A stretch of DNA of 64,000 bases from assembly GCA_021229015.1 (NCBI GenBank), contig CM037778.1:82503842-82567841 (forward strand). The letters run 5' to 3'. A program made the translations under genes and the position numbers. The notes under the pieces were generated by a model. That model was given only the letters and a program-made list of their open reading frames with translations, had not been told where the DNA came from and did not search any database. The DNA comes from Solen grandis (taxonomy: Eukaryota > Mollusca > Bivalvia > Adapedonta > Solenidae). Every line of letters starts with the position of its first letter. The first letter of the stretch is position 1. Shown one piece after another: positions 1 to 64,000 of this stretch.

Positions 1-28
1 AAGAGCAATAACTCGCTAAAGCCTTTGA

Positions 29-226
29 GGGCGCCGTGGTCCAGTGGTAACGTATCGGATTACGGATCCGAAGGTTGTGGGTTCGAACCCCGTTGGAGGC
101 AAGAATTCTTCACGATCTTCCCAGGTGCAAAGTACTGGTCCAACCCAGGACCGTCGAGAGGGACTAGTATAAGTTATAAGAACTTGTTTCCCAATCGACG
201 TAAAATAAATAAATTTAAATAAATAA
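29..226 (+). mobile_element. tRNA-derived SINE (Arg-ACG-like head)
   Basis: The head folds as a tRNA. It has a GGCGCCG acceptor, a D-arm TGGTCCAGTGGTAACG, an anticodon stem TCGGA/TCCGA with loop TTACGGA (anticodon ACG), and a T-arm with GGTTCGAACCCC, so A-box and B-box promoter elements are visible. It is followed by a non-tRNA body and an A/T-rich tail (AAATAAATAAATTTAAATAAA), which marks a SINE rather than a functional tRNA gene. Related copies lie at 51419 and 55717. The body shares the tail '..TTGTTTCCCAATCGACGTAAAATAAATA' type sequence with the SINE at 44257. Confidence 0.75.
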
Positions 227-900
227 AGCCTGTAAGAAAGTACTTAGGTCGTGTTCCATGTTGGTACATCACTTAACTGTTTGTCCGAGTTTCAGAGCGC
301 AGTCACTGATAATTGAAAAGTTTACACGCATATACATAGTAAAATATTCTAATATTCCGTGCACTCCTTAATATTGAGCAACTCATCTGTTAAAAGTGAC
401 CATTTATCCTTTTTTCTGCCATCTGTCTATCGTGTGTTTGTGTTTGTGGTAGAGAATGACCGGTGCGAACGCAGAGAGTCTGCCTATATAGCGATTCCGC
501 AGAGAGCCCGCCGATATGGTTATGCACCGTGGTTGTAGAGTGATACTGTAAGATTTTCCCTTGCCCTGTAGTTTAGGATAATATTGAGTTATTTAGGTTT
601 TTATTCGCGTGGACTGATTTCGTCTCATTTACAGCATTGTGTAGTAACATATTTATTTTTCTTTATCATGTAGGTAGCTGATGCATCCCCGTTTCTGTGT
701 TATCATTGGTCAACTATGCCAGAGATGATATTGTAGAAGACTGACTTTTATTTTAATGATTATTTTGAAGTATTTGAAATGCCGTCATGATATGGATGAT
801 ATTTTTGTTCGGTTATCGAGAGACGTGCAAATGCACCTGCAAGCTTTTGTGGTTTCATGTCACCTTTGGACATACGTGTTAGCGTTGTAAATATGTAACG
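227..900. other. no recognisable feature
   Basis: AT-rich sequence with stops in all frames. I see no domain, repeat or RNA signal. Confidence 0.5.
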
Positions 901-904
901 TCTA

Positions 905-1600
905 TGTTGTTGCGTGTTTGAAGCATACGTTCAGAATGCCCAAAGTACCAAAGTCCATGGGAGCTGCACCCGGGCTTTATGGCATCCATTCTGCAGGAGT
1001 TACATAATTGACTTTGTGTTTCTTGAAAAAAAATCAATCATTTTGGCAGTGTGACTAGAAGCCGAACACCACATCATTTTCTCTTCCAGTAAAAACACGC
1101 GGAAATGGCTTTCGAACCTTGTCTATGTAATACATGTACTTTGCATTGACTTTCACCTATATTGATAAAAATCAAAGACGTCTTGCCATAGAAACTAACA
1201 ACGGCCAAAACCATAAACTCAGGTGCAACGAACTCCAGTTTGTCATAGCCCCGTCATTTGTGACTACGTTTTCCCATTTCCATGATCGAGCACGTCGTTT
1301 CAAAATATCTGGGCTAAACTAACCCTATGAACACATTTTATCTTGAGTTTGGCTTTTAGAAATTTTGCTATAATTCTGATAGCAGTGCCTAGAGACACCC
1401 TACACTTAGCTGTCATTTCTCTTTGTATGGGCGAATTCACCAATTTAATTATATTACGGATTTTCCGTACGACGTCAGCAGTAGCTTCTTTACGACGTTT
1501 GGTACGACAAGTTCCACTTGTACGTTGTTGCGAACTACACCTTTACCATGTTGAATGCGATTTACAGTAGCAACAGGATCGTTATGTCCCATCTGCTTTC
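905..1600 (-). pseudogene. mariner/Tc1-family transposase relic
   Basis: Read on the minus strand from about 1600 down, frame-shifted pieces match a mariner transposase. First come helix-turn-helix-like segments (TADVVRKIRNIIKLV, SLGTAIRIIAKFLKAK), then a central piece containing VTNDGAM, then VKVNAKYMYYIDKVRKPF. The last piece reads HKVNYVTPAEWMP..SPGAAPMDF, the familiar C-terminal segment that carries the final catalytic aspartate before the end of the protein. Several stops and frameshifts interrupt it, so it is dead. Family assignment rests on motif recognition. Terminal inverted repeats were not located. Confidence 0.7.
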
Positions 1601-2373
1601 TTTCACACTGTTTCTGTAGGACATTTTTTGCTCCAAAATCCCTAAAATTATGCCCTCAACAAAATAAATTATTTTTGGTCTAACCAAATGGCTGATATTG
1701 TTTATTTTAAAATATGACTCATGCTTGATATCATATTAGTTGGTCTGAATTTCCTTTTAATATATTGTCATTAAATAAGGTCGTAATTTATAAAGAATCT
1801 TGAGTTTCATTGTTTTCTTTCCTGTTCTAAAAATCATCTGGAAGACAATTTTTTACGCTGGTAAATATTGTGGCTATGCAAAATAAAAAGTATTCCCCGA
1901 CTACTTCCTTCATTATTTCTAAGGACTAGATATTGGATATAGCGAAAAGTCACCTTAGACAAAATAATTTGTAGGTCTCTATACTAAAGTTTATCTGTAA
2001 AATGTTCGATTACCACAAAATTGCCCGTCATTATCACAGTTTGACAGTGTTCACAAACGCAGCGCTTTTTGCTGCTTAATAGCTATCACCGTAATATGTA
2101 CGTCGTTATGGTTATGCTATTGATTTCAATTTAAGCCAGCAGAAAAGCAGTTTCGTAAGAATGACAAAGGTATGGCCGTAGGCATTATTTTATGTAACGT
2201 ATGTCAAATACATATAATATACTCAATAACACTAACCTGTTAAATATTTCTTTTTGCATTTAAAAAACTCGCGTCCTTGATATTGCTCTTTATAATTTAA
2301 CTGAGATTTAAAAGAAAGAGGAAGAAATACCCACCGCAGGCCATATCAAAATGGACAGTCCGCCGAGAAGTGT
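1601..2373. other. no recognisable feature
   Basis: AT-rich, with no supported coding, RNA or repeat structure. Confidence 0.45.
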
Positions 2374-2520
2374 AAAAAGACAGACATATCACTTCTGAAA
2401 AAAAAATGCGAAAATGCAAATAGAATTAAAAAAGGAGAGAAGAAAGTTGAAATCGTCAGTAGTTACGGTATTTCACCAATCACTTTAACTGGGATTTTAA
2501 AGAACGAGGATGAAATACCC
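2374..2520 (+). pseudogene. pogo/Tigger-like (CENP-B type) HTH fragment
   Basis: An open stretch encodes a psq/CENP-B-like helix-turn-helix: a charged start, then KKVEIVSSYGISPITLTGIL and KNEDEI. This resembles the N-terminal DNA-binding domain of pogo/Tigger transposases ('..EVAREYGI..STLSTILKNK..'). No DDE domain was seen downstream. It is a fragment only, and moderately supported. Confidence 0.45.
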
Positions 2521-2659
2521 GACTCCTACCAGTGCCATACTATTTCACCATAACACCATCGTTCATCAAATTATGAAATTGTTGAGAAGCATTGTATGAG
2601 TGTTTTAAAGCAGCTTGTGTCAGACACCTCGGACATATACTGTTGATATGTATATGTTG

Positions 2660-2818
2660 TTGTATTGGGGGTTTACCGTCGCTGCGATAGTATTTCAATC
2701 ATATAGCGACGTCCAGCTAATTACAGGTGGAGGAAGACCCCGAGTACACAAAGGTACCCGGGTAGAACCTCCGACCTACCGCAAGCCAGCTGGAAGGCTT
2801 CCTCACGTTGACATGTAT
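2660..2818 (-). mobile_element. SINE fragment, RUDI-like tail family
   Basis: The minus strand carries the family body. It runs from the tail sequence complementary to 'TTTACCGTCGCTGCGATAGT' through 'CAGCTAATTACAGGTGGAGG' to 'CAGCTGGAAGGCTTCCTCAC'. The same body occurs at 6037 (+), 41868 (-) and 61517 (+). The tRNA-like head is missing here. Confidence 0.6.
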
Positions 2819-2829
2819 ACATGTACTGA

Positions 2830-3360
2830 ATATTGATATAGTTTTCCATGAATGTTAAACAGGGAAATATACATTTTGTAAAACATGGTCATGGCTGTTC
2901 TTATTTCACGATTTACCCTATTTTGTTACCATTCATATAAACTTGGAGTTTACAAAAATAACATAGATTTCCTGTGTCTTTATTTTAAATGAAATTTTCG
3001 TTTTAAGGGTAAGACGAAATTTGGATACGACGAAATAATTTGCAAGGTCCCCATAATTTCGTTATAAGAGAGCTTTATTGTAGCACTGAATGTCTTCAAA
3101 AGTCTATTTGTAAAATCCCGGGACTACTTGCATCTTTTGAAGTTAATGACCTCTTGCATACAGCTTTTCCCCAATGCTCGCCTGAATATGCATCCAAATC
3201 AAAAGTATTCAGTATTTCAGGAAACCATCTAAAGATCCTAGAGATAGACACACAAATTCAATGTTCTTCACACCTAATATCTCATTTGCTGTGGTGGAAA
3301 CAAAAACATAACATTTAAAGGTTCGATCTCTTCAGAATCAGTTGACAGAAGTAACCATCA
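2830..3360. other. no recognisable feature
   Basis: A short open frame lies at 3040-3318, but it has no recognisable domain and is not called as a gene. Confidence 0.4.
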
Positions 3361-3369
3361 CTACAAATG

Positions 3370-4215
3370 CATCAAAGACCATGTACAGGGGTCATGTTGC
3401 GAACTTGATCATGCAGGTTTCACGGACCTCTCACAGCAACAATAATGGCATATCAATCTGCTAGAAATGGAAGCTATTCTTATGGCACTGAGCAGTTATT
3501 GAATATTCAGAAATCAGTTTTGATCCCATCGGACAAGATAACCTGTGTCCAATATATAAATCGCCAAGGGGGGACACGCTCTAGCCAGTTACACTTCAAA
3601 ACTTCGTAGAATTGGCATTTGGCTATCAAGAATCAGATATCTCTAAAAGCTGTACATTTGTGTGGCAAGGAAAACCGCCTAGCAGCCCAGTTGAGTCGTC
3701 GAAAAAAATTAGCAACAGAATGGTCCTTGATTGTGCAGAATATTTTTGCGATGTAGGGTCACCCATTGATGGATCTGTATGTATCGAATCTGAACCATCA
3801 AACGGAAATAATCTGCACCTGGTATCTGAGTTTTCTGGCATTTGCAATAGATGCTCTCTCAGTTTCGTGGGAGGCATGTTTGCTTAAGCTTACCCCCTTC
3901 CCCCAATATGTCTGATACAAAAATGTCTAATGCACATGTCTCAATTTCAGTGCGAGATTATCCGGATAGCCCTTCTGTGGCCACGCAAGCTTTGGTACAC
4001 TTCTGAATGCAACTCATGTACACTTACCTTTGATTCCAGCTTTGCTGGTGCAGCCAAAGAAAAAACCTTTTCATCCACAGCCAGATCTGTTTCAGCTGAC
4101 GGCATGGAGACTGTCGACAGACAATTCCAAGATAGAGGCTTTTCGAAAAGGTCACGAAAACCTCTCAGAGAGTCATGGCGTAGAGGAACTCAAAATGGCT
4201 AAATCCAATTTCAGG
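3370..4215 (+). pseudogene. DIRS-like retroelement, RNase H and downstream part
   Basis: Degenerate reading frames show 'HINLLEMEAILMAL' and 'QYINRQGGTRS', typical of the RNase H domain of DIRS/gypsy-type elements. They are followed by LCGKENRLAAQLSRRK, 'EWSL', IALLWPRKLWYTS and FHPQPDLFQLTAWRLS, the conserved tail after RNase H in DIRS retrotransposons. Frameshifts and stops occur near 3500, 3610 and 4000. DIRS elements integrate with a tyrosine recombinase. I could not identify that domain, but the remnant may run on to about 4560. Confidence 0.65.
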
Positions 4216-6034
4216 AGATTTGTACCTGGGGGCACAATTGCAGGTTACAGATCCTGTTGTCAGTGGTATTGTCTCCAATAGATGGTTTCAAAGTCTGGCA
4301 GCAGATTTATCATAGTTGGTTTAAATTCTGGGCCTCTACAGAAAAAGTTAGTTCCAGAATGAAATCCAGAATCTGTACTTTCCTCTTTGCAAAATAAGCT
4401 ATTTGAACCTACGAGGAAAGGTTCTTTAAAATGCGTTACCTTCAAGACTGTATTCTTGATTTTCTTTTACCCGTTTCAGGAAATGTAGCGACATCCAGTC
4501 TCTGCATCTAAGTGAGGGCTCAGTCAACGTTCAAAATTCAGGCATTTTCAAGACATGGGTTATCTAAAAAAAACAGGCAGGGCCATTATGGTACAAACAC
4601 TTTCATACCAACCTTTGAAGAGAATAAAAATGACTCTAAGGTGTCTCAATTATTATTTAAAAAAAAGAAACTTTTCTGAAAGGGCCTTATGAGTCAGGTG
4701 AAAAACAAGTTTTCTTGAGTTTGAGAATTTGAATGAACCGCATAAAGATGCAATACTACAGATACGTCAATTTAGCTGGAATATTTTGAAATTCTCAGTT
4801 TGTAACAAATCATGGACATTTATAATCTATGATGGAGCTTCGAGAAAGAAAATGTTTATAAAATCTTGCCTGATGCCTGATATTACCTTACGGATTATCT
4901 ACAATACCGTAATCATATCCACAAAAACGGAATTTCACGGCCACCAATTCGGCTGATTCTGACAAGTCCCGGAAACTGCCTTATTTACATAAATATAAAA
5001 AAACAAGCAATCTAAAAATAGAAGTGCATGCATCACTTCATCTGGGAGTACAGTGCTCAACTTTATTGAATTATTTCTCCGATGAAAAACAAGTTGTTAC
5101 ACATTAATTCATTTTCACTAAAGATCTTTACTGGCTTAGAAGGTGCCCGACACAGATAGTATAAACACACACTTCAACATTCACACCGTGCACGGAATAT
5201 ACATGGGGGCACTCCCTAGATACCAGTTTTATTAATTACAAACGCTTATGATTATGCATCTACGAGGGCCAATCTGATTACGTGACAGAGCTCGATCGAT
5301 TCCGGAAGTCTTCGTGTAAATATTCGGGAAAACTTCGTGAAGAGGTAGAGGAATTTATTTCCTACAGTCATTTAATATGTTAGTGATTCTATCGACATCA
5401 ATCGGGCTAACCGTTTTTACATGCAGAGGCAACATTTTGCATATCGTCAAAAGAATGATTGAATTAATATATTTTCGCTTTTTTTTGTATGTATAGCATT
5501 GATTTTGGGTAGTATTGCAACTATAAAAACTGTTTTCTCTTTGTATTACAAAATATACACGAGGATCTGTATACATTCAAGATTTTCTTTGTTGAAGTAA
5601 TAAACAATCTCCAAGAAACTCGAGGAACTCTGCACGGCTGCCTTATGTAAACAAGAGAATCCCCTACAGCTAAATGTAAGTGGGCGAGAAATTTGCTGTT
5701 TCAGTGATATTCATGACGTTTCGAGCGCTTCCGAATGCGATCGGATTGTTTCCGACTATGTTAGGTAATATCCTTGTGCTCTCGTCAGCAGTTCAAAAGT
5801 CGGCGGTTTCCTAAAATTTCAATCTTTCAACTTTTCTGGAATTATTAATGCTGCACGCTATATTTTCACACAGTGTTTCAACTTTCCAAAATTTTGTTGG
5901 ATCAATTTTTTTTATTGATCATTTATATCAAGATATTTGTATGGAAAATTTCATTTATATATTAGTATTTACCTAATGCAGATGTAAGTATCCCAACCTG
6001 AAATATGTAACAAGTCCAGTAATCAAGATGTCGC
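4216..6034. other. no clear feature
   Basis: The first about 350 bp may be a decayed continuation of the DIRS-like element. The remainder is AT-rich sequence without recognisable genes. Confidence 0.35.
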
Positions 6035-6232
6035 TTTAACACTCACTCGGCCCCTCACCGCGTGGGTTCGAATCCCGGCAGGGTCATTCGGATTCTCATG
6101 TGAGGAAGCCTTCCAGCTGGCTTGCGGTAGGTCGATGGTCCTACCTGGATGCCTCCGTGCATTCGGGGTCTTCTTCCACTATATGCTTGAAATACTGTCG
6201 AAGCGACGGTAAACTCAAATAGTCAAGTCAAG
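6035..6232 (+). mobile_element. SINE, tRNA-derived, 5' truncated
   Basis: It begins inside a tRNA-like head: CTCGGCCCCTCACCGCGTGG, then GGTTCGAATCCCGGCAGGGTC (B box). The body is GAGGAAGCCTTCCAGCTGGC and the tail TGAAATACTGTCGAAGCGACGG, ending in AGTCAAGTCA. It is the same family as 61517, which retains the full head. Confidence 0.75.
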
Positions 6233-6914
6233 ATGTCGCTCGTAAAACCATGTTTGCACATATGTAATTAATAATATCGGGTTACCAACAAAATGGAGGT
6301 TATAAAATAATAAATATACGTCGACAGAGAGACAAAATGTACATACACTGTTTTGTTCCGTTTAAATTTGACAACACTCTTATCACTATATTGTTACGTC
6401 AATCTGTAATTTGTTATTTGTCTTATTTAAGTATTTTAGTCATTTTATCTGTGTTTTTTTCTCCAAGTTATGATTGAAGTTTTCGGAGATAGGCGAAGTT
6501 ACGCGATTTGAGTGAAACAATGTTTGATTCTATGTAACGATACGGGCAGGAAAAAGCAAGGATAATGGTGCAAATCTGCTGCTTTCTATAATAGACATTT
6601 TAACGAGCAAACTCCGCGGGGTATTAAACTAATAAAATTGGAAGGCACTCAGACAAGGACTAAACACAACTCTACACAATTCTATCCAACAATATCATAA
6701 ACATCGGGGTAAACAAAAGCAAGGAAGTAAATTGGGCCAAAATTTACGTGACCCGGCAAACAGTGTGTGTGTGTGTGCCTTACGTTTAGAGGTTAAAAAA
6801 CACAGACCTTGGTTTGCCTCGTTTGGCAAATGCTACGGTCACAATGTCAAACTGCCGCCTGCCTGTTTTTAGACATCGGCGGATTCTAAAAGGTACATGC
6901 CGCCGGCCGATTTT

Positions 6915-7455
6915 TTTTAGCTCACCTGAGCACAACGTGCTCAAGGTGAGCTTTTGTAATCGCCCTTCGTCCGGCGCCCGACGTGCGTCGTCAACAATTT
7001 AGCTTGTAAACACTCTAGAGGCCATATTTTCAGACAAGTCTTCATGAAACTTAGTCAGAATGTTTGTCTCTATAAAATCTTGGACAAGTTCGAAATTGGG
7101 TCATGTGGGGTCAAAAAGTAAGTCACGAGGTCAAATCTTAGTAAAACCTTGTTAACACTCTAGAGGCCACATTTTTTACCCAATCTTCATGAAACTTGGT
7201 CAGAATGTTTGTTTCGATAAAATCTTGGACAAGTTCGACTTTGGGTCATATGAGGTCAAAAAGTAGGTCATGCAGTCAAATCTTAGAAAAACCATGTTAA
7301 CAGTCTAGAGGCCACATTTTTGGCTCAATCTTCATGAAACTTGGCCAGAATGTTTGTTTCCATAATATCTTGATCAAGTTCGAAGTTGGGTCATGTGGGG
7401 TCAAAAAGTAGATCCATATGAAAAATCCAACATATGCTGCTCATTTATAATCAGG
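6915..7455 (-). repeat. bivalve-type repeat with internal about 125-bp units
   Basis: One end is TTTTTAGCTCACCTGAGCAC. The interior holds about three tandem units, each with 'CTAGAGGCCA..TTCATGAAACTTGGTCAGAATGTTTG..TCTTGGACAAGTTCGA..GGGTCATGTGGGGTCAAAAAGTA', starting near 7010, 7155 and 7300. The other end matches 'ATATGCTGCTCATTTATAA', which is seen inverted at 13297. A second, shorter member lies at 13252-13512 in the opposite orientation. No coding capacity was seen. Confidence 0.6.
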
Positions 7456-7539
7456 TGACCGATTCAGGGCCACCATGGCCCCCTTGTTTACAAATCGGTG
7501 CGAGTGGCCATAAACAACTGCCAGTAAAAGGATGCCTGA

Positions 7540-8340
7540 CGGGTTCCGGGCGGCGGCAGGCGGTTTCTAAAGTTCGAGGGGTGTGTGACGTCATCAGGGT
7601 GTCGACCGGTTGCAGTTAGGCGACAGGCCGGCAACCGTCAGAATTTATCTTCCGGCGACCAGGCGGACACAGGCCATTTCCATTTACACCTGCAACCGGT
7701 CGGCGATCTAACTGCCACCGGCCGACGCCCGCCGAATAATCTGACGGCGGCAAGCCGGTTTCAGGCGGGGGGGGGGGGGGGGGGGGGGGGGGTCAACCGA
7801 GATTGCTCTCGTATCACTACAAAGTGTACATTATTATTTTTCAAAAAAACTTAGCACAAAATAAATAATTTTTCAGAAAATAACTTTTTTCCCTTCCAAC
7901 AAGATGCCCCCCTTAAGACAGCGGCAAGGGGAAGGGCAAGTCGCCAGCCCAGAAGCGCAAGAGACCAGAGGCCCAGCCTCAGCGAGAACCTAGCAACAGC
8001 AGCACCGACGACGAGATCGAGCCCGATCCTAACCCCGACGTGGATGCTGGAGAGTGGCAGTTAATTCCTTCTGGTCGCCGGCCGATTTTTGAAGGCAGTC
8101 AAGCTCCCCGACCGAGAAAAATCGCGCTTCAGCCCGACTGCCGCTTGCCAGCCACCGCGCGACTTCAAAATGCGAGCGGCCGGCGCCCTGGCGACTGGCA
8201 AAATTGGAAAAATCGCTAGGACGTCGCCAGAAATTTAACTTTTTCTTTAAACTTCAGCGGCGTCCTATCGGCGTCTAAAATCACGACTGCCGCCTGCCGA
8301 TTGTGCCTGCCGCCGGGCTGCCACCGCCCAAATTTTAGTG
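7540..8340. other. GC-rich, CpG-rich island with a coding-like piece
   Basis: The block is rich in CCGGCCGA, GCCGCCTGCC and GGCGAC words, in sharp contrast to its surroundings. It is interrupted by a 26-G run at 7767-7792. Between about 7916 and 8067 one plus-strand frame is open and encodes a hydrophilic peptide with KGKGKSPAQKRKRPE followed by an acidic STDDEIEPDPNPDVD segment, which looks like a piece of a nuclear or gag-like protein. No start or homologue was recognised. The repeated CCGCC words on both sides suggest a mobile element flanking the piece. Confidence 0.4.
7767..7792. repeat. poly-G run (26)
   Basis: Uninterrupted G homopolymer, a likely site of sequencing-length error. Confidence 0.95.
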
Positions 8341-8344
8341 AAAA

Positions 8345-9000
8345 TTAGTGGTTTGTGACCGTAGGACATACGTTAGGGTAACATGACACATGAAACCACA
8401 TTAAATTACTTGCTGCGCTGCCTATACAAAATTTAAAGACTTCAGTTTGCTTAAAATTCCCTAACGCGCGTAATTCACTTAATGATTTAGCAATCATGAC
8501 AAAATACTTTTCCCATTGTCTGTTGGGATTTAAGATGGCTCTTACAAATATCAATATGACATATTACTGAAACAAATTAATAATGTGACATATGGACTTA
8601 CGTCTTGGCGGTTGATTTGTCTCTTGTATTATCCAAACTTTGTAAACTATAGAAACCATAATGACAGGTACCTGACAAAAATATTGATATTTGGTAAGTT
8701 CATCATATCTAACAAGCAAGCAATACAGACCCCTTCCAACAAATGATGTCAGTACTTTTTTATTTACGGTAGGAAACCTTAAGGCAACTTATAAATGACT
8801 ACATGGTGACACGGGGTTCGGGGTTGATGTTTGAGGAAAAGGACCAATGCACAACATTATCATAATATTTTACATGTTGAAATATAGACATAACGGTGTT
8901 TCAATATTGTTTCACAACATGCAATTAAGATTCGAATTATTCTATATAAGAAATCACCATCCAGCGAGCATTTCAGACATATGTCGAATTCAATAACACG
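8345..9000. other. no recognisable feature
   Basis: AT-rich. Nothing supported. Confidence 0.4.
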
Positions 9001-9002
9001 TT

Positions 9003-11215
9003 TTTATACGCCCGAAGGGTCGTATCATGTTATACCCTCAGTCTTCTGTCCGTCCGCCCGCCCGTCTGTCTGTTAGCAGAACCTCGTGAACGCAACTCCT
9101 CCTACACTACTGGAGGGATTTGGTTCAAACTAACAACAATACCTTTTATTTTGCATGTACACGAAAACTGGATTTCGCTCTCACACGCAACTTTCAAGAG
9201 TTATGGCCCCTTCTCATTTTTTCCTGTGGCAGAACCTCGTGAACGCAACACCTCCTACACTACTGGGGGATTTGATTCAAACTTACTAGCAATACCTGCC
9301 GTTATATTTGGATGTGCACAAAAGCTGGATTTCACTCTCACATGCAACTTTCAAGAGTTATGACCCCTTCTCATTTTATATACCTATATGCAGTTTAATA
9401 AGCAAAACCTCGTGAATGCAACACCTCCTACACTACTCGAGGGATTTGTTTCAAACTTACCAACAATATATGCCCTCAAATATGTGTAGTTGGGGTGTAT
9501 CGATAAGGAAACAGACTTTTCCACATTTATTATGACAGTATGCCACGAAAGTACCACATGGATGGAACCTAACAAAACAATATAACAACATTAGAATAAT
9601 GAAATAATTTTTAATTTAACAATTAAAAAAAAACAGATAATATTGTAATAATTCACCGGAATATTACATGTTTACAATATTTCTGACAATATTTCATATA
9701 TCTGCATTCACTAAACAATACAATACAAATGCAATAAAATTACTGGGCATACATTTAGTTAATACAAAGATGAATATTTTAAACCAATTGGAATACAATC
9801 AAAGAATAAGAATAACTCTTACCAGACTCGTCGGCTTCAAATACTTTCCCAATGGGTATATAGATAAAACCCAGATTAATACAACAACCTGTCTCTTTGG
9901 AGTCGGTGGAAGAGTGCTGAATTCTCGTAACAAGATTTGTAACTTAAATTAAAATCTCGCGAGAACAATAATTCACTCAAGCATGAAAAACAACTAATAT
10001 GACATAACCAAATATGACTTGAGTGTATTGACTGCCAACCAGTGGTGACGCCGACGGACTACGAACCACGCGGTGCGGGTTCAAACCTGATATAAAATAT
10101 TCTTTTTTCATCATCTTATAATTTTACAGTTTATTAACAAAAATACTAAAAAATACAAATATTGACCTTTACTACATATAGATGTGCATGAAGGCTATAT
10201 TTCGCTCTCACATTCAACTTTCAAAGAGTTATGGCCCTTCTCAATGTTTCTTGTATGCAGTTTTACAAGCAGAACCTCATGAAGGCAACTCCTCTTCCAC
10301 TACTGTTTGTGTGTGTGTGTGTGTGTGTGGGGGGGATTTGGTTCAAACTTACCAGCAATTCTTGCCTTTTTATTTAGATGTGCTTGAAGGTTGGATTTTG
10401 CGCTCACATGCAACTTTCAAGTGTTTGGCCAGTTCTCATTTTTTCCTTTAGGCAGTTTTATAAGAAGAACCATGTGAACGCAATTCTTCTTCCTATACTT
10501 GACTTTGACCTTATTTTGCCATAACTTTGGACATGTTTTAAAATATGTATTTCTCTGTCATTCTTCAGTGTATTTTTAAACTTTGTATACTGATTTGTTA
10601 TCATATGAACCTTTGCAGGTGTAATTTTGGTCATGATCACTAGACAGATGTAAAAGTAAAATATTTTTTTTAAATGTCTTAAAATTTCACGGTTTTGTGT
10701 TGATTATCAAAAACTCAATGATTTGTATTTTTTTGTCTACAAATTTTACATCTTTGTGTTGTATACATTCTATTCCATGCATAGGTCAAGGTCATCCTTC
10801 AAGGTTAGAAGTCAAATTTAAAGGGAATGGGACTTCAAATTTGCATTTAAAGGCGTACAGTTTTAGTTGTGATTTTCAATGTCAACTTTTTTAAATGTTT
10901 AACAAAAATATTTAAAGTTGGCAAAAACAGACGAGCGTTGGCACCCGCATGCGGTGCTCTTGTTTAATCATATTATGTTATGATGTTAATGATTATGACT
11001 GATGTTTATGTTTTGATACAGATGTATCATTTTATTTGTTGTTACGATAATAATGATTTATGAAATGCCATGTTCATTGTTATATATTTCCCAATTATTC
11101 ACCAAGGGTTTGATTGATTAGGCTTCCTGTGAGGCAATAACGATCAGTTTTGTACCATATAACATACAATGCTTACCTTCGGGCGTATATTGACACGCTT
11201 TGCGGTGCTCTTATT
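9003..11215. repeat. mollusc 'ACGCCCGAAGG' repeat region
   Basis: It starts with TTTTATACGCCCGAAGGGTC and ends near 11172-11215 with the inverse CCTTCGGGCGTATA and GCGGTGCTCTTATTT. Internal units beginning GCAGAACCTCGTGAACGCAA occur near 9076, 9229, 9402 and 10269, each followed by 'CCTCCTACACTACTGG..GGATTTGGTTCAAACTTACC' and 'TCGCTCTCACATGCAACTTTCAAGAGTTATGGCCCC'. Unrelated AT-rich DNA at about 9480-10170 may be a nested insertion. Non-coding. Confidence 0.5.
10035..10092 (+). repeat. tRNA-like SINE head fragment
   Basis: The sequence CCAGTGGTGACGCCGACGGA, then CTACGAACC, then GTGCGGGTTCAAACCTGATA resembles A-box and B-box regions of a tRNA-derived SINE. No body was recognised. Confidence 0.35.
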
Positions 11216-12229
11216 TAAAAAAAAATATATGCCAAAATGTCTATATTTTGAACAAACGAAGCAAAAAATGGCAACTTTAAAAAAAAGACTAATGCACAAC
11301 ATTATCATATTTTACATGCTGAGATTTAAAATACAATGGTGTGTCAGTATTGTTACTTAATTGCAGTGAAGACTCGAACAATTCTATATAACATTTCACA
11401 ATCCAGCGGGTTTTTATTTGAAGAAGGCGCATTTCAAACATGTGTAGAAAACATTATGTAATAATTCTATTCCAAAAAGTCAATATTTTTAACCAACGAA
11501 GCAAAACTGGCATCTTTACGACATTTAATATTAACCTCTAATGTCAGGAAGACTTACAAATAAGCTTTGAGTCTCCGTTACTACTATTGATTTTGAAGCC
11601 ACACATGCCAATACTGACTCGACAGAAATGCAGGCAGTCAAAGCACTTCATCACGCAGTTGATCAAACTGATCTGGAATAAAGCTGGATCTTTAACCGTT
11701 TGTAATGAATGTCCGCCACGGCGCCTTGACTCAGCAACATGAAAATGAAATAATTCCCAAATATGGACGTAGCAGGACGGGACAGAACTTGACCCAACCG
11801 GACCAAATATCGCGTGTGGTCCTTATATATCCCCACGTGATCATAAATTAAATCATTTTATAACACGGGTGTCTCGATAGGGTCTGGGTGGTAAGGTGTG
11901 ACTACCTGAATCAAAACTACCTGAATCAAAACTGACCAATGGTTCATTTATTTGATATTGCATTGTACCCCATGATCCCTGACTGAATGCCTATCACTTC
12001 AGCAGCGACAAGTTTCAAATATATTTTAGTTTTACCTCCAGACTGAAAAAAGGTATCGCCAACGCCACATTATCTGCAGGAAGGCCGATAAACATGTTTA
12101 CAATTTTGCGATACACTATGGAGAACAGCTTTATCCATAAGTAAAACAAATGAAACGGCAATACATGTGCCATGCCAATTCTTATGATAACATGAATACG
12201 TGTCGAGGTTTTAGATAAACCATTCTGTG
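11216..12229. other. no recognisable feature
   Basis: AT-rich and without supported coding or repeat structure. Confidence 0.4.
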
Positions 12230-12234
12230 AATAT

Positions 12235-12670
12235 GAAATTATAAATACTATTTCTTCTTTGAAAAGAAACAAAAGTGCAGGTACCGACTCGGTTTTACCT
12301 GATTTCTTTATTGATACAAAACATTTTATTGCTCCATATTTGTATAAATATATTTTTTAAACTGATACCAAGTATTTTATTGTTCCTATATTTAAGAAAG
12401 GAGACATAAATAATCCCGCTTTCATTAATAAATCCAATGGCTAAAATATTCTCACTGTGTTTAAGAAATCATCTAAATACTTGGAGCAAAAATGAGCATA
12501 TACTCTTATGATATTCAATTTGGTTTCCATGACAAACGAAGTACAGTTGACTGTATTTTATCCTACATAGTTTTATTATACAGCGAATTGTATATAACAT
12601 TTTTTTTTTACTGTGCTTTAATTGATTACAAGTCTTGTTTTGATTTTGTTCCTTGCTGGGTATATTGACG
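12235..12670 (+). pseudogene. LINE reverse transcriptase fragment
   Basis: Frame-shifted pieces read SLKRNKSAGTDSVLPDFF, then IVPIFKKGDINNP, then NPMAKIFSLCLRN, then FGFHDKRSTVDCI, then a palm motif-A-like 'IDYKSCFDFV'. This order (fingers, 'P..KKGD..NP.NYR', 'FGF....ST', motif A) is that of a LINE-type RT. It contains stops and has no continuation past motif A. Confidence 0.65.
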
Positions 12671-13250
12671 CTCCAACAACTTCATTTAATACATCATTAG
12701 ATATATACGTCCTGAAAAATACATACACATAATGAATAAGATATAAAGCAGATTAATTTCAGCTTCGTCAGTATCTTTATATACCTATTTACCAAAAAAA
12801 CAACAACTTATATTAACATACATTTAACAATAATAATTATCACTGCCGGAATATAACAATGTGTATAGTAATTCACTTTAATTAATTAAAATACATATAA
12901 TACTAAAGGACATGGTTCAGTCAACCATCTTGCCGATCAAATCAGCTTAGACGTAACAAAGAATCTGATTGGATTAGCGCTGACAGGTAAGTGGTTCCCT
13001 AAAATTGACATACGTCAAATTGTAACTACAAAAGCCGGGTTTAAGCGGCATGTAAACAAACGCACGCCTCTAAAGCAAGTTTTGGGTTCCTTATCAATTG
13101 CCATATAAAATAATGAAAGTTTAAGGAAAAAAAAAATTTTTAAAATAGGTTTGGCAAAAATTACTACCAATAACCATCAATTAAACCATTAAGTTGTCTA
13201 TAGTTAATAAAGATTTAAACCCTGTGACTTGGCATTTAAAATAATAATAA
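12671..13250. other. no recognisable feature
   Basis: AT-rich. Nothing supported. Confidence 0.4.
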
Positions 13251-13251
13251 A

Positions 13252-13512
13252 AAAAAACAAGAGGGCCATGATGGCCCTAAATCGCTCACATGGTTATAAA
13301 TGAGCAGCATATGTTGGATTTTTCATATTGACCACATGACTCAAATTTGAACTTGTCCAAGATTTTATGGAGACAAATATTCTGACAAAGTTTCATGAAG
13401 ATTTACCTAAAAATATGGCCTCTAGAGTGTTAACAAGCCAAATATTTGACGACGGACGAAGGGTGATCACAAAAGCTCACCCTGAGCACGTTGTGCTCAG
13501 GTGAGCTAAAAA
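13252..13512 (+). repeat. bivalve-type repeat, short member
   Basis: It begins CAAGAGGGCCATGATGGCCC (itself a short palindrome) and runs through AATCGCTCACATGG. It contains one inverted copy of the 125-bp unit seen at 6915-7455 and ends with GAGCACGTTGTGCTCAGGTG then AGCTAAAAAA. The end carries the palindrome GAGCACGTTGTGCTC. Confidence 0.6.
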
Positions 13513-13689
13513 ATAACAAACCAATCTTAGATTCAGGTCCGGCGTCCGGACGTCAGCCGAAGGGATCTAATAATCCCTGTCAGATCTTTAACAGATATGA
13601 GATCTGGATGGCGGCGGGGGAGAGAAAATAGAATGCTCCAGTGGAGGCCCATCTTCGTCTCAACAAAGTCTCCTTCAGGATCATCTTGA

Positions 13690-14385
13690 TTTTTAGCTCA
13701 CCATGAGCACGTTGTGCTCAGGTTTTTAGGATCACCCTGCGTCCGTCATGCGTCGTCAACAATTTCCTTTAAATTACATCTCCTCTGAAACCGCTGGACA
13801 GAAATGGATTGAACTTGGCAGGGATGATCCTTGGGTGAACCTTCACTAAAGTTGCTAAAATAAACTTGATCTATGTAGAACTCTGGTTGCCATGGCAACA
13901 GAAAAAAAAACTATGACAACTTTGAAAATCATCTCCTTCAAAACTACTGGCCAGATTTCGAAATGTTTTAGTATAGATGTTCCTTGGGTAACCCTCTACC
14001 TGGGTAACCCTCTACCAATATTGCGCAAAAATTATTCTAATCCGTAAAAGACATGGCCGCCAGGGGCTGGGCTAATTTGCCTTATATGTATAAAGTGAAA
14101 CCTTTAAACGACATCTCTGAAACCACTGGACAGAATTTAATTAAATTTGGCAGAGATGATCCTTGGGTGAACCTTCACAAAATTTGCTAAAATAAATCTG
14201 ATCTATGTAAAACCCTGGTTGCATTGGCAATGGATAGAAATTAATTATGAAAACTTTAAAAATTATCTCCTTCAAAACTACTGGCAAGATTTCAAAATGA
14301 TTTAGTACAGATGTTCCTTGAGTAGCCCTATACTCAGGTGAGCGATATAGGGCCTTCTGTGGGCCTCTTTTTATGAATCGTTTGT
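13690..14385. repeat. related 'AGCTCACC..GTGAGCGATATAGGGCC' repeat
   Basis: It starts with TTTTTAGCTCACCATGAGCA and ends with CAGGTGAGCGATATAGGGCC, then TTCTGTGGGCCTCTTTTTA. Two internal half-units share 'TCTGAAACC(A/G)CTGGACAGAA..TTGGCAGGGATGATCCTTGGGTGAACCTTCAC'. It has the same terminal words as the element at 13252 but a different interior. Confidence 0.5.
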
Positions 14386-14412
14386 CGTTCTCATAATCCA
14401 TGGCAAATACTT

Positions 14413-16247
14413 CAGTTGAACTATAGAGGTCTTAAAGCAAATTATGATGAGCTTTCATTATTGTTGTCTTCACAATCTCCAGCCGTGGTCTGTCTTCAGG
14501 AAACACTTTTAAAAGAAAATGAATTTTAGAACGTGAGTACATTTTCAAACGGCTCAACTTTTCTGGTTAGAAATAATGTTCCTCATAGTATCATTGATTT
14601 AAATACTTATTTTCAGGCTATTGCACTTAGCGTGACTTTGCATAGAGTGATAACAATTTGCTCTATTCATATCCTCCAAATTCCTCTCTAAATTCAAGGG
14701 ACTTGGATAATCTTATTGACCAACTCCCTGAACCTTTTATGCTTTTGGGTGACTTCAATAGCCATAATACTTTATGGGGTTGTAATGACATTAATATGAA
14801 AGGTTAAATAGTAGAAGAATGTATCAATAAAAATGATTTATATATTTTTAATAATAAGTCTTCTACTTACTTTCATCCAGCTACTGGCCATTATTCGGCA
14901 TTTGATTTATCTCTTTGTCATCCAACTTTGTTTTTAGACTAAGACTGGAATGTGCATGATGATTTGTGTGGAAGTGACCACTTCCAAGTTATTCTTAAAA
15001 AACAAGCTTTTCTTAAAAAACTAGCTTTGATGATCGAATTCCTCGTTGGAATTTAAAAAAAAGGCAGATATGGGTAGTTTTCATCTTCAGTGTAACGAAA
15101 TTTTGAAATCCTCAAACATTTTAAATACTTGTGACAATATTGTCTCTTTTTCCTCTAAACTCCGTTCTATTGCAGAAAATCGTATTCAAAAGTTAATAAT
15201 TAAGGAAAATCATGATGAAATCAGAATTCTAAGGGCAAAGGCTCGCAAAGAAAATTCCTGGCGTGATTTTTCCAAATTAAATTAAAAAAATTAAAAATTT
15301 AAAATCCAATTCCTCAGTTACTCATTTAAATAATTCAAAAAATGATAAAGTTACAAACAAAAAACTTGAAAAAGATATTAAAACTCCTCTTCAAAATATT
15401 ACTCCCAAGAATTTCAAAAGATTAAAAGGGATTCAGAGAAACAGAGAAACAAATACCGAATTTTAATTCTTCCAATGATGAATCATATAATAAACCCTTT
15501 TCTTTAAATGAGCTTGGGGATTCTTTAAAAAAATCACATGATACTGCTGCAGGCCCTGATGAAATCCCATACCAATTACTACGAAATTTACCAAATTCTT
15601 CTTTGAGACTCTTATTGCAATTTTTTTAATAACACTTTGTCAACTGGTAGAGTTCCACCTTCATGGAAAGAAGCACTTATTATTCCGGTTCCAAAACCCG
15701 GTAAAGACCACATTAATCCTACAAATTATCGGCCTATTGCTTTAACCAGCTGCATCTGTAAAACACTCGAGAGAATGATAGATGCGTGACTTGTCTGGTT
15801 TTTAGAATCAAATAATTCAATTTTCAGTGTGGTTTCAGAAACCAGAGTAGTACGACGGACCATCTTGTTCGTCTGGAAAGTTTTATCCGTGATGCTTTTT
15901 TTAAACAGAACATCAAATAAGTGTACTTTTTAACTTTGAAAAAACATATAATACTACGTGGAAACATGGTATTATGAAAGACTTATACGACTTTGGTCTT
16001 AGAGGTTATTTACTTGAATTAATTAATAGTTTTTTGTTTTTTTTATCTGATAAACATTTTAAAGTTAAAACTTGATATACCCTGTCTGATAGCTGCAATC
16101 ATGAACAGGGAGTACCACAGGGAAGTATCCTCTCTGTTGCTATATTAAGCATTAAAATTAAAATCGTTAAATGTTTAAATCCGGGAGTTGATTGATAAGT
16201 TTAATTCTATTTATCTGTTATATTCTAAAAGTATGAACACCATCGAG
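14413..16247 (+). pseudogene. LINE, 5' half (endonuclease and RT), interrupted by the Polinton
   Basis: A plus-strand non-LTR retrotransposon. An apurinic endonuclease-like domain appears first (QLNYRGLKANYDELSLLL, VVCLQETLLKEN, LLGDFNSHNTLWG, later SDHFQVIL). The reverse transcriptase follows (AAGPDEIPYQLLRNLP, VPPSWKEALIIPVPKPGK, NYRPIALTSCICKTLERM, QGVPQGSIL). Stops and frameshifts are frequent. The RT stops abruptly at 16247 at the Polinton left end and resumes at 31600. Together with an RNase H domain in the 3' half, it resembles I-superfamily LINEs. The clade (Nimb or similar) is an inference. Confidence 0.8.
16242..16247. repeat. Polinton target-site duplication, left copy
   Basis: ATCGAG, repeated at 31600-31605. 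A 6-bp duplication is the Polinton/Maverick hallmark. Removing the element and one copy rejoins the LINE RT frame across CACCATCGAGCGTCATC. Confidence 0.93.
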
Positions 16248-16382
16248 AGTAGTATAGGTATTGAGCGTCCATGGCTCACTGCGGGTCTAACACACTTCAA
16301 AACCCAGACGCGCTAATCCGCGCGTCTGGCTTATCATGTGTAAAACCCCCAAAAAGCATACACGCTCAATACCTATACTACT
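16248..16382. repeat. terminal palindrome (hairpin) inside left TIR
   Basis: The 21-nt arms 16248-16268 and 16362-16382 are exact reverse complements. Within the 93-nt interior, ACACA/TGTGT (near 16290 and 16337) and the 9-bp stem at 16304-16329 can also pair, giving a long branched hairpin at each tip. The mirror copy is at 31465-31599. Confidence 0.85.
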
Positions 16383-16535
16383 ATTAGTTAAAAAAATCAA
16401 AAAAATCACACTAATGTAAAATCAAAAAAATCACACTAATGTAAAATTTAAAAAAAAACAACAATGAAAAAAATAAAGAAAATTATGTTTTTTCTTAAAC
16501 CATTTTTTACCACTCTGAATATGGAGGAGGGTTTT
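16248..16535 (+). repeat. Polinton left terminal inverted repeat (288 bp)
   Basis: Perfect reverse complement of 31312-31599. Looser similarity continues to about 16575, after a roughly 20-bp indel. Inside, the outermost 21 nt (16248-16268, AGTAGTATAGGTATTGAGCGT) recur inverted at 16362-16382. An inner 9-bp GC-rich stem CCAGACGCG/CGCGTCTGG (16304-16312, 16321-16329) closes an 8-nt loop. Next come two direct copies of 'AAAAAAATCACACTAATGTAAAAT'-type sequence (about 16396-16448). Confidence 0.96.
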
Positions 16536-16573
16536 AAAAAAAATTATACAGTTTTTATATTTTTGGATATTAT

Positions 16574-17536
16574 CTAGAACTCAGTTATCTGTAATTCTTG
16601 TTCATAAAAACTACCTATAATGTCTTCATCTTTTAAATCTTTTATTTTATAAGTAACAGGATTTGTATTTAAAACTTCTTCAATTACAAATATTTCTCTA
16701 GTCCAACGAGTAGTATAACCCTTTTCAAATTTACCTTTCTTTTTTGTTATTCTTACTCTATCTCCAACTTTAAATTTAGGTTTCTTAATTTTCTTTTCTT
16801 CTTCTGGATATAAATTTTCATACACTGTTAATGTATTTTCTGATTTACTTGCTTCAACAGGTGTCATTTTAATTGAAGAATGAATTGTATTATTATAATC
16901 TTTAACTAATTGATCTAATACATCATAATATTTAGTAGTTTCATGAGCAGTAAAATATTTAAACATATGTTGTTTCATAGTTCCTATCCAACGTTCTACT
17001 ACACTAGATTTTTCTTCATTCTCAGTTGAATATAATTTTATGTTATTATCATTTAATAATTCTTTTACTTGTCGATTATAAAATTCAGATCCTTTATCTG
17101 ACCAAATAAAAATTGGTTTTCTTTCTTCAAATAATGTTTTAAATGCTTCACTTACTGTTACTCCTGTTTTATTTTTCAATGGAATTAACCAACCATATTT
17201 ACTAAAAACATCTATAACTGCTAATAAATATTTATAGTGTTTATTTTGTTTTGAATATTGTTGCATATCTACTAAATCAACAGCCCATATTTTATCTATT
17301 GAATCAACAAAAACACGTCTTTTAGGAAATTTCTTTATAACTCTATGATGTAATTCATCAGCTAATTTATCCCCTTTGGTGAAACCATTTGTTCCTATAA
17401 ATCTATTTTTCTTAGATCCACACTCAGAACATTTAGCTTTTAACATTTGTCTATTATTGGTTGTTGTTACTTGTTCTACTGAATTATTTTCAGTATTCTT
17501 TTTACAACGTAAACAATATATTTTTGGGTGATCCAT
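16574..17536 (-). CDS. INT: Polinton integrase (retroviral-type rve)
   Basis: A 320-aa DDE integrase that inserts the element DNA into the genome with a 6-bp duplication. Residues 8-39 form a zinc ribbon (CLRC at 8-11, CSEC at 36-39). The catalytic core has D87 (WAVDLVD), D147 (WSDKGSEF) and E181 (SSVVERW). The C-terminal part (FKVGDRVRITKKKGKF, then TTRWTREIFVIEEV) is the SH3/chromo-like region of this family. The frame is open for 20 codons upstream, but MDHPK at 17536 is preferred because it directly precedes the zinc ribbon and carries the TTAAAAATG start context of neighbouring genes. The frame is intact. The stop lies just inside the left TIR extension, and the gene is divergent from the zinc-ribbon gene with about 17 bp between starts. 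Confidence 0.95.
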   Translation of the reverse strand: MDHPKIYCLRCKKNTENNSVEQVTTTNNRQMLKAKCSECGSKKNRFIGTNGFTKGDKLADELHHRVIKKFPKRRVFVDSIDKIWAVDLVDMQQYSKQNKHYKYLLAVIDVFSKYGWLIPLKNKTGVTVSEAFKTLFEERKPIFIWSDKGSEFYNRQVKELLNDNNIKLYSTENEEKSSVVERWIGTMKQHMFKYFTAHETTKYYDVLDQLVKDYNNTIHSSIKMTPVEASKSENTLTVYENLYPEEEKKIKKPKFKVGDRVRITKKKGKFEKGYTTRWTREIFVIEEVLNTNPVTYKIKDLKDEDIIGSFYEQELQITEF

Positions 17537-17553
17537 TTTTAATGATAAAAAAA

Positions 17554-17778
17554 ATGGAAGGAAAAATCTGTAAAAAATGTGGTGAATATAAAACATATAA
17601 TAATTATTACAAAGAATCTAAAGCCCCTGATGGGTTAAAAGCAAAATGTAAAAAATGTTTATACTTTGTTAAAAGAGATCATCGAGAAAGAAACAAAGAA
17701 AAATATAAACAATCTTATAAAGAGTTTATGGAAAGAAATCCAGATTATCAAAGTAATTATTATTTTAGAAATAAATAA
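17554..17778 (+). CDS. small zinc-ribbon protein
   Basis: About 74 aa with two CxxC pairs (CKKCGEYKTYNNYYKES, then AKCKKCLYF) followed by a basic, Lys/Arg/Tyr-rich tail. The pattern resembles the small zinc-ribbon domains found beside phage and viral HNH nucleases, but no catalytic motif is visible, so the role is unknown; nucleic-acid binding is plausible. The start at 17554 (MEGKICKKC) is chosen because GATAAAAAAAATGG fits the element-wide start context. 17542 is an alternative. It lies head-to-head with the integrase, and the two share the upstream region. The polymerase follows 25 bp downstream of the stop on the same strand. Confidence 0.7.
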   Translation: MEGKICKKCGEYKTYNNYYKESKAPDGLKAKCKKCLYFVKRDHRERNKEKYKQSYKEFMERNPDYQSNYYFRNK

Positions 17779-17802
17779 TAATTAAAAATGTATTCTATAA
17801 AA

Positions 17803-19017
17803 ATGGTCGAGAAAAAATCTAAATCATTTAAAGATATTATTAGTGAAAATATAATTAATGATATAGATGGAGAGAATATAACTAAATATATTAAGTTATT
17901 AAGAAAAAGAATAGTTATTAATCACTTTCCTTTGAAAATAAAAATAATAATAACAAGTGAATTTTCAACCCCTTTAGCATTTGATATAATAGAAAGTCAT
18001 TACTCTCACCCTGCTCAAGTTATTCAAACACAAAATAATATAAAAGAATTCTATAATAGTTTAATAGATAAATTTGAAGCTTGGGTAGATAAATTTCAAG
18101 AAAGAGGATCTGGTTTTGTTTTTAGAAATATTAAAAGTGTAGAAGTAAAACAATATAAATATGATTATCAGAAAGCTTCATCTTATATACCTCTTCAATT
18201 TAAATCAAATAATATTATTAATGTTAAAAATAAAAATGATAACAAATGTTTTCTCTGGGCAATACTATCAAAGTTATTCCCTGCAGATGATAACAAAGAA
18301 AGAGTGACAAAATATAAACCATATGAAAATAAACTTAATATGGATGGGATTGAATATCCAGTTAAAATAAAAGATATTCCAAAAGTAGAGAGACAAAATA
18401 ATATATCTATAAATGTTTTTGCATTAGAAGATCAATCTAATAAACAATCTTTATATCCAGTTTATGTTTCAAACTATGCTACGCAGCTGGACTCTGTCCA
18501 CAATGAAAGTGAAAATAGTGCAGAGCAGCCGTTCCGTGTAGTTGATCTCTTATACATTGAAAGTAATGAAAATACCCATTATTGTTTAATTAAAAATTTA
18601 GATAGTTTTAAGTATGACAAGAATAAACATAAATCATTTACATGTAGAAATTGTTTACAAGGATTTCAAAGAGAAATAACATTAATTAATCATAAAGAAA
18701 TATGTTATGATAATGAACATTGTAAATCTATAATGCCTGAACCAGGAAAAAATATTCTTAAATTTAAAAATTACCATTTCAAAAATAAATTACCATTTGT
18801 TATATATTCTGATTTTGAATCAAATAATATTCCATTATCTACTACTAAACCAAATCCTAATGAATCTTACACAAATAAAATATTTAAACAAGAAGTAAAT
18901 AGTTATGGAATATATGTTAAATCTGATTATCCAAATATATATAAATCACAATACTTTTCATATGTTGGAAATGATGCAATAGAAAAATATGTAGAAAAAG
19001 TAATAAAAAAAAAATGA
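17803..19017 (+). CDS. PolB N-terminal open segment (exonuclease I part)
   Basis: The longest intact piece of the polymerase, 404 codons from 17803. It contains the N-terminal domain, 'KCFLWAILSKLFP', the CxxC..H..C zinc finger and exonuclease motif I (SDFES). It terminates at a TGA just after ten consecutive A residues, where a one-base slip would keep reading into further polymerase-like sequence. A dispersed GC-rich palindromic module at about 18477-18545 is read in frame here as 'ATQLDSVHNESENSAEQPFR'. Confidence 0.75.
   Translation: MVEKKSKSFKDIISENIINDIDGENITKYIKLLRKRIVINHFPLKIKIIITSEFSTPLAFDIIESHYSHPAQVIQTQNNIKEFYNSLIDKFEAWVDKFQERGSGFVFRNIKSVEVKQYKYDYQKASSYIPLQFKSNNIINVKNKNDNKCFLWAILSKLFPADDNKERVTKYKPYENKLNMDGIEYPVKIKDIPKVERQNNISINVFALEDQSNKQSLYPVYVSNYATQLDSVHNESENSAEQPFRVVDLLYIESNENTHYCLIKNLDSFKYDKNKHKSFTCRNCLQGFQREITLINHKEICYDNEHCKSIMPEPGKNILKFKNYHFKNKLPFVIYSDFESNNIPLSTTKPNPNESYTNKIFKQEVNSYGIYVKSDYPNIYKSQYFSYVGNDAIEKYVEKVIKKK
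18477..18545. repeat. dispersed GC-rich palindromic module A (in PolB)
   Basis: GCTACGCAGCTGGACTCTGT, then later GTGCAGAGCAGCCGTTCCGT, inside the polymerase frame. The GGAC/GTCC centre matches the other modules. Confidence 0.8.
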
Positions 19018-19262
19018 ATTAAAAAACTGAATTGGTTTTGAAAAACAATTAATAATAGAAGAAATATTTTTATAAGGTTAATTTTTCCTTTTCTAATTGA
19101 AGAACTTAAAATATGAAGATAATTATAATAAAGTAAAACTTCTTTCAAAAATTAAAAATTATAAAAAATTAAGATTCTTAGATTCTTATAGATTTATGAG
19201 TAAAGGGTTATCAGATATAGCTAAATCAATAGATGAATTTCCTATTTTAGAAAAAGAGTTTA

Positions 19263-20009
19263 ATGGAGATATTTCAAAAAAAAATATATGAATATGTAGA
19301 TTCCATAGAAAAATTAAATGAAACACAATTACCAGATATTAAAGAATTTTATTCTACATTAACTCAAACAACAATTACGGGTAAAGAATATCAACATGCT
19401 CAAAAAGTTTTCTCTCATTATAAATGTAAATCTTTAAAAGATTATCATGAATTATATTTAAAAACAGATGTTTTAATCTTAGCTGATGCGTTTGAAAAAT
19501 TTAGAAGTTTTTTCTTAAAACACCACAATATAGATCCTTGTTATTGTTATTCTGCTCCAGGATTAACATGGCAATGTGGACTAAAATATACTGGAGTAGA
19601 GTTAGAATTATTAACTGATATAGATATGTTACAAATGTTTGAGAAAGGAATAAGAGGAGGATTTTCAGGAGTATTAGGCCCTAGACATGTAAAAGCTTTT
19701 AATAAACATACTCCTAACTATCATGGTAATGGAAATAGAATTATAGATGAATATGAAAAAAATAAAGCTTTAGAAATATTAAAGAATGGAGGAGATTTAA
19801 ATGAATTCTTTGAAGAAATTTTTTTATTATATTTAGATGCGAATAATCTTTATGGATGGGCAATGTCTCAACCTCTTCCAACCAAAGATTTTAAATGGGA
19901 AAAAGATCCTAATTATTATAAAGATATTATAAAATGTAATGCAAAGCAGCCGGACAAAGTCCGTAGAGGTTGTATAGTAGAATGTGATTTGAAGAATCAG
20001 ATTGGTTAA
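19263..20009 (+). CDS. PolB central open segment (exo III and palm motif A)
   Basis: An open frame of about 248 codons covering the exonuclease III-type motif, YSAPGLTW, GIRGGFSGVLGPRH and palm motif A (LYLDANNLYGW). It overlaps the preceding small fragment (19097-19291) in another frame at an A9 run. The GC-rich module at 19941-19968 is read in frame near its end as AKQPDKVRRG. After 'CDL' the frame breaks, and EESDWLKKYLNL appears in another frame, so a section between them is missing compared with the family. Confidence 0.75.
   Translation: MEIFQKKIYEYVDSIEKLNETQLPDIKEFYSTLTQTTITGKEYQHAQKVFSHYKCKSLKDYHELYLKTDVLILADAFEKFRSFFLKHHNIDPCYCYSAPGLTWQCGLKYTGVELELLTDIDMLQMFEKGIRGGFSGVLGPRHVKAFNKHTPNYHGNGNRIIDEYEKNKALEILKNGGDLNEFFEEIFLLYLDANNLYGWAMSQPLPTKDFKWEKDPNYYKDIIKCNAKQPDKVRRGCIVECDLKNQIG
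19941..19968. repeat. dispersed GC-rich palindromic module B (in PolB)
   Basis: GCAAAGCAGCCGGACAAAGT, then CCGTAGAG. Palindromic core CGGACAAAGTCCG. Confidence 0.85.
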
Positions 20010-20328
20010 AGAAATATTTAAATTTAAAAACAAGAATAAAATAATTCTTTCTATGGAAAACTTTAGAAAATATAAGAGGAAGAAATGAATTAATCTACTT
20101 ACCAATAGAGAAGAAGTAAGAAAATATATAAATAAACCTAATTTTAAAGATTCAGTTATATTCAATGATAATCTTGTTGCAATTGTAAATAATGTTACTT
20201 CAGTTACATTTAATAAACCTATTTATTTAGGACAAGCAATTTTAGATTATTCTAAATTATTAATGTATAACTTTTATTATGATGTTGTTAATGAACTATG
20301 GGAAAAGAATGAACTTGTTGCTTCAGAT

Positions 20329-21211
20329 TCAGTTTTAGGTGATACTCCAATAATACTAAGATATAAAAACAAAATATATATTGATAAGATAGAAGATATT
20401 ACAGATGAATATGAATATTCAAATGGTAAATTTTATTGTAAACTTATAAATTTAGAAGTTTGGACGAGTAAAGGATTTGTTAAATTAAAAACTGTAATTA
20501 AACATGAAACAGAAAAAGAAATTTTTAGAGTTGTTACACCAGTAGGATTTGTTGATGTAACAGAAGATCATTCTCTAATAAAAGATGATAATGAAATTAT
20601 TAAAAGAAATTTTTAGAGTATAAAAATAGTAAAATTAAGAATTTTTAAAATTAGAACCAACAACTTTAGAAGAGAAAAAAGCTTTTATTGAAGGATTCTT
20701 TTTAGCAGATGGATCTAGTGGAATTTATCCAAAAAACTATGGTTGGTGTTTATGTAATCAAGACTTAAAATTTTAAATAAATGTTTAAAAAAGTTTATAA
20801 ATTCCCAAAGGAAATTAAAAAGGAATTTTTGAAAAATTTTATACTGATAAAAAAGAAAAATATATTCCTTATAAAATTCTTAATAAAGACTATAATTATA
20901 GATTATTCTTCTTTAGAGGATTTTACCAAGGAGATGGATATAAGAAAGGAAAGAAATCAAATTTCTCTTTTTCACAAAAAAGTAAAATTACATTTTCATG
21001 TTTACATTATCTTATAACATCTCTAGGATATAATGCCAACATTAATACAAGAATAGATAAACCAAATATATTCCATTTATTCATAACAAAAAAAGAACAA
21101 ATTGCTACAGTAAAAAAGATAATACCGTTAGGAAAAGAAAAAAGAATAGTATATGATTTATCTACAGAAACTGGGGATTTTAATTGTGGATTTCCATTAA
21201 TCGTAAAAAAT
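20329..21211 (+). other. pol-c-type intein with LAGLIDADG endonuclease (frameshifted)
   Basis: A protein-splicing insert sits between the D and T of the polymerase DTD motif: the N-extein ends ..LVASD at 20328 and the C-extein resumes TDSIFLSI at 21212. Visible intein blocks: block A SVLGDTPIIL (Ser1), block B VTEDHSLI (TxxH), LAGLIDADG motif 1 FIEGFFLADGSS (about 20684), motif 2 FFRGFYQGDGYKKG (about 20912), block F KRIVYDLSTETGDF, block G GFPLIVKN followed by Thr+1. The length of 883 bp (3n+1) and stops at 20614-20616 and about 20776 show frameshifts, so it cannot splice as written. The penultimate residue is Lys, not the usual His. The endonuclease would promote homing into intein-free alleles. 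Confidence 0.85.
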
Positions 21212-21428
21212 ACTGATAGTATCTTCTTATCAATAACAACAAAAGATGTTTATAAAGATTTAGAAAAAATAAAAGATGAACATCTAGATACTTCGGACTA
21301 TCCTAAAGATCATCCACTTCATTCACAAAAAAATAAAAAAGTAATTGGAAAATTTAAAGATGAATTAAATGGAAAAATTATGAATGAAATAGTTTTCTTA
21401 AGAAGTAAAGCTTATTCTTTTACTTTAA

Positions 21429-21466
21429 GTGAAACACTACGGACTTTGTCCGGCTGCGTAGCACAA
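21429..21466. repeat. dispersed GC-rich palindromic module C (in PolB)
   Basis: Inverse orientation of module B: GTGAAACACTACGGACTTTG, then TCCGGCTGCGTAGCAC. CTACG/CGTAG and GGAC/GTCC arms can pair. Confidence 0.85.
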
Positions 21467-21593
21467 CAGGAAATAAAGAAATTAAAAGGAATAGGAACAA
21501 CAACAATAACTAAAAAAAAATTATGATATAAAATTTATTTAAAAAAAACCATTTGATGATAAAAGATATATATGTGAAAATGGAATAGATACT

Positions 21594-22043
21594 TTACCAT
21601 TTATATAGCTTCCATGCAACAAATCCAGTTAATGTCATTCCACCAATAATAAATATAATCTCTCTATTTTTTTGATCTTCAGAAGGAGTATAAAAATCAC
21701 TTAATGTAGGTTCTTTAGATAAAGGTTCTAATTGCGTAGCATTATCAATTTTATCACCACCAGTTGCATAATAATATTCTTTCATTGCTTCATCAACATC
21801 TTCAAAGGTTTTTACAGCATGTTGTTCCTTTTTCATTTGTTCATTAATAAAATCTAATCTTTGTGTTCTTTCTTTATTCCATTCATCACGTGCAGTTTGT
21901 AATTCTTCCATTGCTTTATCATGTCTTTTTTTCTCTTCATCAGCATCCTTTTTACCAATATGAGAAAATAAATAATTACTACCTGTAAAGGCTAATGCGT
22001 TTGTTAATGCTCCACCAACCATCATCGCTATTGCACTTGCCAT
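21594..22043 (-). CDS. Polinton-conserved 149-aa membrane/coiled-coil protein
   Basis: 149 aa. It begins with a hydrophobic, glycine-containing stretch (MASAIAMMVGGALTNALAF, then TGSNYLFS). A strongly charged helical segment follows (residues about 30-75, KKDADEEKKRHDKAMEEL..), and it ends with a transmembrane segment (IIFIIGGMTLTGFVAWKLY). This N-terminus recurs in proteins coded beside capsid genes in animal Polintons, but no function is established to my knowledge; a virion or membrane-associated role is inferred. The stop overlaps the convergent polymerase end by about 15 bp. Start context CATATAAAATGG. Confidence 0.8.
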   Translation of the reverse strand: MASAIAMMVGGALTNALAFTGSNYLFSHIGKKDADEEKKRHDKAMEELQTARDEWNKERTQRLDFINEQMKKEQHAVKTFEDVDEAMKEYYYATGGDKIDNATQLEPLSKEPTLSDFYTPSEDQKNREIIFIIGGMTLTGFVAWKLYKW

Positions 22044-22050
22044 TTTATAT

Positions 22051-22113
22051 GGAACAAGTTCCAGCTGTGAAACATTACGGATAAAATCTGCTACGGAACA
22101 TTATGGATTAAAC
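22051..22113. repeat. dispersed module D (spacer 149-aa / 75-aa genes)
   Basis: GGAACAAGTTCCAGCTGTGA, then AACATTACGGATAAAATCTG, then CTACGGAACATTATGG. It contains the perfect palindrome GGAACAAGTTCC-type core and lies 3' of the 75-aa gene. Confidence 0.8.
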
Positions 22114-22145
22114 ACTATTTACTTTTTTAAAAAAATAAACATAAA

Positions 22146-22373
22146 TTACTTCATAATATCAGCAGGAATAATACCTTGTTTAACCAACATATTTCTTGTA
22201 TAAGTAGCTAGAAGAATATCAATAGTTAACATTGAAACATCACTAAAATTTAAATCTACTTTAGGAGCAGGTTTTCTTAAAACCTTTTTAATTATTTCTG
22301 CATAACCAATTGTTAAAACAGAAACTACTCCTGCATGATAAGCTGTATTAACAATTTGTTTTTCATCCGCCAT
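22146..22373 (-). CDS. Polinton-conserved 75-aa protein
   Basis: 75 aa. An N-terminal amphipathic/hydrophobic segment (TAYHAGVVSVLTIGYAEII) is followed by a basic KKVLRKPAP linker, then SMLTIDILLATYTRNMLVKQ and GIIPADI. The combination resembles a small protein found in the capsid cluster of other Polintons; the function is unknown. The start is preceded by TTCTAAAAAATG. A GC-rich palindromic module lies 32-95 bp beyond its stop (22051-22113), in the spacer before the 149-aa gene. Confidence 0.75.
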   Translation of the reverse strand: MADEKQIVNTAYHAGVVSVLTIGYAEIIKKVLRKPAPKVDLNFSDVSMLTIDILLATYTRNMLVKQGIIPADIMK

Positions 22374-22389
22374 TTTTTAGAAAACAAAA

Positions 22390-22866
22390 TTAAAGATCAA
22401 ATGGATCAACTTTTTCTTGTGGTTCAACTTTTTCTTGTGGTTTAATTTCTTTCTTAGGTTGTATGTGTTTCACTTGTTTAGAATTATACATATATAATCC
22501 TAATCCAAAAACTCCAACTAAACATAAAGGTATATAATTTTTGTATATATTTACATGGATGAAATCTGGTTGCGGAACACTATGTTGAACTTCTTTAACT
22601 TCATTATTGTGTTTAACAGTGTTATACAGCCGTTCCGTAGCCGGACTTTGTCCATCCTCTTTTGTAATGCTACGCAGCCGGGTTTCATCCGTAATAGATT
22701 TTAATTGAATGTTTTCTTTCTTCATTTCTTCCATTTCTTTTCTTTTTAATTCAGCTTTCATTTTTTTTGCTTCTGCACCTTTCTTACCAGCAGATACTCG
22801 TTTTGGATTTTTTATTTTTATTTTAACTTCGGAACTAGCGTAGCCTTCATGGGTTTCTTCATTCAT
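22390..22866 (-). CDS. basic single-pass membrane protein
   Basis: About 158 aa from MNEETHEG. A Lys-rich charged helix (VSAGKKGAEAKKMKAELKRK, residues about 25-45) is followed by a segment derived from the dispersed GC-rich repeat (ITDETRLRS..DGQSPATERLYNTV, read from 22616-22693). Then come a transmembrane span (NYIPLCLVGVFGLGLYMY) and a Lys/Glu-rich tail with the tandem peptide PQEKVEPQEKV. The start at 22866 is chosen over an in-frame ATG at 22911 because CCAATAAAAATG fits the element-wide start context and reduces the overlap with the upstream gene to 8 nt. No enzyme motif is seen; it may be a virion or core protein. Confidence 0.75.
   Translation of the reverse strand: MNEETHEGYASSEVKIKIKNPKRVSAGKKGAEAKKMKAELKRKEMEEMKKENIQLKSITDETRLRSITKEDGQSPATERLYNTVKHNNEVKEVQHSVPQPDFIHVNIYKNYIPLCLVGVFGLGLYMYNSKQVKHIQPKKEIKPQEKVEPQEKVDPFDL
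22616..22693. repeat. dispersed module E (inside the 158-aa gene)
   Basis: ACAGTGTTATACAGCCGTTC, CGTAGCCGGACTTTGTCCAT, then GCTACGCAGCCGGGTTTCAT. Two units in tandem, read in frame. A smaller piece TGCGGAACACTATG is at 22571. Confidence 0.85.
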
Positions 22867-23233
22867 TTTTATTGGTGGTATTTTCACTTTTTTCAACTGG
22901 TGTATTTTCAACTAGTGTATTTTCAACTTGTGTAGTAAAATCAATATGACTAGCAGTTGTTATCATAGTAGTAAAAGGAGCAAGATACATTCCATATCTA
23001 TAATACAATTCACAACAAGTGTTATTTAAAGCATGATTGATAAATGGATCTTCTTCTAAATCTTGTATTAGTTTTGGTGGATTAACAACATTAAAATATT
23101 TTGATACACCCATAACATATAAATTAATAAAAGAATTACCTATTGTCTTAGTCATACTTCCTCCTAATCTAGCTTCATATCTACAGTATAATTTGTTTAT
23201 TTGTTCTGGTGTCATTGTATCAATGTCTGACAT
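22859..23233 (-). CDS. Polinton-conserved protein, start uncertain
   Basis: 124 aa as drawn, with TPEQINKLYCRYEARLGGSM, then TKTIGNSFINLY and EDPFINHALNNTCCELYYRY, then GMYLAP. This set recurs in the capsid cluster of other Polintons; the function is unknown. The frame stays open upstream to about 23330 without an ATG, adding RERLSAIVAGGGSKQYLGKD, which looks like genuine protein. The ATG at 23233 lacks the TAAAAATG context shared by its neighbours. A perfect hairpin module, GCTACG-GACTT-CGTAGC (about 23318-23334), lies exactly where the real start would be, suggesting the original start was displaced or destroyed. C-terminal repeats: TQVENTLVENTPVEKSENT. Confidence 0.75.
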   Translation of the reverse strand: MSDIDTMTPEQINKLYCRYEARLGGSMTKTIGNSFINLYVMGVSKYFNVVNPPKLIQDLEEDPFINHALNNTCCELYYRYGMYLAPFTTMITTASHIDFTTQVENTLVENTPVEKSENTTNKNE

Positions 23234-23314
23234 TTGTAAGTCTTTACCAAGATATTGTTTACTTCCTCCACCAGCAACAATAGCTGATAATCTTTCACGT
23301 TTTGTTTCATCTAT

Positions 23315-23334
23315 AGTGCTACGGACTTCGTAGC
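23315..23334. repeat. dispersed module F (perfect hairpin)
   Basis: AGTGCTACGGACTTCGTAGC: 6-bp stem GCTACG/CGTAGC with loop GACTT, at the expected start of the 124-aa gene. Confidence 0.85.
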
Positions 23335-23419
23335 TTTATTTGACTCGGAGATTGAAATTTAGTTTTTTTTTTGTTTGATAGAGGATTGTTAGCATTTTTT
23401 AAGCATTATTATGTATAAC

Positions 23420-23498
23420 TTAAGGTATATATAAGCATTACTTTAGCATTACTTTAGCATTACTTTAGTATTACTATGTATACCTTAAGGTAAATATA
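23420..23498 (-). promoter_or_regulatory. candidate promoter repeats upstream of 124-aa gene
   Basis: TTAAGGTATATATA (23420-23433) and TTAAGGTAAATATA (23485-23498) flank tandem copies of AGCATTACTTT. On the minus strand this reads TATATATACCTTAA, a TATA-like box ahead of the minus-strand cluster. It is closely similar to the boxes upstream of the ATPase. Confidence 0.45.
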
Positions 23499-23505
23499 AG
23501 CATTA

Positions 23506-24174
23506 CTAATTAACCCAATAATTTGTAGGTTGATCAGTTTTTAAAATTAATTTACTATGTTTCTTTTTTTTCAATTCTTCTTTAATTCTTACTCTTTCTT
23601 CTAATGTAGGGATAACATCATTCTCTCTTAAACAGTTTTCAAAACTATCCCTATCTTTAGTATAAAATATACACAACCATTTTGTCTGTTCTCTAAGATC
23701 TTTTAAAACTGAATTATATCTTTGTGAAATAACCCATACACTTTGTTCAGCATGTCTACCTGAAAAAGCTAATTCTGATAACATATCCTTTTTCTTTGTT
23801 AACTCTTTTGTAGCACTACAATCATCTATAATATATAGAGTAGGATATCCTGCATATTTATTAAAAAATATTCTTAGTAGTTCTTGTAGTTTTTCTTCTC
23901 CTTTAATAATAGGATTATAAATTAATAAATTCTTTGTTTTTGGATTTCTAATATCATCAATCCATTCTCTATTTTTATATGCTTTATTAAATTCAATAGT
24001 TGGACAAAGAATAATAATATATTCAAACACACCTCTATAATCTCTTTCTAAAAGATCTAAAACAAATTCTGTTTTTCCACATCCTGTTTGTCCACAGATA
24101 ATTGCACAGCGTGGATATTTAGGTAGTGTTATACAGTGTTTCACAGCGGTTCCCAAGCCGTTTCGTAGTTCCAT
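23506..24174 (-). CDS. ATP: A32/FtsK-HerA-like genome packaging ATPase
   Basis: 222 aa. It powers packaging of viral DNA into capsids. Walker A is GQTGCGKT (residues 28-35), Walker B LYIIDD (113-118), and a polar sensor-like WVISQRY follows near 148. Length and motif order match Polinton/adintovirus ATPases. Residues 1-16 (MELRNGLGTAVKHCIT) are encoded by one of the dispersed GC-rich modules (24125-24172), so the extreme N-terminus is repeat-derived. Start context AAATTAAAAAATGG. Two TTAAGGCATATATA boxes (TATATATGCCTTAA on the coding strand) lie 48-94 bp upstream. The frame is intact. Confidence 0.93.
   Translation of the reverse strand: MELRNGLGTAVKHCITLPKYPRCAIICGQTGCGKTEFVLDLLERDYRGVFEYIIILCPTIEFNKAYKNREWIDDIRNPKTKNLLIYNPIIKGEEKLQELLRIFFNKYAGYPTLYIIDDCSATKELTKKKDMLSELAFSGRHAEQSVWVISQRYNSVLKDLREQTKWLCIFYTKDRDSFENCLRENDVIPTLEERVRIKEELKKKKHSKLILKTDQPTNYWVN
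24125..24172. repeat. dispersed module G (ATPase N-terminus)
   Basis: AGTGTTATACAGTGTTTCAC, AGCGGTTCCCAAGCCGTTTC, GTAGTTCC. It supplies the first codons of the ATPase. Confidence 0.8.
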
Positions 24175-24182
24175 TTTTTAAT

Positions 24183-24307
24183 TTATTATTTAGTAATACT
24201 TAGTAATTATTTAGTAATTATTTAAGGCATATATAGTAATTATTTAGTAATTATTTAAGGCATATATAATAATTATTTAGTAATACTTAGTAATTATTTA
24301 GTAATTT
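24183..24307 (-). promoter_or_regulatory. tandem AT repeats with candidate TATA boxes upstream of ATPase
   Basis: Tandem AGTAATTATTT units carry two identical TTAAGGCATATATA boxes (24222-24235 and 24255-24268; TATATATGCCTTAA on the coding strand), 33 bp apart, 48-94 bp before the ATPase start. The shared box with 23420 suggests a promoter element. Function is inferred from position and sequence. Confidence 0.5.
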
Positions 24308-24314
24308 ATATACT

Positions 24315-24338
24315 TCACTATGGAACAGCTGTGAAACA
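24315..24338. repeat. dispersed module H (abuts MCP stop)
   Basis: CACTATGGAACAGCTGTGAA, then ACAC, immediately 3' of the capsid gene stop at 24339. Confidence 0.75.
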
Positions 24339-25607
24339 CTAATACATAATTTCTTTAAATCTTCCATCTTCAAAATTAATTTGTGCATCTTGTATAACAA
24401 ATAGATAAACATTTATTGGCTCATCCGATCCTGCGTCTTTTGTTATTTGTATAGTTATACCTTCTGATGCATTTTCAATTCTTCTCCCTGAACCATGTAG
24501 AGAGTTATCATCTGTTGAACGTAAATCTAACCATAATGCATAACTGTTTGTTAGATATTTTTCTAATGTTACATTGGTGAAATTTAATTTTTTTATCATC
24601 TTACTAATTTCTTTATCATCTTTTGAATTAAAAGCAAAGAATTTTTTTATCTCATCCCACTGTTGATAAGCTCTCATTCCTTGACTGTATAGTTGATTTG
24701 GAACTCCTTCTATTGTTATTTCTACTTTTGTTATTTTAGGATTAAAATAATGTTCTGTTGATGCTCTATCCGGATCTTCAAATAACATTAGAATACCTTT
24801 CATACTTCTAGCCGGAACATTTAGATTAATATTCCAAAGTGTATCAGATTTATTTTTTGTTATTTTCCTATGTCTAAGTATTCTATCATATAAAATAACC
24901 ATCTTACCACTAAATCTATTTCTAATTATTCTAGCTAATTCAACATCAGAAACACTTTCAAATTCTAAACAAATATTCTTAATAACATAAGAAGCATTAT
25001 TATCACTAGATTTAACTACATTATTATAATCATTAAATGTAAGTTCATATTCAAGTCTATCTCCTAGACCCGCTTGATAAAAAGGCATATGTGATTCTAA
25101 TAATTCAAAATCTAGAGGAATACAAAATCTATTTCCATAAGCTTTTACAATAGCTTCATCTTGTGTATCTGAGGAAGCATTACCAGCTCCAACTCTATGT
25201 CTTAACATGTTTATTTTACCAATTCCTTGGTATGCCATATTTTCACGTTCTGTAGGAGACTTCCATAAATCAATATAACAATGATATATATCACTATCAT
25301 CAATTGACATTACTTCATTTCCAGATATTTTTATTGTTGTTTTCTTAATTATTGATCTTCCTATGTTTGGATATATTGTTGCATTTGCATCACTATCACT
25401 TTTGATTTCAATTTCAAATGCTAATCTTGTTGTTCCAGGAACAATAACATCATTACCACTTAGATTAGGAAATCTTACTAACAATTGTTGATTTTGATCA
25501 ATAGTTGAAGGATTATTGCTTATTACAACACTTTGACGAATACCTCTAATTCCTCTAGGTTCTCTTATTCTTCTGTATGGGTTTAGTTTTTCTCCGTAAG
25601 CTGCCAT
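24339..25607 (-). CDS. MCP: major capsid protein (double jelly-roll, hexon-like)
   Basis: 422 aa. It forms the predicted icosahedral shell. Family-diagnostic stretches: NQQLLVRFPNLSGNDVIVPG, then TTRLAFEIEI; KKTTIKISGNEVMSIDDSDI, then YHCYIDLWKS; LESHMPFYQAG; 'QWDEIKKFFAF'; and the C-terminal INVYLFVIQDAQINF. These match the Polinton protein recognised as a double-jelly-roll capsid protein. The frame is fully intact, in contrast to the polymerase. Start context CCTCTAAAAAATG. A GC-rich palindromic module abuts the stop codon (24315-24338). The 428-aa gene is divergent, with a module-containing 79-bp spacer. Confidence 0.95.
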   Translation of the reverse strand: MAAYGEKLNPYRRIREPRGIRGIRQSVVISNNPSTIDQNQQLLVRFPNLSGNDVIVPGTTRLAFEIEIKSDSDANATIYPNIGRSIIKKTTIKISGNEVMSIDDSDIYHCYIDLWKSPTERENMAYQGIGKINMLRHRVGAGNASSDTQDEAIVKAYGNRFCIPLDFELLESHMPFYQAGLGDRLEYELTFNDYNNVVKSSDNNASYVIKNICLEFESVSDVELARIIRNRFSGKMVILYDRILRHRKITKNKSDTLWNINLNVPARSMKGILMLFEDPDRASTEHYFNPKITKVEITIEGVPNQLYSQGMRAYQQWDEIKKFFAFNSKDDKEISKMIKKLNFTNVTLEKYLTNSYALWLDLRSTDDNSLHGSGRRIENASEGITIQITKDAGSDEPINVYLFVIQDAQINFEDGRFKEIMY

Positions 25608-25635
25608 TTTTTAGAGGAAATTTTTAATGTTTAAT

Positions 25636-25680
25636 GTTTCACAGTGTTATACAGCCGTTCCGTAGCCGGATAAAATCCGT
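25636..25680. repeat. dispersed module I (MCP / 428-aa spacer)
   Basis: GTTTCACAGTGTTATACAGC, CGTTCCGTAGCCGGATAAAA, TCCGT. It shares 27 nt or more with module E. Confidence 0.85.
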
Positions 25681-25686
25681 ATTAAA

Positions 25687-26973
25687 ATGGCAGAAGGAGG
25701 ATATGATTTTGAAAATCCTGTGTTTGATGAAGATGATTATGATGATGATGAAGATGTTGATGATGATGAAGATGATGAAACTCCTTTTATAAATAATGAT
25801 AGACAAAGTCAAATTACTCATATTGAGGATAATACAAGAACACAATTAATAATAAAACAGAGAAAAGATATGGTTGATAAATATTTTAAATATTTAGAAG
25901 AAAAATATGAAGTAAAATCAGAATATATCGATATTACAAACTTTGAAGTTATAGATAATAAACTATATTTAAAAGTTTCAGGTAAAGAACCTATTAAACT
26001 TACTAAAGGTAATAGTTTTATATCTTTGAACACTTTAGAGGGTAAAATTGGAAGAGGTGCAATTAGAAACTTGTTGAATATACGTTATGAACCATTATCA
26101 AAACAAGCCAAAGAAAAATTACAAAATGCAGAAAGAAACATTCCAAATGTTGATAATATAGAAATGATTGATTTACCTAGAGCAGCTGAAACTGCAGCAA
26201 ATGCTGCTGAAACTGTAATGGAAACATCTTTTTCTGAAGAAGCCGAAACTAGAGTGAAAGAAATAGTTGGAATTGAACAAGGAACACAAACATTTACAAC
26301 TAAAAGAGATATTGATGGGGTCCTTAAAGCAATGACTACTGTAAAAGAAGCGCTTGCAAATAACTTGGCTGAACTTTCTGAAACAAACAAAAAAATAGCA
26401 TATGAAAAAAATAAATTAGAAAGAGCTAAGGAAGATAATGATGAATTCCAAATAGAAAGAATTACTGAAAGAATAATAGATTTGGAGATAGAGAGAAGTG
26501 GAAGAATAGAAGTAATTGAAACCTTTAGAGATAAATTAAGAACTCAAATAAATAGAATAAAAGAGACAATACATAAAGTATTAAATGAAGATACAACATT
26601 AGCAGAAAGAATAAAAACTTTATTTAGAGAACAAGGGATTACAATTGTTAGTATTTTAACTGCTTTTGGAATGATTATTGGTGTTATTGTTGAGACTTTT
26701 ATTCCTGGTGGTGGTGGAACTGTAACACCTAAACCTCCTGGGAAAGGAGGAAATGTAAGAGATTGGATAAAAAAACAATTATCAAATATTGCTAAACTAT
26801 TAGCAAAACTTGCAGGAAAAGCGGTAGAAGCATTACCAGGAATTATTGGAGCTATTGTAGGATGGTTATTAAAAACAACAGGAAACGTTGTTGCATGGTT
26901 TGGTAGTAATTTATGGGCTTTATTAATTTTAGTTGTGGGAATGATTTATACAGCTGTGAACAAAGTTCGTTAG
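25687..26973 (+). CDS. Polinton-conserved 428-aa coiled-coil and membrane protein
   Basis: 428 aa. The acidic N-terminus (DEDDYDDDEDVDDDEDDE, residues 14-31) is followed by a globular part. A long coiled coil follows (about residues 215-310, 'ELSETNKKIAYEKNKLERAK..'), then the signature TLAERIKTLFREQGITIVSI, then LTAFGM. Gly-rich and hydrophobic segments follow (IIGVIVETFIPGGGG; ALPGIIGAIVGWLL; LWALLILVVGMIY). This signature is frequent in Polinton copies of invertebrates; the function is unknown. Its last residues (TAVNKVR) and stop are formed by a GC-rich module. Start context GTATTAAAATGG. The frame is intact. It could be a membrane-active virion protein. Confidence 0.88.
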   Translation: MAEGGYDFENPVFDEDDYDDDEDVDDDEDDETPFINNDRQSQITHIEDNTRTQLIIKQRKDMVDKYFKYLEEKYEVKSEYIDITNFEVIDNKLYLKVSGKEPIKLTKGNSFISLNTLEGKIGRGAIRNLLNIRYEPLSKQAKEKLQNAERNIPNVDNIEMIDLPRAAETAANAAETVMETSFSEEAETRVKEIVGIEQGTQTFTTKRDIDGVLKAMTTVKEALANNLAELSETNKKIAYEKNKLERAKEDNDEFQIERITERIIDLEIERSGRIEVIETFRDKLRTQINRIKETIHKVLNEDTTLAERIKTLFREQGITIVSILTAFGMIIGVIVETFIPGGGGTVTPKPPGKGGNVRDWIKKQLSNIAKLLAKLAGKAVEALPGIIGAIVGWLLKTTGNVVAWFGSNLWALLILVVGMIYTAVNKVR

Positions 26974-27024
26974 TGTTTTACAGCCGGGCTATGGACTTTG
27001 TCCAGCTGCGGAGCACTTTACCCG
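26950..27024. repeat. dispersed module J (428-aa / 455-aa convergent spacer)
   Basis: ACAGCTGTGAACAAAGTTCG, TTAGTGTTTTACAGCCGGGC, TATGGACTTTGTCCAGCTGC, GGAGCACTTTACCCG. It provides the 428-aa stop codon and reaches the 455-aa stop. Confidence 0.85.
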
Positions 27025-28392
27025 TTAGAGAACATACTCGTAAATAAATAAAGCTAAAAGTCCTGCTGTAATACTTCCTATTATAATAGATATTTTATCA
27101 TCTTCATGTTCATCCGTTGTTTCAATGAGATCACTAGGTTTTATTGGTTCACTAGGTTTTATTGGTTTACTTATTTCTGGTAAAGATTTTTTTGTTGGTG
27201 TACCACTTATATCTGTGGGTTGTGTAGTAGTAGGTTCAACATGAGAAACATTTACATCATTATTTATTCCAAGTGTTTGAATTTTTTCTTCTTCTGCTAT
27301 TACAATTTCATTATTATAATCTTGTATTGTTCCAATTCTTAATTCCATATCACTAGGAGACATATATAACCCAATACCATAAACATAATCAACTTTACTT
27401 CTTGCATATTTTAATACACTTTCATAATTTTTTATTTGAGTAGGTATATCAATTGGACTGTTTATAACATCTTCAATGTTAGCTAAAAATTGTTTTTGAG
27501 CATCAAATGCCATTCCTGTTCCTAAAATATCTGTTTTAGTTTGAGATTGTGCTCCAAGAATAGCCCAACAATATGTTCTTATAGACTCATTAATTCTTTC
27601 AACACCAGCTTGTGTAAAACCTTTTGACTCATCAAGAATAAAAGTTGTCCACATGTTTTTAAATTCATCTGGTTGTTTGATATAATCAATAGAAATGTTT
27701 TTTGTATAAGACTTACCTTTAACAGGACCTCCAGGTCCAAAAATAAATCTATATAATCTAAAAACAGATAAATCAAAAACATAAAGAAAATTATCCTTAA
27801 AATAAGTTTTTTTCCAAACATTTGAATCTTTTGTATATATATATCCAAGACCACCACCATCTTCTTTATGTCTCCAATCTGTATTAGGATCTACATTAAA
27901 CTCACTACAAATTCTTTCATAAGCTTCTTTGTTATAAATATTTTTAAAAGCATTCCAACTTTCATCTTGTTTAAGAGGAATAGATATTTCTTTTAATATT
28001 CTTCTTGTTTGATAGTAAATATGGAATAAGAATAAAGAACCTGTTAATCCTCCTACCTCTATATGATTTTTTATATCAACTCCACAACCTGTAGTTGAAC
28101 ACCAAATAGCAAAGTTTAATTGATTTTGCCAAAAAAAATTCCAATCACTTTCCCACCTTTCTACTATTTCTTCTGATGTAACTTTAGGTAATAAATATTT
28201 TTCAAATATATTAGGGAAATCTGCATTAAAACTTTTGTGAAGAGCAGTGCCCTGCAGCCGTTCCGTAGCCGTTCCGTTTCCATCTGATGAAATTATTATT
28301 TCTTGTTTTATAATGTTAAGTGTTTTTTTTTTAAACACTCCTCCATGTAAATAATTAACATCCTCATTATATTTAAAAGCTTCAGGGATCAT
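27025..28392 (-). CDS. Polinton-conserved 455-aa protein (PW-like)
   Basis: 455 aa. Conserved blocks: NFAIWCSTTGCGV, LFLFHIYYQTRRILKEI, ESWNAFKN..AYERICSEFNV, and GVERINESIRTYCWAILGAQ, then SQTKTDILG. Near-identical blocks occur in a large structural-type protein of many Polintons (called PW in early annotations; that name is from memory and uncertain). The C-terminus has a Pro/Thr/Lys-rich stalk with SKPIKPSEPIKPSD repeats and a terminal transmembrane segment (IIIGSITAGLLALFIYEYVL). Residues about 39-50 (NGTATERLQGTA) come from a GC-rich module (28244-28276). Start context CGATAAAAAATG. It is convergent with the 428-aa gene; their 51-bp spacer is entirely module sequence. Confidence 0.88.
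   Translation of the reverse strand: MIPEAFKYNEDVNYLHGGVFKKKTLNIIKQEIIISSDGNGTATERLQGTALHKSFNADFPNIFEKYLLPKVTSEEIVERWESDWNFFWQNQLNFAIWCSTTGCGVDIKNHIEVGGLTGSLFLFHIYYQTRRILKEISIPLKQDESWNAFKNIYNKEAYERICSEFNVDPNTDWRHKEDGGGLGYIYTKDSNVWKKTYFKDNFLYVFDLSVFRLYRFIFGPGGPVKGKSYTKNISIDYIKQPDEFKNMWTTFILDESKGFTQAGVERINESIRTYCWAILGAQSQTKTDILGTGMAFDAQKQFLANIEDVINSPIDIPTQIKNYESVLKYARSKVDYVYGIGLYMSPSDMELRIGTIQDYNNEIVIAEEEKIQTLGINNDVNVSHVEPTTTQPTDISGTPTKKSLPEISKPIKPSEPIKPSDLIETTDEHEDDKISIIIGSITAGLLALFIYEYVL
28244..28276. repeat. dispersed module K (in 455-aa gene)
   Basis: GCAGTGCCCTGCAGCCGTTC, then CGTAGCCGTTCCG, in frame. Confidence 0.8.
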
Positions 28393-28688
28393 TTTTTATC
28401 GGTAAAAAATGTACCATATAATTTCCAATATTGATAAACCTATAAACTTACAACAATATATAGATAATAAACATGGAGATAAGAAAATTAGATTAAAATT
28501 TTAATTATACTATAGGAAAAAAATTAAAAAAAAGTAGGTAATTTAGAATCAGTAATAGAATCATTTAAAAATCATATAGAATTGCATGAAGAAAATTTAA
28601 AACTAACAGAGGATGAGGAAATGAGAAAGAGAATAAGAGAGGAAAAAAAATTAAATTGAAAGAGATTTTTTAGAATATAATAAAGAAA

Positions 28689-28715
28689 AGTAAAAAAAAA
28701 AAAAAAAAAAAAAAA
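28689..28715. repeat. poly-A run
   Basis: About 26 consecutive A residues within the broken penton duplicate. Confidence 0.9.
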
Positions 28716-28846
28716 GAATAAAAAAAGAGAAATATTGAAGAGTAGAAAGAGATATAAAAATAGAAATATTAGAAGAGATAGAAAGAGATAGAAAAATAAC
28801 GGAAGAGTTAAAAAGAGAAAGAGAAAGAGAAAAAGAAAGAGAAATA

Positions 28847-29116
28847 ATGGAAGAGTTAGAAAGAGAAAGAAAAATAATGGAAGAGTTTGAAAGAGAAATA
28901 GAAAGAGAAAGAGAAATATTAGAAGAGTTAGAAAGAGAAAGAAAAATAATGGAAGAGTTTGAAAGAGAAATAGAAAGAGAAAGAATAGAAAGAGAAAGAG
29001 AAAGAATAGAAAGAGAAAGAGAAAGAGAAAGAATAGAAAGAGAAAGAAAGAAAGAAAAGAGAAAGCTAATATTATTAGTAATTATAAACAATTATATATT
29101 CACCTTGAACAAATAA
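28847..29116 (+). other. Glu/Arg repeat frame from (GAAAGA)n expansion
   Basis: An 89-codon frame is composed of a nested repeat: unit MEELERERKIMEEFEREIER (28847-28906) recurs in near-identical form (ILEELERERKIMEEFEREIE at 28916-28975), then degenerates to ERIERERER. It would form a charged single alpha helix. It ends in sequence derived from the duplicated penton read in another frame. Because the DNA is a purine-only microsatellite, the frame may be incidental. Confidence 0.4.
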
Positions 29117-29343
29117 ATAGTACTTATAATTTTCATAATGGAGCACCTAGTAAAATCTTAGGAGTTATTCCTGTTGAGAGTAATCAATTTGGAGATATTG
29201 TTAATATTATTTTTGATAATTCAGAGTATAAAAAATTAACTATAGGAAATATTTCTGAATTAACTATAAGTGTTTGTGATGAATGGGGGAAAAAAATAAA
29301 TAATCATGGATTACCAATGAGTTGTGTTTTAGAAATCATATAG

Positions 29344-29367
29344 GGAACTGCTGGAACTTTGTTCCAC
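29344..29367. repeat. dispersed module L (after broken penton stop)
   Basis: GGAACTGCTGGAACTTTGTT, then CCAC. Arms GGAAC/GTTCC; it directly follows the TAG at 29341. Confidence 0.75.
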
Positions 29368-29401
29368 TAAATTATATAAAATTTATTTTTTATCAATAAA
29401 A

Positions 29402-30115
29402 ATGAATCATATAATTTCTAATATTAATGAACCTATAAACCTACAACAATATATAGATAATAAACATGGAGATAAGAAAATTGGATTGAGAGGTTTTACT
29501 TATACTATGGGTTGGTATAATTTAATTGGACAATGGATTGATACTAACATTCATAAATCCCCACCACCCAAAAAAATAATTTCAGATGGTTTTTATAATT
29601 TTCAACAAATAGTTGATGTATTTAAAAATTTTGACAACAGAATAACATTAACTGTTGATGAAAAAAATGGTATTGCTTGTTTAAAAGCAGAAGAATATCC
29701 AACAATAAGTTCAGTTAGTGATATAACCTATGGATTAATAATAACCAAAGAATTAAGAAAAATGTTAGGATTTAAAGAGAGTCATTATTTGAAAAATTCA
29801 CCTCTTCTTAACCTCCCATGCCATGGTGAACAATCAATAGATTTATCTCCTTATAAACAATTATATATTCACCTTGAACAAATAAATAGTGCTTACAATT
29901 TCTTTAATGGAGCACCTAGTAATATCTTAGGGGTTGTTCCAGTTGAAAATAAACCATTTGGAGATATTGTTAATACAAACTTTAGTAATCCAGAGTATAA
30001 AAAATTAATTATAGGAAATATTTCAGAATTAAATATAAGTGTTCGTGATGAAAAAGGACAAAAAATAGATAATCATGGATTACCAATGAATTGTGTTTTA
30101 GAAATTATTCCTTAG
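29402..30115 (+). CDS. mCP: minor capsid protein (penton, single jelly-roll)
   Basis: 237 aa. Predicted vertex protein. Family-typical segments: IISDGFYNFQQIVDVF, YGLIITKELRKMLGF, SNILGVVPVENKPFGDIV, LIIGNISELNISVRDEKGQK, then IDNHGLPMNCVLEI. The C-terminal 'L.I.V.DE.G..IDNHGLP' is characteristic of Polinton pentons. The frame is intact. Start context ATCAATAAAAATG. A broken duplicate lies just upstream. A cluster of GC-rich modules begins at the stop codon and fills the 89-bp gap to the next gene. Confidence 0.9.
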   Translation: MNHIISNINEPINLQQYIDNKHGDKKIGLRGFTYTMGWYNLIGQWIDTNIHKSPPPKKIISDGFYNFQQIVDVFKNFDNRITLTVDEKNGIACLKAEEYPTISSVSDITYGLIITKELRKMLGFKESHYLKNSPLLNLPCHGEQSIDLSPYKQLYIHLEQINSAYNFFNGAPSNILGVVPVENKPFGDIVNTNFSNPEYKKLIIGNISELNISVRDEKGQKIDNHGLPMNCVLEIIP

Positions 30116-30184
30116 TGTTTTACAGCTGGACAAAGTCCATAATGTTTTACAGTGTTTTACAGTGTTATACAGCCGTTCCGTAGC
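30114..30184. repeat. dispersed module M (after penton stop)
   Basis: AGTGTTTTACAGCTGGACAA, AGTCCATAATGTTTTACAGT, GTTTTACAGTGTTATACAGC, CGTTCCGTAGC. The clearest tandem array of the unit, starting at the stop codon. Confidence 0.88.
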
Positions 30185-30204
30185 TTAAATTTTATTCTAT
30201 AAAA

Positions 30205-30474
30205 ATGAGTATATTTGGTTATAAAAAGTATATACTAGATGATAGTAAGATAGATTCATATTTTAATAATTTAAAGTCAAATTTAGAAAGTAAATTATTT
30301 AATAATTTAAAGTCAAATTTAGATAGAGAATTACTTAACACTTTAACAAAATTAGACCTTGTGGTAAAAAGAATAGAGGAATCCTTAAAAAACATTACAA
30401 TAAGTGCTGAAATAAAAGGTTCTTTATATAAAAGTAAGGTGTTTTCATTTGGAAACCGGTTGGTTATGTTGTGA
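30205..30474 (+). CDS. right-end protein, N-terminal part
   Basis: 89 aa. It opens MSIFGYKKYILDDSKIDSYF, with an internal duplicated peptide (NNLKSNLESKLF / NNLKSNLDRELL, residues 17-40) and a C-terminal SKVFSFGNRLVM. The start context TTCTATAAAAATG is identical to that of the polymerase. The frame ends at TGA 30472-30474, immediately followed in another frame by RRGYITGIGLSS, which looks like the rest of the same protein, so a small indel probably broke it. Function unknown. Confidence 0.6.
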   Translation: MSIFGYKKYILDDSKIDSYFNNLKSNLESKLFNNLKSNLDRELLNTLTKLDLVVKRIEESLKNITISAEIKGSLYKSKVFSFGNRLVML

Positions 30475-30713
30475 TAAGGCGTGGTTATATTACTGGTATT
30501 GGTCTGTCGAGTAAAAGGACAAGTGGTGAAGTGCGAGTTGGTGTGTTGGTTGATGGAGAGCGTTTAAGTGGGTGTGATATTACTTTACAAACAACAACAG
30601 CAAAACATGATAATTTTGAACGCCCTTTTTTAATACTGTTGCCTCGTTATTGTTTGAATTCAAATAATATACTTAAAAATGAAGCAACCAACGGCCCCAA
30701 ATTTATACCCTGA
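30475..30713 (+). pseudogene. right-end protein, C-terminal part, frameshifted
   Basis: Continuation of the preceding gene in a different frame: IRRGYITGIGLSSKRTSGEV, then RVGVLVDGERLSGCDITLQT. It is a beta-rich pattern, possibly a small virion protein; unidentified. No start with the local TAAAAATG context exists here, supporting a broken gene. The stretch 30410-30640 is visibly richer in G and C (GGCGTGG, GTGCGAGTTGG, GAGCGTTTAAGTGGG) than all neighbouring coding DNA, hinting at a different origin by recombination or capture. Confidence 0.5.
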
Positions 30714-31116
30714 TTTAAATAGTAAAATACTAGATTCACAGCCAGACTATGGAACAGCTGCGGAGCACTTTATCCATAGTGCAGAGCAGTCGGAAGTAGA
30801 ACTTCATGAACCAAGTCAAAATTATAGATTACAAAAAATCTCAGAGATTGAGAAAACATTAATTAATGAGAGAGATACTCGTAAAGCATTATATAAAAAA
30901 TATAAAAGAGGAATAAATATAACAGATGGAGTAGACACAGCTTTTATGTCTGCTAGTATAATTATAGGAACTATTGGTTTAATTGTTCCTATTCTATTTC
31001 CGTTAGAAATTGTAGCTCTTGTATGTGGAGGAGTTGGAGCCTCTGTAAAAATTGTTAGACGTAAATTTATGAAAAAATTAAAAAAAATTAAAAAAAAAAG
31101 ATGGAGAGATATCTGA
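30679..31116 (+). CDS. Polinton-associated membrane protein, C-terminus frameshifted
   Basis: 145 aa as drawn. A short N-terminus includes a GC-rich module read in frame (SQPDYGTAAEHFIHSAEQSE, from 30737-30799). It is followed by SEIEKTLINERDTRKALYKK, then a two-helix hydrophobic hairpin (MSASIIIGTIGLIVPILFPL, then EIVALVCGGVGASV), then a basic RRKFMKKLKK. The pattern 'IE..L..E...R..LYKKYKR' plus the hydrophobic pair recurs in Polinton-borne proteins. After an A-rich run near 31092-31102 the expected continuation (GEISEQEFKLILDELEKYNE) is in another frame, and after a small module (31181-31200) a further piece (NYSEEERQKLIEQGRKEAME) ends at 31287, so the original protein was longer. Start context CTTAAAAATG. 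Confidence 0.75.
   Translation: MKQPTAPNLYPDLNSKILDSQPDYGTAAEHFIHSAEQSEVELHEPSQNYRLQKISEIEKTLINERDTRKALYKKYKRGINITDGVDTAFMSASIIIGTIGLIVPILFPLEIVALVCGGVGASVKIVRRKFMKKLKKIKKKRWRDI
30737..30799. repeat. dispersed module N (in right-end membrane protein)
   Basis: CACAGCCAGACTATGGAACA, GCTGCGGAGCACTTTATCCA, TAGTGCAGAGCAGTCGGAAG. It shares TAGTGCAGAGCAG with module A and GCTGCGGAGCACTTTA with J. Confidence 0.82.
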
Positions 31117-31311
31117 ACAAGAATTTAAACTTATATTAGATGAATTAGAAAAATATAATGAGCTTAAACAATTAAAAAAAACTCTGCGGTTCCAAAAAAC
31201 TATTCAGAAGAAGAAAGGCAAAAATTAATAGAACAGGGGAGAAAAGAGGCAATGGAGATAATATCCAAAAATATAAAAACTGTATAATATTAAATTTTTA
31301 TAATACGTTAG

Positions 31312-31599
31312 AAAACCCTCCTCCATATTCAGAGTGGTAAAAAATGGTTTAAGAAAAAACATAATTTTCTTTATTTTTTTCATTGTTGTTTTTTTTTAAA
31401 TTTTACATTAGTGTGATTTTTTTGATTTTACATTAGTGTGATTTTTTTGATTTTTTTAACTAATAGTAGTATAGGTATTGAGCGTGTATGCTTTTTGGGG
31501 GTTTTACACATGATAAGCCAGACGCGCGGATTAGCGCGTCTGGGTTTTGAAGTGTGTTAGACCCGCAGTGAGCCATGGACGCTCAATACCTATACTACT
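31312..31599 (-). repeat. Polinton right terminal inverted repeat (288 bp)
   Basis: Perfect inverse of 16248-16535, carrying the mirror-image terminal palindrome (31465-31599). Imperfect similarity to the left side extends inward to about 31256. Confidence 0.96.
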
Positions 31600-31605
31600 A
31601 TCGAG
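31600..31605. repeat. Polinton target-site duplication, right copy
   Basis: ATCGAG, identical to 16242-16247. Confidence 0.93.
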
Positions 31606-33440
31606 CGTCATCTTCAACAATGCCTAAATAAAATCCATAAATGGGCAACAGAAAACGGCTTTAAATTTTCAAATCTAAAACCCAATGCGTTCATTTCTGC
31701 CAGCAACGAAAGCATCATTTAGACCCTCAGTTAACGCTTGACGGAACACTTATACCTGTCGTAGATGAATTTAAATTACTTATTATTTTTGACAAAAAAA
31801 CACAAACAAACTAACGTTGAATCCCCACTTAAATACCTGAAAAATAAATGATTAAAAGCATTAAACTTACTGAGAGTTGTTGCATACACTGATTGGGTGC
31901 AGATACAAAAGTTCTTTGAAATTTATATAGATCTCTTATTCGTTCAAATTTGGACTATGGTTGTATCGTATATGGTTCATCCAGAAAATCTTTTATTCAA
32001 ATGTTAGGCACCATTCATCACCAAGGTCTGCGTTTGGTTCTTGGTGCTTTCAAATCTTCACCTGTTCAAAGTTTATACGTTACTGCCAACGAGCCAGCCT
32101 TATACTCTCGAAGGGAAAAGTTAACCCTCCAGTACTTAACAAAACTGAAATCATGTCCTGACAATCCTGCCGTCAATATTTTTTTTATCTAAACTATAAA
32201 TCTCTTTATGAAAGGACGTCAAAAACATCTTTTATCAGAACTATAGACATGAATATTGATTGATACAAAATAAAACAGTCCCACATAATTAAGAAACTTG
32301 CAGTAAATTTAAGTCTTCTTAATGAAATCAAATACTGATCCTATTGTGTTTCAATCAAAATTTAATAAAGTCCGATCTATTTATAATAACCATTATGAAA
32401 TATAAACCGATGGCTCAAAAGATGGTAAAATGACCAGCTGTGCAGTGATAAGTTATTTTTATACAAAATTATTTCGCCTACCAGATGGCGCATCTATATT
32501 CTCTGTTGAAGCTAAAGCTATTGAACTAGCATTAGACGTCTTTTCCTTTAGGTCAACTGACAAAATCATTTTATTTTCTGACTCCATGTCAGTTTTACAG
32601 TCATTTAAAAAATTGATTTTTTCCAATTCTCTTATTATTCTTATTTTAACCAAGTACCATACATTGTCTTTGTCTAAAGAAATTATTTTCCGTTGGATTC
32701 CAAGTCATATGGGAATTCGTGGGAACGAAAAAGCTGATGGCGCTGCGAAGGCAGCCTCCGATATGGATGAAGCTGACATTAAAATCCCTTATACAGATTT
32801 CAAATCCTCTATTAATAAAATTTATTCAAGTGGCAAACTGTTTGGGAAAATGCTTAGTATAATAAATTGAGAACAACTTAACCATTTTTAGGATTTCGGC
32901 TTCCCGCGCTGTGCGTAGGGAAGAATGTGTTATTAATCGTTGTTGAATTGGACACAGTCGTTTGACACATTCTTATCTTTTAAATCGTGAGGTTCCACTT
33001 TTCTGTATTCCTTGTCAGGAACCGTAAACTATTGAACATATTTTAATTGACTGTGTAGATTTGAACCTTTTTATGACAAATAATTTAAATGTAACAACTA
33101 TGTTAGAGCTTTTCAATACCGTTTCTGTTGATACCTTGATCGATTTTATTAAAGAAATCGATTTAAAATTTGTTTTTATTCTTTTAATTGTTTTTTTTTT
33201 TAATTAATTTTTTTTAGACACCATATGACGTCTTTCGACTGTTATGTGTCTTTAAATCAATATTCTGTTCTATTCTAATGCAGGTTCAACCGTGTTTACG
33301 ATGTAGTGATCGTGTTTCAAATTGTATTGTATTGCATCGTCTTGTATGTATTATATATTAGTCGTGTTTGCATGTACCGTTTATTATGTGTTTGGCCAAT
33401 GACATATTTATTGCAGATTTGCCAAATAAAATGAGTTGAT
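31606..33440 (+). pseudogene. LINE, 3' half (RT end, RNase H, zinc knuckle)
   Basis: Continuation of the interrupted element. The rest of the RT region is RHLQQCLNKIHKWATENGFK, then FKLL..DKK, RSLIRSNLDYGCIVYGSSRK, and ALYSRREKLTLQYLTKLK. RNase H follows (TDGSKDGK near 32405; SVEAKAIELALDVF; IILFSDSMSVLQSF; IIFRWIPSHMGIRGNEKADG). A C-terminal zinc-knuckle-like 'FCIPCQEP..IEHILIDC' lies near 33000. It ends near CCAAATAAAATGAGTTGATG. The RNase H segment at 32430-32870 is open. Degenerate elsewhere. Confidence 0.8.
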
Positions 33441-36400
33441 GGGGCATTTCAGAGCAGTTCCCTTGCCACCACTCGGTACATTTATCTCAATGTTTGTCAC
33501 AATCCACGAGTACCGTAGTGCTAAACAAATTCTTAACTGGTAATGTCATTGAACTTGAACAGTTAAGGGAACTTGTAAAGGTGTTGTAGCAGCCAACTGA
33601 ATGCTACGGAAGTTAACGAAAGATCGAGGTTTTGAAGGAAAGGTCGAATATAGATCATTTCTTTCAGGCTTTTTTAATTGAAGACTAGAAAAAAACTGGA
33701 AAATAAATAACTCTTTAGGCGTTTCAACATTGTTTTTTTCTAAGGAGAATATTTATTCAGTAATTAACAATTAAGTACTTTAACCTTAAACTTATACATA
33801 TATGAATTTCAAATAACGTTTTTGTAGAGAATATCACAGTTTTTTAACTTTGAAACCTTGTAAAAAAAATTTTAAAAAGATTTCTTTTATTTTTTATTCC
33901 GATGAAATCCACTTATATGAAACTTTTCTATAAATGTTAAAAGAAATGTTTACCTCACCATGTTTGTTGTTTTATTAAATCTGCTTGTTAATAATATTTT
34001 TACAAAGTTTGCATAAAAACACTAAAATTTGCTTCTTTGGACCTTAATACTTCGGTAAACCTACTTTTGTAATGTCTTAAACACATGAATCGTAATATTT
34101 AGGTCATTCTTAAACATCATATTTTAAAAAAGATATTCGGCGTAGGATGAAAGAAAAACGAGATTTCCAGTCTTCTAGAACATCCCCAGGAAAAGCGCGC
34201 GAAAGACCGACGCACAACAAATTTAGTACGCTCTAGAAATAGTTCAGTATTTTTTTCTATGAAATATACTTATTTATAGACGGTAATACAAAAAATTATA
34301 TCTGTAAATAGGCTTGTTTGATATTTGTTCATATCATTATTGCATATGACAATTATGATATAAAAGCGTTATTAGTTGTTTTGGTTTTGGCGAATTAATT
34401 TTCAATGAGAGCATCTCGGCAGGCTGGAAGAATTCAATATACATAGTAATTAAAGGGTTTCATGTCATAACACGGTGGATTCTTTTTTGTTGTTTTAATT
34501 CATTTTCACAAAGTAGCATTCCTCAATTGATGGAAAAGGATTGTATTTAACTTACTGAAATCACTTTCATGTTTACATCAAAAAGAAAAGTAATAACACC
34601 AAGCTGAATGATATATACAAGCTGCACCCCTTATTTACAGTAATTTTATAGTCCATAACGATGCGTTAACCAATAACAGGAGTCCTTTTATTCAGCTTCG
34701 AATTATTTACCGCTGTTAGCGTACATTTGATTGGTTTAAGATGCGAGTTGAAATCGAAATTATACAGCTACGCCGAAAAAATTAATATGAAAAAGGACCA
34801 AAAAAAAGGATGAATGAACACCCGCTGATTCATAAGTAAGACATCCTAAACTGTCAATCAAGTGTACTTACATGAACCGGCTTATCCAACCAGTTTAAAT
34901 ACCAGGAATACCTGGAAATTAAATATTTCTTTAAAGGCTATAAATACACCATTAGATTTTATATTTATATATTCACAACTTGTGAAAGCATTTGGTATTC
35001 TAAATCTTTCTTTAAACCGAAAGGTTTGGCATATTTGGAACTGTATCAGGAAGAGAGACAATTAACAAATTAATATTTTATCTCAGAAGAAAGATGCGTG
35101 TGAATGCATGTATCACTTCGAGAAATGTTAGAGAAAAATAATTTATTTTAAGCCTGAAAACGGAAACCATTCAGCATGAAAATCGTACAAACCAAAACTA
35201 AAAAGAAAATATTAGAAACGTGGGGTTTGTTAAAAGGGGTAATATTTTACACGAACAGAGAAAGACATTAATGGTTTCATCCACAGAGGGTTTTGTGGCC
35301 ATGGATATCACTTAAGATTCATAATAAGTCTTAAAAGTACGGTGGCTAATTCTGCCATGCCGTATCCCCAAGCTTCATTGATGCACCGGCGTTTCCCGCG
35401 ATTCGATCCTTTGACGCAAATATATCAGAATAATGTGGTGACATTATCTCATTTTATTGTCTGTTTCCTTCCGGGTTCTTTTGCGACGGTAGCGCGCGTA
35501 CGCAACAAATGTGTATATTGACGCACATATAAGCAACATCGCGACATGGCTTAAAACAGCAAATACATGAAAATGCACCATCCGCTATAATAATGAATAG
35601 GCTATTGGTAGATGAAAATGTTAATTGGAAAATATAAAATCCCATTGCAATTTGTGCTTGAAAGTTATTTTGTTTCCTTTCAATTATATATGAAGATCGT
35701 AATATTTTCATAATATCTTAGCTTCATAGGGGATCTTTGATATTTCAAACAACAAAATGCAGCTGTTGATGCAGGGGGGGGGGGGGGGGGGGGGGGAATA
35801 TGATTGTTTGAAGTGTGTACGATATCGTGACAAGTAATAATAGAATAAAACATGCCACCTGTTTTTTTAAGCATGCGCTCCATTAATGTTTAAACATTGA
35901 TTAATTATTAATCGCCTTACGTCCTCGAAAAACTGAAATGACTACCTGGCACTCAGTAGCATTAAATAGAGATTTATACTTTGTACCTTTATGTTTTCAT
36001 CAGTTTATAAATTTACTGCAATATAATAGCGTGCTGAAAATAGGATTAAGTAATAAAATGGCACATCTTCCTGAATATAAAGTACCAAATGTAAATAAGT
36101 GTAATATCAAATGTGCATATTACAGATATTAATTTTGTGACAGCTTTGTCTGATTCTATAAAGCTTTATAACATTTTCATAGCTTCGCCACAATAAATGT
36201 CTGCCGAATGCAGTTTCATTGCACAAAATCGGTTCTGGTCTCCCAAACTTAATTCAGAAAAAACAGACATGCTTGCTAAGAATCAGTTCCTGACATGAGC
36301 CTTAATAATATCCCAATTTTATGGTTAAATGAGTTACATACGTTATGTAACAATGATTTCAAAATGTATGTTTAGTAGTCTAAAGTGGATCAAGCTTTTT

Positions 36401-37299
36401 TAGACCACATTTGTAACATCTGTTATGATTTTGATCACATGTGTAACAGGTGTTACGAATATGTACTAGAAATAAAGCACATATGTAAAAATGTAAAAAA
36501 AATTGTCACAAAAGTGTTTAAAACCGATTTTTGATGTACATGTGGAATATGGTGTAACAAAGCTTTTTTACATCATAATTCTTACTTCACTACGCATGCG
36601 TATCACTGTCCCTTTACAGATAAGTTCACCACCATTGAAACAAATCTGATAATGGTGTTCGAGATTTATTAGTCTTATGTTGATAAATACGAATACTATA
36701 CGCATAAACTTCATATGATTTCTATTGTCATTAACCAATAATAGTTGTTGCTCTTGTGATTGACGATGCATACAATAATACACTACAATATTGTTCTTAT
36801 AGTAATTATGCATCATTTTTGTATTTGCTGTTTTTCTTCCATATCATAAATATTATTGAATTATTTTAAAAAAGTATTTAATACCTTGTAAACTTAAATG
36901 TAAAATACCTTTTATAGTTCATCTATGAGAAATATATAAGAAAAGAAGGCAAAGTTGTCTTTAAAAAAAGATTATAAAATAAAACTATTTGATTTTTCAA
37001 CAAAAGCAGTACTCTCCCCCCACCCCCCTTCCCCTCTCTCTCTCTCCCTCATTCTTTGGAGATAGATGTTTTCCTGACATTACAATAATATATTATAATT
37101 CACAAAACTGATCATTTTTGTCATTTTAAGAGCAATTTCCTTTTCTGTATTTAATGTTGAATTTAGTGTAATTCGTAAAGTTTGGAATACAATGTTTATA
37201 CTTAGTTTTAAAAATGTAAAATTTCCTAATCAAAATGTATAGGATCACAGTATAGTATATTTTCAATGATTCCAAAACAAATGATTTCATAATTAAAGA
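33441..37299. other. no gene; poly-G run at 35774-35796
   Basis: AT-rich non-coding sequence. A 23-G homopolymer lies at 35774-35796. Small repeats of 'TGTAACA..TGTTA' type occur at 36400-36560. No domain recognised. Confidence 0.45.
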
Positions 37300-37880
37300 T
37301 TACATTTACGTTTTGTAAACAAGTCCACATAGCTTGTGAAAATGCACATTCCCAAAGTAGATATTCGAGGTCTTGATAATTGCTACAAAAATCACATGGT
37401 GTTAAATTACTTATTTTACATTGATATAAATATGACGCATAATATACAGGCCATTTAGGCTTCTACCAATTTCTTTTGACGAAATTCATATCGAAATATA
37501 ATCTCCAAATGAGATGCTAAAGCTTTCAACAACAAGAAAAATATCATTTCATCATAAGGCTGTATGTACTCATAACTGTTTTCTGACACAAAGGATGACT
37601 TCGTGACGTCAAGTTTTTAAGGAACTCTTTTGGGAATGTGGAAATGCACGGTGATATTTGATTTATTTTCTCAAAGATTGGTTCTTCTCTCCGTACACAA
37701 GGGCAATCAGGTTCAACAGATCTTAATCGTCTAAGCGACAAGATATTGAAAGGGCTTATGACACGTAAAGGGGAAAGTCTAGGAAGCTTAAATACATAAA
37801 TATCAAATATAATCAAAATATTTTCAAACGTTGTCACGTAATGGAGTGAGATGTGATTCATGCACAGCATGTAGGAGGTG
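37300..37880 (-). pseudogene. LINE 3' region (zinc-knuckle end)
   Basis: The minus strand reads, with breaks, TFENILIIFDIYVFKLPRLS.., 'FVKRNW', PVYYASYLYQCKISNLTPCD, then FCSNYQDLEYLLWECAFSQA, then MW. The 'CDFC....QDLEYLLWEC......W' arrangement is the C-terminal zinc-knuckle of LINE ORF2 proteins ('C..C...E...HLFW.C...Q.FW'). The upstream RT was not recovered. Confidence 0.5.
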
Positions 37881-39896
37881 GTAATGTAGATGGCCTAGCT
37901 GGATCACTGTAGGGATAATACACTTTTTCTTGGACATAAACATTCGCTGAGGTCCAATATTTTTGTTATTGCCCAATTCTTTGAACCCGGGCATATTTAA
38001 CGAAAGTTCAGGGCCTCTGCGAATGGTAACGCCGGAGAGATGTGCATTGTGGCTATAACTGGCTATAACTCTTGTGGCTATAGCATTAACAAAAATTACT
38101 TTGGATTATAATTATATTCATTCATTGGAAAGACGCAAATTAATATTAAGCGAGTATTTTAATAGACGTTTCTCAATGGCGATAATAAAACTTGGGATCT
38201 TAACATTTTCTTTTTCTTAAGAATATAAAACAAGCTTCAATAATATCTGAAATTCGTTGAAAGAAAATTATGTTATTTAAATGTGTGTGTGTGTGTGTGG
38301 GGGGGGGGGGGGGGTATACATATGCAGTCATATACCATCATAAGTGGCTTGTGTGTGACCGCGTCACCAGCATCATCTCTAATTATACGTGTATTCATTT
38401 GCAATCTGATGAAGAAGAACATGTATACATGTACTTCCGACCCTAAATATAAACATTCAAAACTACCTGATGGCAAATAAAAATTAAAAAGTGATGGTAT
38501 ACCTTCCGCACATTTCTTGTCACAGAAAGAAAGACTAGGTCATATCAACAAAGAGTCAGTTAATATATGTAAACTATAAATAAAGAGATATATTATAACT
38601 TTCATATAGAGTTATATGATCATTGGACAAGGCACTTCAGCTACTCGCTACCTTTATACGTATATTAAATTTTTTCAAGTTTATCATTTTGATAGTTTTC
38701 AATCTATGCTTCAGATAAATATTCAATATAACTGAATAATCTAGATGCCAAGAGCAACATATCGAGCCCGTAATTTGTTCTCTACGTGTGTCCTTGACAT
38801 TTGAGCAACACACGTGGCTCTTATGTGCAACACACCGTCTCACCATGGTGAATATTTATATCGTAGTATTTGGAAATCACCAAATAAATGGTAGAGTTGT
38901 AGTCCGACCATTTTTTTTATTAGTGTGACCATGACTTTTTGAGATAAAAACACGGGTCTTGCGCGCGTGATAAAACATTCAAATTTAACATGCTGGTGTA
39001 AAACACAACCAACGTGACTTAGTATATTTCAATGATGTAAATTCATATCAAATTCTAGACAAGAATCTGTACGAAAATCCAAAGTGATATAACTCTCTGA
39101 TGATATATTCCAACTAAACGTGCCGATAATATATACAGCTAGTTGTGGTACCGAAAATTCATCAAATCTATGCTAGCGGTTTTGGAGATTTATGGACAAA
39201 AAAATGTAGTTATATTATGTTGCAGAAATACCATTACTCTTTGATGAAACATTTCAATCGAACATGCTGAATAAAGCCGGGGGTATTAGAGATGAAGTGC
39301 GATTCAAGACAGGGGTTTTGTTTGGAGATAAAATGCGGATAAGACTGTGTCAGATATGCAAATGGCCAGAACTCCTCTGTGATAATTCACTCGGTCAAAA
39401 TGTGAAGACGATAGGCACCATTAGGCTTGATACTGATCAATTCTGTGAAGTTTTATCCAGTGCAAGCCGGATCTTATAGATGTGAAGAGCAAACAAGATT
39501 GAGTCCACCTTCTAAAGATGAACAGACAAACGGACGGACAAGCTGATTCCAAAGGGGTGTATAATTATGGAAAACATACTACCATTAGTGCCAGTTAATC
39601 TTTTCTAGCACGCGAACTCTGTCTGGATACTTTTAATCTTGCGATCCGTCAGTTTTGACACCAGTAACAAATGTTCGTTTCCTCCCTTATTCAGATAATG
39701 AAGTCGCCGAGCATCTCTAAGCTGCCCTGGAACAACATAAGAAATACTGAACAGCTCGTGCTAACGAGAATTTTATTTTTCAACCCCCCCCCTTTTTTTT
39801 GGCTTTTCTTCGGTTAATATAAACATCTCCTTAACCAATGGATGGATTTAACCAATCATCACAGGATTGATCCATATGAGGTCCTCTGTTGTTGTT

Positions 39897-39939
<43 letters not shown>

Positions 39940-41300
39940 GATCGGTTGATGAAGAAGGTCACAAGAGCAAAAAAAAAAAAGGATTTAAAAATGCAAACTT
40001 TGACAATTTCCTATCCAAAACTCCAAGATTTAGAGTTAATATAATTGATAGCATCACGTAGTGAACCTCTAAGTTTGTTCAAGACATTACCCTGGGGTCA
40101 AAATTGGTTACTTGATTTGCATAATCGTTTATAAGGCTATGACCTAAAAAATTTGAGCACAGGACAGTTTTTGTGAGGAATTTACATTATCTCGCTGTAG
40201 TTTTGCATGGTTTATGTAATCATTGCGACTATGATATAAAAGGCAATGAAGGCATTATTTCTCAGGTGAACGATTTATGTTTATCTATTAATATTTATTA
40301 AATCGAATGTGTATTTTCATTATGTTATAACCATGATCATTCAACTGGTTAAAAAGACTTCAGAGCAGATGCAAGCATCCAGTGACTTGGAGTATTATAG
40401 GCTCTTTTGCTCAAAGTTTATAAAGACTTGCATTTACTAAATTCCAACGATCACTTGATGGACAATTATCACAGTTTAATGTTGGATTACTTTAACACAA
40501 GATTATCATTTAAGATGGAATCATAAAATTTTGAACACGTATTGTGTTTTTCCCAATGATAATTAGAAGTAATGACAAGAACACCGCAACTCGGAACTTT
40601 ATACGCCCAAAGAATTAGAAACTCCTCTAAGATTCTTCATGCGTCAGTATGAAGAAAGCTTAGTTGTACATAAGGGTAATTTCTCCATTTGCCAATAACG
40701 CAATTCAAATTTTTTCATGGTCCTTTTATGTAAGTAATAAAATAACTCTAAATGAAGAAATTAACAAAAAAAGGAATTAAATTTTAAAAAAAACTGCACA
40801 TCAATATTAACTTTTGATCACAATTCACAAATGCATGCCAATATCAATCCTCTATGCAACCATCGGATAATAATGGAGAAGTTAATGCTTAATGGAAAAT
40901 GCTTAAGGACAATAATTTCACATCAAAGAAAGCCATCCAAGTAATATCACCTTGTAATATGCACAACTACCCACTTATATCATCATTCCATAGAAGACTA
41001 ATGGAGGAGTAATCCGCACAAGCATTACTCCCACTGGGGAGATCATAGGCGATGTGGAAATACGGATTTTTTCCCCCTTCGTTAGCGAGACAGTGCGCAT
41101 CAAACAACTATACATATTCTTTCACCAAATACTTAAAACAGAAATTATTTCTAATGCCGTAGCCAAGAGGGGCAGTAATAACTATTTATGACAAAAAAAG
41201 ATCAATCTGATAAAAGAACACGATCTTCCTACGGTAGCGTTGCGTATATAGGGGAGATGACTCTAGTCAGCTTGGAGAAAGGATAATTATACTTACCATC
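37881..41300. other. no gene; simple repeats
   Basis: Contains (TG)n plus a 16-G run (38283-38314) and a 41-T run (39898-39938). A repeat-like stretch at about 38900-39560 includes CAGACAAACGGACGGACAAG, as seen in mollusc interspersed repeats. No supported genes. Confidence 0.45.
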
Positions 41301-41302
41301 AT

Positions 41303-41432
41303 GTCTCCCTCATATATAAATGGGGGAGACATATTGCTTTTATCAGAGTTGTCTGTCTGTCACACTCTTTGTCCGGAGCATAACTTAAAACTTATAAAAG
41401 CTATTAACTTGAAACTTCACAGGTGGATAGAT
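41303..41432 (+). repeat. mollusc 'GTCTCCC..GGGGGAGACATA' repeat end
   Basis: It begins ATGTCTCCCTCATATATAAA, then TGGGGGAGACATATTGCTTT (a terminal hairpin GTCTCCC/GGGAGAC), then TCTGTCTGTCACACTC and GAGCATAACTTAAAAC. The layout resembles the 9003 family (short hairpin, then 'GTCTGTCTGT'). Confidence 0.45.
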
Positions 41433-41867
41433 CTCATTATGAAGAAATGTCTTGTATAAGAACTGTAACTCGCACATCATATTTTTTAATACAGTTGACT
41501 CTGTGGTCATTTTGTACTATGCTCATACAAAGACAGTTAGGAATAAAAGAAAAGAACTCTACTGTTATTTTGTTGACTTAAAAAAAGAAATTATCTACTT
41601 GATAGAGGTCGTCTATAGTACAAAAACATTAGAAGACTTGGTATAAATAGGACGTTCTAAGTTCTTTGTATAATGAAGTAAAAACTATATCATTGTATGT
41701 GGGTAAAATCTCAGATTTTCATTTAAAGCAATATTGGTTTAATTCAAGAAGAAGCAGAAGAAGACTTTGCCGAACCTTTCCTCGCTCTTCCTAATTGTCA
41801 TAACAAGGCTTAAATGCTGGTCGGACTTTTGAAGACATTCTATTTATTTGTTACTATGTGCAGATGA

Positions 41868-42105
41868 CTTGACTTGACTATTTGAGTTTACCGTCGCGTC
41901 GACAGTATTTTAATCATATAGCGATGTTCAGCTAATTACAGGTGGAGGAAGACCCAGAATGCATGGAGGCATCCGGGTAGAACCACCGAGGCTTCCTCAC
42001 ATGAAAATCCGAATTACCCTGCCGGGATTCGATCCCACGCGGTGAGGGGCTGAGTGAGTGTTAAAGTCAGCGACTTTACCCTCTCGGCCACGGACGCCGC
42101 GTGCA
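41868..42105 (-). mobile_element. tRNA-derived SINE, nearly full length
   Basis: On the minus strand: head with GGCCGAGAGGGTAAAGTCGC, then TGACTTTAACACTCACTCAG, B box GGGATCGAATCCCGGCAGGG-type sequence, body, and tail TCGACGCGACGGTAAACTCA, then AATAGTCAAGTCA. It aligns along its length with 61517-61715. Confidence 0.75.
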
Positions 42106-42648
42106 AATGATGCAGTCAGTCAGATACAAAGGGTGATTTACAAGAATCATTAAATAACTTAAATTCATATTGTTTAAAATGAAATCTAACTATTTATACA
42201 GACACAAAACTAAAATAAAATTTCAGAAAGGTGGTTATAACTCTACTTAATTCAAATAAGAGATTGTTTATACAATTAGCAAAATTTTGTATTGAGCTAT
42301 TGTAATAAGGAAAAATCAGTATGGATAATAATATGGAACAAATAATGATTGATTATGTTATACATTTAGTCCTTTGTAAGGCATTCCCACGATATTAATA
42401 TTGGCATACGTCGTTTATTGTTTTGTCGTATATTCGCATGCCATGCATGCATTCAAATAGTGCGGTTCCACGAATACGTTATAGTATTGTCCTGATTTTA
42501 ACATATTTGTTCCTATGTATTTAATACGAAAGTTTTTTTTTCATTTTATCTCAAAGTTTTCTGGTTATTTATACAAATATAAAACTTTCTATACTTAGCA
42601 AACATCTCTGCATATTCGATAACCATTTGTATACCACTCTCACTTACA

Positions 42649-42812
42649 CTTAAGGTGAAGTCCCTGTAATGGTTCCGGTACGTCTTGGACCACTAAACCC
42701 CTACCAAGATAACCAAAGTACCCTAATGAAACAGTATGAAACCTTGGTTATCTCCGTGAAAGGCCATGAGGTCCGAAATGTAGCGGAACCATTATAGGGG
42801 CTTTACTTTAAG
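42649..42812. mobile_element. MITE-like element, 29-bp inverted ends
   Basis: The left end CTTAAGGTGAAGTCCCTGTA, then ATGGTTCCG, is matched by the right end CGGAACCATTATAGGGGCTT, then TACTTTAAG. A second inner inverted pair is 'GATAACCAAAGTA' / 'CCTTGGTTATC'. Non-coding, 164 bp. Confidence 0.65.
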
Positions 42813-44250
42813 AATATTTTGATTTAGAAAATCTATTCTATTTATCTCTATCTGAATATCACCATCATGTTTAACTGTTCATACACTCTATGTGTTTCAT
42901 AAGCCGCCATGCTTAAGTCGTAATAAAGTATATTGTCTGTTAAAAAAACATTTGCGTCGTCTTTGATACAGTCTTGTCAACAAAACCAGGTGCTTACAAA
43001 ACGTTTTTTGTCCGATTTAGAGTCGTCTTACAGCATTTGTCTAGCTAAATTTAAACAACTCGTAAGCAGCTTGAGATCTTTGATATTTGCAGATCACAGT
43101 AGCACATTACATGGTAGAGCTGTTTTTGCCAGTTAGAGATGTTTACTGATAAACATCAAGCATAAAATCTGCAGGTGTGAATGTGTAGAGTAATACAAAA
43201 AATAATTGATGCTGTGGATGCTGTGGTCAGAGAAAAAAAAAACATTGTCAGAAGTTATGTGTTGTTATACAACAGATCAATCTGTTTTTAATGAAAATAG
43301 AAAGGTTTGAACTGTCCTTTGGATGTCTGATTTGCATTAGTTTATTAGCTTATCAGAACACTTGTATCTAAACAACACTCAAACACTTGTTCTAACTATC
43401 TTATCCACTATAACGGTTTGTATATGCAATGAGTTGTCATACCGAGGTAAATTTTCCAAGGTATACATTTTCGTACATCGGTATGAAATTCCCATAACCA
43501 AACCAAACCAAACCACATAAACACTAGCCCAAACCCATAACCTTAGCCCAACCAAAATATATGTACTGAAAAGGGCAAACCGAGGTACGAATTTTCTACC
43601 TCTCAACATATGTTTACTTTATATATATTTTTTTTCAATTTTTACTTATAAGCTTGCTAAATTTTCTAAAGAAAACTACATGCAGTTGATAACTATTTTG
43701 CGTATTGAAAATTGTAAAATGTGGAGACTCCATCGAGATTCTACAATCAACTGACACTTATAGCTTTCTGATCTGGTCTCTACTGCTACAACCACTGAAC
43801 AGTTAAAAGCATTTTCAAATTTTTAAATATATATATTTCATTCTTGAAATGTCATTTTCATCTTGATTGTCTTGCTACGCAATGGACTTTGTGGCTGGAT
43901 ACCAGGGAATCATTATTTAACAAGTGCAAACACGTAGATCATGGCTTGCTGAATTGTAAATTACTTCACATGTTAGCATTCTGACAACATTTCTCGAGTA
44001 TCTCTCATTGACATCTTATCTCCCCGCCTTAATACGAAGACAAGACTGAAATAAGAACGCTTTGTACACTAAGAATATTGAACTTCTGAAAAGTTTAAGC
44101 CAGAATATAACCTCTTAGAATCAGATGAAAACACGGGCCCTGCCTGACCTGAACACTAAAGTAGACTATTCTCAAAATAACCTAATTACTGTTACACCCC
44201 CCCCCCCAACACACACACACGCGTCCCTAAAAAAAACAAAAACAACAACA
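42813..44250. other. no recognisable feature
   Basis: AT-rich and non-coding. Tandem ACCAAACC-type words occur near 43499-43520. A C-run plus (AC)n lies at 44204-44220. Confidence 0.4.
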
Positions 44251-44256
44251 ACAAAA

Positions 44257-44490
44257 GCCTGAATAGCGAAGTGGAAACGCGCTTTGCTTCTCACCAATGC
44301 GTCCCGGGGTCGATTGCTGATCACGTGCGTGCTATAGTGGTCGCCCGTCCAGACACGTGGGATTCCTCCGGTTTCCTCCCACAATAATGACCACATACGC
44401 CACCCAAAAGGCTATCGAAATTGATTGATATAAGTTGGGATAACTTGCTTCCTATTCGATGTAAAATAAATACAGTTTGAATTTAAGTTT
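44257..44490 (+). mobile_element. tRNA-derived SINE, second head type
   Basis: Head GCCTGAATAGCGAAGTGGAA (A-box-like), then CCCGGGGTCGATTGCTGATC (B-box-like). Body GTGGGATTCCTCCGGTTTCC, tail ATAAGTTGGGATAACTTGCT, then TCCTATTCGATGTAAAATAA. The tail is shared with the SINEs at 29 and 55717, whose heads differ. Confidence 0.6.
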
Positions 44491-44545
44491 GATTATTTTT
44501 AGGACTCAAGTTAAAACACTAAACGGAACTCTCTAGCTTCCACAC

Positions 44546-44626
44546 ACATGTCATTCGGAACACCTCGCCCATTTCTACGAAATACACTAGGAATAGGGCG
44601 AGGTGTTCCGAATGACATACATGTAT
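44546..44626. repeat. short foldback repeat
   Basis: Left arm CATGTCATTCGGAACACCTC, then GCCC, pairs with right arm GGGCGAGGTGTTCCGAATGA, then CATACATG, around a 25-nt spacer. Confidence 0.75.
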
Positions 44627-44629
44627 GTT

Positions 44630-47050
44630 TGTTACGAGATGCAATCTGTACAAACTCGTTGACGACATGTCAACGTTACTTAAATACATGAATGAGAAAG
44701 AATATTTTACAAAAAGCCATTCAATTATTTACAAAAATACTCAATTTGCAATTTTCGCATAAATACACTATTTTTTCTGACGTTTTCCAGATCTTTTGTT
44801 TGTCTCCGTGTACGAATCACAAGTGCTTAGTTAGACGACGTAACAGATAAACAAATAATGATTCGGCAGCGGTTTTCCAAATTCAAATTCCAGATTACAG
44901 ATCGTCTTCGGAAAGACTCGCCAATGCAAGATGTTAACATTGAGAGTATATTTGCATCCATCCAAAATACAAAATTGTGTGATTTGATTAACATTTTTAA
45001 TGCGTTAAACGGGTATTTTACAGCAGATATTGGTGCATTATGTACCATTTGTGTTAGTCTACAATATGTTAATGTTATTTTATATTTTCTTTTTCAGGAG
45101 AATTGTTAATAAGTATCATTATGAAATATACTGGACCGTTAAATCATACATTTGTAATAAAACGCATGTCACTTGTTGTTCATTACGTAATTGAAAAAAA
45201 AAAGAAAATGTGATGAAAACAAAATAGAATATGTATATTTCGTAAAGGTTATTCAACCCGTGATAGAAGCCAGCATTCAACAAAATCCTCGAAAAAAGTA
45301 AAGAACTTTTTCATGAACTAGTTCATTTGTACTTTATTGCGATTTTAATGAATAATTCATTCATTTTTTTATGTATCAACTTTCATGTTTTTGCGCACGG
45401 CATTTTCATCGAATATGACAGTCTTGAAAAATGTCTTAACTAGGTGGTTGATATAGTTGAATATATGGTACTCTGGTGTTCGCATTAGGGCCACCATGAC
45501 CCAGCTGATTAAGATATAATCACTGGTAAAACATTCTCATTAGAAAAATTGATATACAATCTAGCCAGGGCATCTGTTCCTTGTGTCAAAATTGTTTTAT
45601 CATGAATTTCTAACTAACCAGTGACCTTATGAAAAGTGATTTCAACAAAATTTTAAAGTAGACAATATCTGATTGGAAATCTTAACATGTTTTTAATTAT
45701 ATTATTTCATGATATTTAATTTATAATAATAATAGTCCTCTATTAATTCACAGTTAATATATTTCTAAACAAAAACGAATTTTATATCAAATTTTAAAAT
45801 AGATATTAACGGAGTTAGGTAAGCTACCAACATTCTGCTTGAATTGGAATTATATTTTATTATAGAAATGTCAAAATATATATACTTAGGCAAAAACCTT
45901 TGTTTCAAATTCAGCCAGTTAAAAAGACCCCTTTCCCTTCTCCATTTTATTTGGTGTCCTGTTTTTAGATAATCTGACCTAATCCCAATTGAAAGTGCCT
46001 TTTAACCAGGAAAACTAGCCAGACTTTATAACTGCTTTCATGGTTTCTTGCTCCCAACTTAGACATTTTGCCTGCTATTTGGAAATTAATAGATTTGTAT
46101 CAATGAACTTTTTAAGCATATATAATTCAGTTTTAATTTCATCACTGAAAGACCTTGAGAAATGCCTAATTTACAGGAAAGATTCTATTAGAAAAAATAT
46201 AAATTGTGGCTGTCTCGTTCTATATTTAGCTCAAAACAATGACAGCATAAAATTAACATACAAGGGGGTTTTCAGAATTTCGTAGATTTTCTTCCTATCT
46301 CCGCTACTACCGTGTATAAATATTTTTTCAGTCTATAGAAAAAGTCCATGAACTTCTGAAACACCCCATGTACATCGAGACATCCGTGGTTGTACTGAAC
46401 AGCGTGTTTCAGAACAAGCTCCGCCCATTTTATATTTCTCACTATTTTGCCCTGTCTGAACAATTAAGGCTTCTGGGTGAATATTTCAGTATGTGGGCTT
46501 AATTGAACATTAAGAGGTTAATCAAACATCATTTGAGACTTTGCTAATTAGAAATTTTGAAAAATATATTTTTCCCTTGCAAATTCTGAGCTAAAACGCA
46601 CGGGGATTTTTGACGAAAAAAAATCATGGTGTAATTTGTTACACAACATTGTCACTTGAAGGTAATGTGAAACAAATGCACTATTCATCATTGAATTGAT
46701 TAACTATTCATGTGAAGAAAATTGTTGAACAAGTACATAAACATTATCTTTATCATTAACAGGACCTATCAATTCAAGTGCTTTGGAAGATATGCGCATG
46801 TAAACTAATTGCCAAACTTTGAACGGAAATGAACAAAACTGAATAATACTGATAAACGCTCCAAGGCTAGAGAAATAATCTAATGCATATTAGGAAAAAA
46901 CAATAATTTTCATGTAAACTACAAATATTTGAAAAATACACAATTATTTATCAATCGTACAGTATTTAGTTTCCTTTGTGTTAGAAAATAAAATAAAAAT
47001 CAAATAATCAAATGAAATTTAAATGTGTACTGTAGTTTACTTCGCACTAT

Positions 47051-47090
<40 letters not shown>

Positions 47091-47340
47091 TTATTGTGCT
47101 TTACAAAAACAATTATTCAAATCAGCACACGGACCAGTGAAACAAGTATTATTAATCCATTCAGTAAAATGCATTATCATATATAAAACCGCAGTTTGGT
47201 TTAATTTGATTTACATCGATTTTAAAAAAAAAGAAGATATTATGCATATCCCTCTCTACGGTGTTTGGGTTGAACCAGTACACTGAACATGCAGAATGTT
47301 TGCTTAACCCTTTCCCTCATAAAGGACACCATGAAAAGAC
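44630..47340. other. no gene; 38-T run at 47052-47089
   Basis: AT-rich non-coding sequence. Short open frames at 44858-45105 and 46040-46285 have no recognisable domain. Confidence 0.4.
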
Positions 47341-47344
47341 CTAT

Positions 47345-47411
47345 GCGAACAGCATAAAACCAGATCAGCCTGCGAGTAACTCGCAGGCTGATCAGGTTTT
47401 ATGCTGTTCGC
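47345..47411. repeat. long hairpin (snapback) repeat
   Basis: GCGAACAGCATAAAACC-A-GATCAGCCTGCGAGT pairs with ACTCGCAGGCTGATC-A-GGTTTTATGCTGTTCGC: a 67-nt near-perfect palindrome with one mismatch and almost no loop. It resembles a hairpin repeat I associate with bivalve genomes. Confidence 0.85.
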
Positions 47412-47808
47412 TGCTCCTCAGTGGTCTGGAAATGAGGATTTTGTAATTAAATTTGGTAAGGTTTAACTGTGGTTTTCTGCAGATCAGGCTTTATGTGATA
47501 CCTATTTAGGGCGTCAAAATGAGTATATATTAAGGGCATCATTTGAAATGGTACTTAGCTGTTACGGTTGCTGTAACTGATTTTGTCGTTACCTTTGAAT
47601 CGCTATCGACTGTTATTATCGCTACTCAGATTTTAAAGACAAGCCAACTTTAACATCTTATATATCTGCAAGGAAAGTATAAAGCACTGATTTGGATGAA
47701 TAAGAAACAGAATATTAAATTTAGTGATACGTAGCTTGAAAAGGGTCACTTTGACTAGAAAATGTAAGTTTTTGTTACAGATTGGCTAAAAGGCTTATTC
47801 AATCGAAA

Positions 47809-47908
47809 NNNNNNNNNNNNNNNNNNNNNNNNNNNNNNNNNNNNNNNNNNNNNNNNNNNNNNNNNNNNNNNNNNNNNNNNNNNNNNNNNNNNNNNNNNNN
47901 NNNNNNNN
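47809..47908. other. assembly gap (100 N)
   Basis: Exactly 100 N, the conventional unknown-size gap. Confidence 0.99.
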
Positions 47909-50900
47909 TAAAGACAATAGATTCGTCGCGTTTGATGTTTAAAATGTCTTCAATCAAAGTTTATGTTCATGAATATTTCATTAACATTAAAACTATTTGT
48001 ATGTACTAATGTAAAAACACAACGCCTGGGATGTTTAAGTATAAAATGCATGATGATACGTTGCCACATAGAATTATTAATCGTACTTCGAGGTGAAAAG
48101 CCTCTCTACTCGTGCTCGTGTCAATACAAATGGCGCAATCATAAATGTCGAATTGACTTAGGGGGCATATTGATGTCTTATCATATTTTGGAAAACGGCC
48201 TTTGACACAATCACGAGACATCCGGTAATTGCACGGATGGTAGTTTACACGTTTACCGCTAGTCTTTCAATCAACTGGTTATAAGGTCTTGATTTTTTGT
48301 TATCAGGACATGGACAATGCATTATTCAGGGATTGAAGCATGAATCATACATGTCGTGTACACATGCGATCAAAGTCACCTTCTGTATCCCTTCCACGTG
48401 TCATCAGTGATTTTATGGTATAACAATAAACTGTTATATTATCTTTCCGAATTAGACTTAAGTATTTGAATGATTATGTTTTTAATAAAACTCAGAATCC
48501 GACCTTTCTTTTAAGAAAATGAGGTATTAAACTATTAAACTAATTATGCCTTCTGTTTACTAACATTTTATTTTGAATTTTATTGATCAAAATAATCACT
48601 AAAATTATGTTATTTACAATGATAGATATAGGTATAAATGATTTAATTATTATAATTAAAAAAAAAAAAATGCAGATTCCTCTGTTATTTTAAAGTTTCA
48701 GGTATGTCTTTACTATCCTTAGTATAGTATAAGTAAAAGTACATAAAGAAAACGTAAGAGCAGAACAGTGGACATGTAATTGCCTCTGAACAATTAAATG
48801 ACAGACGGCATTGTCTACGTGAGTACTATTAGTTACTGATTCAGTTTTGAATTCAGCAATAAATGAACATGCCATACCGGTCGTAAGGCCATATATCTGC
48901 TTGTTAAATGTTTACAGCTCTAGATTCAAAATTTTCAAAGAGTACCTTTATCATTAAGCTCACCATATCTCTAAAATTCGCATTCATTACGTCTTTAGTT
49001 TTCTACACTTCGTTTTCTGAAACGGCAAACTGTGTTTAGGAGCTGGCTTCAGAATTACAAAATGACATCTTAAAACTCATTTAGAATTGCCCCCAATTTT
49101 TCCTATTCTTCTAAATGATCGCTAAGCAAGAAGCTCATTCCAGGATCTGGCTGATCTGGATCTGCTCTGTTTGCCAAAGCGGCTAAATTTGTCTTTATGA
49201 GGTAAAAAGATTAAAGTGTTTATATCAGCGCCCTTTTCAACGTTTGGATTTTCTAACAAATCTACATGCTAGAGGTTTATATACTTAGACTTTTTTCATA
49301 TTTCATTTTCTTTTGAATCTTCGTGATGTGGTGCTAATATATAACATATATTATCATATGAGAATTCCTTGAGAATTTCACGAAATTAAACAAAAATGAA
49401 TATGTCGAGGGCTACAATGTCTTCTTTAAGTATGACAAGCAATGACAAATCGCACACATAGTGTCAACAAGTTGGAGCCGAATATATTTGGACCGAGTTC
49501 TTGGTGGTGCTAGAATTAAAAGACCCAGCAAATAAGGTAATACGAACTTGATCTAAAGTGCATGCAGCCCTTAACAATTATTCCGTCACAATCTTCACCT
49601 GATACTAAATGGAAACAAAACACCAAATATCAGATTGTATTTTTATTCCATCTCTATGGCGCTTAGTGTTACAAATTAATCTGTTTCGTAATTAATATAA
49701 ACACAACAAAGGCCTCCGAAGAAACAAACCAACTGATGCATGAATACTTTCGTAAATGATGCGCACTGAAAGATGCACATCGCAAAACCGCTTTGTGCAT
49801 CGGTCCGCCTCCTAATGTTTTAGCCAGAGGGAAAGTAGCACCGCGGTTTTATCGTTTGAATTACTCTGCGCGTGTGGCGCACGCATCCAGGAAGCAGCCA
49901 GGAATTGACACACCTGTAGCGACGACCACAACGGAAAAAGTTGCGGCAAACTTGGGGTGATAAAGCACCAATTTACTAATGATAGATTCCGTAATGAAAT
50001 TTACCCGCCGCTGTTCAATGTGGAACATTTATTTGAATTTAATATTTGTATTGTCCTCTTACAAAAGGGGATGCCTTATGCACGTATTGACATTGCATAA
50101 TTCATTTTCGAAATGCTTTAGACTGCGGTCGTCTATTAAAACTGGCTTGTGACACGAACCGAAACCGTAGGCCACCGTCTCGTCCACAAAATATAATTGG
50201 ACGTGAAATACCCGTCTTGACAATCCAACAGGTAATGTTTTATCACCCAGACCCATCTAATTATACAAAGTGATGTAAAAAACGTATACATGGAGTCGCC
50301 TTTATCTTTGCTATTTCAAACAGTCAATCATAAGAAATATTTTAAGTATTGCAAACGTCAGGTGGGTTTTCAGTGCCGTCGTTTGTTCGATTGTCGAATC
50401 ATGCGCATGTTTGTTTTTGTTTTTTGTTTTTGTTTTTTTAAATCTTGAAAATCCATTCGATCGCACACATTAATAATTGAAATGTGTTGTGGTAAATTGG
50501 TTATTGTCCTCGCGTAAAAGTATTAAATCGCACGCATTGGTGCATTTTATAACTCCTCTGACGATTCGCTAAATAAAAATAATCTACTTTTAAATCAGGT
50601 GCTACCTGCCATGGGTTTCGTTCTCATTTCTTTTAGGGAAAGAACGCCATCATTGTCATATTAGGTCCATGTCTATATCAATCCTTTTCAAGATACTCTG
50701 CTAAAGTATCTTAAAAGTTCGTGTTTTTGTAATTAACTTACCTAGTGTGTATCATGGAACTAAATGCAGCTTAGATAAATTTATGTAAAATGCCAGTGCT
50801 CGTCGAGTTAGCCGTGAAGATGCTTGCTTTTCACGGCCCAAAGACGTTTCTACCGCATGGTGTAGTTTCGAACACCTTAAGCTATGGTTTATCACTTTTA

Positions 50901-51415
50901 AATTTGTTTCGAAGTTTATTATCCATGTAGCAAAACCGCAAGCCATCAAAAGGTGTCCAGAAGAAGATTAATATATTGATTTGAAATGGCAGTTTTGATG
51001 TGAATGCAATAATGTGTATTCCCTTCTTCAGTTTCAATTTTACAACTTCCGAGGGGATATTCAATTTGATATAAATTATCTTGTAGTACAAACGAAAAGG
51101 TTAGACATCTTGATAAGTTTAAAACATATCTTCATACATATTTCATATAAAACATGAAATGGGACTTAGACACAAGTTCTACCTAGACACAATAGGGTAG
51201 AGAGGGAATTTTGACCAAATGTGCCTCTTAGCGAATCCTTGTGATTACAACTAACAAAGTAACAGGTTAACAACTCTGACACAACGATTATATATAAATG
51301 ATACTAACTCCTTTGTCAATAAATCATAGAATAAAAAAGTAATTGTTTACACATGATAACTTCATAAAGAAGAATAATACGATTTTTGAAAATAAGAATA
51401 CGTTATATATAATAC
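47909..51415. other. no recognisable feature
   Basis: AT-rich non-coding DNA, with (GTTTTT)n near 50408. No supported gene. Confidence 0.4.
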
Positions 51416-51417
51416 TG

Positions 51418-51475
51418 TGGGCGCCGTAGTCCACTGGTAACATTTCCGACTACGGACCCGAACTTGGCGGCAGGT
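51418..51475 (+). mobile_element. SINE head fragment (Arg-ACG-like)
   Basis: GGGCGCCGTAGTCCACTGGT, AACATTTCCGACTACGGACC, CGAACTTGGCGGC: the same tRNA-like head as at 29, lacking an intact B box and body. Confidence 0.6.
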
Positions 51476-54400
51476 AAACTGTATACGCTGAAGAAATAAT
51501 GATTCCTATTTCTATTCAATGCAAACAGTGAATTTGCTCATAACAGCATAGTATTGATGATCGTATCCATCTATAGAAATTAAGTGCATTAATTTTAATA
51601 ACTACATTGTAAACATATATGGATTTCAGAATAAAAATACGGGGAACAAATACAGTAATTCGAATATAAAACTAGTGATGTATCGGAAACTATGCACGCT
51701 ATGTCATTTAATACAATGATAGAAGAATTTAAAGAACCTAAGTCTATATACGTTCCCTTATTATTTTGACATATATATATTCCATTTATGTCTCATAGTA
51801 ATTTGCGTGAGAAATATTTTATCATATGTTTATCATTTTTCGACATTTGTATTCAAAACCATTACCTATTCCAAAAACTATGCAAGGAAAAATACGCTGA
51901 AAGCGCAGGTGAATACTGGTTAAACATATCGTCAAAATCTGTGTCATAGGTCAAAAGTCATTAACACAAATTACATCACTACGGTTCAGACGTACACGAT
52001 TTAGCAGCTTAAAGGAACGATTTCGAACTTTGCACATGCATAATCATTTGCGTATTATATCACCCATAAATAATGGAAAGATATTGCGGGTTTTGGTGGG
52101 GTTGTTTTTTGTTGTTGTTTTTTGTTGTTTTTTTTCATTTGTCTTGCATTATTTTGAACTTTACATATGCGTACCATTGTGATACGTCGAAGGGGTCTAA
52201 GCCAGGGTGATGCAGTGACTGTATGGGGCACTTTGGTTGTTAATGCTTGCGTGTTTTTTTGCGGCGTTTAATACGATGGCCGTTGCAAAATATGCCAATA
52301 TGCGATGGGTGTCTTCCCAGCATACCAACAATGTCTTCGAACAAAACACCAAACGTCATCCATGAATATACCAATCACTAGTCAAACTTATCATATAACA
52401 GTTTATACAAGGTATAAAGTTAAAATGCCGAACAACACAAATATACATATATATGTATAAATGCATATCTTAATTTTTGCGACATACATATTTTAAATTG
52501 GCATATGTTTACGCGCGCTTAATCCTGCAACCTACATCATTATCAATTTATCTTATACTTTAATATTTGATGCTAATTTTAAGAAGAAACAAATGTGAAA
52601 AGTTAACGAGACTCAGAGCAAAACGAGCCTCTGATGTTATACCGCCTGAATAAAATGATGTCACCGTTCATGTTACTTTTATGTTTATTTGTTTTCATGT
52701 ATGTATGTATTTCTATTACTTCTAGAAATGAAAAAGAACTTTAAAAATAAACACTTTAAAAGTAGCAGTTTCCCTCCCTTCAATTTTTAAACATATATAT
52801 TTCTATATTAAAAAAAATGTTGGAACGTGTTGTAATCCTATATGATCACTCAAGATAAATTTCATACGTGGCAGAATTATACATATAATATTGAACATAT
52901 GAAGTAATCAAATGGCCACATTCAGTGCTTTTTCATTCAGGTTTCATCTGAAAAAGAGATCTCTTGTGCAATGTTTCGAAGATACATTGGATGGGGTCCT
53001 TCCATAGATTATCCTGATAATAATATGATTGAAAATGTTCAAGAACTTGAAAACAGCGTGAAACGTTTCAATCATTCCTTTACAATTTACAATGACACAC
53101 AAATAAATATCGCATTTCGTAAAATTTGCATATATAAATATATAACCTATAAACAATTTTAATATATTCATGCTATTTGTTCTAAACATATATTTAATTT
53201 ATTTTAACTGATGCAATACTTATTTTTCATATATCCCACAGTATGAGTGATAAAGATCTGCCGCAACTACTTTTTTTTACTTGAAATGTGTTGTATATGA
53301 GTAGTATATAGCAGGAGTTAGCATAAAGTAAAAACAACATTTGTTTGTTTTGAATGAATATTGGTAAATGATACGATTTTAGCAATTTCACTCGCGCTAC
53401 GCGCTGGTGAAAATGTTAAGTTGTATCAATTCTCGATGAGATATATCCAAGCAATTCCACATTACCTCAAAACAATCAAATATCCATTTACTTTAATCCA
53501 TAACGTATACAAATGTAATAATTCGACAAGCAAATTAAATTTTTGGCTCCTTCATTTTATTTCAAAACTATCAGAAACAAAGTGCCTTTTGTACAAAACT
53601 AGACAATGTGTTTGATATATGATACCTTGAATTAAGCATTGAAAAATATTTTATGGCAACATATGGTTATGTTTAACAAATCTGTCATAATCAGTCACTG
53701 TGAATATTATTTGTAAATGTATTTAAATGTGTGTCCATCGATTATTCTTGACAGTTTTGAAAACATGCCTGCATAAAATTATTTTAGTCTATCGTGGGCA
53801 TTGTAAGTATGTATATTATCTATGGATGGATGGATGTTGTGTGTATGTTCGTACGTACCTGCGTATGAACGTTGGTGTGATTTGCATCTGTATGTGTATG
53901 TTTGTTCGTTTTTTTTATACCAATCCCTCTTGATGGTTCGAAGATTGGACCAATACTTCGCGCATGAAAATCTGGAAAGAGATTCTCGCCTCAACCGTAG
54001 ACCTAGCTATTACCCTTTGATACATAGGAAATAAGCATTGCCATTTAACCATATATGCATGTTATGCGTGGCCTTGTTTGTGGATTGATAGATAAAATAA
54101 AGATTTATTTGTGTGTTATTATTTTAAAATGTTGTAAATGTTTTAGTTCTGTCAATGTACAATTCAATACAAAGAAAGTGCTCATATTTCTGCACGTGCT
54201 TTAGATTTTTAATACAGCTTAGTTATGAATAATATTCTGATGTCACCTATTTTTTTTATTCGAAGCATAAATCAAAAATGGCGTCAAATCTAAAACAACA
54301 ACGAAAAAATCCTCACCTCCTGAATGGCGAGGAGACGCTTTGTCGCAAAGGCGCTTTTTAGATGTAAGCGTTTAAGATGGTAGTTTCGAATGATTGTCGT

Positions 54401-55715
54401 CTGCATTATTTTCAAAATCTCTAAACCACAATAAATCACGGAGGGTCGTAACGCAGAGTAGCCTTTCATATCATGGATGGTGATTTTGATGGATGACAGT
54501 AATTAATATATTACATAACGGCGCAATCCGACGTGGTACAGCCAGGCCAGCGATTATTATTAAACGCAGTGTTAATTATTCAGAGAGTGTTAATTTCCAG
54601 TCATCCAAGGTGTGATTGACCTCCTGTTTTTCAATCAATAGAAAAGTATCTCAGGGCAATACGATCTTTTTTAAAGCCAAATATGTGAGACACCATTGTT
54701 TTTAATGGAAAAAACTACATTGAATTACGATGAAATTAAAATGAATATCTCGCGATAAGAGCTTTTAATTAGGCAAAACTTGTTATATCATCGCCTAGAA
54801 AAGAATATATTTACATGCAAGACAGCAGGTAAGGCTTTGTCACAAGGAACATGTCAGTGGTAATCCAGGGATGATAAATTAGTTGAGTCCCATCGTTTAC
54901 AATATTCTGTGTCGTACAATAGTATCCATATCAAGGCGTTGATTACTTCACTGGGTTCACAGATTCCAATTTGTTGATAGCGCTATTACCTGAGATATCT
55001 TTTATAAATTCATAAATGACGACAAAAATGCGACACATGCAGCTTGATACAAGTTACAAGTTTCATGCCTATCATGACTTTGTTGTTGTTGTTTTTTTAA
55101 TATTTATTACTCACTATATGCCAAAGACAAGACGAACCGAGTTTATATACGAGTACACATACAAATTGAAGAAATCAGCAATACAAACTGCTAAACAATA
55201 TGTTACATATTGCAAGAAGTAAGCATGCAATACAAATCGGATTAAGTTAAAATTATTGATAGAACGTATGGCTTGAATCACTGGGATTAAACATCACTAT
55301 AGCCCCTCATGGTTTTGCCTACCGGGTGCCGTTATAGTCACCCACACTTCTTATACGAGGAGGCCTCTTTGCTGTACCCTGAATCTGAACTGTTTGTAAT
55401 TCTGGTGAGCTCTGGGATGAATATTATTGCCTATTTAAATGTACTTTTTTTTAATCAAATGCGCAGGACATTCATCCCAGAACGATATCAAAGAACCATA
55501 AACTGTCTCAGTTTCCAATCTCTTATCAATGAAATCAATGAACAAACTTTGTGTAAAATAGGCAAATTTGACAAAACACATAAACTGATGCTGATTGTCA
55601 AAACAATTATCTACGTATTGATGTGTGTAAGTGTCACTTCTTTCTTTATCATTTTCTCTACTTTCCCTTACAACCCACAGCCTGGTTGTTAAGTTAGTAG
55701 TATACCAAATACGTG
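51476..55715. other. no recognisable gene
   Basis: AT-rich non-coding sequence. A 127-codon frame begins at 55309 but shows no known domain and is not supported as a gene. Confidence 0.4.
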
Positions 55716-55716
55716 G

Positions 55717-55955
55717 AGGGCGCCGTGGTCGAGTGGTAACGTATTCATGACCTTCCAATGCGCCAAGTACTGGTCCAACCCAGGAACCGTCGAGAGGGAT
55801 TAGTATAAGTTGTAAGAACTTGTTTCCCAATCGACGTAAAATAAATAAGTTTAAACTAACTTAATACTTTATATCCTCGTATATCTGTGTCAAATAGACA
55901 TCGTCTCCAAATGACTGAAATACTGCCGGTGGGACGTTAAACCCAACAAACAAAC
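55717..55955 (+). mobile_element. SINE copy with internal deletion, plus second SINE tail
   Basis: GGGCGCCGTGGTCGAGTGGT, then AACGTATTCATGACC, joins directly to the body GCGCCAAGTACTGGTCCAAC, skipping the anticodon and T arms present at 29. Its tail ends near 55855. At 55910-55955, TGACTGAAATACTGCCGGTG, then GGACGTTAAACCC and AACAAACAAAC, is the tail of a different SINE family (RUDI-like). Confidence 0.65.
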
Positions 55956-55999
55956 TTTATATTCCATGTCCTTAGTGCAAAGTACATGTGATAAATGTA

Positions 56000-57420
56000 A
56001 TAAAGCATTTAATTCTGTTTGGAGAGCTGGCCTTTGGGTAAACTTGCAAGATATAACTGGTAAACTTTTAAAATGTTATTAAAAATATGTATAGCGATAT
56101 TAAATCGTGTGTTTCTTTGTAAGGTCAAATAATAAAAAAATGTAGTATCAGCCTCAGACAAAATTCATTGCCGATATTATTTTCTCTTTTCCTTAACGAT
56201 TTGGAGTATTTTATGCTAAGTAAAAAATTTATACACCTTAAAATTAATGACATAGATATAGGCATTTTCTTAAAACTTGTATTGTTATATACAGATAATA
56301 CAGTATTTTTTGCTAATTCAAAATCTGTTTTTGTCAGTGCATAGTACATTTACTGACTACTGTAACTAATGGAAACTACTATCTATAAATGTTGGGGGAA
56401 AAAAACAACAACAAAGGTTCTAGTTTTGGGCGATAGGCGAAATCAAGTTAGAAAATGTTTCAGTAGGAAGCTATAAAGTTGCTAATTCTTTATATACTTA
56501 GGTATCATATTTTACAAAAATAGATAGTTTACTCTTTGCAAATAATTATGCCGTAGAGCAGGCGAGGAAGGCAATGCTTTTTTTGTATAAGAAAATAAGA
56601 ATTTATGTTTGCCTATTGATTGCCAACTAAAATTGTTTGATAGTCCTATTTTTCCAATGCTTATATGGACGTGAAATTTGGGGTACGTCGATCTAAGTAA
56701 GATAGAAAAGGTTCAAACTGACTTTCTTAAGCATATTTTGAAAGTGAAAATAGCTCACCAAATGTAATTATTTATAGGGATTTAGAACGCTTTCTGTCTA
56801 TTCTAATTTCAAAAAAGGATAATTGGATTTGGCACAAATTACCTACTTACTAATCACAATACGCTATCCTCTGCCTTATCAAAGTGTTTATTAATCATTC
56901 ATCTATTTATGGCTATGGATACTCCTGATTTAAAAATGTTAGATCTATTCTTAATGGCTGTGGTATGAGTTACTTATGGGACAGCCAATATTTTAATGGA
57001 AACAAAAATCTGTAATCACAAGAAGTTGAAAATCGTTTAAACGATCAATAATTTAACATTGGACTGCTATTGTAAATGAGTCTCCAAAATGTATAAATTA
57101 TAGAAAATTTAATAGTGACCATAAACTTGATTTTTTTAATTTGGAAATGAATAGTCTACTATTGCAGTCATTGATTAAATTATGACTAAGTAATCACTAC
57201 TTGCCAATCGAAGCTGGTAGATGGAACGGGGCACAAAGAAATGATAGAAAATGTACCCCGTGTAGTAAAGATGAAATTGGAGACGAGTTTCACTATTTGC
57301 TTAAATTGCTCATTCTTTAACACAAGCACAAGCAGAAGAAAATTATTGTCGTATATTAATACAAGGCATGCAAATACATTGTCCAATATGTAATTAACGA
57401 GAATGGCAATTTTAAATTAG
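56000..57420 (+). pseudogene. LINE ORF2 remnant
   Basis: Heavily frameshifted RT pieces: KAFNSVWRAGLWVNLQDITG (motif A region), LPILFSLFLNDLEYF-like 'FSLFLNDLEYFMLS', VLLYTDNTVFFANS (catalytic YADDT-type box degraded to YTDNT). Then a C-terminal LPIEAGRWNGAQRNDRKCTP, then CSKDEIGDEFHYLLK (zinc knuckle). A different lineage from the LINE around the Polinton. Confidence 0.7.
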
Positions 57421-58015
57421 TTAAATTATGTAAATTTATCTCGTGTCTACTGAAGACGCTTAAAGTTACTTTTCCCTTTTTCTTTCTCTCTCCCGCCTAT
57501 ATTATATTATGTTAGTCACATGTCGATCACAGCCTGGTTCATTGGTTATATTACATGTATTTCTGCATTGTACCTCTTGTCACATTGTATTGTAATGTGC
57601 TGGGTGTAATATAACATGTAAACTTGTGAAACCAGATATCCGAAATAATGAACAGAGGTGTCTCTTGTTCTTCTACAACCAGTAATTAGCTGGAAGTCGC
57701 TACGTGACTGAAATAATGTCACAGATACGCTTAACTCAAAAAAGGGAATTAACGACTGATTTAGTTTAAATAATAGTTTATGTCATAATACGTTTTCCTG
57801 GGCTGATTCATCATGATCCATCTGTAACAACCCAGCAACCCACTATCCATTAATGTGATATAGTTTTAAGTCCCTGTCACTATTACATCAGTTGAATTTT
57901 GTTTATCACCAGATTGAGCCATTCTTATAATACTGAGTACACACAGTGTCTCATACTTTTCATAAAAGAATTGATATTCTATCGAAAAACAAAAAAAAGT
58001 GAAGTTGACTTGTGT
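57421..58015. other. LINE 3' UTR and a SINE scrap
   Basis: At 57680-57725, CAGTAATTAGCTGGAAGTCG, then CTACGTGACTGAAATAATGT, is a piece of the RUDI-like SINE body. The rest is featureless. Confidence 0.4.
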
Positions 58016-58019
58016 TAAC

Positions 58020-58175
58020 CGTGAGTCGGGAGTATTTCAGTCATACAGTAAGGTCCTGTTAAGTTAGTTAAGTATGTGACGGAGAACCCGGAATATACGG
58101 AGCCATCAGCCGACACCGCAATCATTGCATGAAAGAGTTGAGTGTCTCTGCCGGGATTCGAATTCAAAGCGATGG
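58020..58175 (-). mobile_element. diverged SINE copy
   Basis: On the minus strand: a B-box-like 'TCGAATCCCGGCAGAGACAC', then a body with 'TCCGTATATTCCGGGTTCTC', then 'CTGACTTAACAGGAC' and TATGACTGAAATACTC near the end. It resembles the 61517 family. Confidence 0.5.
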
Positions 58176-58456
58176 AGAGTAGAAAGTTGTTTGATGGTAA
58201 AAAAATATACTCATGCATAGCGGATGTAAATAATGCACTATTTACCGTTTATGTATTTAGAATGAAAAACACGGGATTCTTTAATAAATAAAATATTGAC
58301 AATCAATCTTGGATATTAGAAAAATATCTGGTTTATTGAAAATGTTTACCTTTACAGAGTACTTATGAACGAGATGTGTTGTAAACTTATTAAATATAGT
58401 GAACACCCCCTCCCCAACCATTTATACATTCTCTTGTCACTTGTCACAGACTTTGT

Positions 58457-58643
58457 ATCCCGTAAAATCATTAATTTTCGTTGACCTTAAATTTCGTTGG
58501 TACATTTATTCGTGGATCTATGTTCTAGAAAACGTAAGGTCTACATAAGAGACAAGTTTTCGTGGGATTAATATTCGCGGATAAAACCCACCACGAAATC
58601 GGCAAAAAAATAGTGTCTCACGAAAATTAATGATTTTACAGTA
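58457..58643. mobile_element. MITE-like element, about 20-bp inverted ends
   Basis: Left CGTAAAATCATTAATTTTCG and right CGAAAATTAATGATTTTAC are inverted. Internal 'ATTCGTGG..' / '..CCACGAA' pairs are also inverted. About 185 bp, non-coding. Confidence 0.6.
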
Positions 58644-58649
58644 ACACAA

Positions 58650-60170
58650 ACTTTTATAAAATCAATCAGATGAATCAATAACATGCCTATAAGTTCAAAT
58701 GATATTTGTGATTGTCCTGATATTATATGTATACATGTGCATAGTCCATATGAATTTAGTTATGCTAATAGTCTATACCCGACTTTTCTAATTGAGATTC
58801 AAAATATGAGAAAATTCATATCAAAAGAAAAAAATGCACATTTGTGGTTTTGCATAAACGTTAAGCATTGAAACATAGTAATATCAACTTCAGTCTATCA
58901 AAGAAGATTAATTGCTCTTCACTAGATCTTAAAAATCTTCAAAGACTACAGCGTACAATACAATCCATACGCCCCTGCTTGATCTTATTTTCTTGATCCA
59001 AAGATTAAATCAAAACAAAGTCATGTTTTTACGCTTACAATGCTAGTTCTTAACAATTAGTACCAACAATTTTGTCAGCCACTTCTTTAGGCAGTAGGAA
59101 TTGTTTCCATATAATAACTTGAGATATCACTTGTGATGCGGAAGTCCTGCACAGTTTATTGACGTATCGCACTCAGGCAAACACATTTTTCTCGAGTCCT
59201 TCCTCTCACGTTAATCAGCAAGCTTACGTTCGTTTTAACTTGAAAAACTGATGTTTTATGTCCCTGGTACTTTATTTTACACGTGGGAATGTGTTTTCCT
59301 CGAGGTCAGGTACGTCAGAAAATAAATTTCTTAAAAGTAGTTTGAAGATGCTTCAATGGAAGAAACTTGAAATTTATTAGATCCATGAAGTAAAATCACT
59401 GTTTCACAGCTTTATTCGCCGGCACGGAAACGGTACTTTCTACTGGCTGATTAAGTTGTTCCGGGAGAGAAACTCATTAGAAATATTCTGGTGTGAAGAT
59501 TCCGTTTCGAACACCTGAATTTGTAATTATACAACTTTTTCCGGTTTTCATTGTTTTGCTAGCAAAGAAATTTTGTGAGTACGTTTGGGTGATAGAACAT
59601 TTTCACAGCTGTAAAACAGCTTTGAAGAAGCAATGATAAAAGAGCTAAGAGTTTAATATTATTATAATATATCTATTCGGCAGTTATGAGAAAATGATAA
59701 ATTGCATCCAATAAAGAGTTTCTTTTTTATCCAATTAATAATCTTTACATCTTCATATCAAAATCGTACAACAAAACTTGTTTTGATATAATGCACCGAG
59801 AAATTCTAGTTTTTCTTCTACTTTTTGTCCTCAACAAAATTTGTTTTCAGTACGAATGTCTTTGAATATCTATTAAGCCGGCCTCGATGATGTCATTGAT
59901 TAAATGACCTGAAGGTTGACTTGAACTCTGCGTGCATTGGTCTCATTTAACACAAATTTATCTGTTTCAGTCCCAAGTCCTGATTCTTCATAGAAATGAA
60001 AAATTTAGAAAAAATTCCAACATCTTTATAAAAATAGAGAGCAATCGAAATCCTATTTATTGTAAATCTAGTATTTCTGATGTTGTATGTAAAATGATTG
60101 TAGACAATGTATTATGTACAAGTCTGAAATAAAAGAAAATATGTTCTGTTCTGTTTTGTTCTGTTCTGTA
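58650..60170. other. no recognisable feature
   Basis: AT-rich non-coding DNA. Confidence 0.4.
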
Positions 60171-60194
60171 TGTTGTTGTGCTGGAGTTTTTGTA

Positions 60195-60410
60195 TGCATT
60201 TAGGTCAAAATGGGACGTCCAGCTTATTACAAGCAGAGGAAAATCCCGGATGCCAAGAGGCATCTAGACGGAACCACTTACCTACTGCAAGTCAGCTGGA
60301 AGACTTCCTTGAAATATCCGATTAACCATTACGACACTCGAACTTGCAACAGTGAGGGGCAAAATTATTGTAAGTTATCGACAACAGAAGGTCCGTCTAC
60401 AGCACAATAG
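60195..60410 (-). mobile_element. diverged SINE copy
   Basis: CGTCCAGCTTATTACAAGCA, 'GAGGAAAATCCCGGATGCC', 'GGCATCTAGACGGAACCAC', and 'CAAGTCAGCTGGAAGACTTCC' follow the minus-strand body order of the copies at 2660 and 41868. Confidence 0.5.
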
Positions 60411-60689
60411 CCGGATCATAGTGATACACAAGTTTGATAAAAAAAAATGGCATACATAGTAAAATAAGTCCTCCAAGCTAGAATTTTATAAACAATACTT
60501 AGCGCAAAGTAATACTTAAATGCTTAGGAACGAATTTCATCATTCTTGTTAATCTAATAAAAAACGTCAGAATATTAAAAGCAAAATATTCAACTAAATG
60601 ACAATGTTAATAAACATTATTACCTTAACAGTTAATAATATTTACTGAGAATTGAAATATTTGTGTATTTTCAAAGATGATGAAATTCG

Positions 60690-61458
60690 ATCTTGAGTAT
60701 GTGTATTTAACTATTACTTGGATCTAAATATGGTTGATGGAGCTTGAGTATGTGTATTTAACTATTACTTGGATCTAAGTATGGTTGACGGAGCTTGAGT
60801 ATGTGTATTTAACTATTACTTGGATCTAAGTATGGTTGATGTAGCTTGAGTATGTGTATTTAACTATTACTTGGCTCTCAGTATGGTTGACGGAGCTTGA
60901 GTATGTGTATTTAACTATTACTTGGCTCTAAGTATGGTTGATGGAGCTTGAGTATGTGTATTTAACTATTACTTGGCTCTAAGTATGGTTGATGGAGCTT
61001 GAGTATGTGTATTTAACTATTACTTGGTTCTAAATATGGTTGATGGAGCTTGAGTATGTGTATTTAACTATTACTTGGATCTAAGTATGGTTGATGGAGC
61101 TTGAGTGTGTGTATTTAACTATTACTTGGCTCTAAGTATGGTTGATGGAGCTTGAGTATGTGTATTTAACTATTACTTGGCTCTAAGTATGGTTGATGGA
61201 GCTTGAGTGTGTGTATTTAACTATTACTTGGCTCTAAGTATGGTTGATGGAGCTTGAGTATGTGTATTTAACTATTACTTGGCTCTAAGTATGGTTGATG
61301 GAGCTTGAGTGTGTGTATTTAACTATTACTTGGCTCTAAGTATGGTTGATGGAGCTTGAGTATGTGTATTTAACTATTACTTGGCTCTAAGTATGGTTGA
61401 TGGAGCTTGAGTATGTGTATTTAACTATTACTTGGATCTAAGTATGGTTGATGGAGCT
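60690..61458 (+). repeat. 51-bp minisatellite, about 15 units
   Basis: The unit begins GAGCTTGAGTATGTGTATTT and continues AACTATTACTTGG(A/C)TCTAAGTATGGTTGATG. Starts near 60740, 60791 and 60842 confirm 51-bp spacing. Units differ at a few positions (GGATC versus GGCTC, TATG versus TGTG, TGATG versus TGACG), with a higher-order alternation in the distal half. Some TATG/TGTG units alternate. Confidence 0.93.
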
Positions 61459-61516
61459 CAAGCCTTGTCCTTTTTTTACAAATCTCAATTTGATATTTTC
61501 TTCGACTCAAAATTTT

Positions 61517-61715
61517 TAGGGGCCTCCGTGGCCGTGAGGGTAAAGTCGCTGACTTTAACACTCACTCTGCCCCTCACCGCGTGAGTTCGAATCCCGGCAG
61601 GGTCATTCGGATTTTTATGCGCATGTATGCGCATCTCCACCAGTAATTAGCTGGATGTTGCTCTATGACTGAAATACTGTCGAAGCGACGGTAAACTCAA
61701 ATAGTCAAGTCAAAC
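61517..61715 (+). mobile_element. tRNA-derived SINE, full-length family reference
   Basis: Head GGGGCCTCCGTGGCCGTGAG, then GGTAAAGTCGCTGACTTTAA, with a long variable-arm-like CACTCACTCTGCCCCTCACC, then GTGAGTTCGAATCCCGGCAG. The body has CAGTAATTAGCTGGATGTTG. Tail TGACTGAAATACTGTCGAAG, then CGACGGTAAACTCAAATAGT. The long variable arm suggests a Leu- or Ser-type tRNA ancestor (inference). Confidence 0.78.
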
Positions 61716-62210
61716 TAAGTTAAGTCAGTCAAAGATTTTAAATTCCGTAATATCCTTATTTAGTGACATTGTGATTAACCATTCTGTAAAAAAGCATGTT
61801 CTCATACAAAATTTATGAATTGATACAATAACTATCTGAAGATGTTTATAGTTATGGGAAATCTCGATTAGTGATGCTCTGTGTAGTGCAAGACCCGGGG
61901 CTCGATTCACTAAATTTTGAACGAAAATAAAATCATCGTAGGCGTAAATTTACATATAACAACAACAAAAAAAATATTGCCTTGAACATAATGTTATTAG
62001 CAAAACAAAAATACAAGAGCAAAGATGGGCAAAATTAAAGAGAAATAAAGTAGTTGGGAATGTTTGTTATAAAATGAATATAATAAATAAATAAATAGCA
62101 TATATAAAATAATATTTTTCCTGTGACTTTTCTGACAAATATAATTGAGTTTGTATAATGCAATGATATGGACCAACGTTCACCAATGCATGATGTATTG
62201 TGAAAATAAG
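61716..62210. other. no recognisable feature
   Basis: AT-rich non-coding DNA. Confidence 0.4.
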
Positions 62211-62212
62211 AC

Positions 62213-62481
62213 ATTAAAGGCATACGTGCACAATGCAGTTATTTTCTTCATAGACAAAGAAGGAACATTAAAAGTCTGCCCTTAAAAATGACATAAAGAA
62301 GCAAAAAAATTCACTTTCAAGGGCAGATAACTCAAAAGTAGAATGGTGACCCCAATTTTCCACATAAGTTTCTTTCTAGTGTAACTTTCTATAATCATGC
62401 AAAGTTTTAGAAAATTATCATGGCTAGTTTTAATTTTCCTTCTTTGTCTATATTGAAAACAACTGCACGTATGCCTTTAAT
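62213..62481. mobile_element. MITE-like element with inverted ends
   Basis: TTAAAGGCATACGTGCA (62214-62230) is inverted at TGCACGTATGCCTTTAA (62464-62480). The inversion continues loosely through CAGTTATTTTC / GAAAACAACTG and TAGACAAAGAAGG / CCTTCTTTGTCTA. About 269 bp, non-coding. Confidence 0.75.
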
Positions 62482-62945
62482 AGACACTATATAGAACAAA
62501 AAAACTTACGACTAAGATCAAATTTGATCGTGACGGACCCCAGAGTCTTACTGCGTATCGTCACATGACATGCAATGCCCAGTGTCACAAAAGTTATCCA
62601 AGTCATGTATTATCAGATGTGTTGTCAAAACTATTATGAAAATATATTTTGCTTTGAATAATGAACGAAACTTTGTAATAGTGTAGAAAAATAACAAATC
62701 ATTCACTCATTGATAAAATTGTATTAATTACATAAGGCGAACATTAAAAAAAATATATTAGTCAAGAATTCAGATTAAATAATAGTGAAATATTGCTCAT
62801 TCAATTTGATGATATCTTAAGTAACACCAACCTAAATATTTTCAATTAGGTCATTGTAAATATATTGTGATCATCGGTGTTTTGAAAACAGAAACTATAC
62901 ACGAAAATGAAATGTTAACCATCCTAGTTTGAAGAAAATAATATT
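62482..62945. other. no recognisable feature
   Basis: AT-rich non-coding DNA. Confidence 0.4.
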
Positions 62946-63496
62946 CAGTCTGACCACAGGACCTTGATATTCAGTAAAAAAAATCGACCCCTCTATATAT
63001 ATAAATAAACACCAGGAATGCAGTGCCCTCCATACCCCACCCACCTCTCCGACACATAAATATTTGTTCGGACAGCTTTACAAAGGATTTTTTTCTGGTC
63101 CAGACATTTGAAGGGTTAATTATCTCTCAAAATATATCTATGCCATTAATGTTTCGTGTTTAATACCACTGAAAAACGCTAATTTCTCATGTCGTAGCAG
63201 CCATTACATGACGTCACAGTTTAATATCCTGCAGTTAAGGTAGGATTAAATATCATTATTTATAAATTTGTTCTATGTATGCAGTGTTCTCTATTTATTG
63301 TTCCAAATTGAAATTTAGAAGATCTATATGATTTTATACGAACGCTGATTTTTAGATTACAAAAACAGAATACGGAAATCCCAACAAGCGAGGTAACTCT
63401 TTCAAACTGTCCGTAAACGAGTAAACATACCTTCACTTCGGGTGTAAAACTGTGACGTCAAGTTATGGCTACTACGACATGAGAAATTAGCTGTAG

Positions 63497-63535
<39 letters not shown>

Positions 63536-63751
63536 ACGAAATATTAGTGGTAAGGATATATTTTGTGATCAATTAACCCCTTTATTTTCCAGGACCAGAA
63601 AAATCCTTTGTAAAGCTGTCCCAGCAAATATTTATGTATCGGCGGAGAGGTGGGTGGGGTGTTGAAATCATTGCATTATTGGTGTTTATTTATATATAGA
63701 GAGGTCGGTATTTATTTTTTGTCTGAATATCAGGGTCCTGCGGTCAGACCG
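62946..63751. mobile_element. foldback element, about 270-bp inverted arms
   Basis: The outer ends CAGTCTGACCACAGGACC / GGTCCTGCGGTCAGACCG are inverted. The arms stay alignable inward through 'GGACAGCTTTACAAAGGATTTTT' / 'AAAAATCCTTTGTAAAGCTGTCC' to AATTTCTCATGTCGTAGCAG (63181) and CTACTACGACATGAGAAATT (63468-63487). The loop contains about 230 bp. A 33-A run (63502-63534) interrupts the right arm. Non-coding. Confidence 0.8.
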
Positions 63752-64000
63752 TACACCGAGAATACTTTGGAGAAAAGGCACAGCTGCAAATAAATTTTGA
63801 TTGACTTCAATCTGTAATTTATTCAAGGACGCTGTAGACTAAGTATGTTTGAATAAGTAGTTTTAGATTTTAAACGTGTATAAAGCAATAACTCTCATCG
63901 AAACAAAAGTTTATTATGAATAGATTGGGGTCGACGAACAGCAACACATGCTATTTAATAGTTTTTCATGTAAATTTTAAGAGATAAAATCACACTTGCA
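63752..64000. other. no recognisable feature
   Basis: AT-rich end of the window. Confidence 0.4.

Follow-up and report, generated by a model that had tools for sequence, protein, structure and literature searches.

The locus raises the question of what the short GC-rich palindromic modules are that recur through one AT-rich, virus-like element, and how they came to be there. The window (the whole stretch of 64,000 nucleotides that was analysed) contains a Polinton of 15,352 bp (15.35 kb, positions 16248-31599), which is the host of these hairpin units. It is flanked by a 6-bp target site duplication (TSD), ATCGAG, at 16242-16247 and 31600-31605, and its terminal inverted repeat (TIR) arms (approximately 16248-16561 and 31286-31599) are complementary at 97%. 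The Pfam scan of ten Polinton ORFs identified the rve integrase and Pox_A32 (A32-type ATPase) above the cut-off and a Capsid_N match scoring below it; no Pfam domain matched the ORFs 17788-19017 and 19263-20009, and polB was assigned by eye, using motifs and reading frames. Features of Polinton membership, i.e. TIRs, the 6-bp TSD, the rve integrase and an A32-type packaging ATPase, are all present. The interior of the element is AT-rich (26.5% GC) and TA makes up 11% of its dinucleotides.

The modules fall into two classes of unit, R-TGYnnnRCA-GC-YGGAYnnnRTCCR (25 nt) and R-TGYnnnRCA-GC-YGTTCCR (19 nt), each composed of two short mini-palindromes with variable 3-nt spacers. As TA mostly borders the units, an insertion lengthens the sequence by 27 or 21 nt. 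The unit is a two-palindrome body, usually TA-bordered, that inserts whole, and not a 19-nt palindrome. By a strict rule, 13 complete units were found in the Polinton (nine on the plus and four on the minus strand), against a mean of 0.075 and a maximum of one in 40 dinucleotide shuffles of the element. A preliminary description of this DNA had listed 15 positions of the module, of which 11 (18477, 19941, 21429, 22616, 24125, 24315, 25636, 26950, 28244, 30114 and 30737) hold one complete unit or more, while the other four (22051, 23315, 29344 and 31181) are degenerate or half units; its observation of both orientations, and of spacers and genes alike, was borne out. The core that it had written proved too narrow because the stems vary, giving five matches at up to three mismatches, four of them exact, against 0.04 expected. 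Further degenerate copies were seen by eye near 21735, 22573, 22669 and 22839. In agreement with the same description, no strict unit was found in the left 2.2 kb of the Polinton, integrase gene included, or in the window DNA flanking the element (16,248 + 32,396 bases, 48.6 kb). The compensatory changes that it had proposed to look for are evident at three stem pairs left free by the search, which are paired in 97, 93 and 87 of 100. A single 19-nt unit folded as single-stranded DNA gave no predicted structure (0 kcal/mol), so the hairpin step for this folded unit is argued from the covariation only.

Hairpin units and their remnants along the Polinton (positions in the window; remarks on the sites and on other Polinton copies).
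Position	Strand	Feature	Basis	Remarks
18477..18500	+	25-nt class unit in polB, TGCTACGCAGCTGGACTCTGTCCA	strict scan	other units occupy the polB site in other copies
18519..18536	+	19-nt class unit in polB, TGCAGAGCAGCCGTTCCG	strict scan	
19940..19963	+	25-nt class unit in polB, TGCAAAGCAGCCGGACAAAGTCCG	strict scan	
21440..21463	-	25-nt class unit in polB	strict scan and copy comparison	27-nt step present in L018, absent in L016; flanks 100% identical
22047..22106		spacer with degenerate/nested units	reading	insertions of 28, 49, 54 and 81 nt nearby in copies
22610..22653	+	composite: outer 25-nt class unit with nested 19-nt unit (22620-22637)	strict scan, copies	nesting point after first palindrome of outer unit; in frame, minus-strand gene
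22669..22695	+	27-nt insertion (unit + TA), in frame in gene 22390-22911	copies	empty site CTCTTTTGTAATAGAT in many copies; one allele with 4 filled and 19 empty sequences
23315..23332		unit remnant, fails strict scan	reading	
24137..24154	+	19-nt class unit at 5' end of ATPase gene, stem variant GG-TTC-CC	strict scan	
24321..24338	-	19-nt class unit adjoining capsid gene	strict scan	
25645..25680	+	19-nt unit (25645-25662), then half unit CGGAT-AAA-ATCCG	strict scan	spacer of divergent genes; largely common to 20 fetched copies
26958..27017	-	array including 25-nt class unit 26992-27015 (-)	strict scan, copies	separates two convergent genes; its 60 bp absent from nine among the copies listed
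28231..28289	+	strict 19-nt unit (28248-28265), apparently within second degenerate unit	strict scan	adds 14 codons to capsid-like gene
29352..29366		lone second hairpin TGGAAC-TTT-GTTCCA	sequence reading	
30116..30180	+	25-nt class unit (30116-30139) and 19-nt class unit (30163-30180)	strict scan	after stop codon
30733..30800		in-frame unit array in gene 30679-31116; strict unit 30750-30767 (-)	strict scan, homologues	compared with most listed homologues, segment has some 28 additional codons

TA borders are a usual feature of some MITEs, and this likeness would favour a host satellite or MITE of the ordinary kind, landing in the Polinton by chance. The distribution in the genome makes this the least probable of the explanations. 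The loose 24-nt form of the unit yielded 1,002 matches, compared with none for the reversed control. On a contig of 110 Mb (C1), its 87 matches form 25 clusters, all of them inside or at most 8 kb from copies of this Polinton family; for 21 a Polinton place from a separate search lies within 8 kb, and the fetched pieces of the remaining four match the Polinton. By hand comparison, all 18 A32-ATPase loci listed on the same contig are within unit clusters or at most about 2 kb from them. For CAGCCGTTCCGTAGC, the first 30 of 169 places listed were fetched, four of them the window's own Polinton copy, and all 30 belong to the Polinton family. The earlier claim of a palindromic family tied to the Polinton is thus upheld, and dispersal as a host satellite or MITE is contradicted on C1, as well as by the unit-free flanks of the window and by the absence of terminal inverted repeats, a MITE feature, from the units, whose two ends (RTGY... 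and ...RTCCR) lack complementarity. The unit-bearing copies sit on large chromosome-size contigs and are therefore non-mitochondrial.

Several other patterns were tried. The core pattern GGACAAAGTCCRTA alone was discarded as too short for the 1.3 Gb genome (168 matches against 32 for its reverse), and one of its eight fetched matches (L007) is plain host DNA. In viral_contigs, CAGCCGTTCCGTAGC matched once in each of 31 stretches without likeness to the Polinton, 30 of them with at least 50% GC, and these were taken as chance. RCAGCYGGAYNNNRTCCRTAGTG matched once in viral_contigs and a similar pattern three times in genome_contigs, the full unit in none, and searches of viral_contigs with the capsid protein and with an alignment confirmed no relative there.

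Near-identical Polinton copies differ by whole units, in spacers as well as in frame within genes, and the flanks with and without the unit are up to 100% identical over at most 240 bp. The insertions come in steps of 21 and 27 nt, also doubled and nested, and in both orientations. Among the copies we distinguished 114 site/length classes, with 27 (24 classes), 21 (20), 48 (nine) and 54 nt (six) as the top lengths; in coding stretches the length is not a multiple of three in 20 of 82 classes, which we counted against a reading as micro-elements. Because of the common descent of the copies, the contexts and classes cannot be counted as independent events. It is very unlikely that selection maintains the units as functional Polinton hairpins (terminators, packaging or regulatory signals): their stems covary, several (26958-27017, 30116-30180, 25645-25680) stand in intergenic spacers or where a gene ends and the last of these is common to most of 20 fetched copies, but the presence and absence of a unit at one site in near-identical copies, and units in frame inside genes, in both orientations and nested, argue against selection for function. 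Furthermore, none of the 120 listed among 358 homologues of gene 30679-31116 contains a unit-coded peptide of our own list, Polintons of other hosts being compared through their proteins only. A role like that of the 3'-end hairpins of giant viruses, brought up in the preliminary description, is not supported, given the same in-frame, nested and copy-variable units in both orientations. In our view the modules are probably mobile double-hairpin micro-elements of a selfish kind, forming a family whose home is a single Polinton family.

The borders were read from 17 clean empty/filled pairs chosen by eye; the remaining classes of this comparison were set aside because of recurrence at a site, degeneration or adjacency to older units. 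Eleven pairs are TA/TA, two AA/AA (one of them in polB, L017 vs L026), and four have a non-TA left and a TA right border. Of 126 contexts, 76 have equal left and right borders, where shuffling gave 45.9 on average and at most 59 in 5,000 rounds. Matching borders other than TA (CA/CA, AA/AA, TT/TT, TTA/TTA) also occur. The mismatched contexts are lopsided, 38 of 68 having TA on the right and non-TA on the left, so that TA may belong to the unit instead of being duplicated. For the frequent 48-nt class at 22610, comparison with its few empty copies shows no border match, though those copies may have arisen by deletion. A duplication of 4-5 bp (GTAAT, GTTAG) was considered and dropped for a TA (sometimes TTA) border when more events were compared. 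At 26958-27017 the idea of a flank-templated stem was also abandoned: the empty form ATACAGCTGTTACCCGTTAGAG is better seen as a partial deletion, because TTACCC forms the 3' arm of the hairpin in many other copies shown, and it was excluded from the 17 events.

The lopsided right-end TA would suit REP/RAYT or IS200/IS605-like single-strand transposition, in which the unit, bringing its right-end TA along, is inserted on the 3' side of a short target and no duplication arises, and so would the hairpin-spacer-hairpin arrangement and the GTAG found at many array junctions, which is reported as the tag of one REP super-family (PMC3733652). Such a route is nevertheless improbable, as the Y1 transposase (Y1_Tnp, PF01797) had no match in the genome, or among the ten Pfam-scanned Polinton ORFs, while five of 14 control genomes were positive, and the matching non-TA borders fit duplication better. 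Less easily set aside, though still rather unlikely, is the spread of units by polymerase template switching or slippage at hairpins together with Polinton gene conversion, TA being a 2-nt microhomology. The stems would then covary since copying templated by the hairpin brings one arm into line with its partner, and the tandem and nested arrays, the 21/27-nt ladders, the TA borders and a loop flip at one site (GGAC-AAA-GTCC in L037, GGAC-TTT-GTCC in the other rows shown) are in line with it. Against it speak the exact unit borders on insertion into unit-free sites; moreover, 2-nt microhomology predicts inserts of any length and content, whereas the unit-like inserts cluster at 21, 27 and their sums. 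We consider mobile micro-elements the preferred reading.

Mobile hairpin elements are already known in organelles and amoeba giant viruses, and the Rickettsia palindromic elements (RPE) are likewise short palindromes, some of them genic, that are longer than the units described here. REP and RPE reside in bacterial chromosomes, in contrast to the present units, whose genome lacks a Y1 transposase match, and the earlier comparison with bacterial palindromic elements is apt, but as an analogy only. Among the closest likenesses are the mitochondrial GC clusters of yeast (PMC2800124): as with these and with hairpin-forming mobile elements, GC-rich hairpin repeats are dispersed in an AT-rich element and are present or absent at one site between close relatives. 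GC clusters (GC42, of 42 nt, and others) are mitochondrial, whereas our units are found in a nuclear virus-like element, have a 19/25-nt body with mostly TA borders and differ in sequence. Bacterial REPs are described as short palindromes, some within genes (PMC3733652). Elements of Allomyces and sponge mtDNA form hairpins or double hairpins, invade recurrently and are scattered, sometimes within genes, and the Allomyces double-hairpin elements are reported without flanking duplications (PMC2800124). Set side by side by this description only, hairpins or double hairpins, recurrent invasion, scatter and some genic positions are common to these elements and our units, which differ in not being mitochondrial. 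The M1 and M2 repeats of Pithovirus, an amoeba giant virus, are intergenic, with TIRs of 54 and 47 bp and an inner part of 37 bp; TA, a dinucleotide common to adjoining repeats, is the putative TSD, and one insertion without TSD makes transposition less likely according to the authors (PMC10664404). They share with our units the palindromic repeat, the massive amplification in a DNA virus or virus-like element and the TA, whereas our units are of 19/25 nt, without TIR and located in genes too.

If the micro-element reading is true, the double hairpin of about 19/25 letters is among the smallest mobile DNAs, a parasite of a virus-like parasite. A bolder version, which we hold tentatively and judge possible, is that this 19/25-nt DNA is about the smallest transposing unit described and depends obligately, as a parasite, on a virus-like transposon; it would pass from one Polinton genome to another only while these replicate, by a hairpin/TA-directed single-strand step, and its multiple-of-three length would be an adaptation to survival within viral genes. 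The mode of movement of tiny hairpin units is a long-standing question, and here about a thousand matches are found in one assembled genome, where empty beside filled sites allow direct reading of borders, targets and intermediates. We propose that a donor unit would be copied via its hairpins, with single-stranded Polinton DNA as the setting, and that the copy would enter its own or a further Polinton genome at a new TA or, more rarely, at a different dinucleotide. The step would fall within virus-like, protein-primed strand-displacement replication, when long single strands exist; host DNA would be no substrate at that stage, which could explain the confinement although the host is full of TA sites. 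Should units move only in Polinton replication, they would be markers that these animal Polintons underwent replication as extrachromosomal, virus-like DNA in the host lineage. Lengths in multiples of three would allow the units to persist inside genes, and the units illustrate a route by which viral proteins acquire in-frame segments. The acting enzyme could be a structure-specific nuclease, or the Polinton polymerase by template switching; classical cut-and-paste is unlikely because the two unit ends do not form an inverted repeat. Gene conversion among the Polinton copies is a further possible route for the units.

Comparison of copies resolved the repeat into a unit of two mini-palindromes, in which R (A or G, rarely T) is followed by TGY-nnn-RCA, GC and one of two second palindromes, YGGAY-nnn-RTCCR or YG-TTC-CR, for a total of 25 or 19 nt, respectively. 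A strict scan requiring perfect stems found 13 units inside the Polinton of the window, hereafter the element (mean of 0.075 in 40 shuffles of the element), and none in the 48.6 kb of window flanks. The 19-nt core named in the preliminary description has five matches, four of which are exact, when up to three mismatches are allowed; the layout from copy comparison describes the repeat better, and four of the 15 positions first listed are degenerate or half units. Units can also be nested.

The proposed tie to a virus-like element was borne out beyond the window. The genome has 169 matches to the word CAGCCGTTCCGTAGC and 8 to its reversal. All of the first 30 listed places, which were fetched, lie in this Polinton family; four belong to the window's own copy and several others are paired within one copy. 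GGACAAAGTCCRTA is a weaker marker (168 genome matches against 32 reversed; Polintons at 7 of 8 fetched places). A whole-genome scan with the loose pattern of the 25-nt unit, TGYNNNRCAGCYGGAYNNNRTCCR, in which pairing at its three Y/R pairs is not required, gave 1,002 matches and its reversed control 0; the 100 places listed are complete for contig C1 (110.7 Mb, 8% of the 1.32-Gb assembly). There, 87 matches form 25 clusters when grouped at gaps under 16 kb, and 21 of these have a Polinton place from other searches at most 8 kb away; 1.1-kb pieces fetched from the other four all match the element, and so does one more piece, taken from a cluster on contig C2, which also carries the window. The A32-type ATPase has 150 scored matches of 429 candidates in the genome, a large Polinton load; by hand comparison, all 18 scored matches on C1 lie inside or at most about 2 kb from a unit cluster. 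Thus units and Polintons coincide on C1, as assessed cluster by cluster.

The same site can be empty or filled in different Polinton copies. In the listed parts of an alignment of gene region 22390-22911 from 34 loci and the window (locus L009 being the window's own copy), several sites occur both with and without units. Among five module sites, compared in 10 or 20 copies each, four show unit gain, loss or replacement, and the fifth, at 25645, is largely common to the 20 copies compared there. When 3-kb loci and window pieces were compared all against all, 2,243 pairwise indels were called, and filtering for unit-like content and a GC fraction of at least 0.38 left 114 site/length classes. 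Lengths of 27 nt (24 classes) and 21 nt (20) are most frequent, followed by 48 nt (9) and 54 nt (6), which are sums of 21 and 27. By approximate gene limits, 62 of the 82 coding-stretch classes are multiples of three, as are 20 of the 32 spacer classes. Filled and empty copies have flanks up to 100% identical over up to 240 bp, e.g. loci L018 and L016 in polB. Because the loci compared were picked for having unit words or stretches that bear units, rates drawn from them are biased upward. Nine listed copies are without a 60-bp array, an empty form that may be a deletion product.

Insertion borders were read from 17 clean empty/filled pairs chosen by eye, 16 among 75 listed classes plus one further pair. 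TA stands on both sides in 11 and AA on both sides in two, and the other four combine a left-hand AA, AT, GA or CA with TA on the right; in some TA/TA and AA/AA pairs the filled and empty copies differ by a base in or beside the border, and for the frequent 48-nt class at 22610 a matching border was not found. Across 126 distinct strict-unit contexts, which come from fetched loci with common descent, left and right di- or trinucleotides are equal in 76, against a mean of 45.9 and a maximum of 59 over 5,000 shuffles. When the left is TA (n = 58), the right is TA in 46, TTA in 8 and neither in 4. Of the 68 contexts with another left border, 38 carry TA on the right and 22 match, against a shuffled mean of 8.6 and maximum of 19. 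Such lopsided borders fit either a unit carrying its own 3'-end TA into a TA-preferring target or a 2-nt heteroduplex that can be resolved in either direction.

In the protein of gene 27025-28392, 14 additional residues of the window version, NGTATERLQGTALH (42 nt), are absent in 19 of 20 homologues chosen for alignment; homologue P0138 has a different insert at that position. In gene 30679-31116, the segment separating YPDL from QNYRLQ spans 33 residues in the window by eye count and, among the 120 best-listed of 358 homologues, 5 in 114 (3, 17 and 23 residues in one each; three not parsed). In comparisons with homologues of mostly unstated source species, our own list of unit-coded peptides matched none of those 120, none of the 120 best-listed of 3,627 for the capsid, and two of the 120 best-listed of 674 for gene 27025-28392 (P0167 and P0226), probably by chance. 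Odd peptides (SSGSEAL, SERSER repeats) stand at the N-terminus of homologues P0138 and P0232, which come from other sources, and might be translated from other palindromic inserts. Counted per covered kb in the same biased sample of unit-bearing loci, units are sparse in the genes for the capsid (2 in 10.6 kb) and the ATPase (12 in 20.7 kb) and in gene 25687-26973 (0 in 6.9 kb). Several spacers have high densities, as do the genes at 22390, 27025 and 30679, and no unit lies in two spacers.

Compensatory changes were found in the stems. The three free pairs are complementary in 97, 93 and 87 of the 100 listed loose matches, with C-G and T-A both common (Fisher 8e-25, 2e-19 and 2e-13), and in 43, 43 and 39 of the 46 distinct sequences; 21 of 23 mismatches are C/A and two are T/G. 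For the second palindrome, tested with an anchor upstream of it and a purine/pyrimidine filter on the 5' arm, the stem is perfect in 21 of 55 distinct sequences against 6.2 (maximum 13) with 3' arms shuffled. Nine stem types (CGGAC, TGGAC, CGGAT, CGGGC, CGAAC, CGAAT, CGGGT, TGAAC and TGGAT) and six loops occur among these sequences, and at one site the loop is AAA in locus L037 and TTT in the other rows shown. Folded as DNA, three 25-nt units are weak, at -4.2 to -5.3 kcal/mol, and the single 19-nt unit tried gave no fold. Hairpin selection, a symmetric protein site in duplex DNA and correction templated by the hairpin could each produce the covariation.

Units insert whole, with sharp borders and in two orientations, and on C1, the contig checked, they are confined to Polintons. 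Since the host is full of TA sites, yet no C1 cluster lies away from Polintons, we infer that movement takes place in replicating Polinton DNA. Polinton replication is thought to be protein-primed strand displacement, which would expose single strands on which hairpins could form. A Y1 transposase of REP type was not found in the genome; the leading candidates are template switching by the Polinton polymerase and the action of a structure-specific nuclease. Published work describes AG or ACT flanking repeats, merging and shuffling in yeast mitochondrial GC clusters (PMC4478555), double hairpins among the mitochondrial hairpin elements of sponge and Allomyces (PMC2800124), TA as putative TSD of the Pithovirus M1/M2 repeats (PMC10664404) and bacterial REP repeats (PMC3733652). 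Among the titles and abstract openings listed, in a coverage that leaves most subscription journals outside, there was no description of such units in Polintons.

Features of the element and its surroundings (window numbering)
Feature	Position	Observation
Apparent decayed non-LTR retrotransposon	15500-16241; 31606-33000	read by eye; split by the Polinton insertion
Polinton	16248-31599	6-bp duplication ATCGAG; inverted terminal repeats (TIR) 97% complementary
TIR outer ~135 bp	16248-16382; 31463-31599	themselves inverted repeats, arms 26-28 nt, spaced 83 nt
Intein-like (Hint) reading frame	20311-21208	interrupts polB directly before NTDS motif
Junction in copies without Hint frame	near 20328/21210	several copies, e.g. 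L020, L032, L063
Nested units (example)	22610-22653	19-nt unit after first palindrome of 25-nt unit
AT-rich tandem repeats in two spacers	23389-23507; 24173-24306	lengths vary among copies
60-bp array	26958-27017	
Matching pair upstream of duplicated gene piece	28405-28494; 29398-29487	
Duplicated gene piece	29082-29339; 29851-30108	88% identical

The rve integrase and A32-type ATPase of the element score above Pfam cut-offs and its capsid match below. For the capsid gene, the best-matching protein comes from the clam Mactra antiquata (83%), and Mytilus edulis is the named source of one homologue of gene 27025-28392 (45%); these matches make a bivalve host probable. A capsid protein, P0009 (83% identical), is assigned to a Candidatus Thiodiazotropha MAG, an entry that is probably bivalve host DNA inside a symbiont bin. 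Because its outer part is itself an inverted repeat, each TIR end could form a hairpin.
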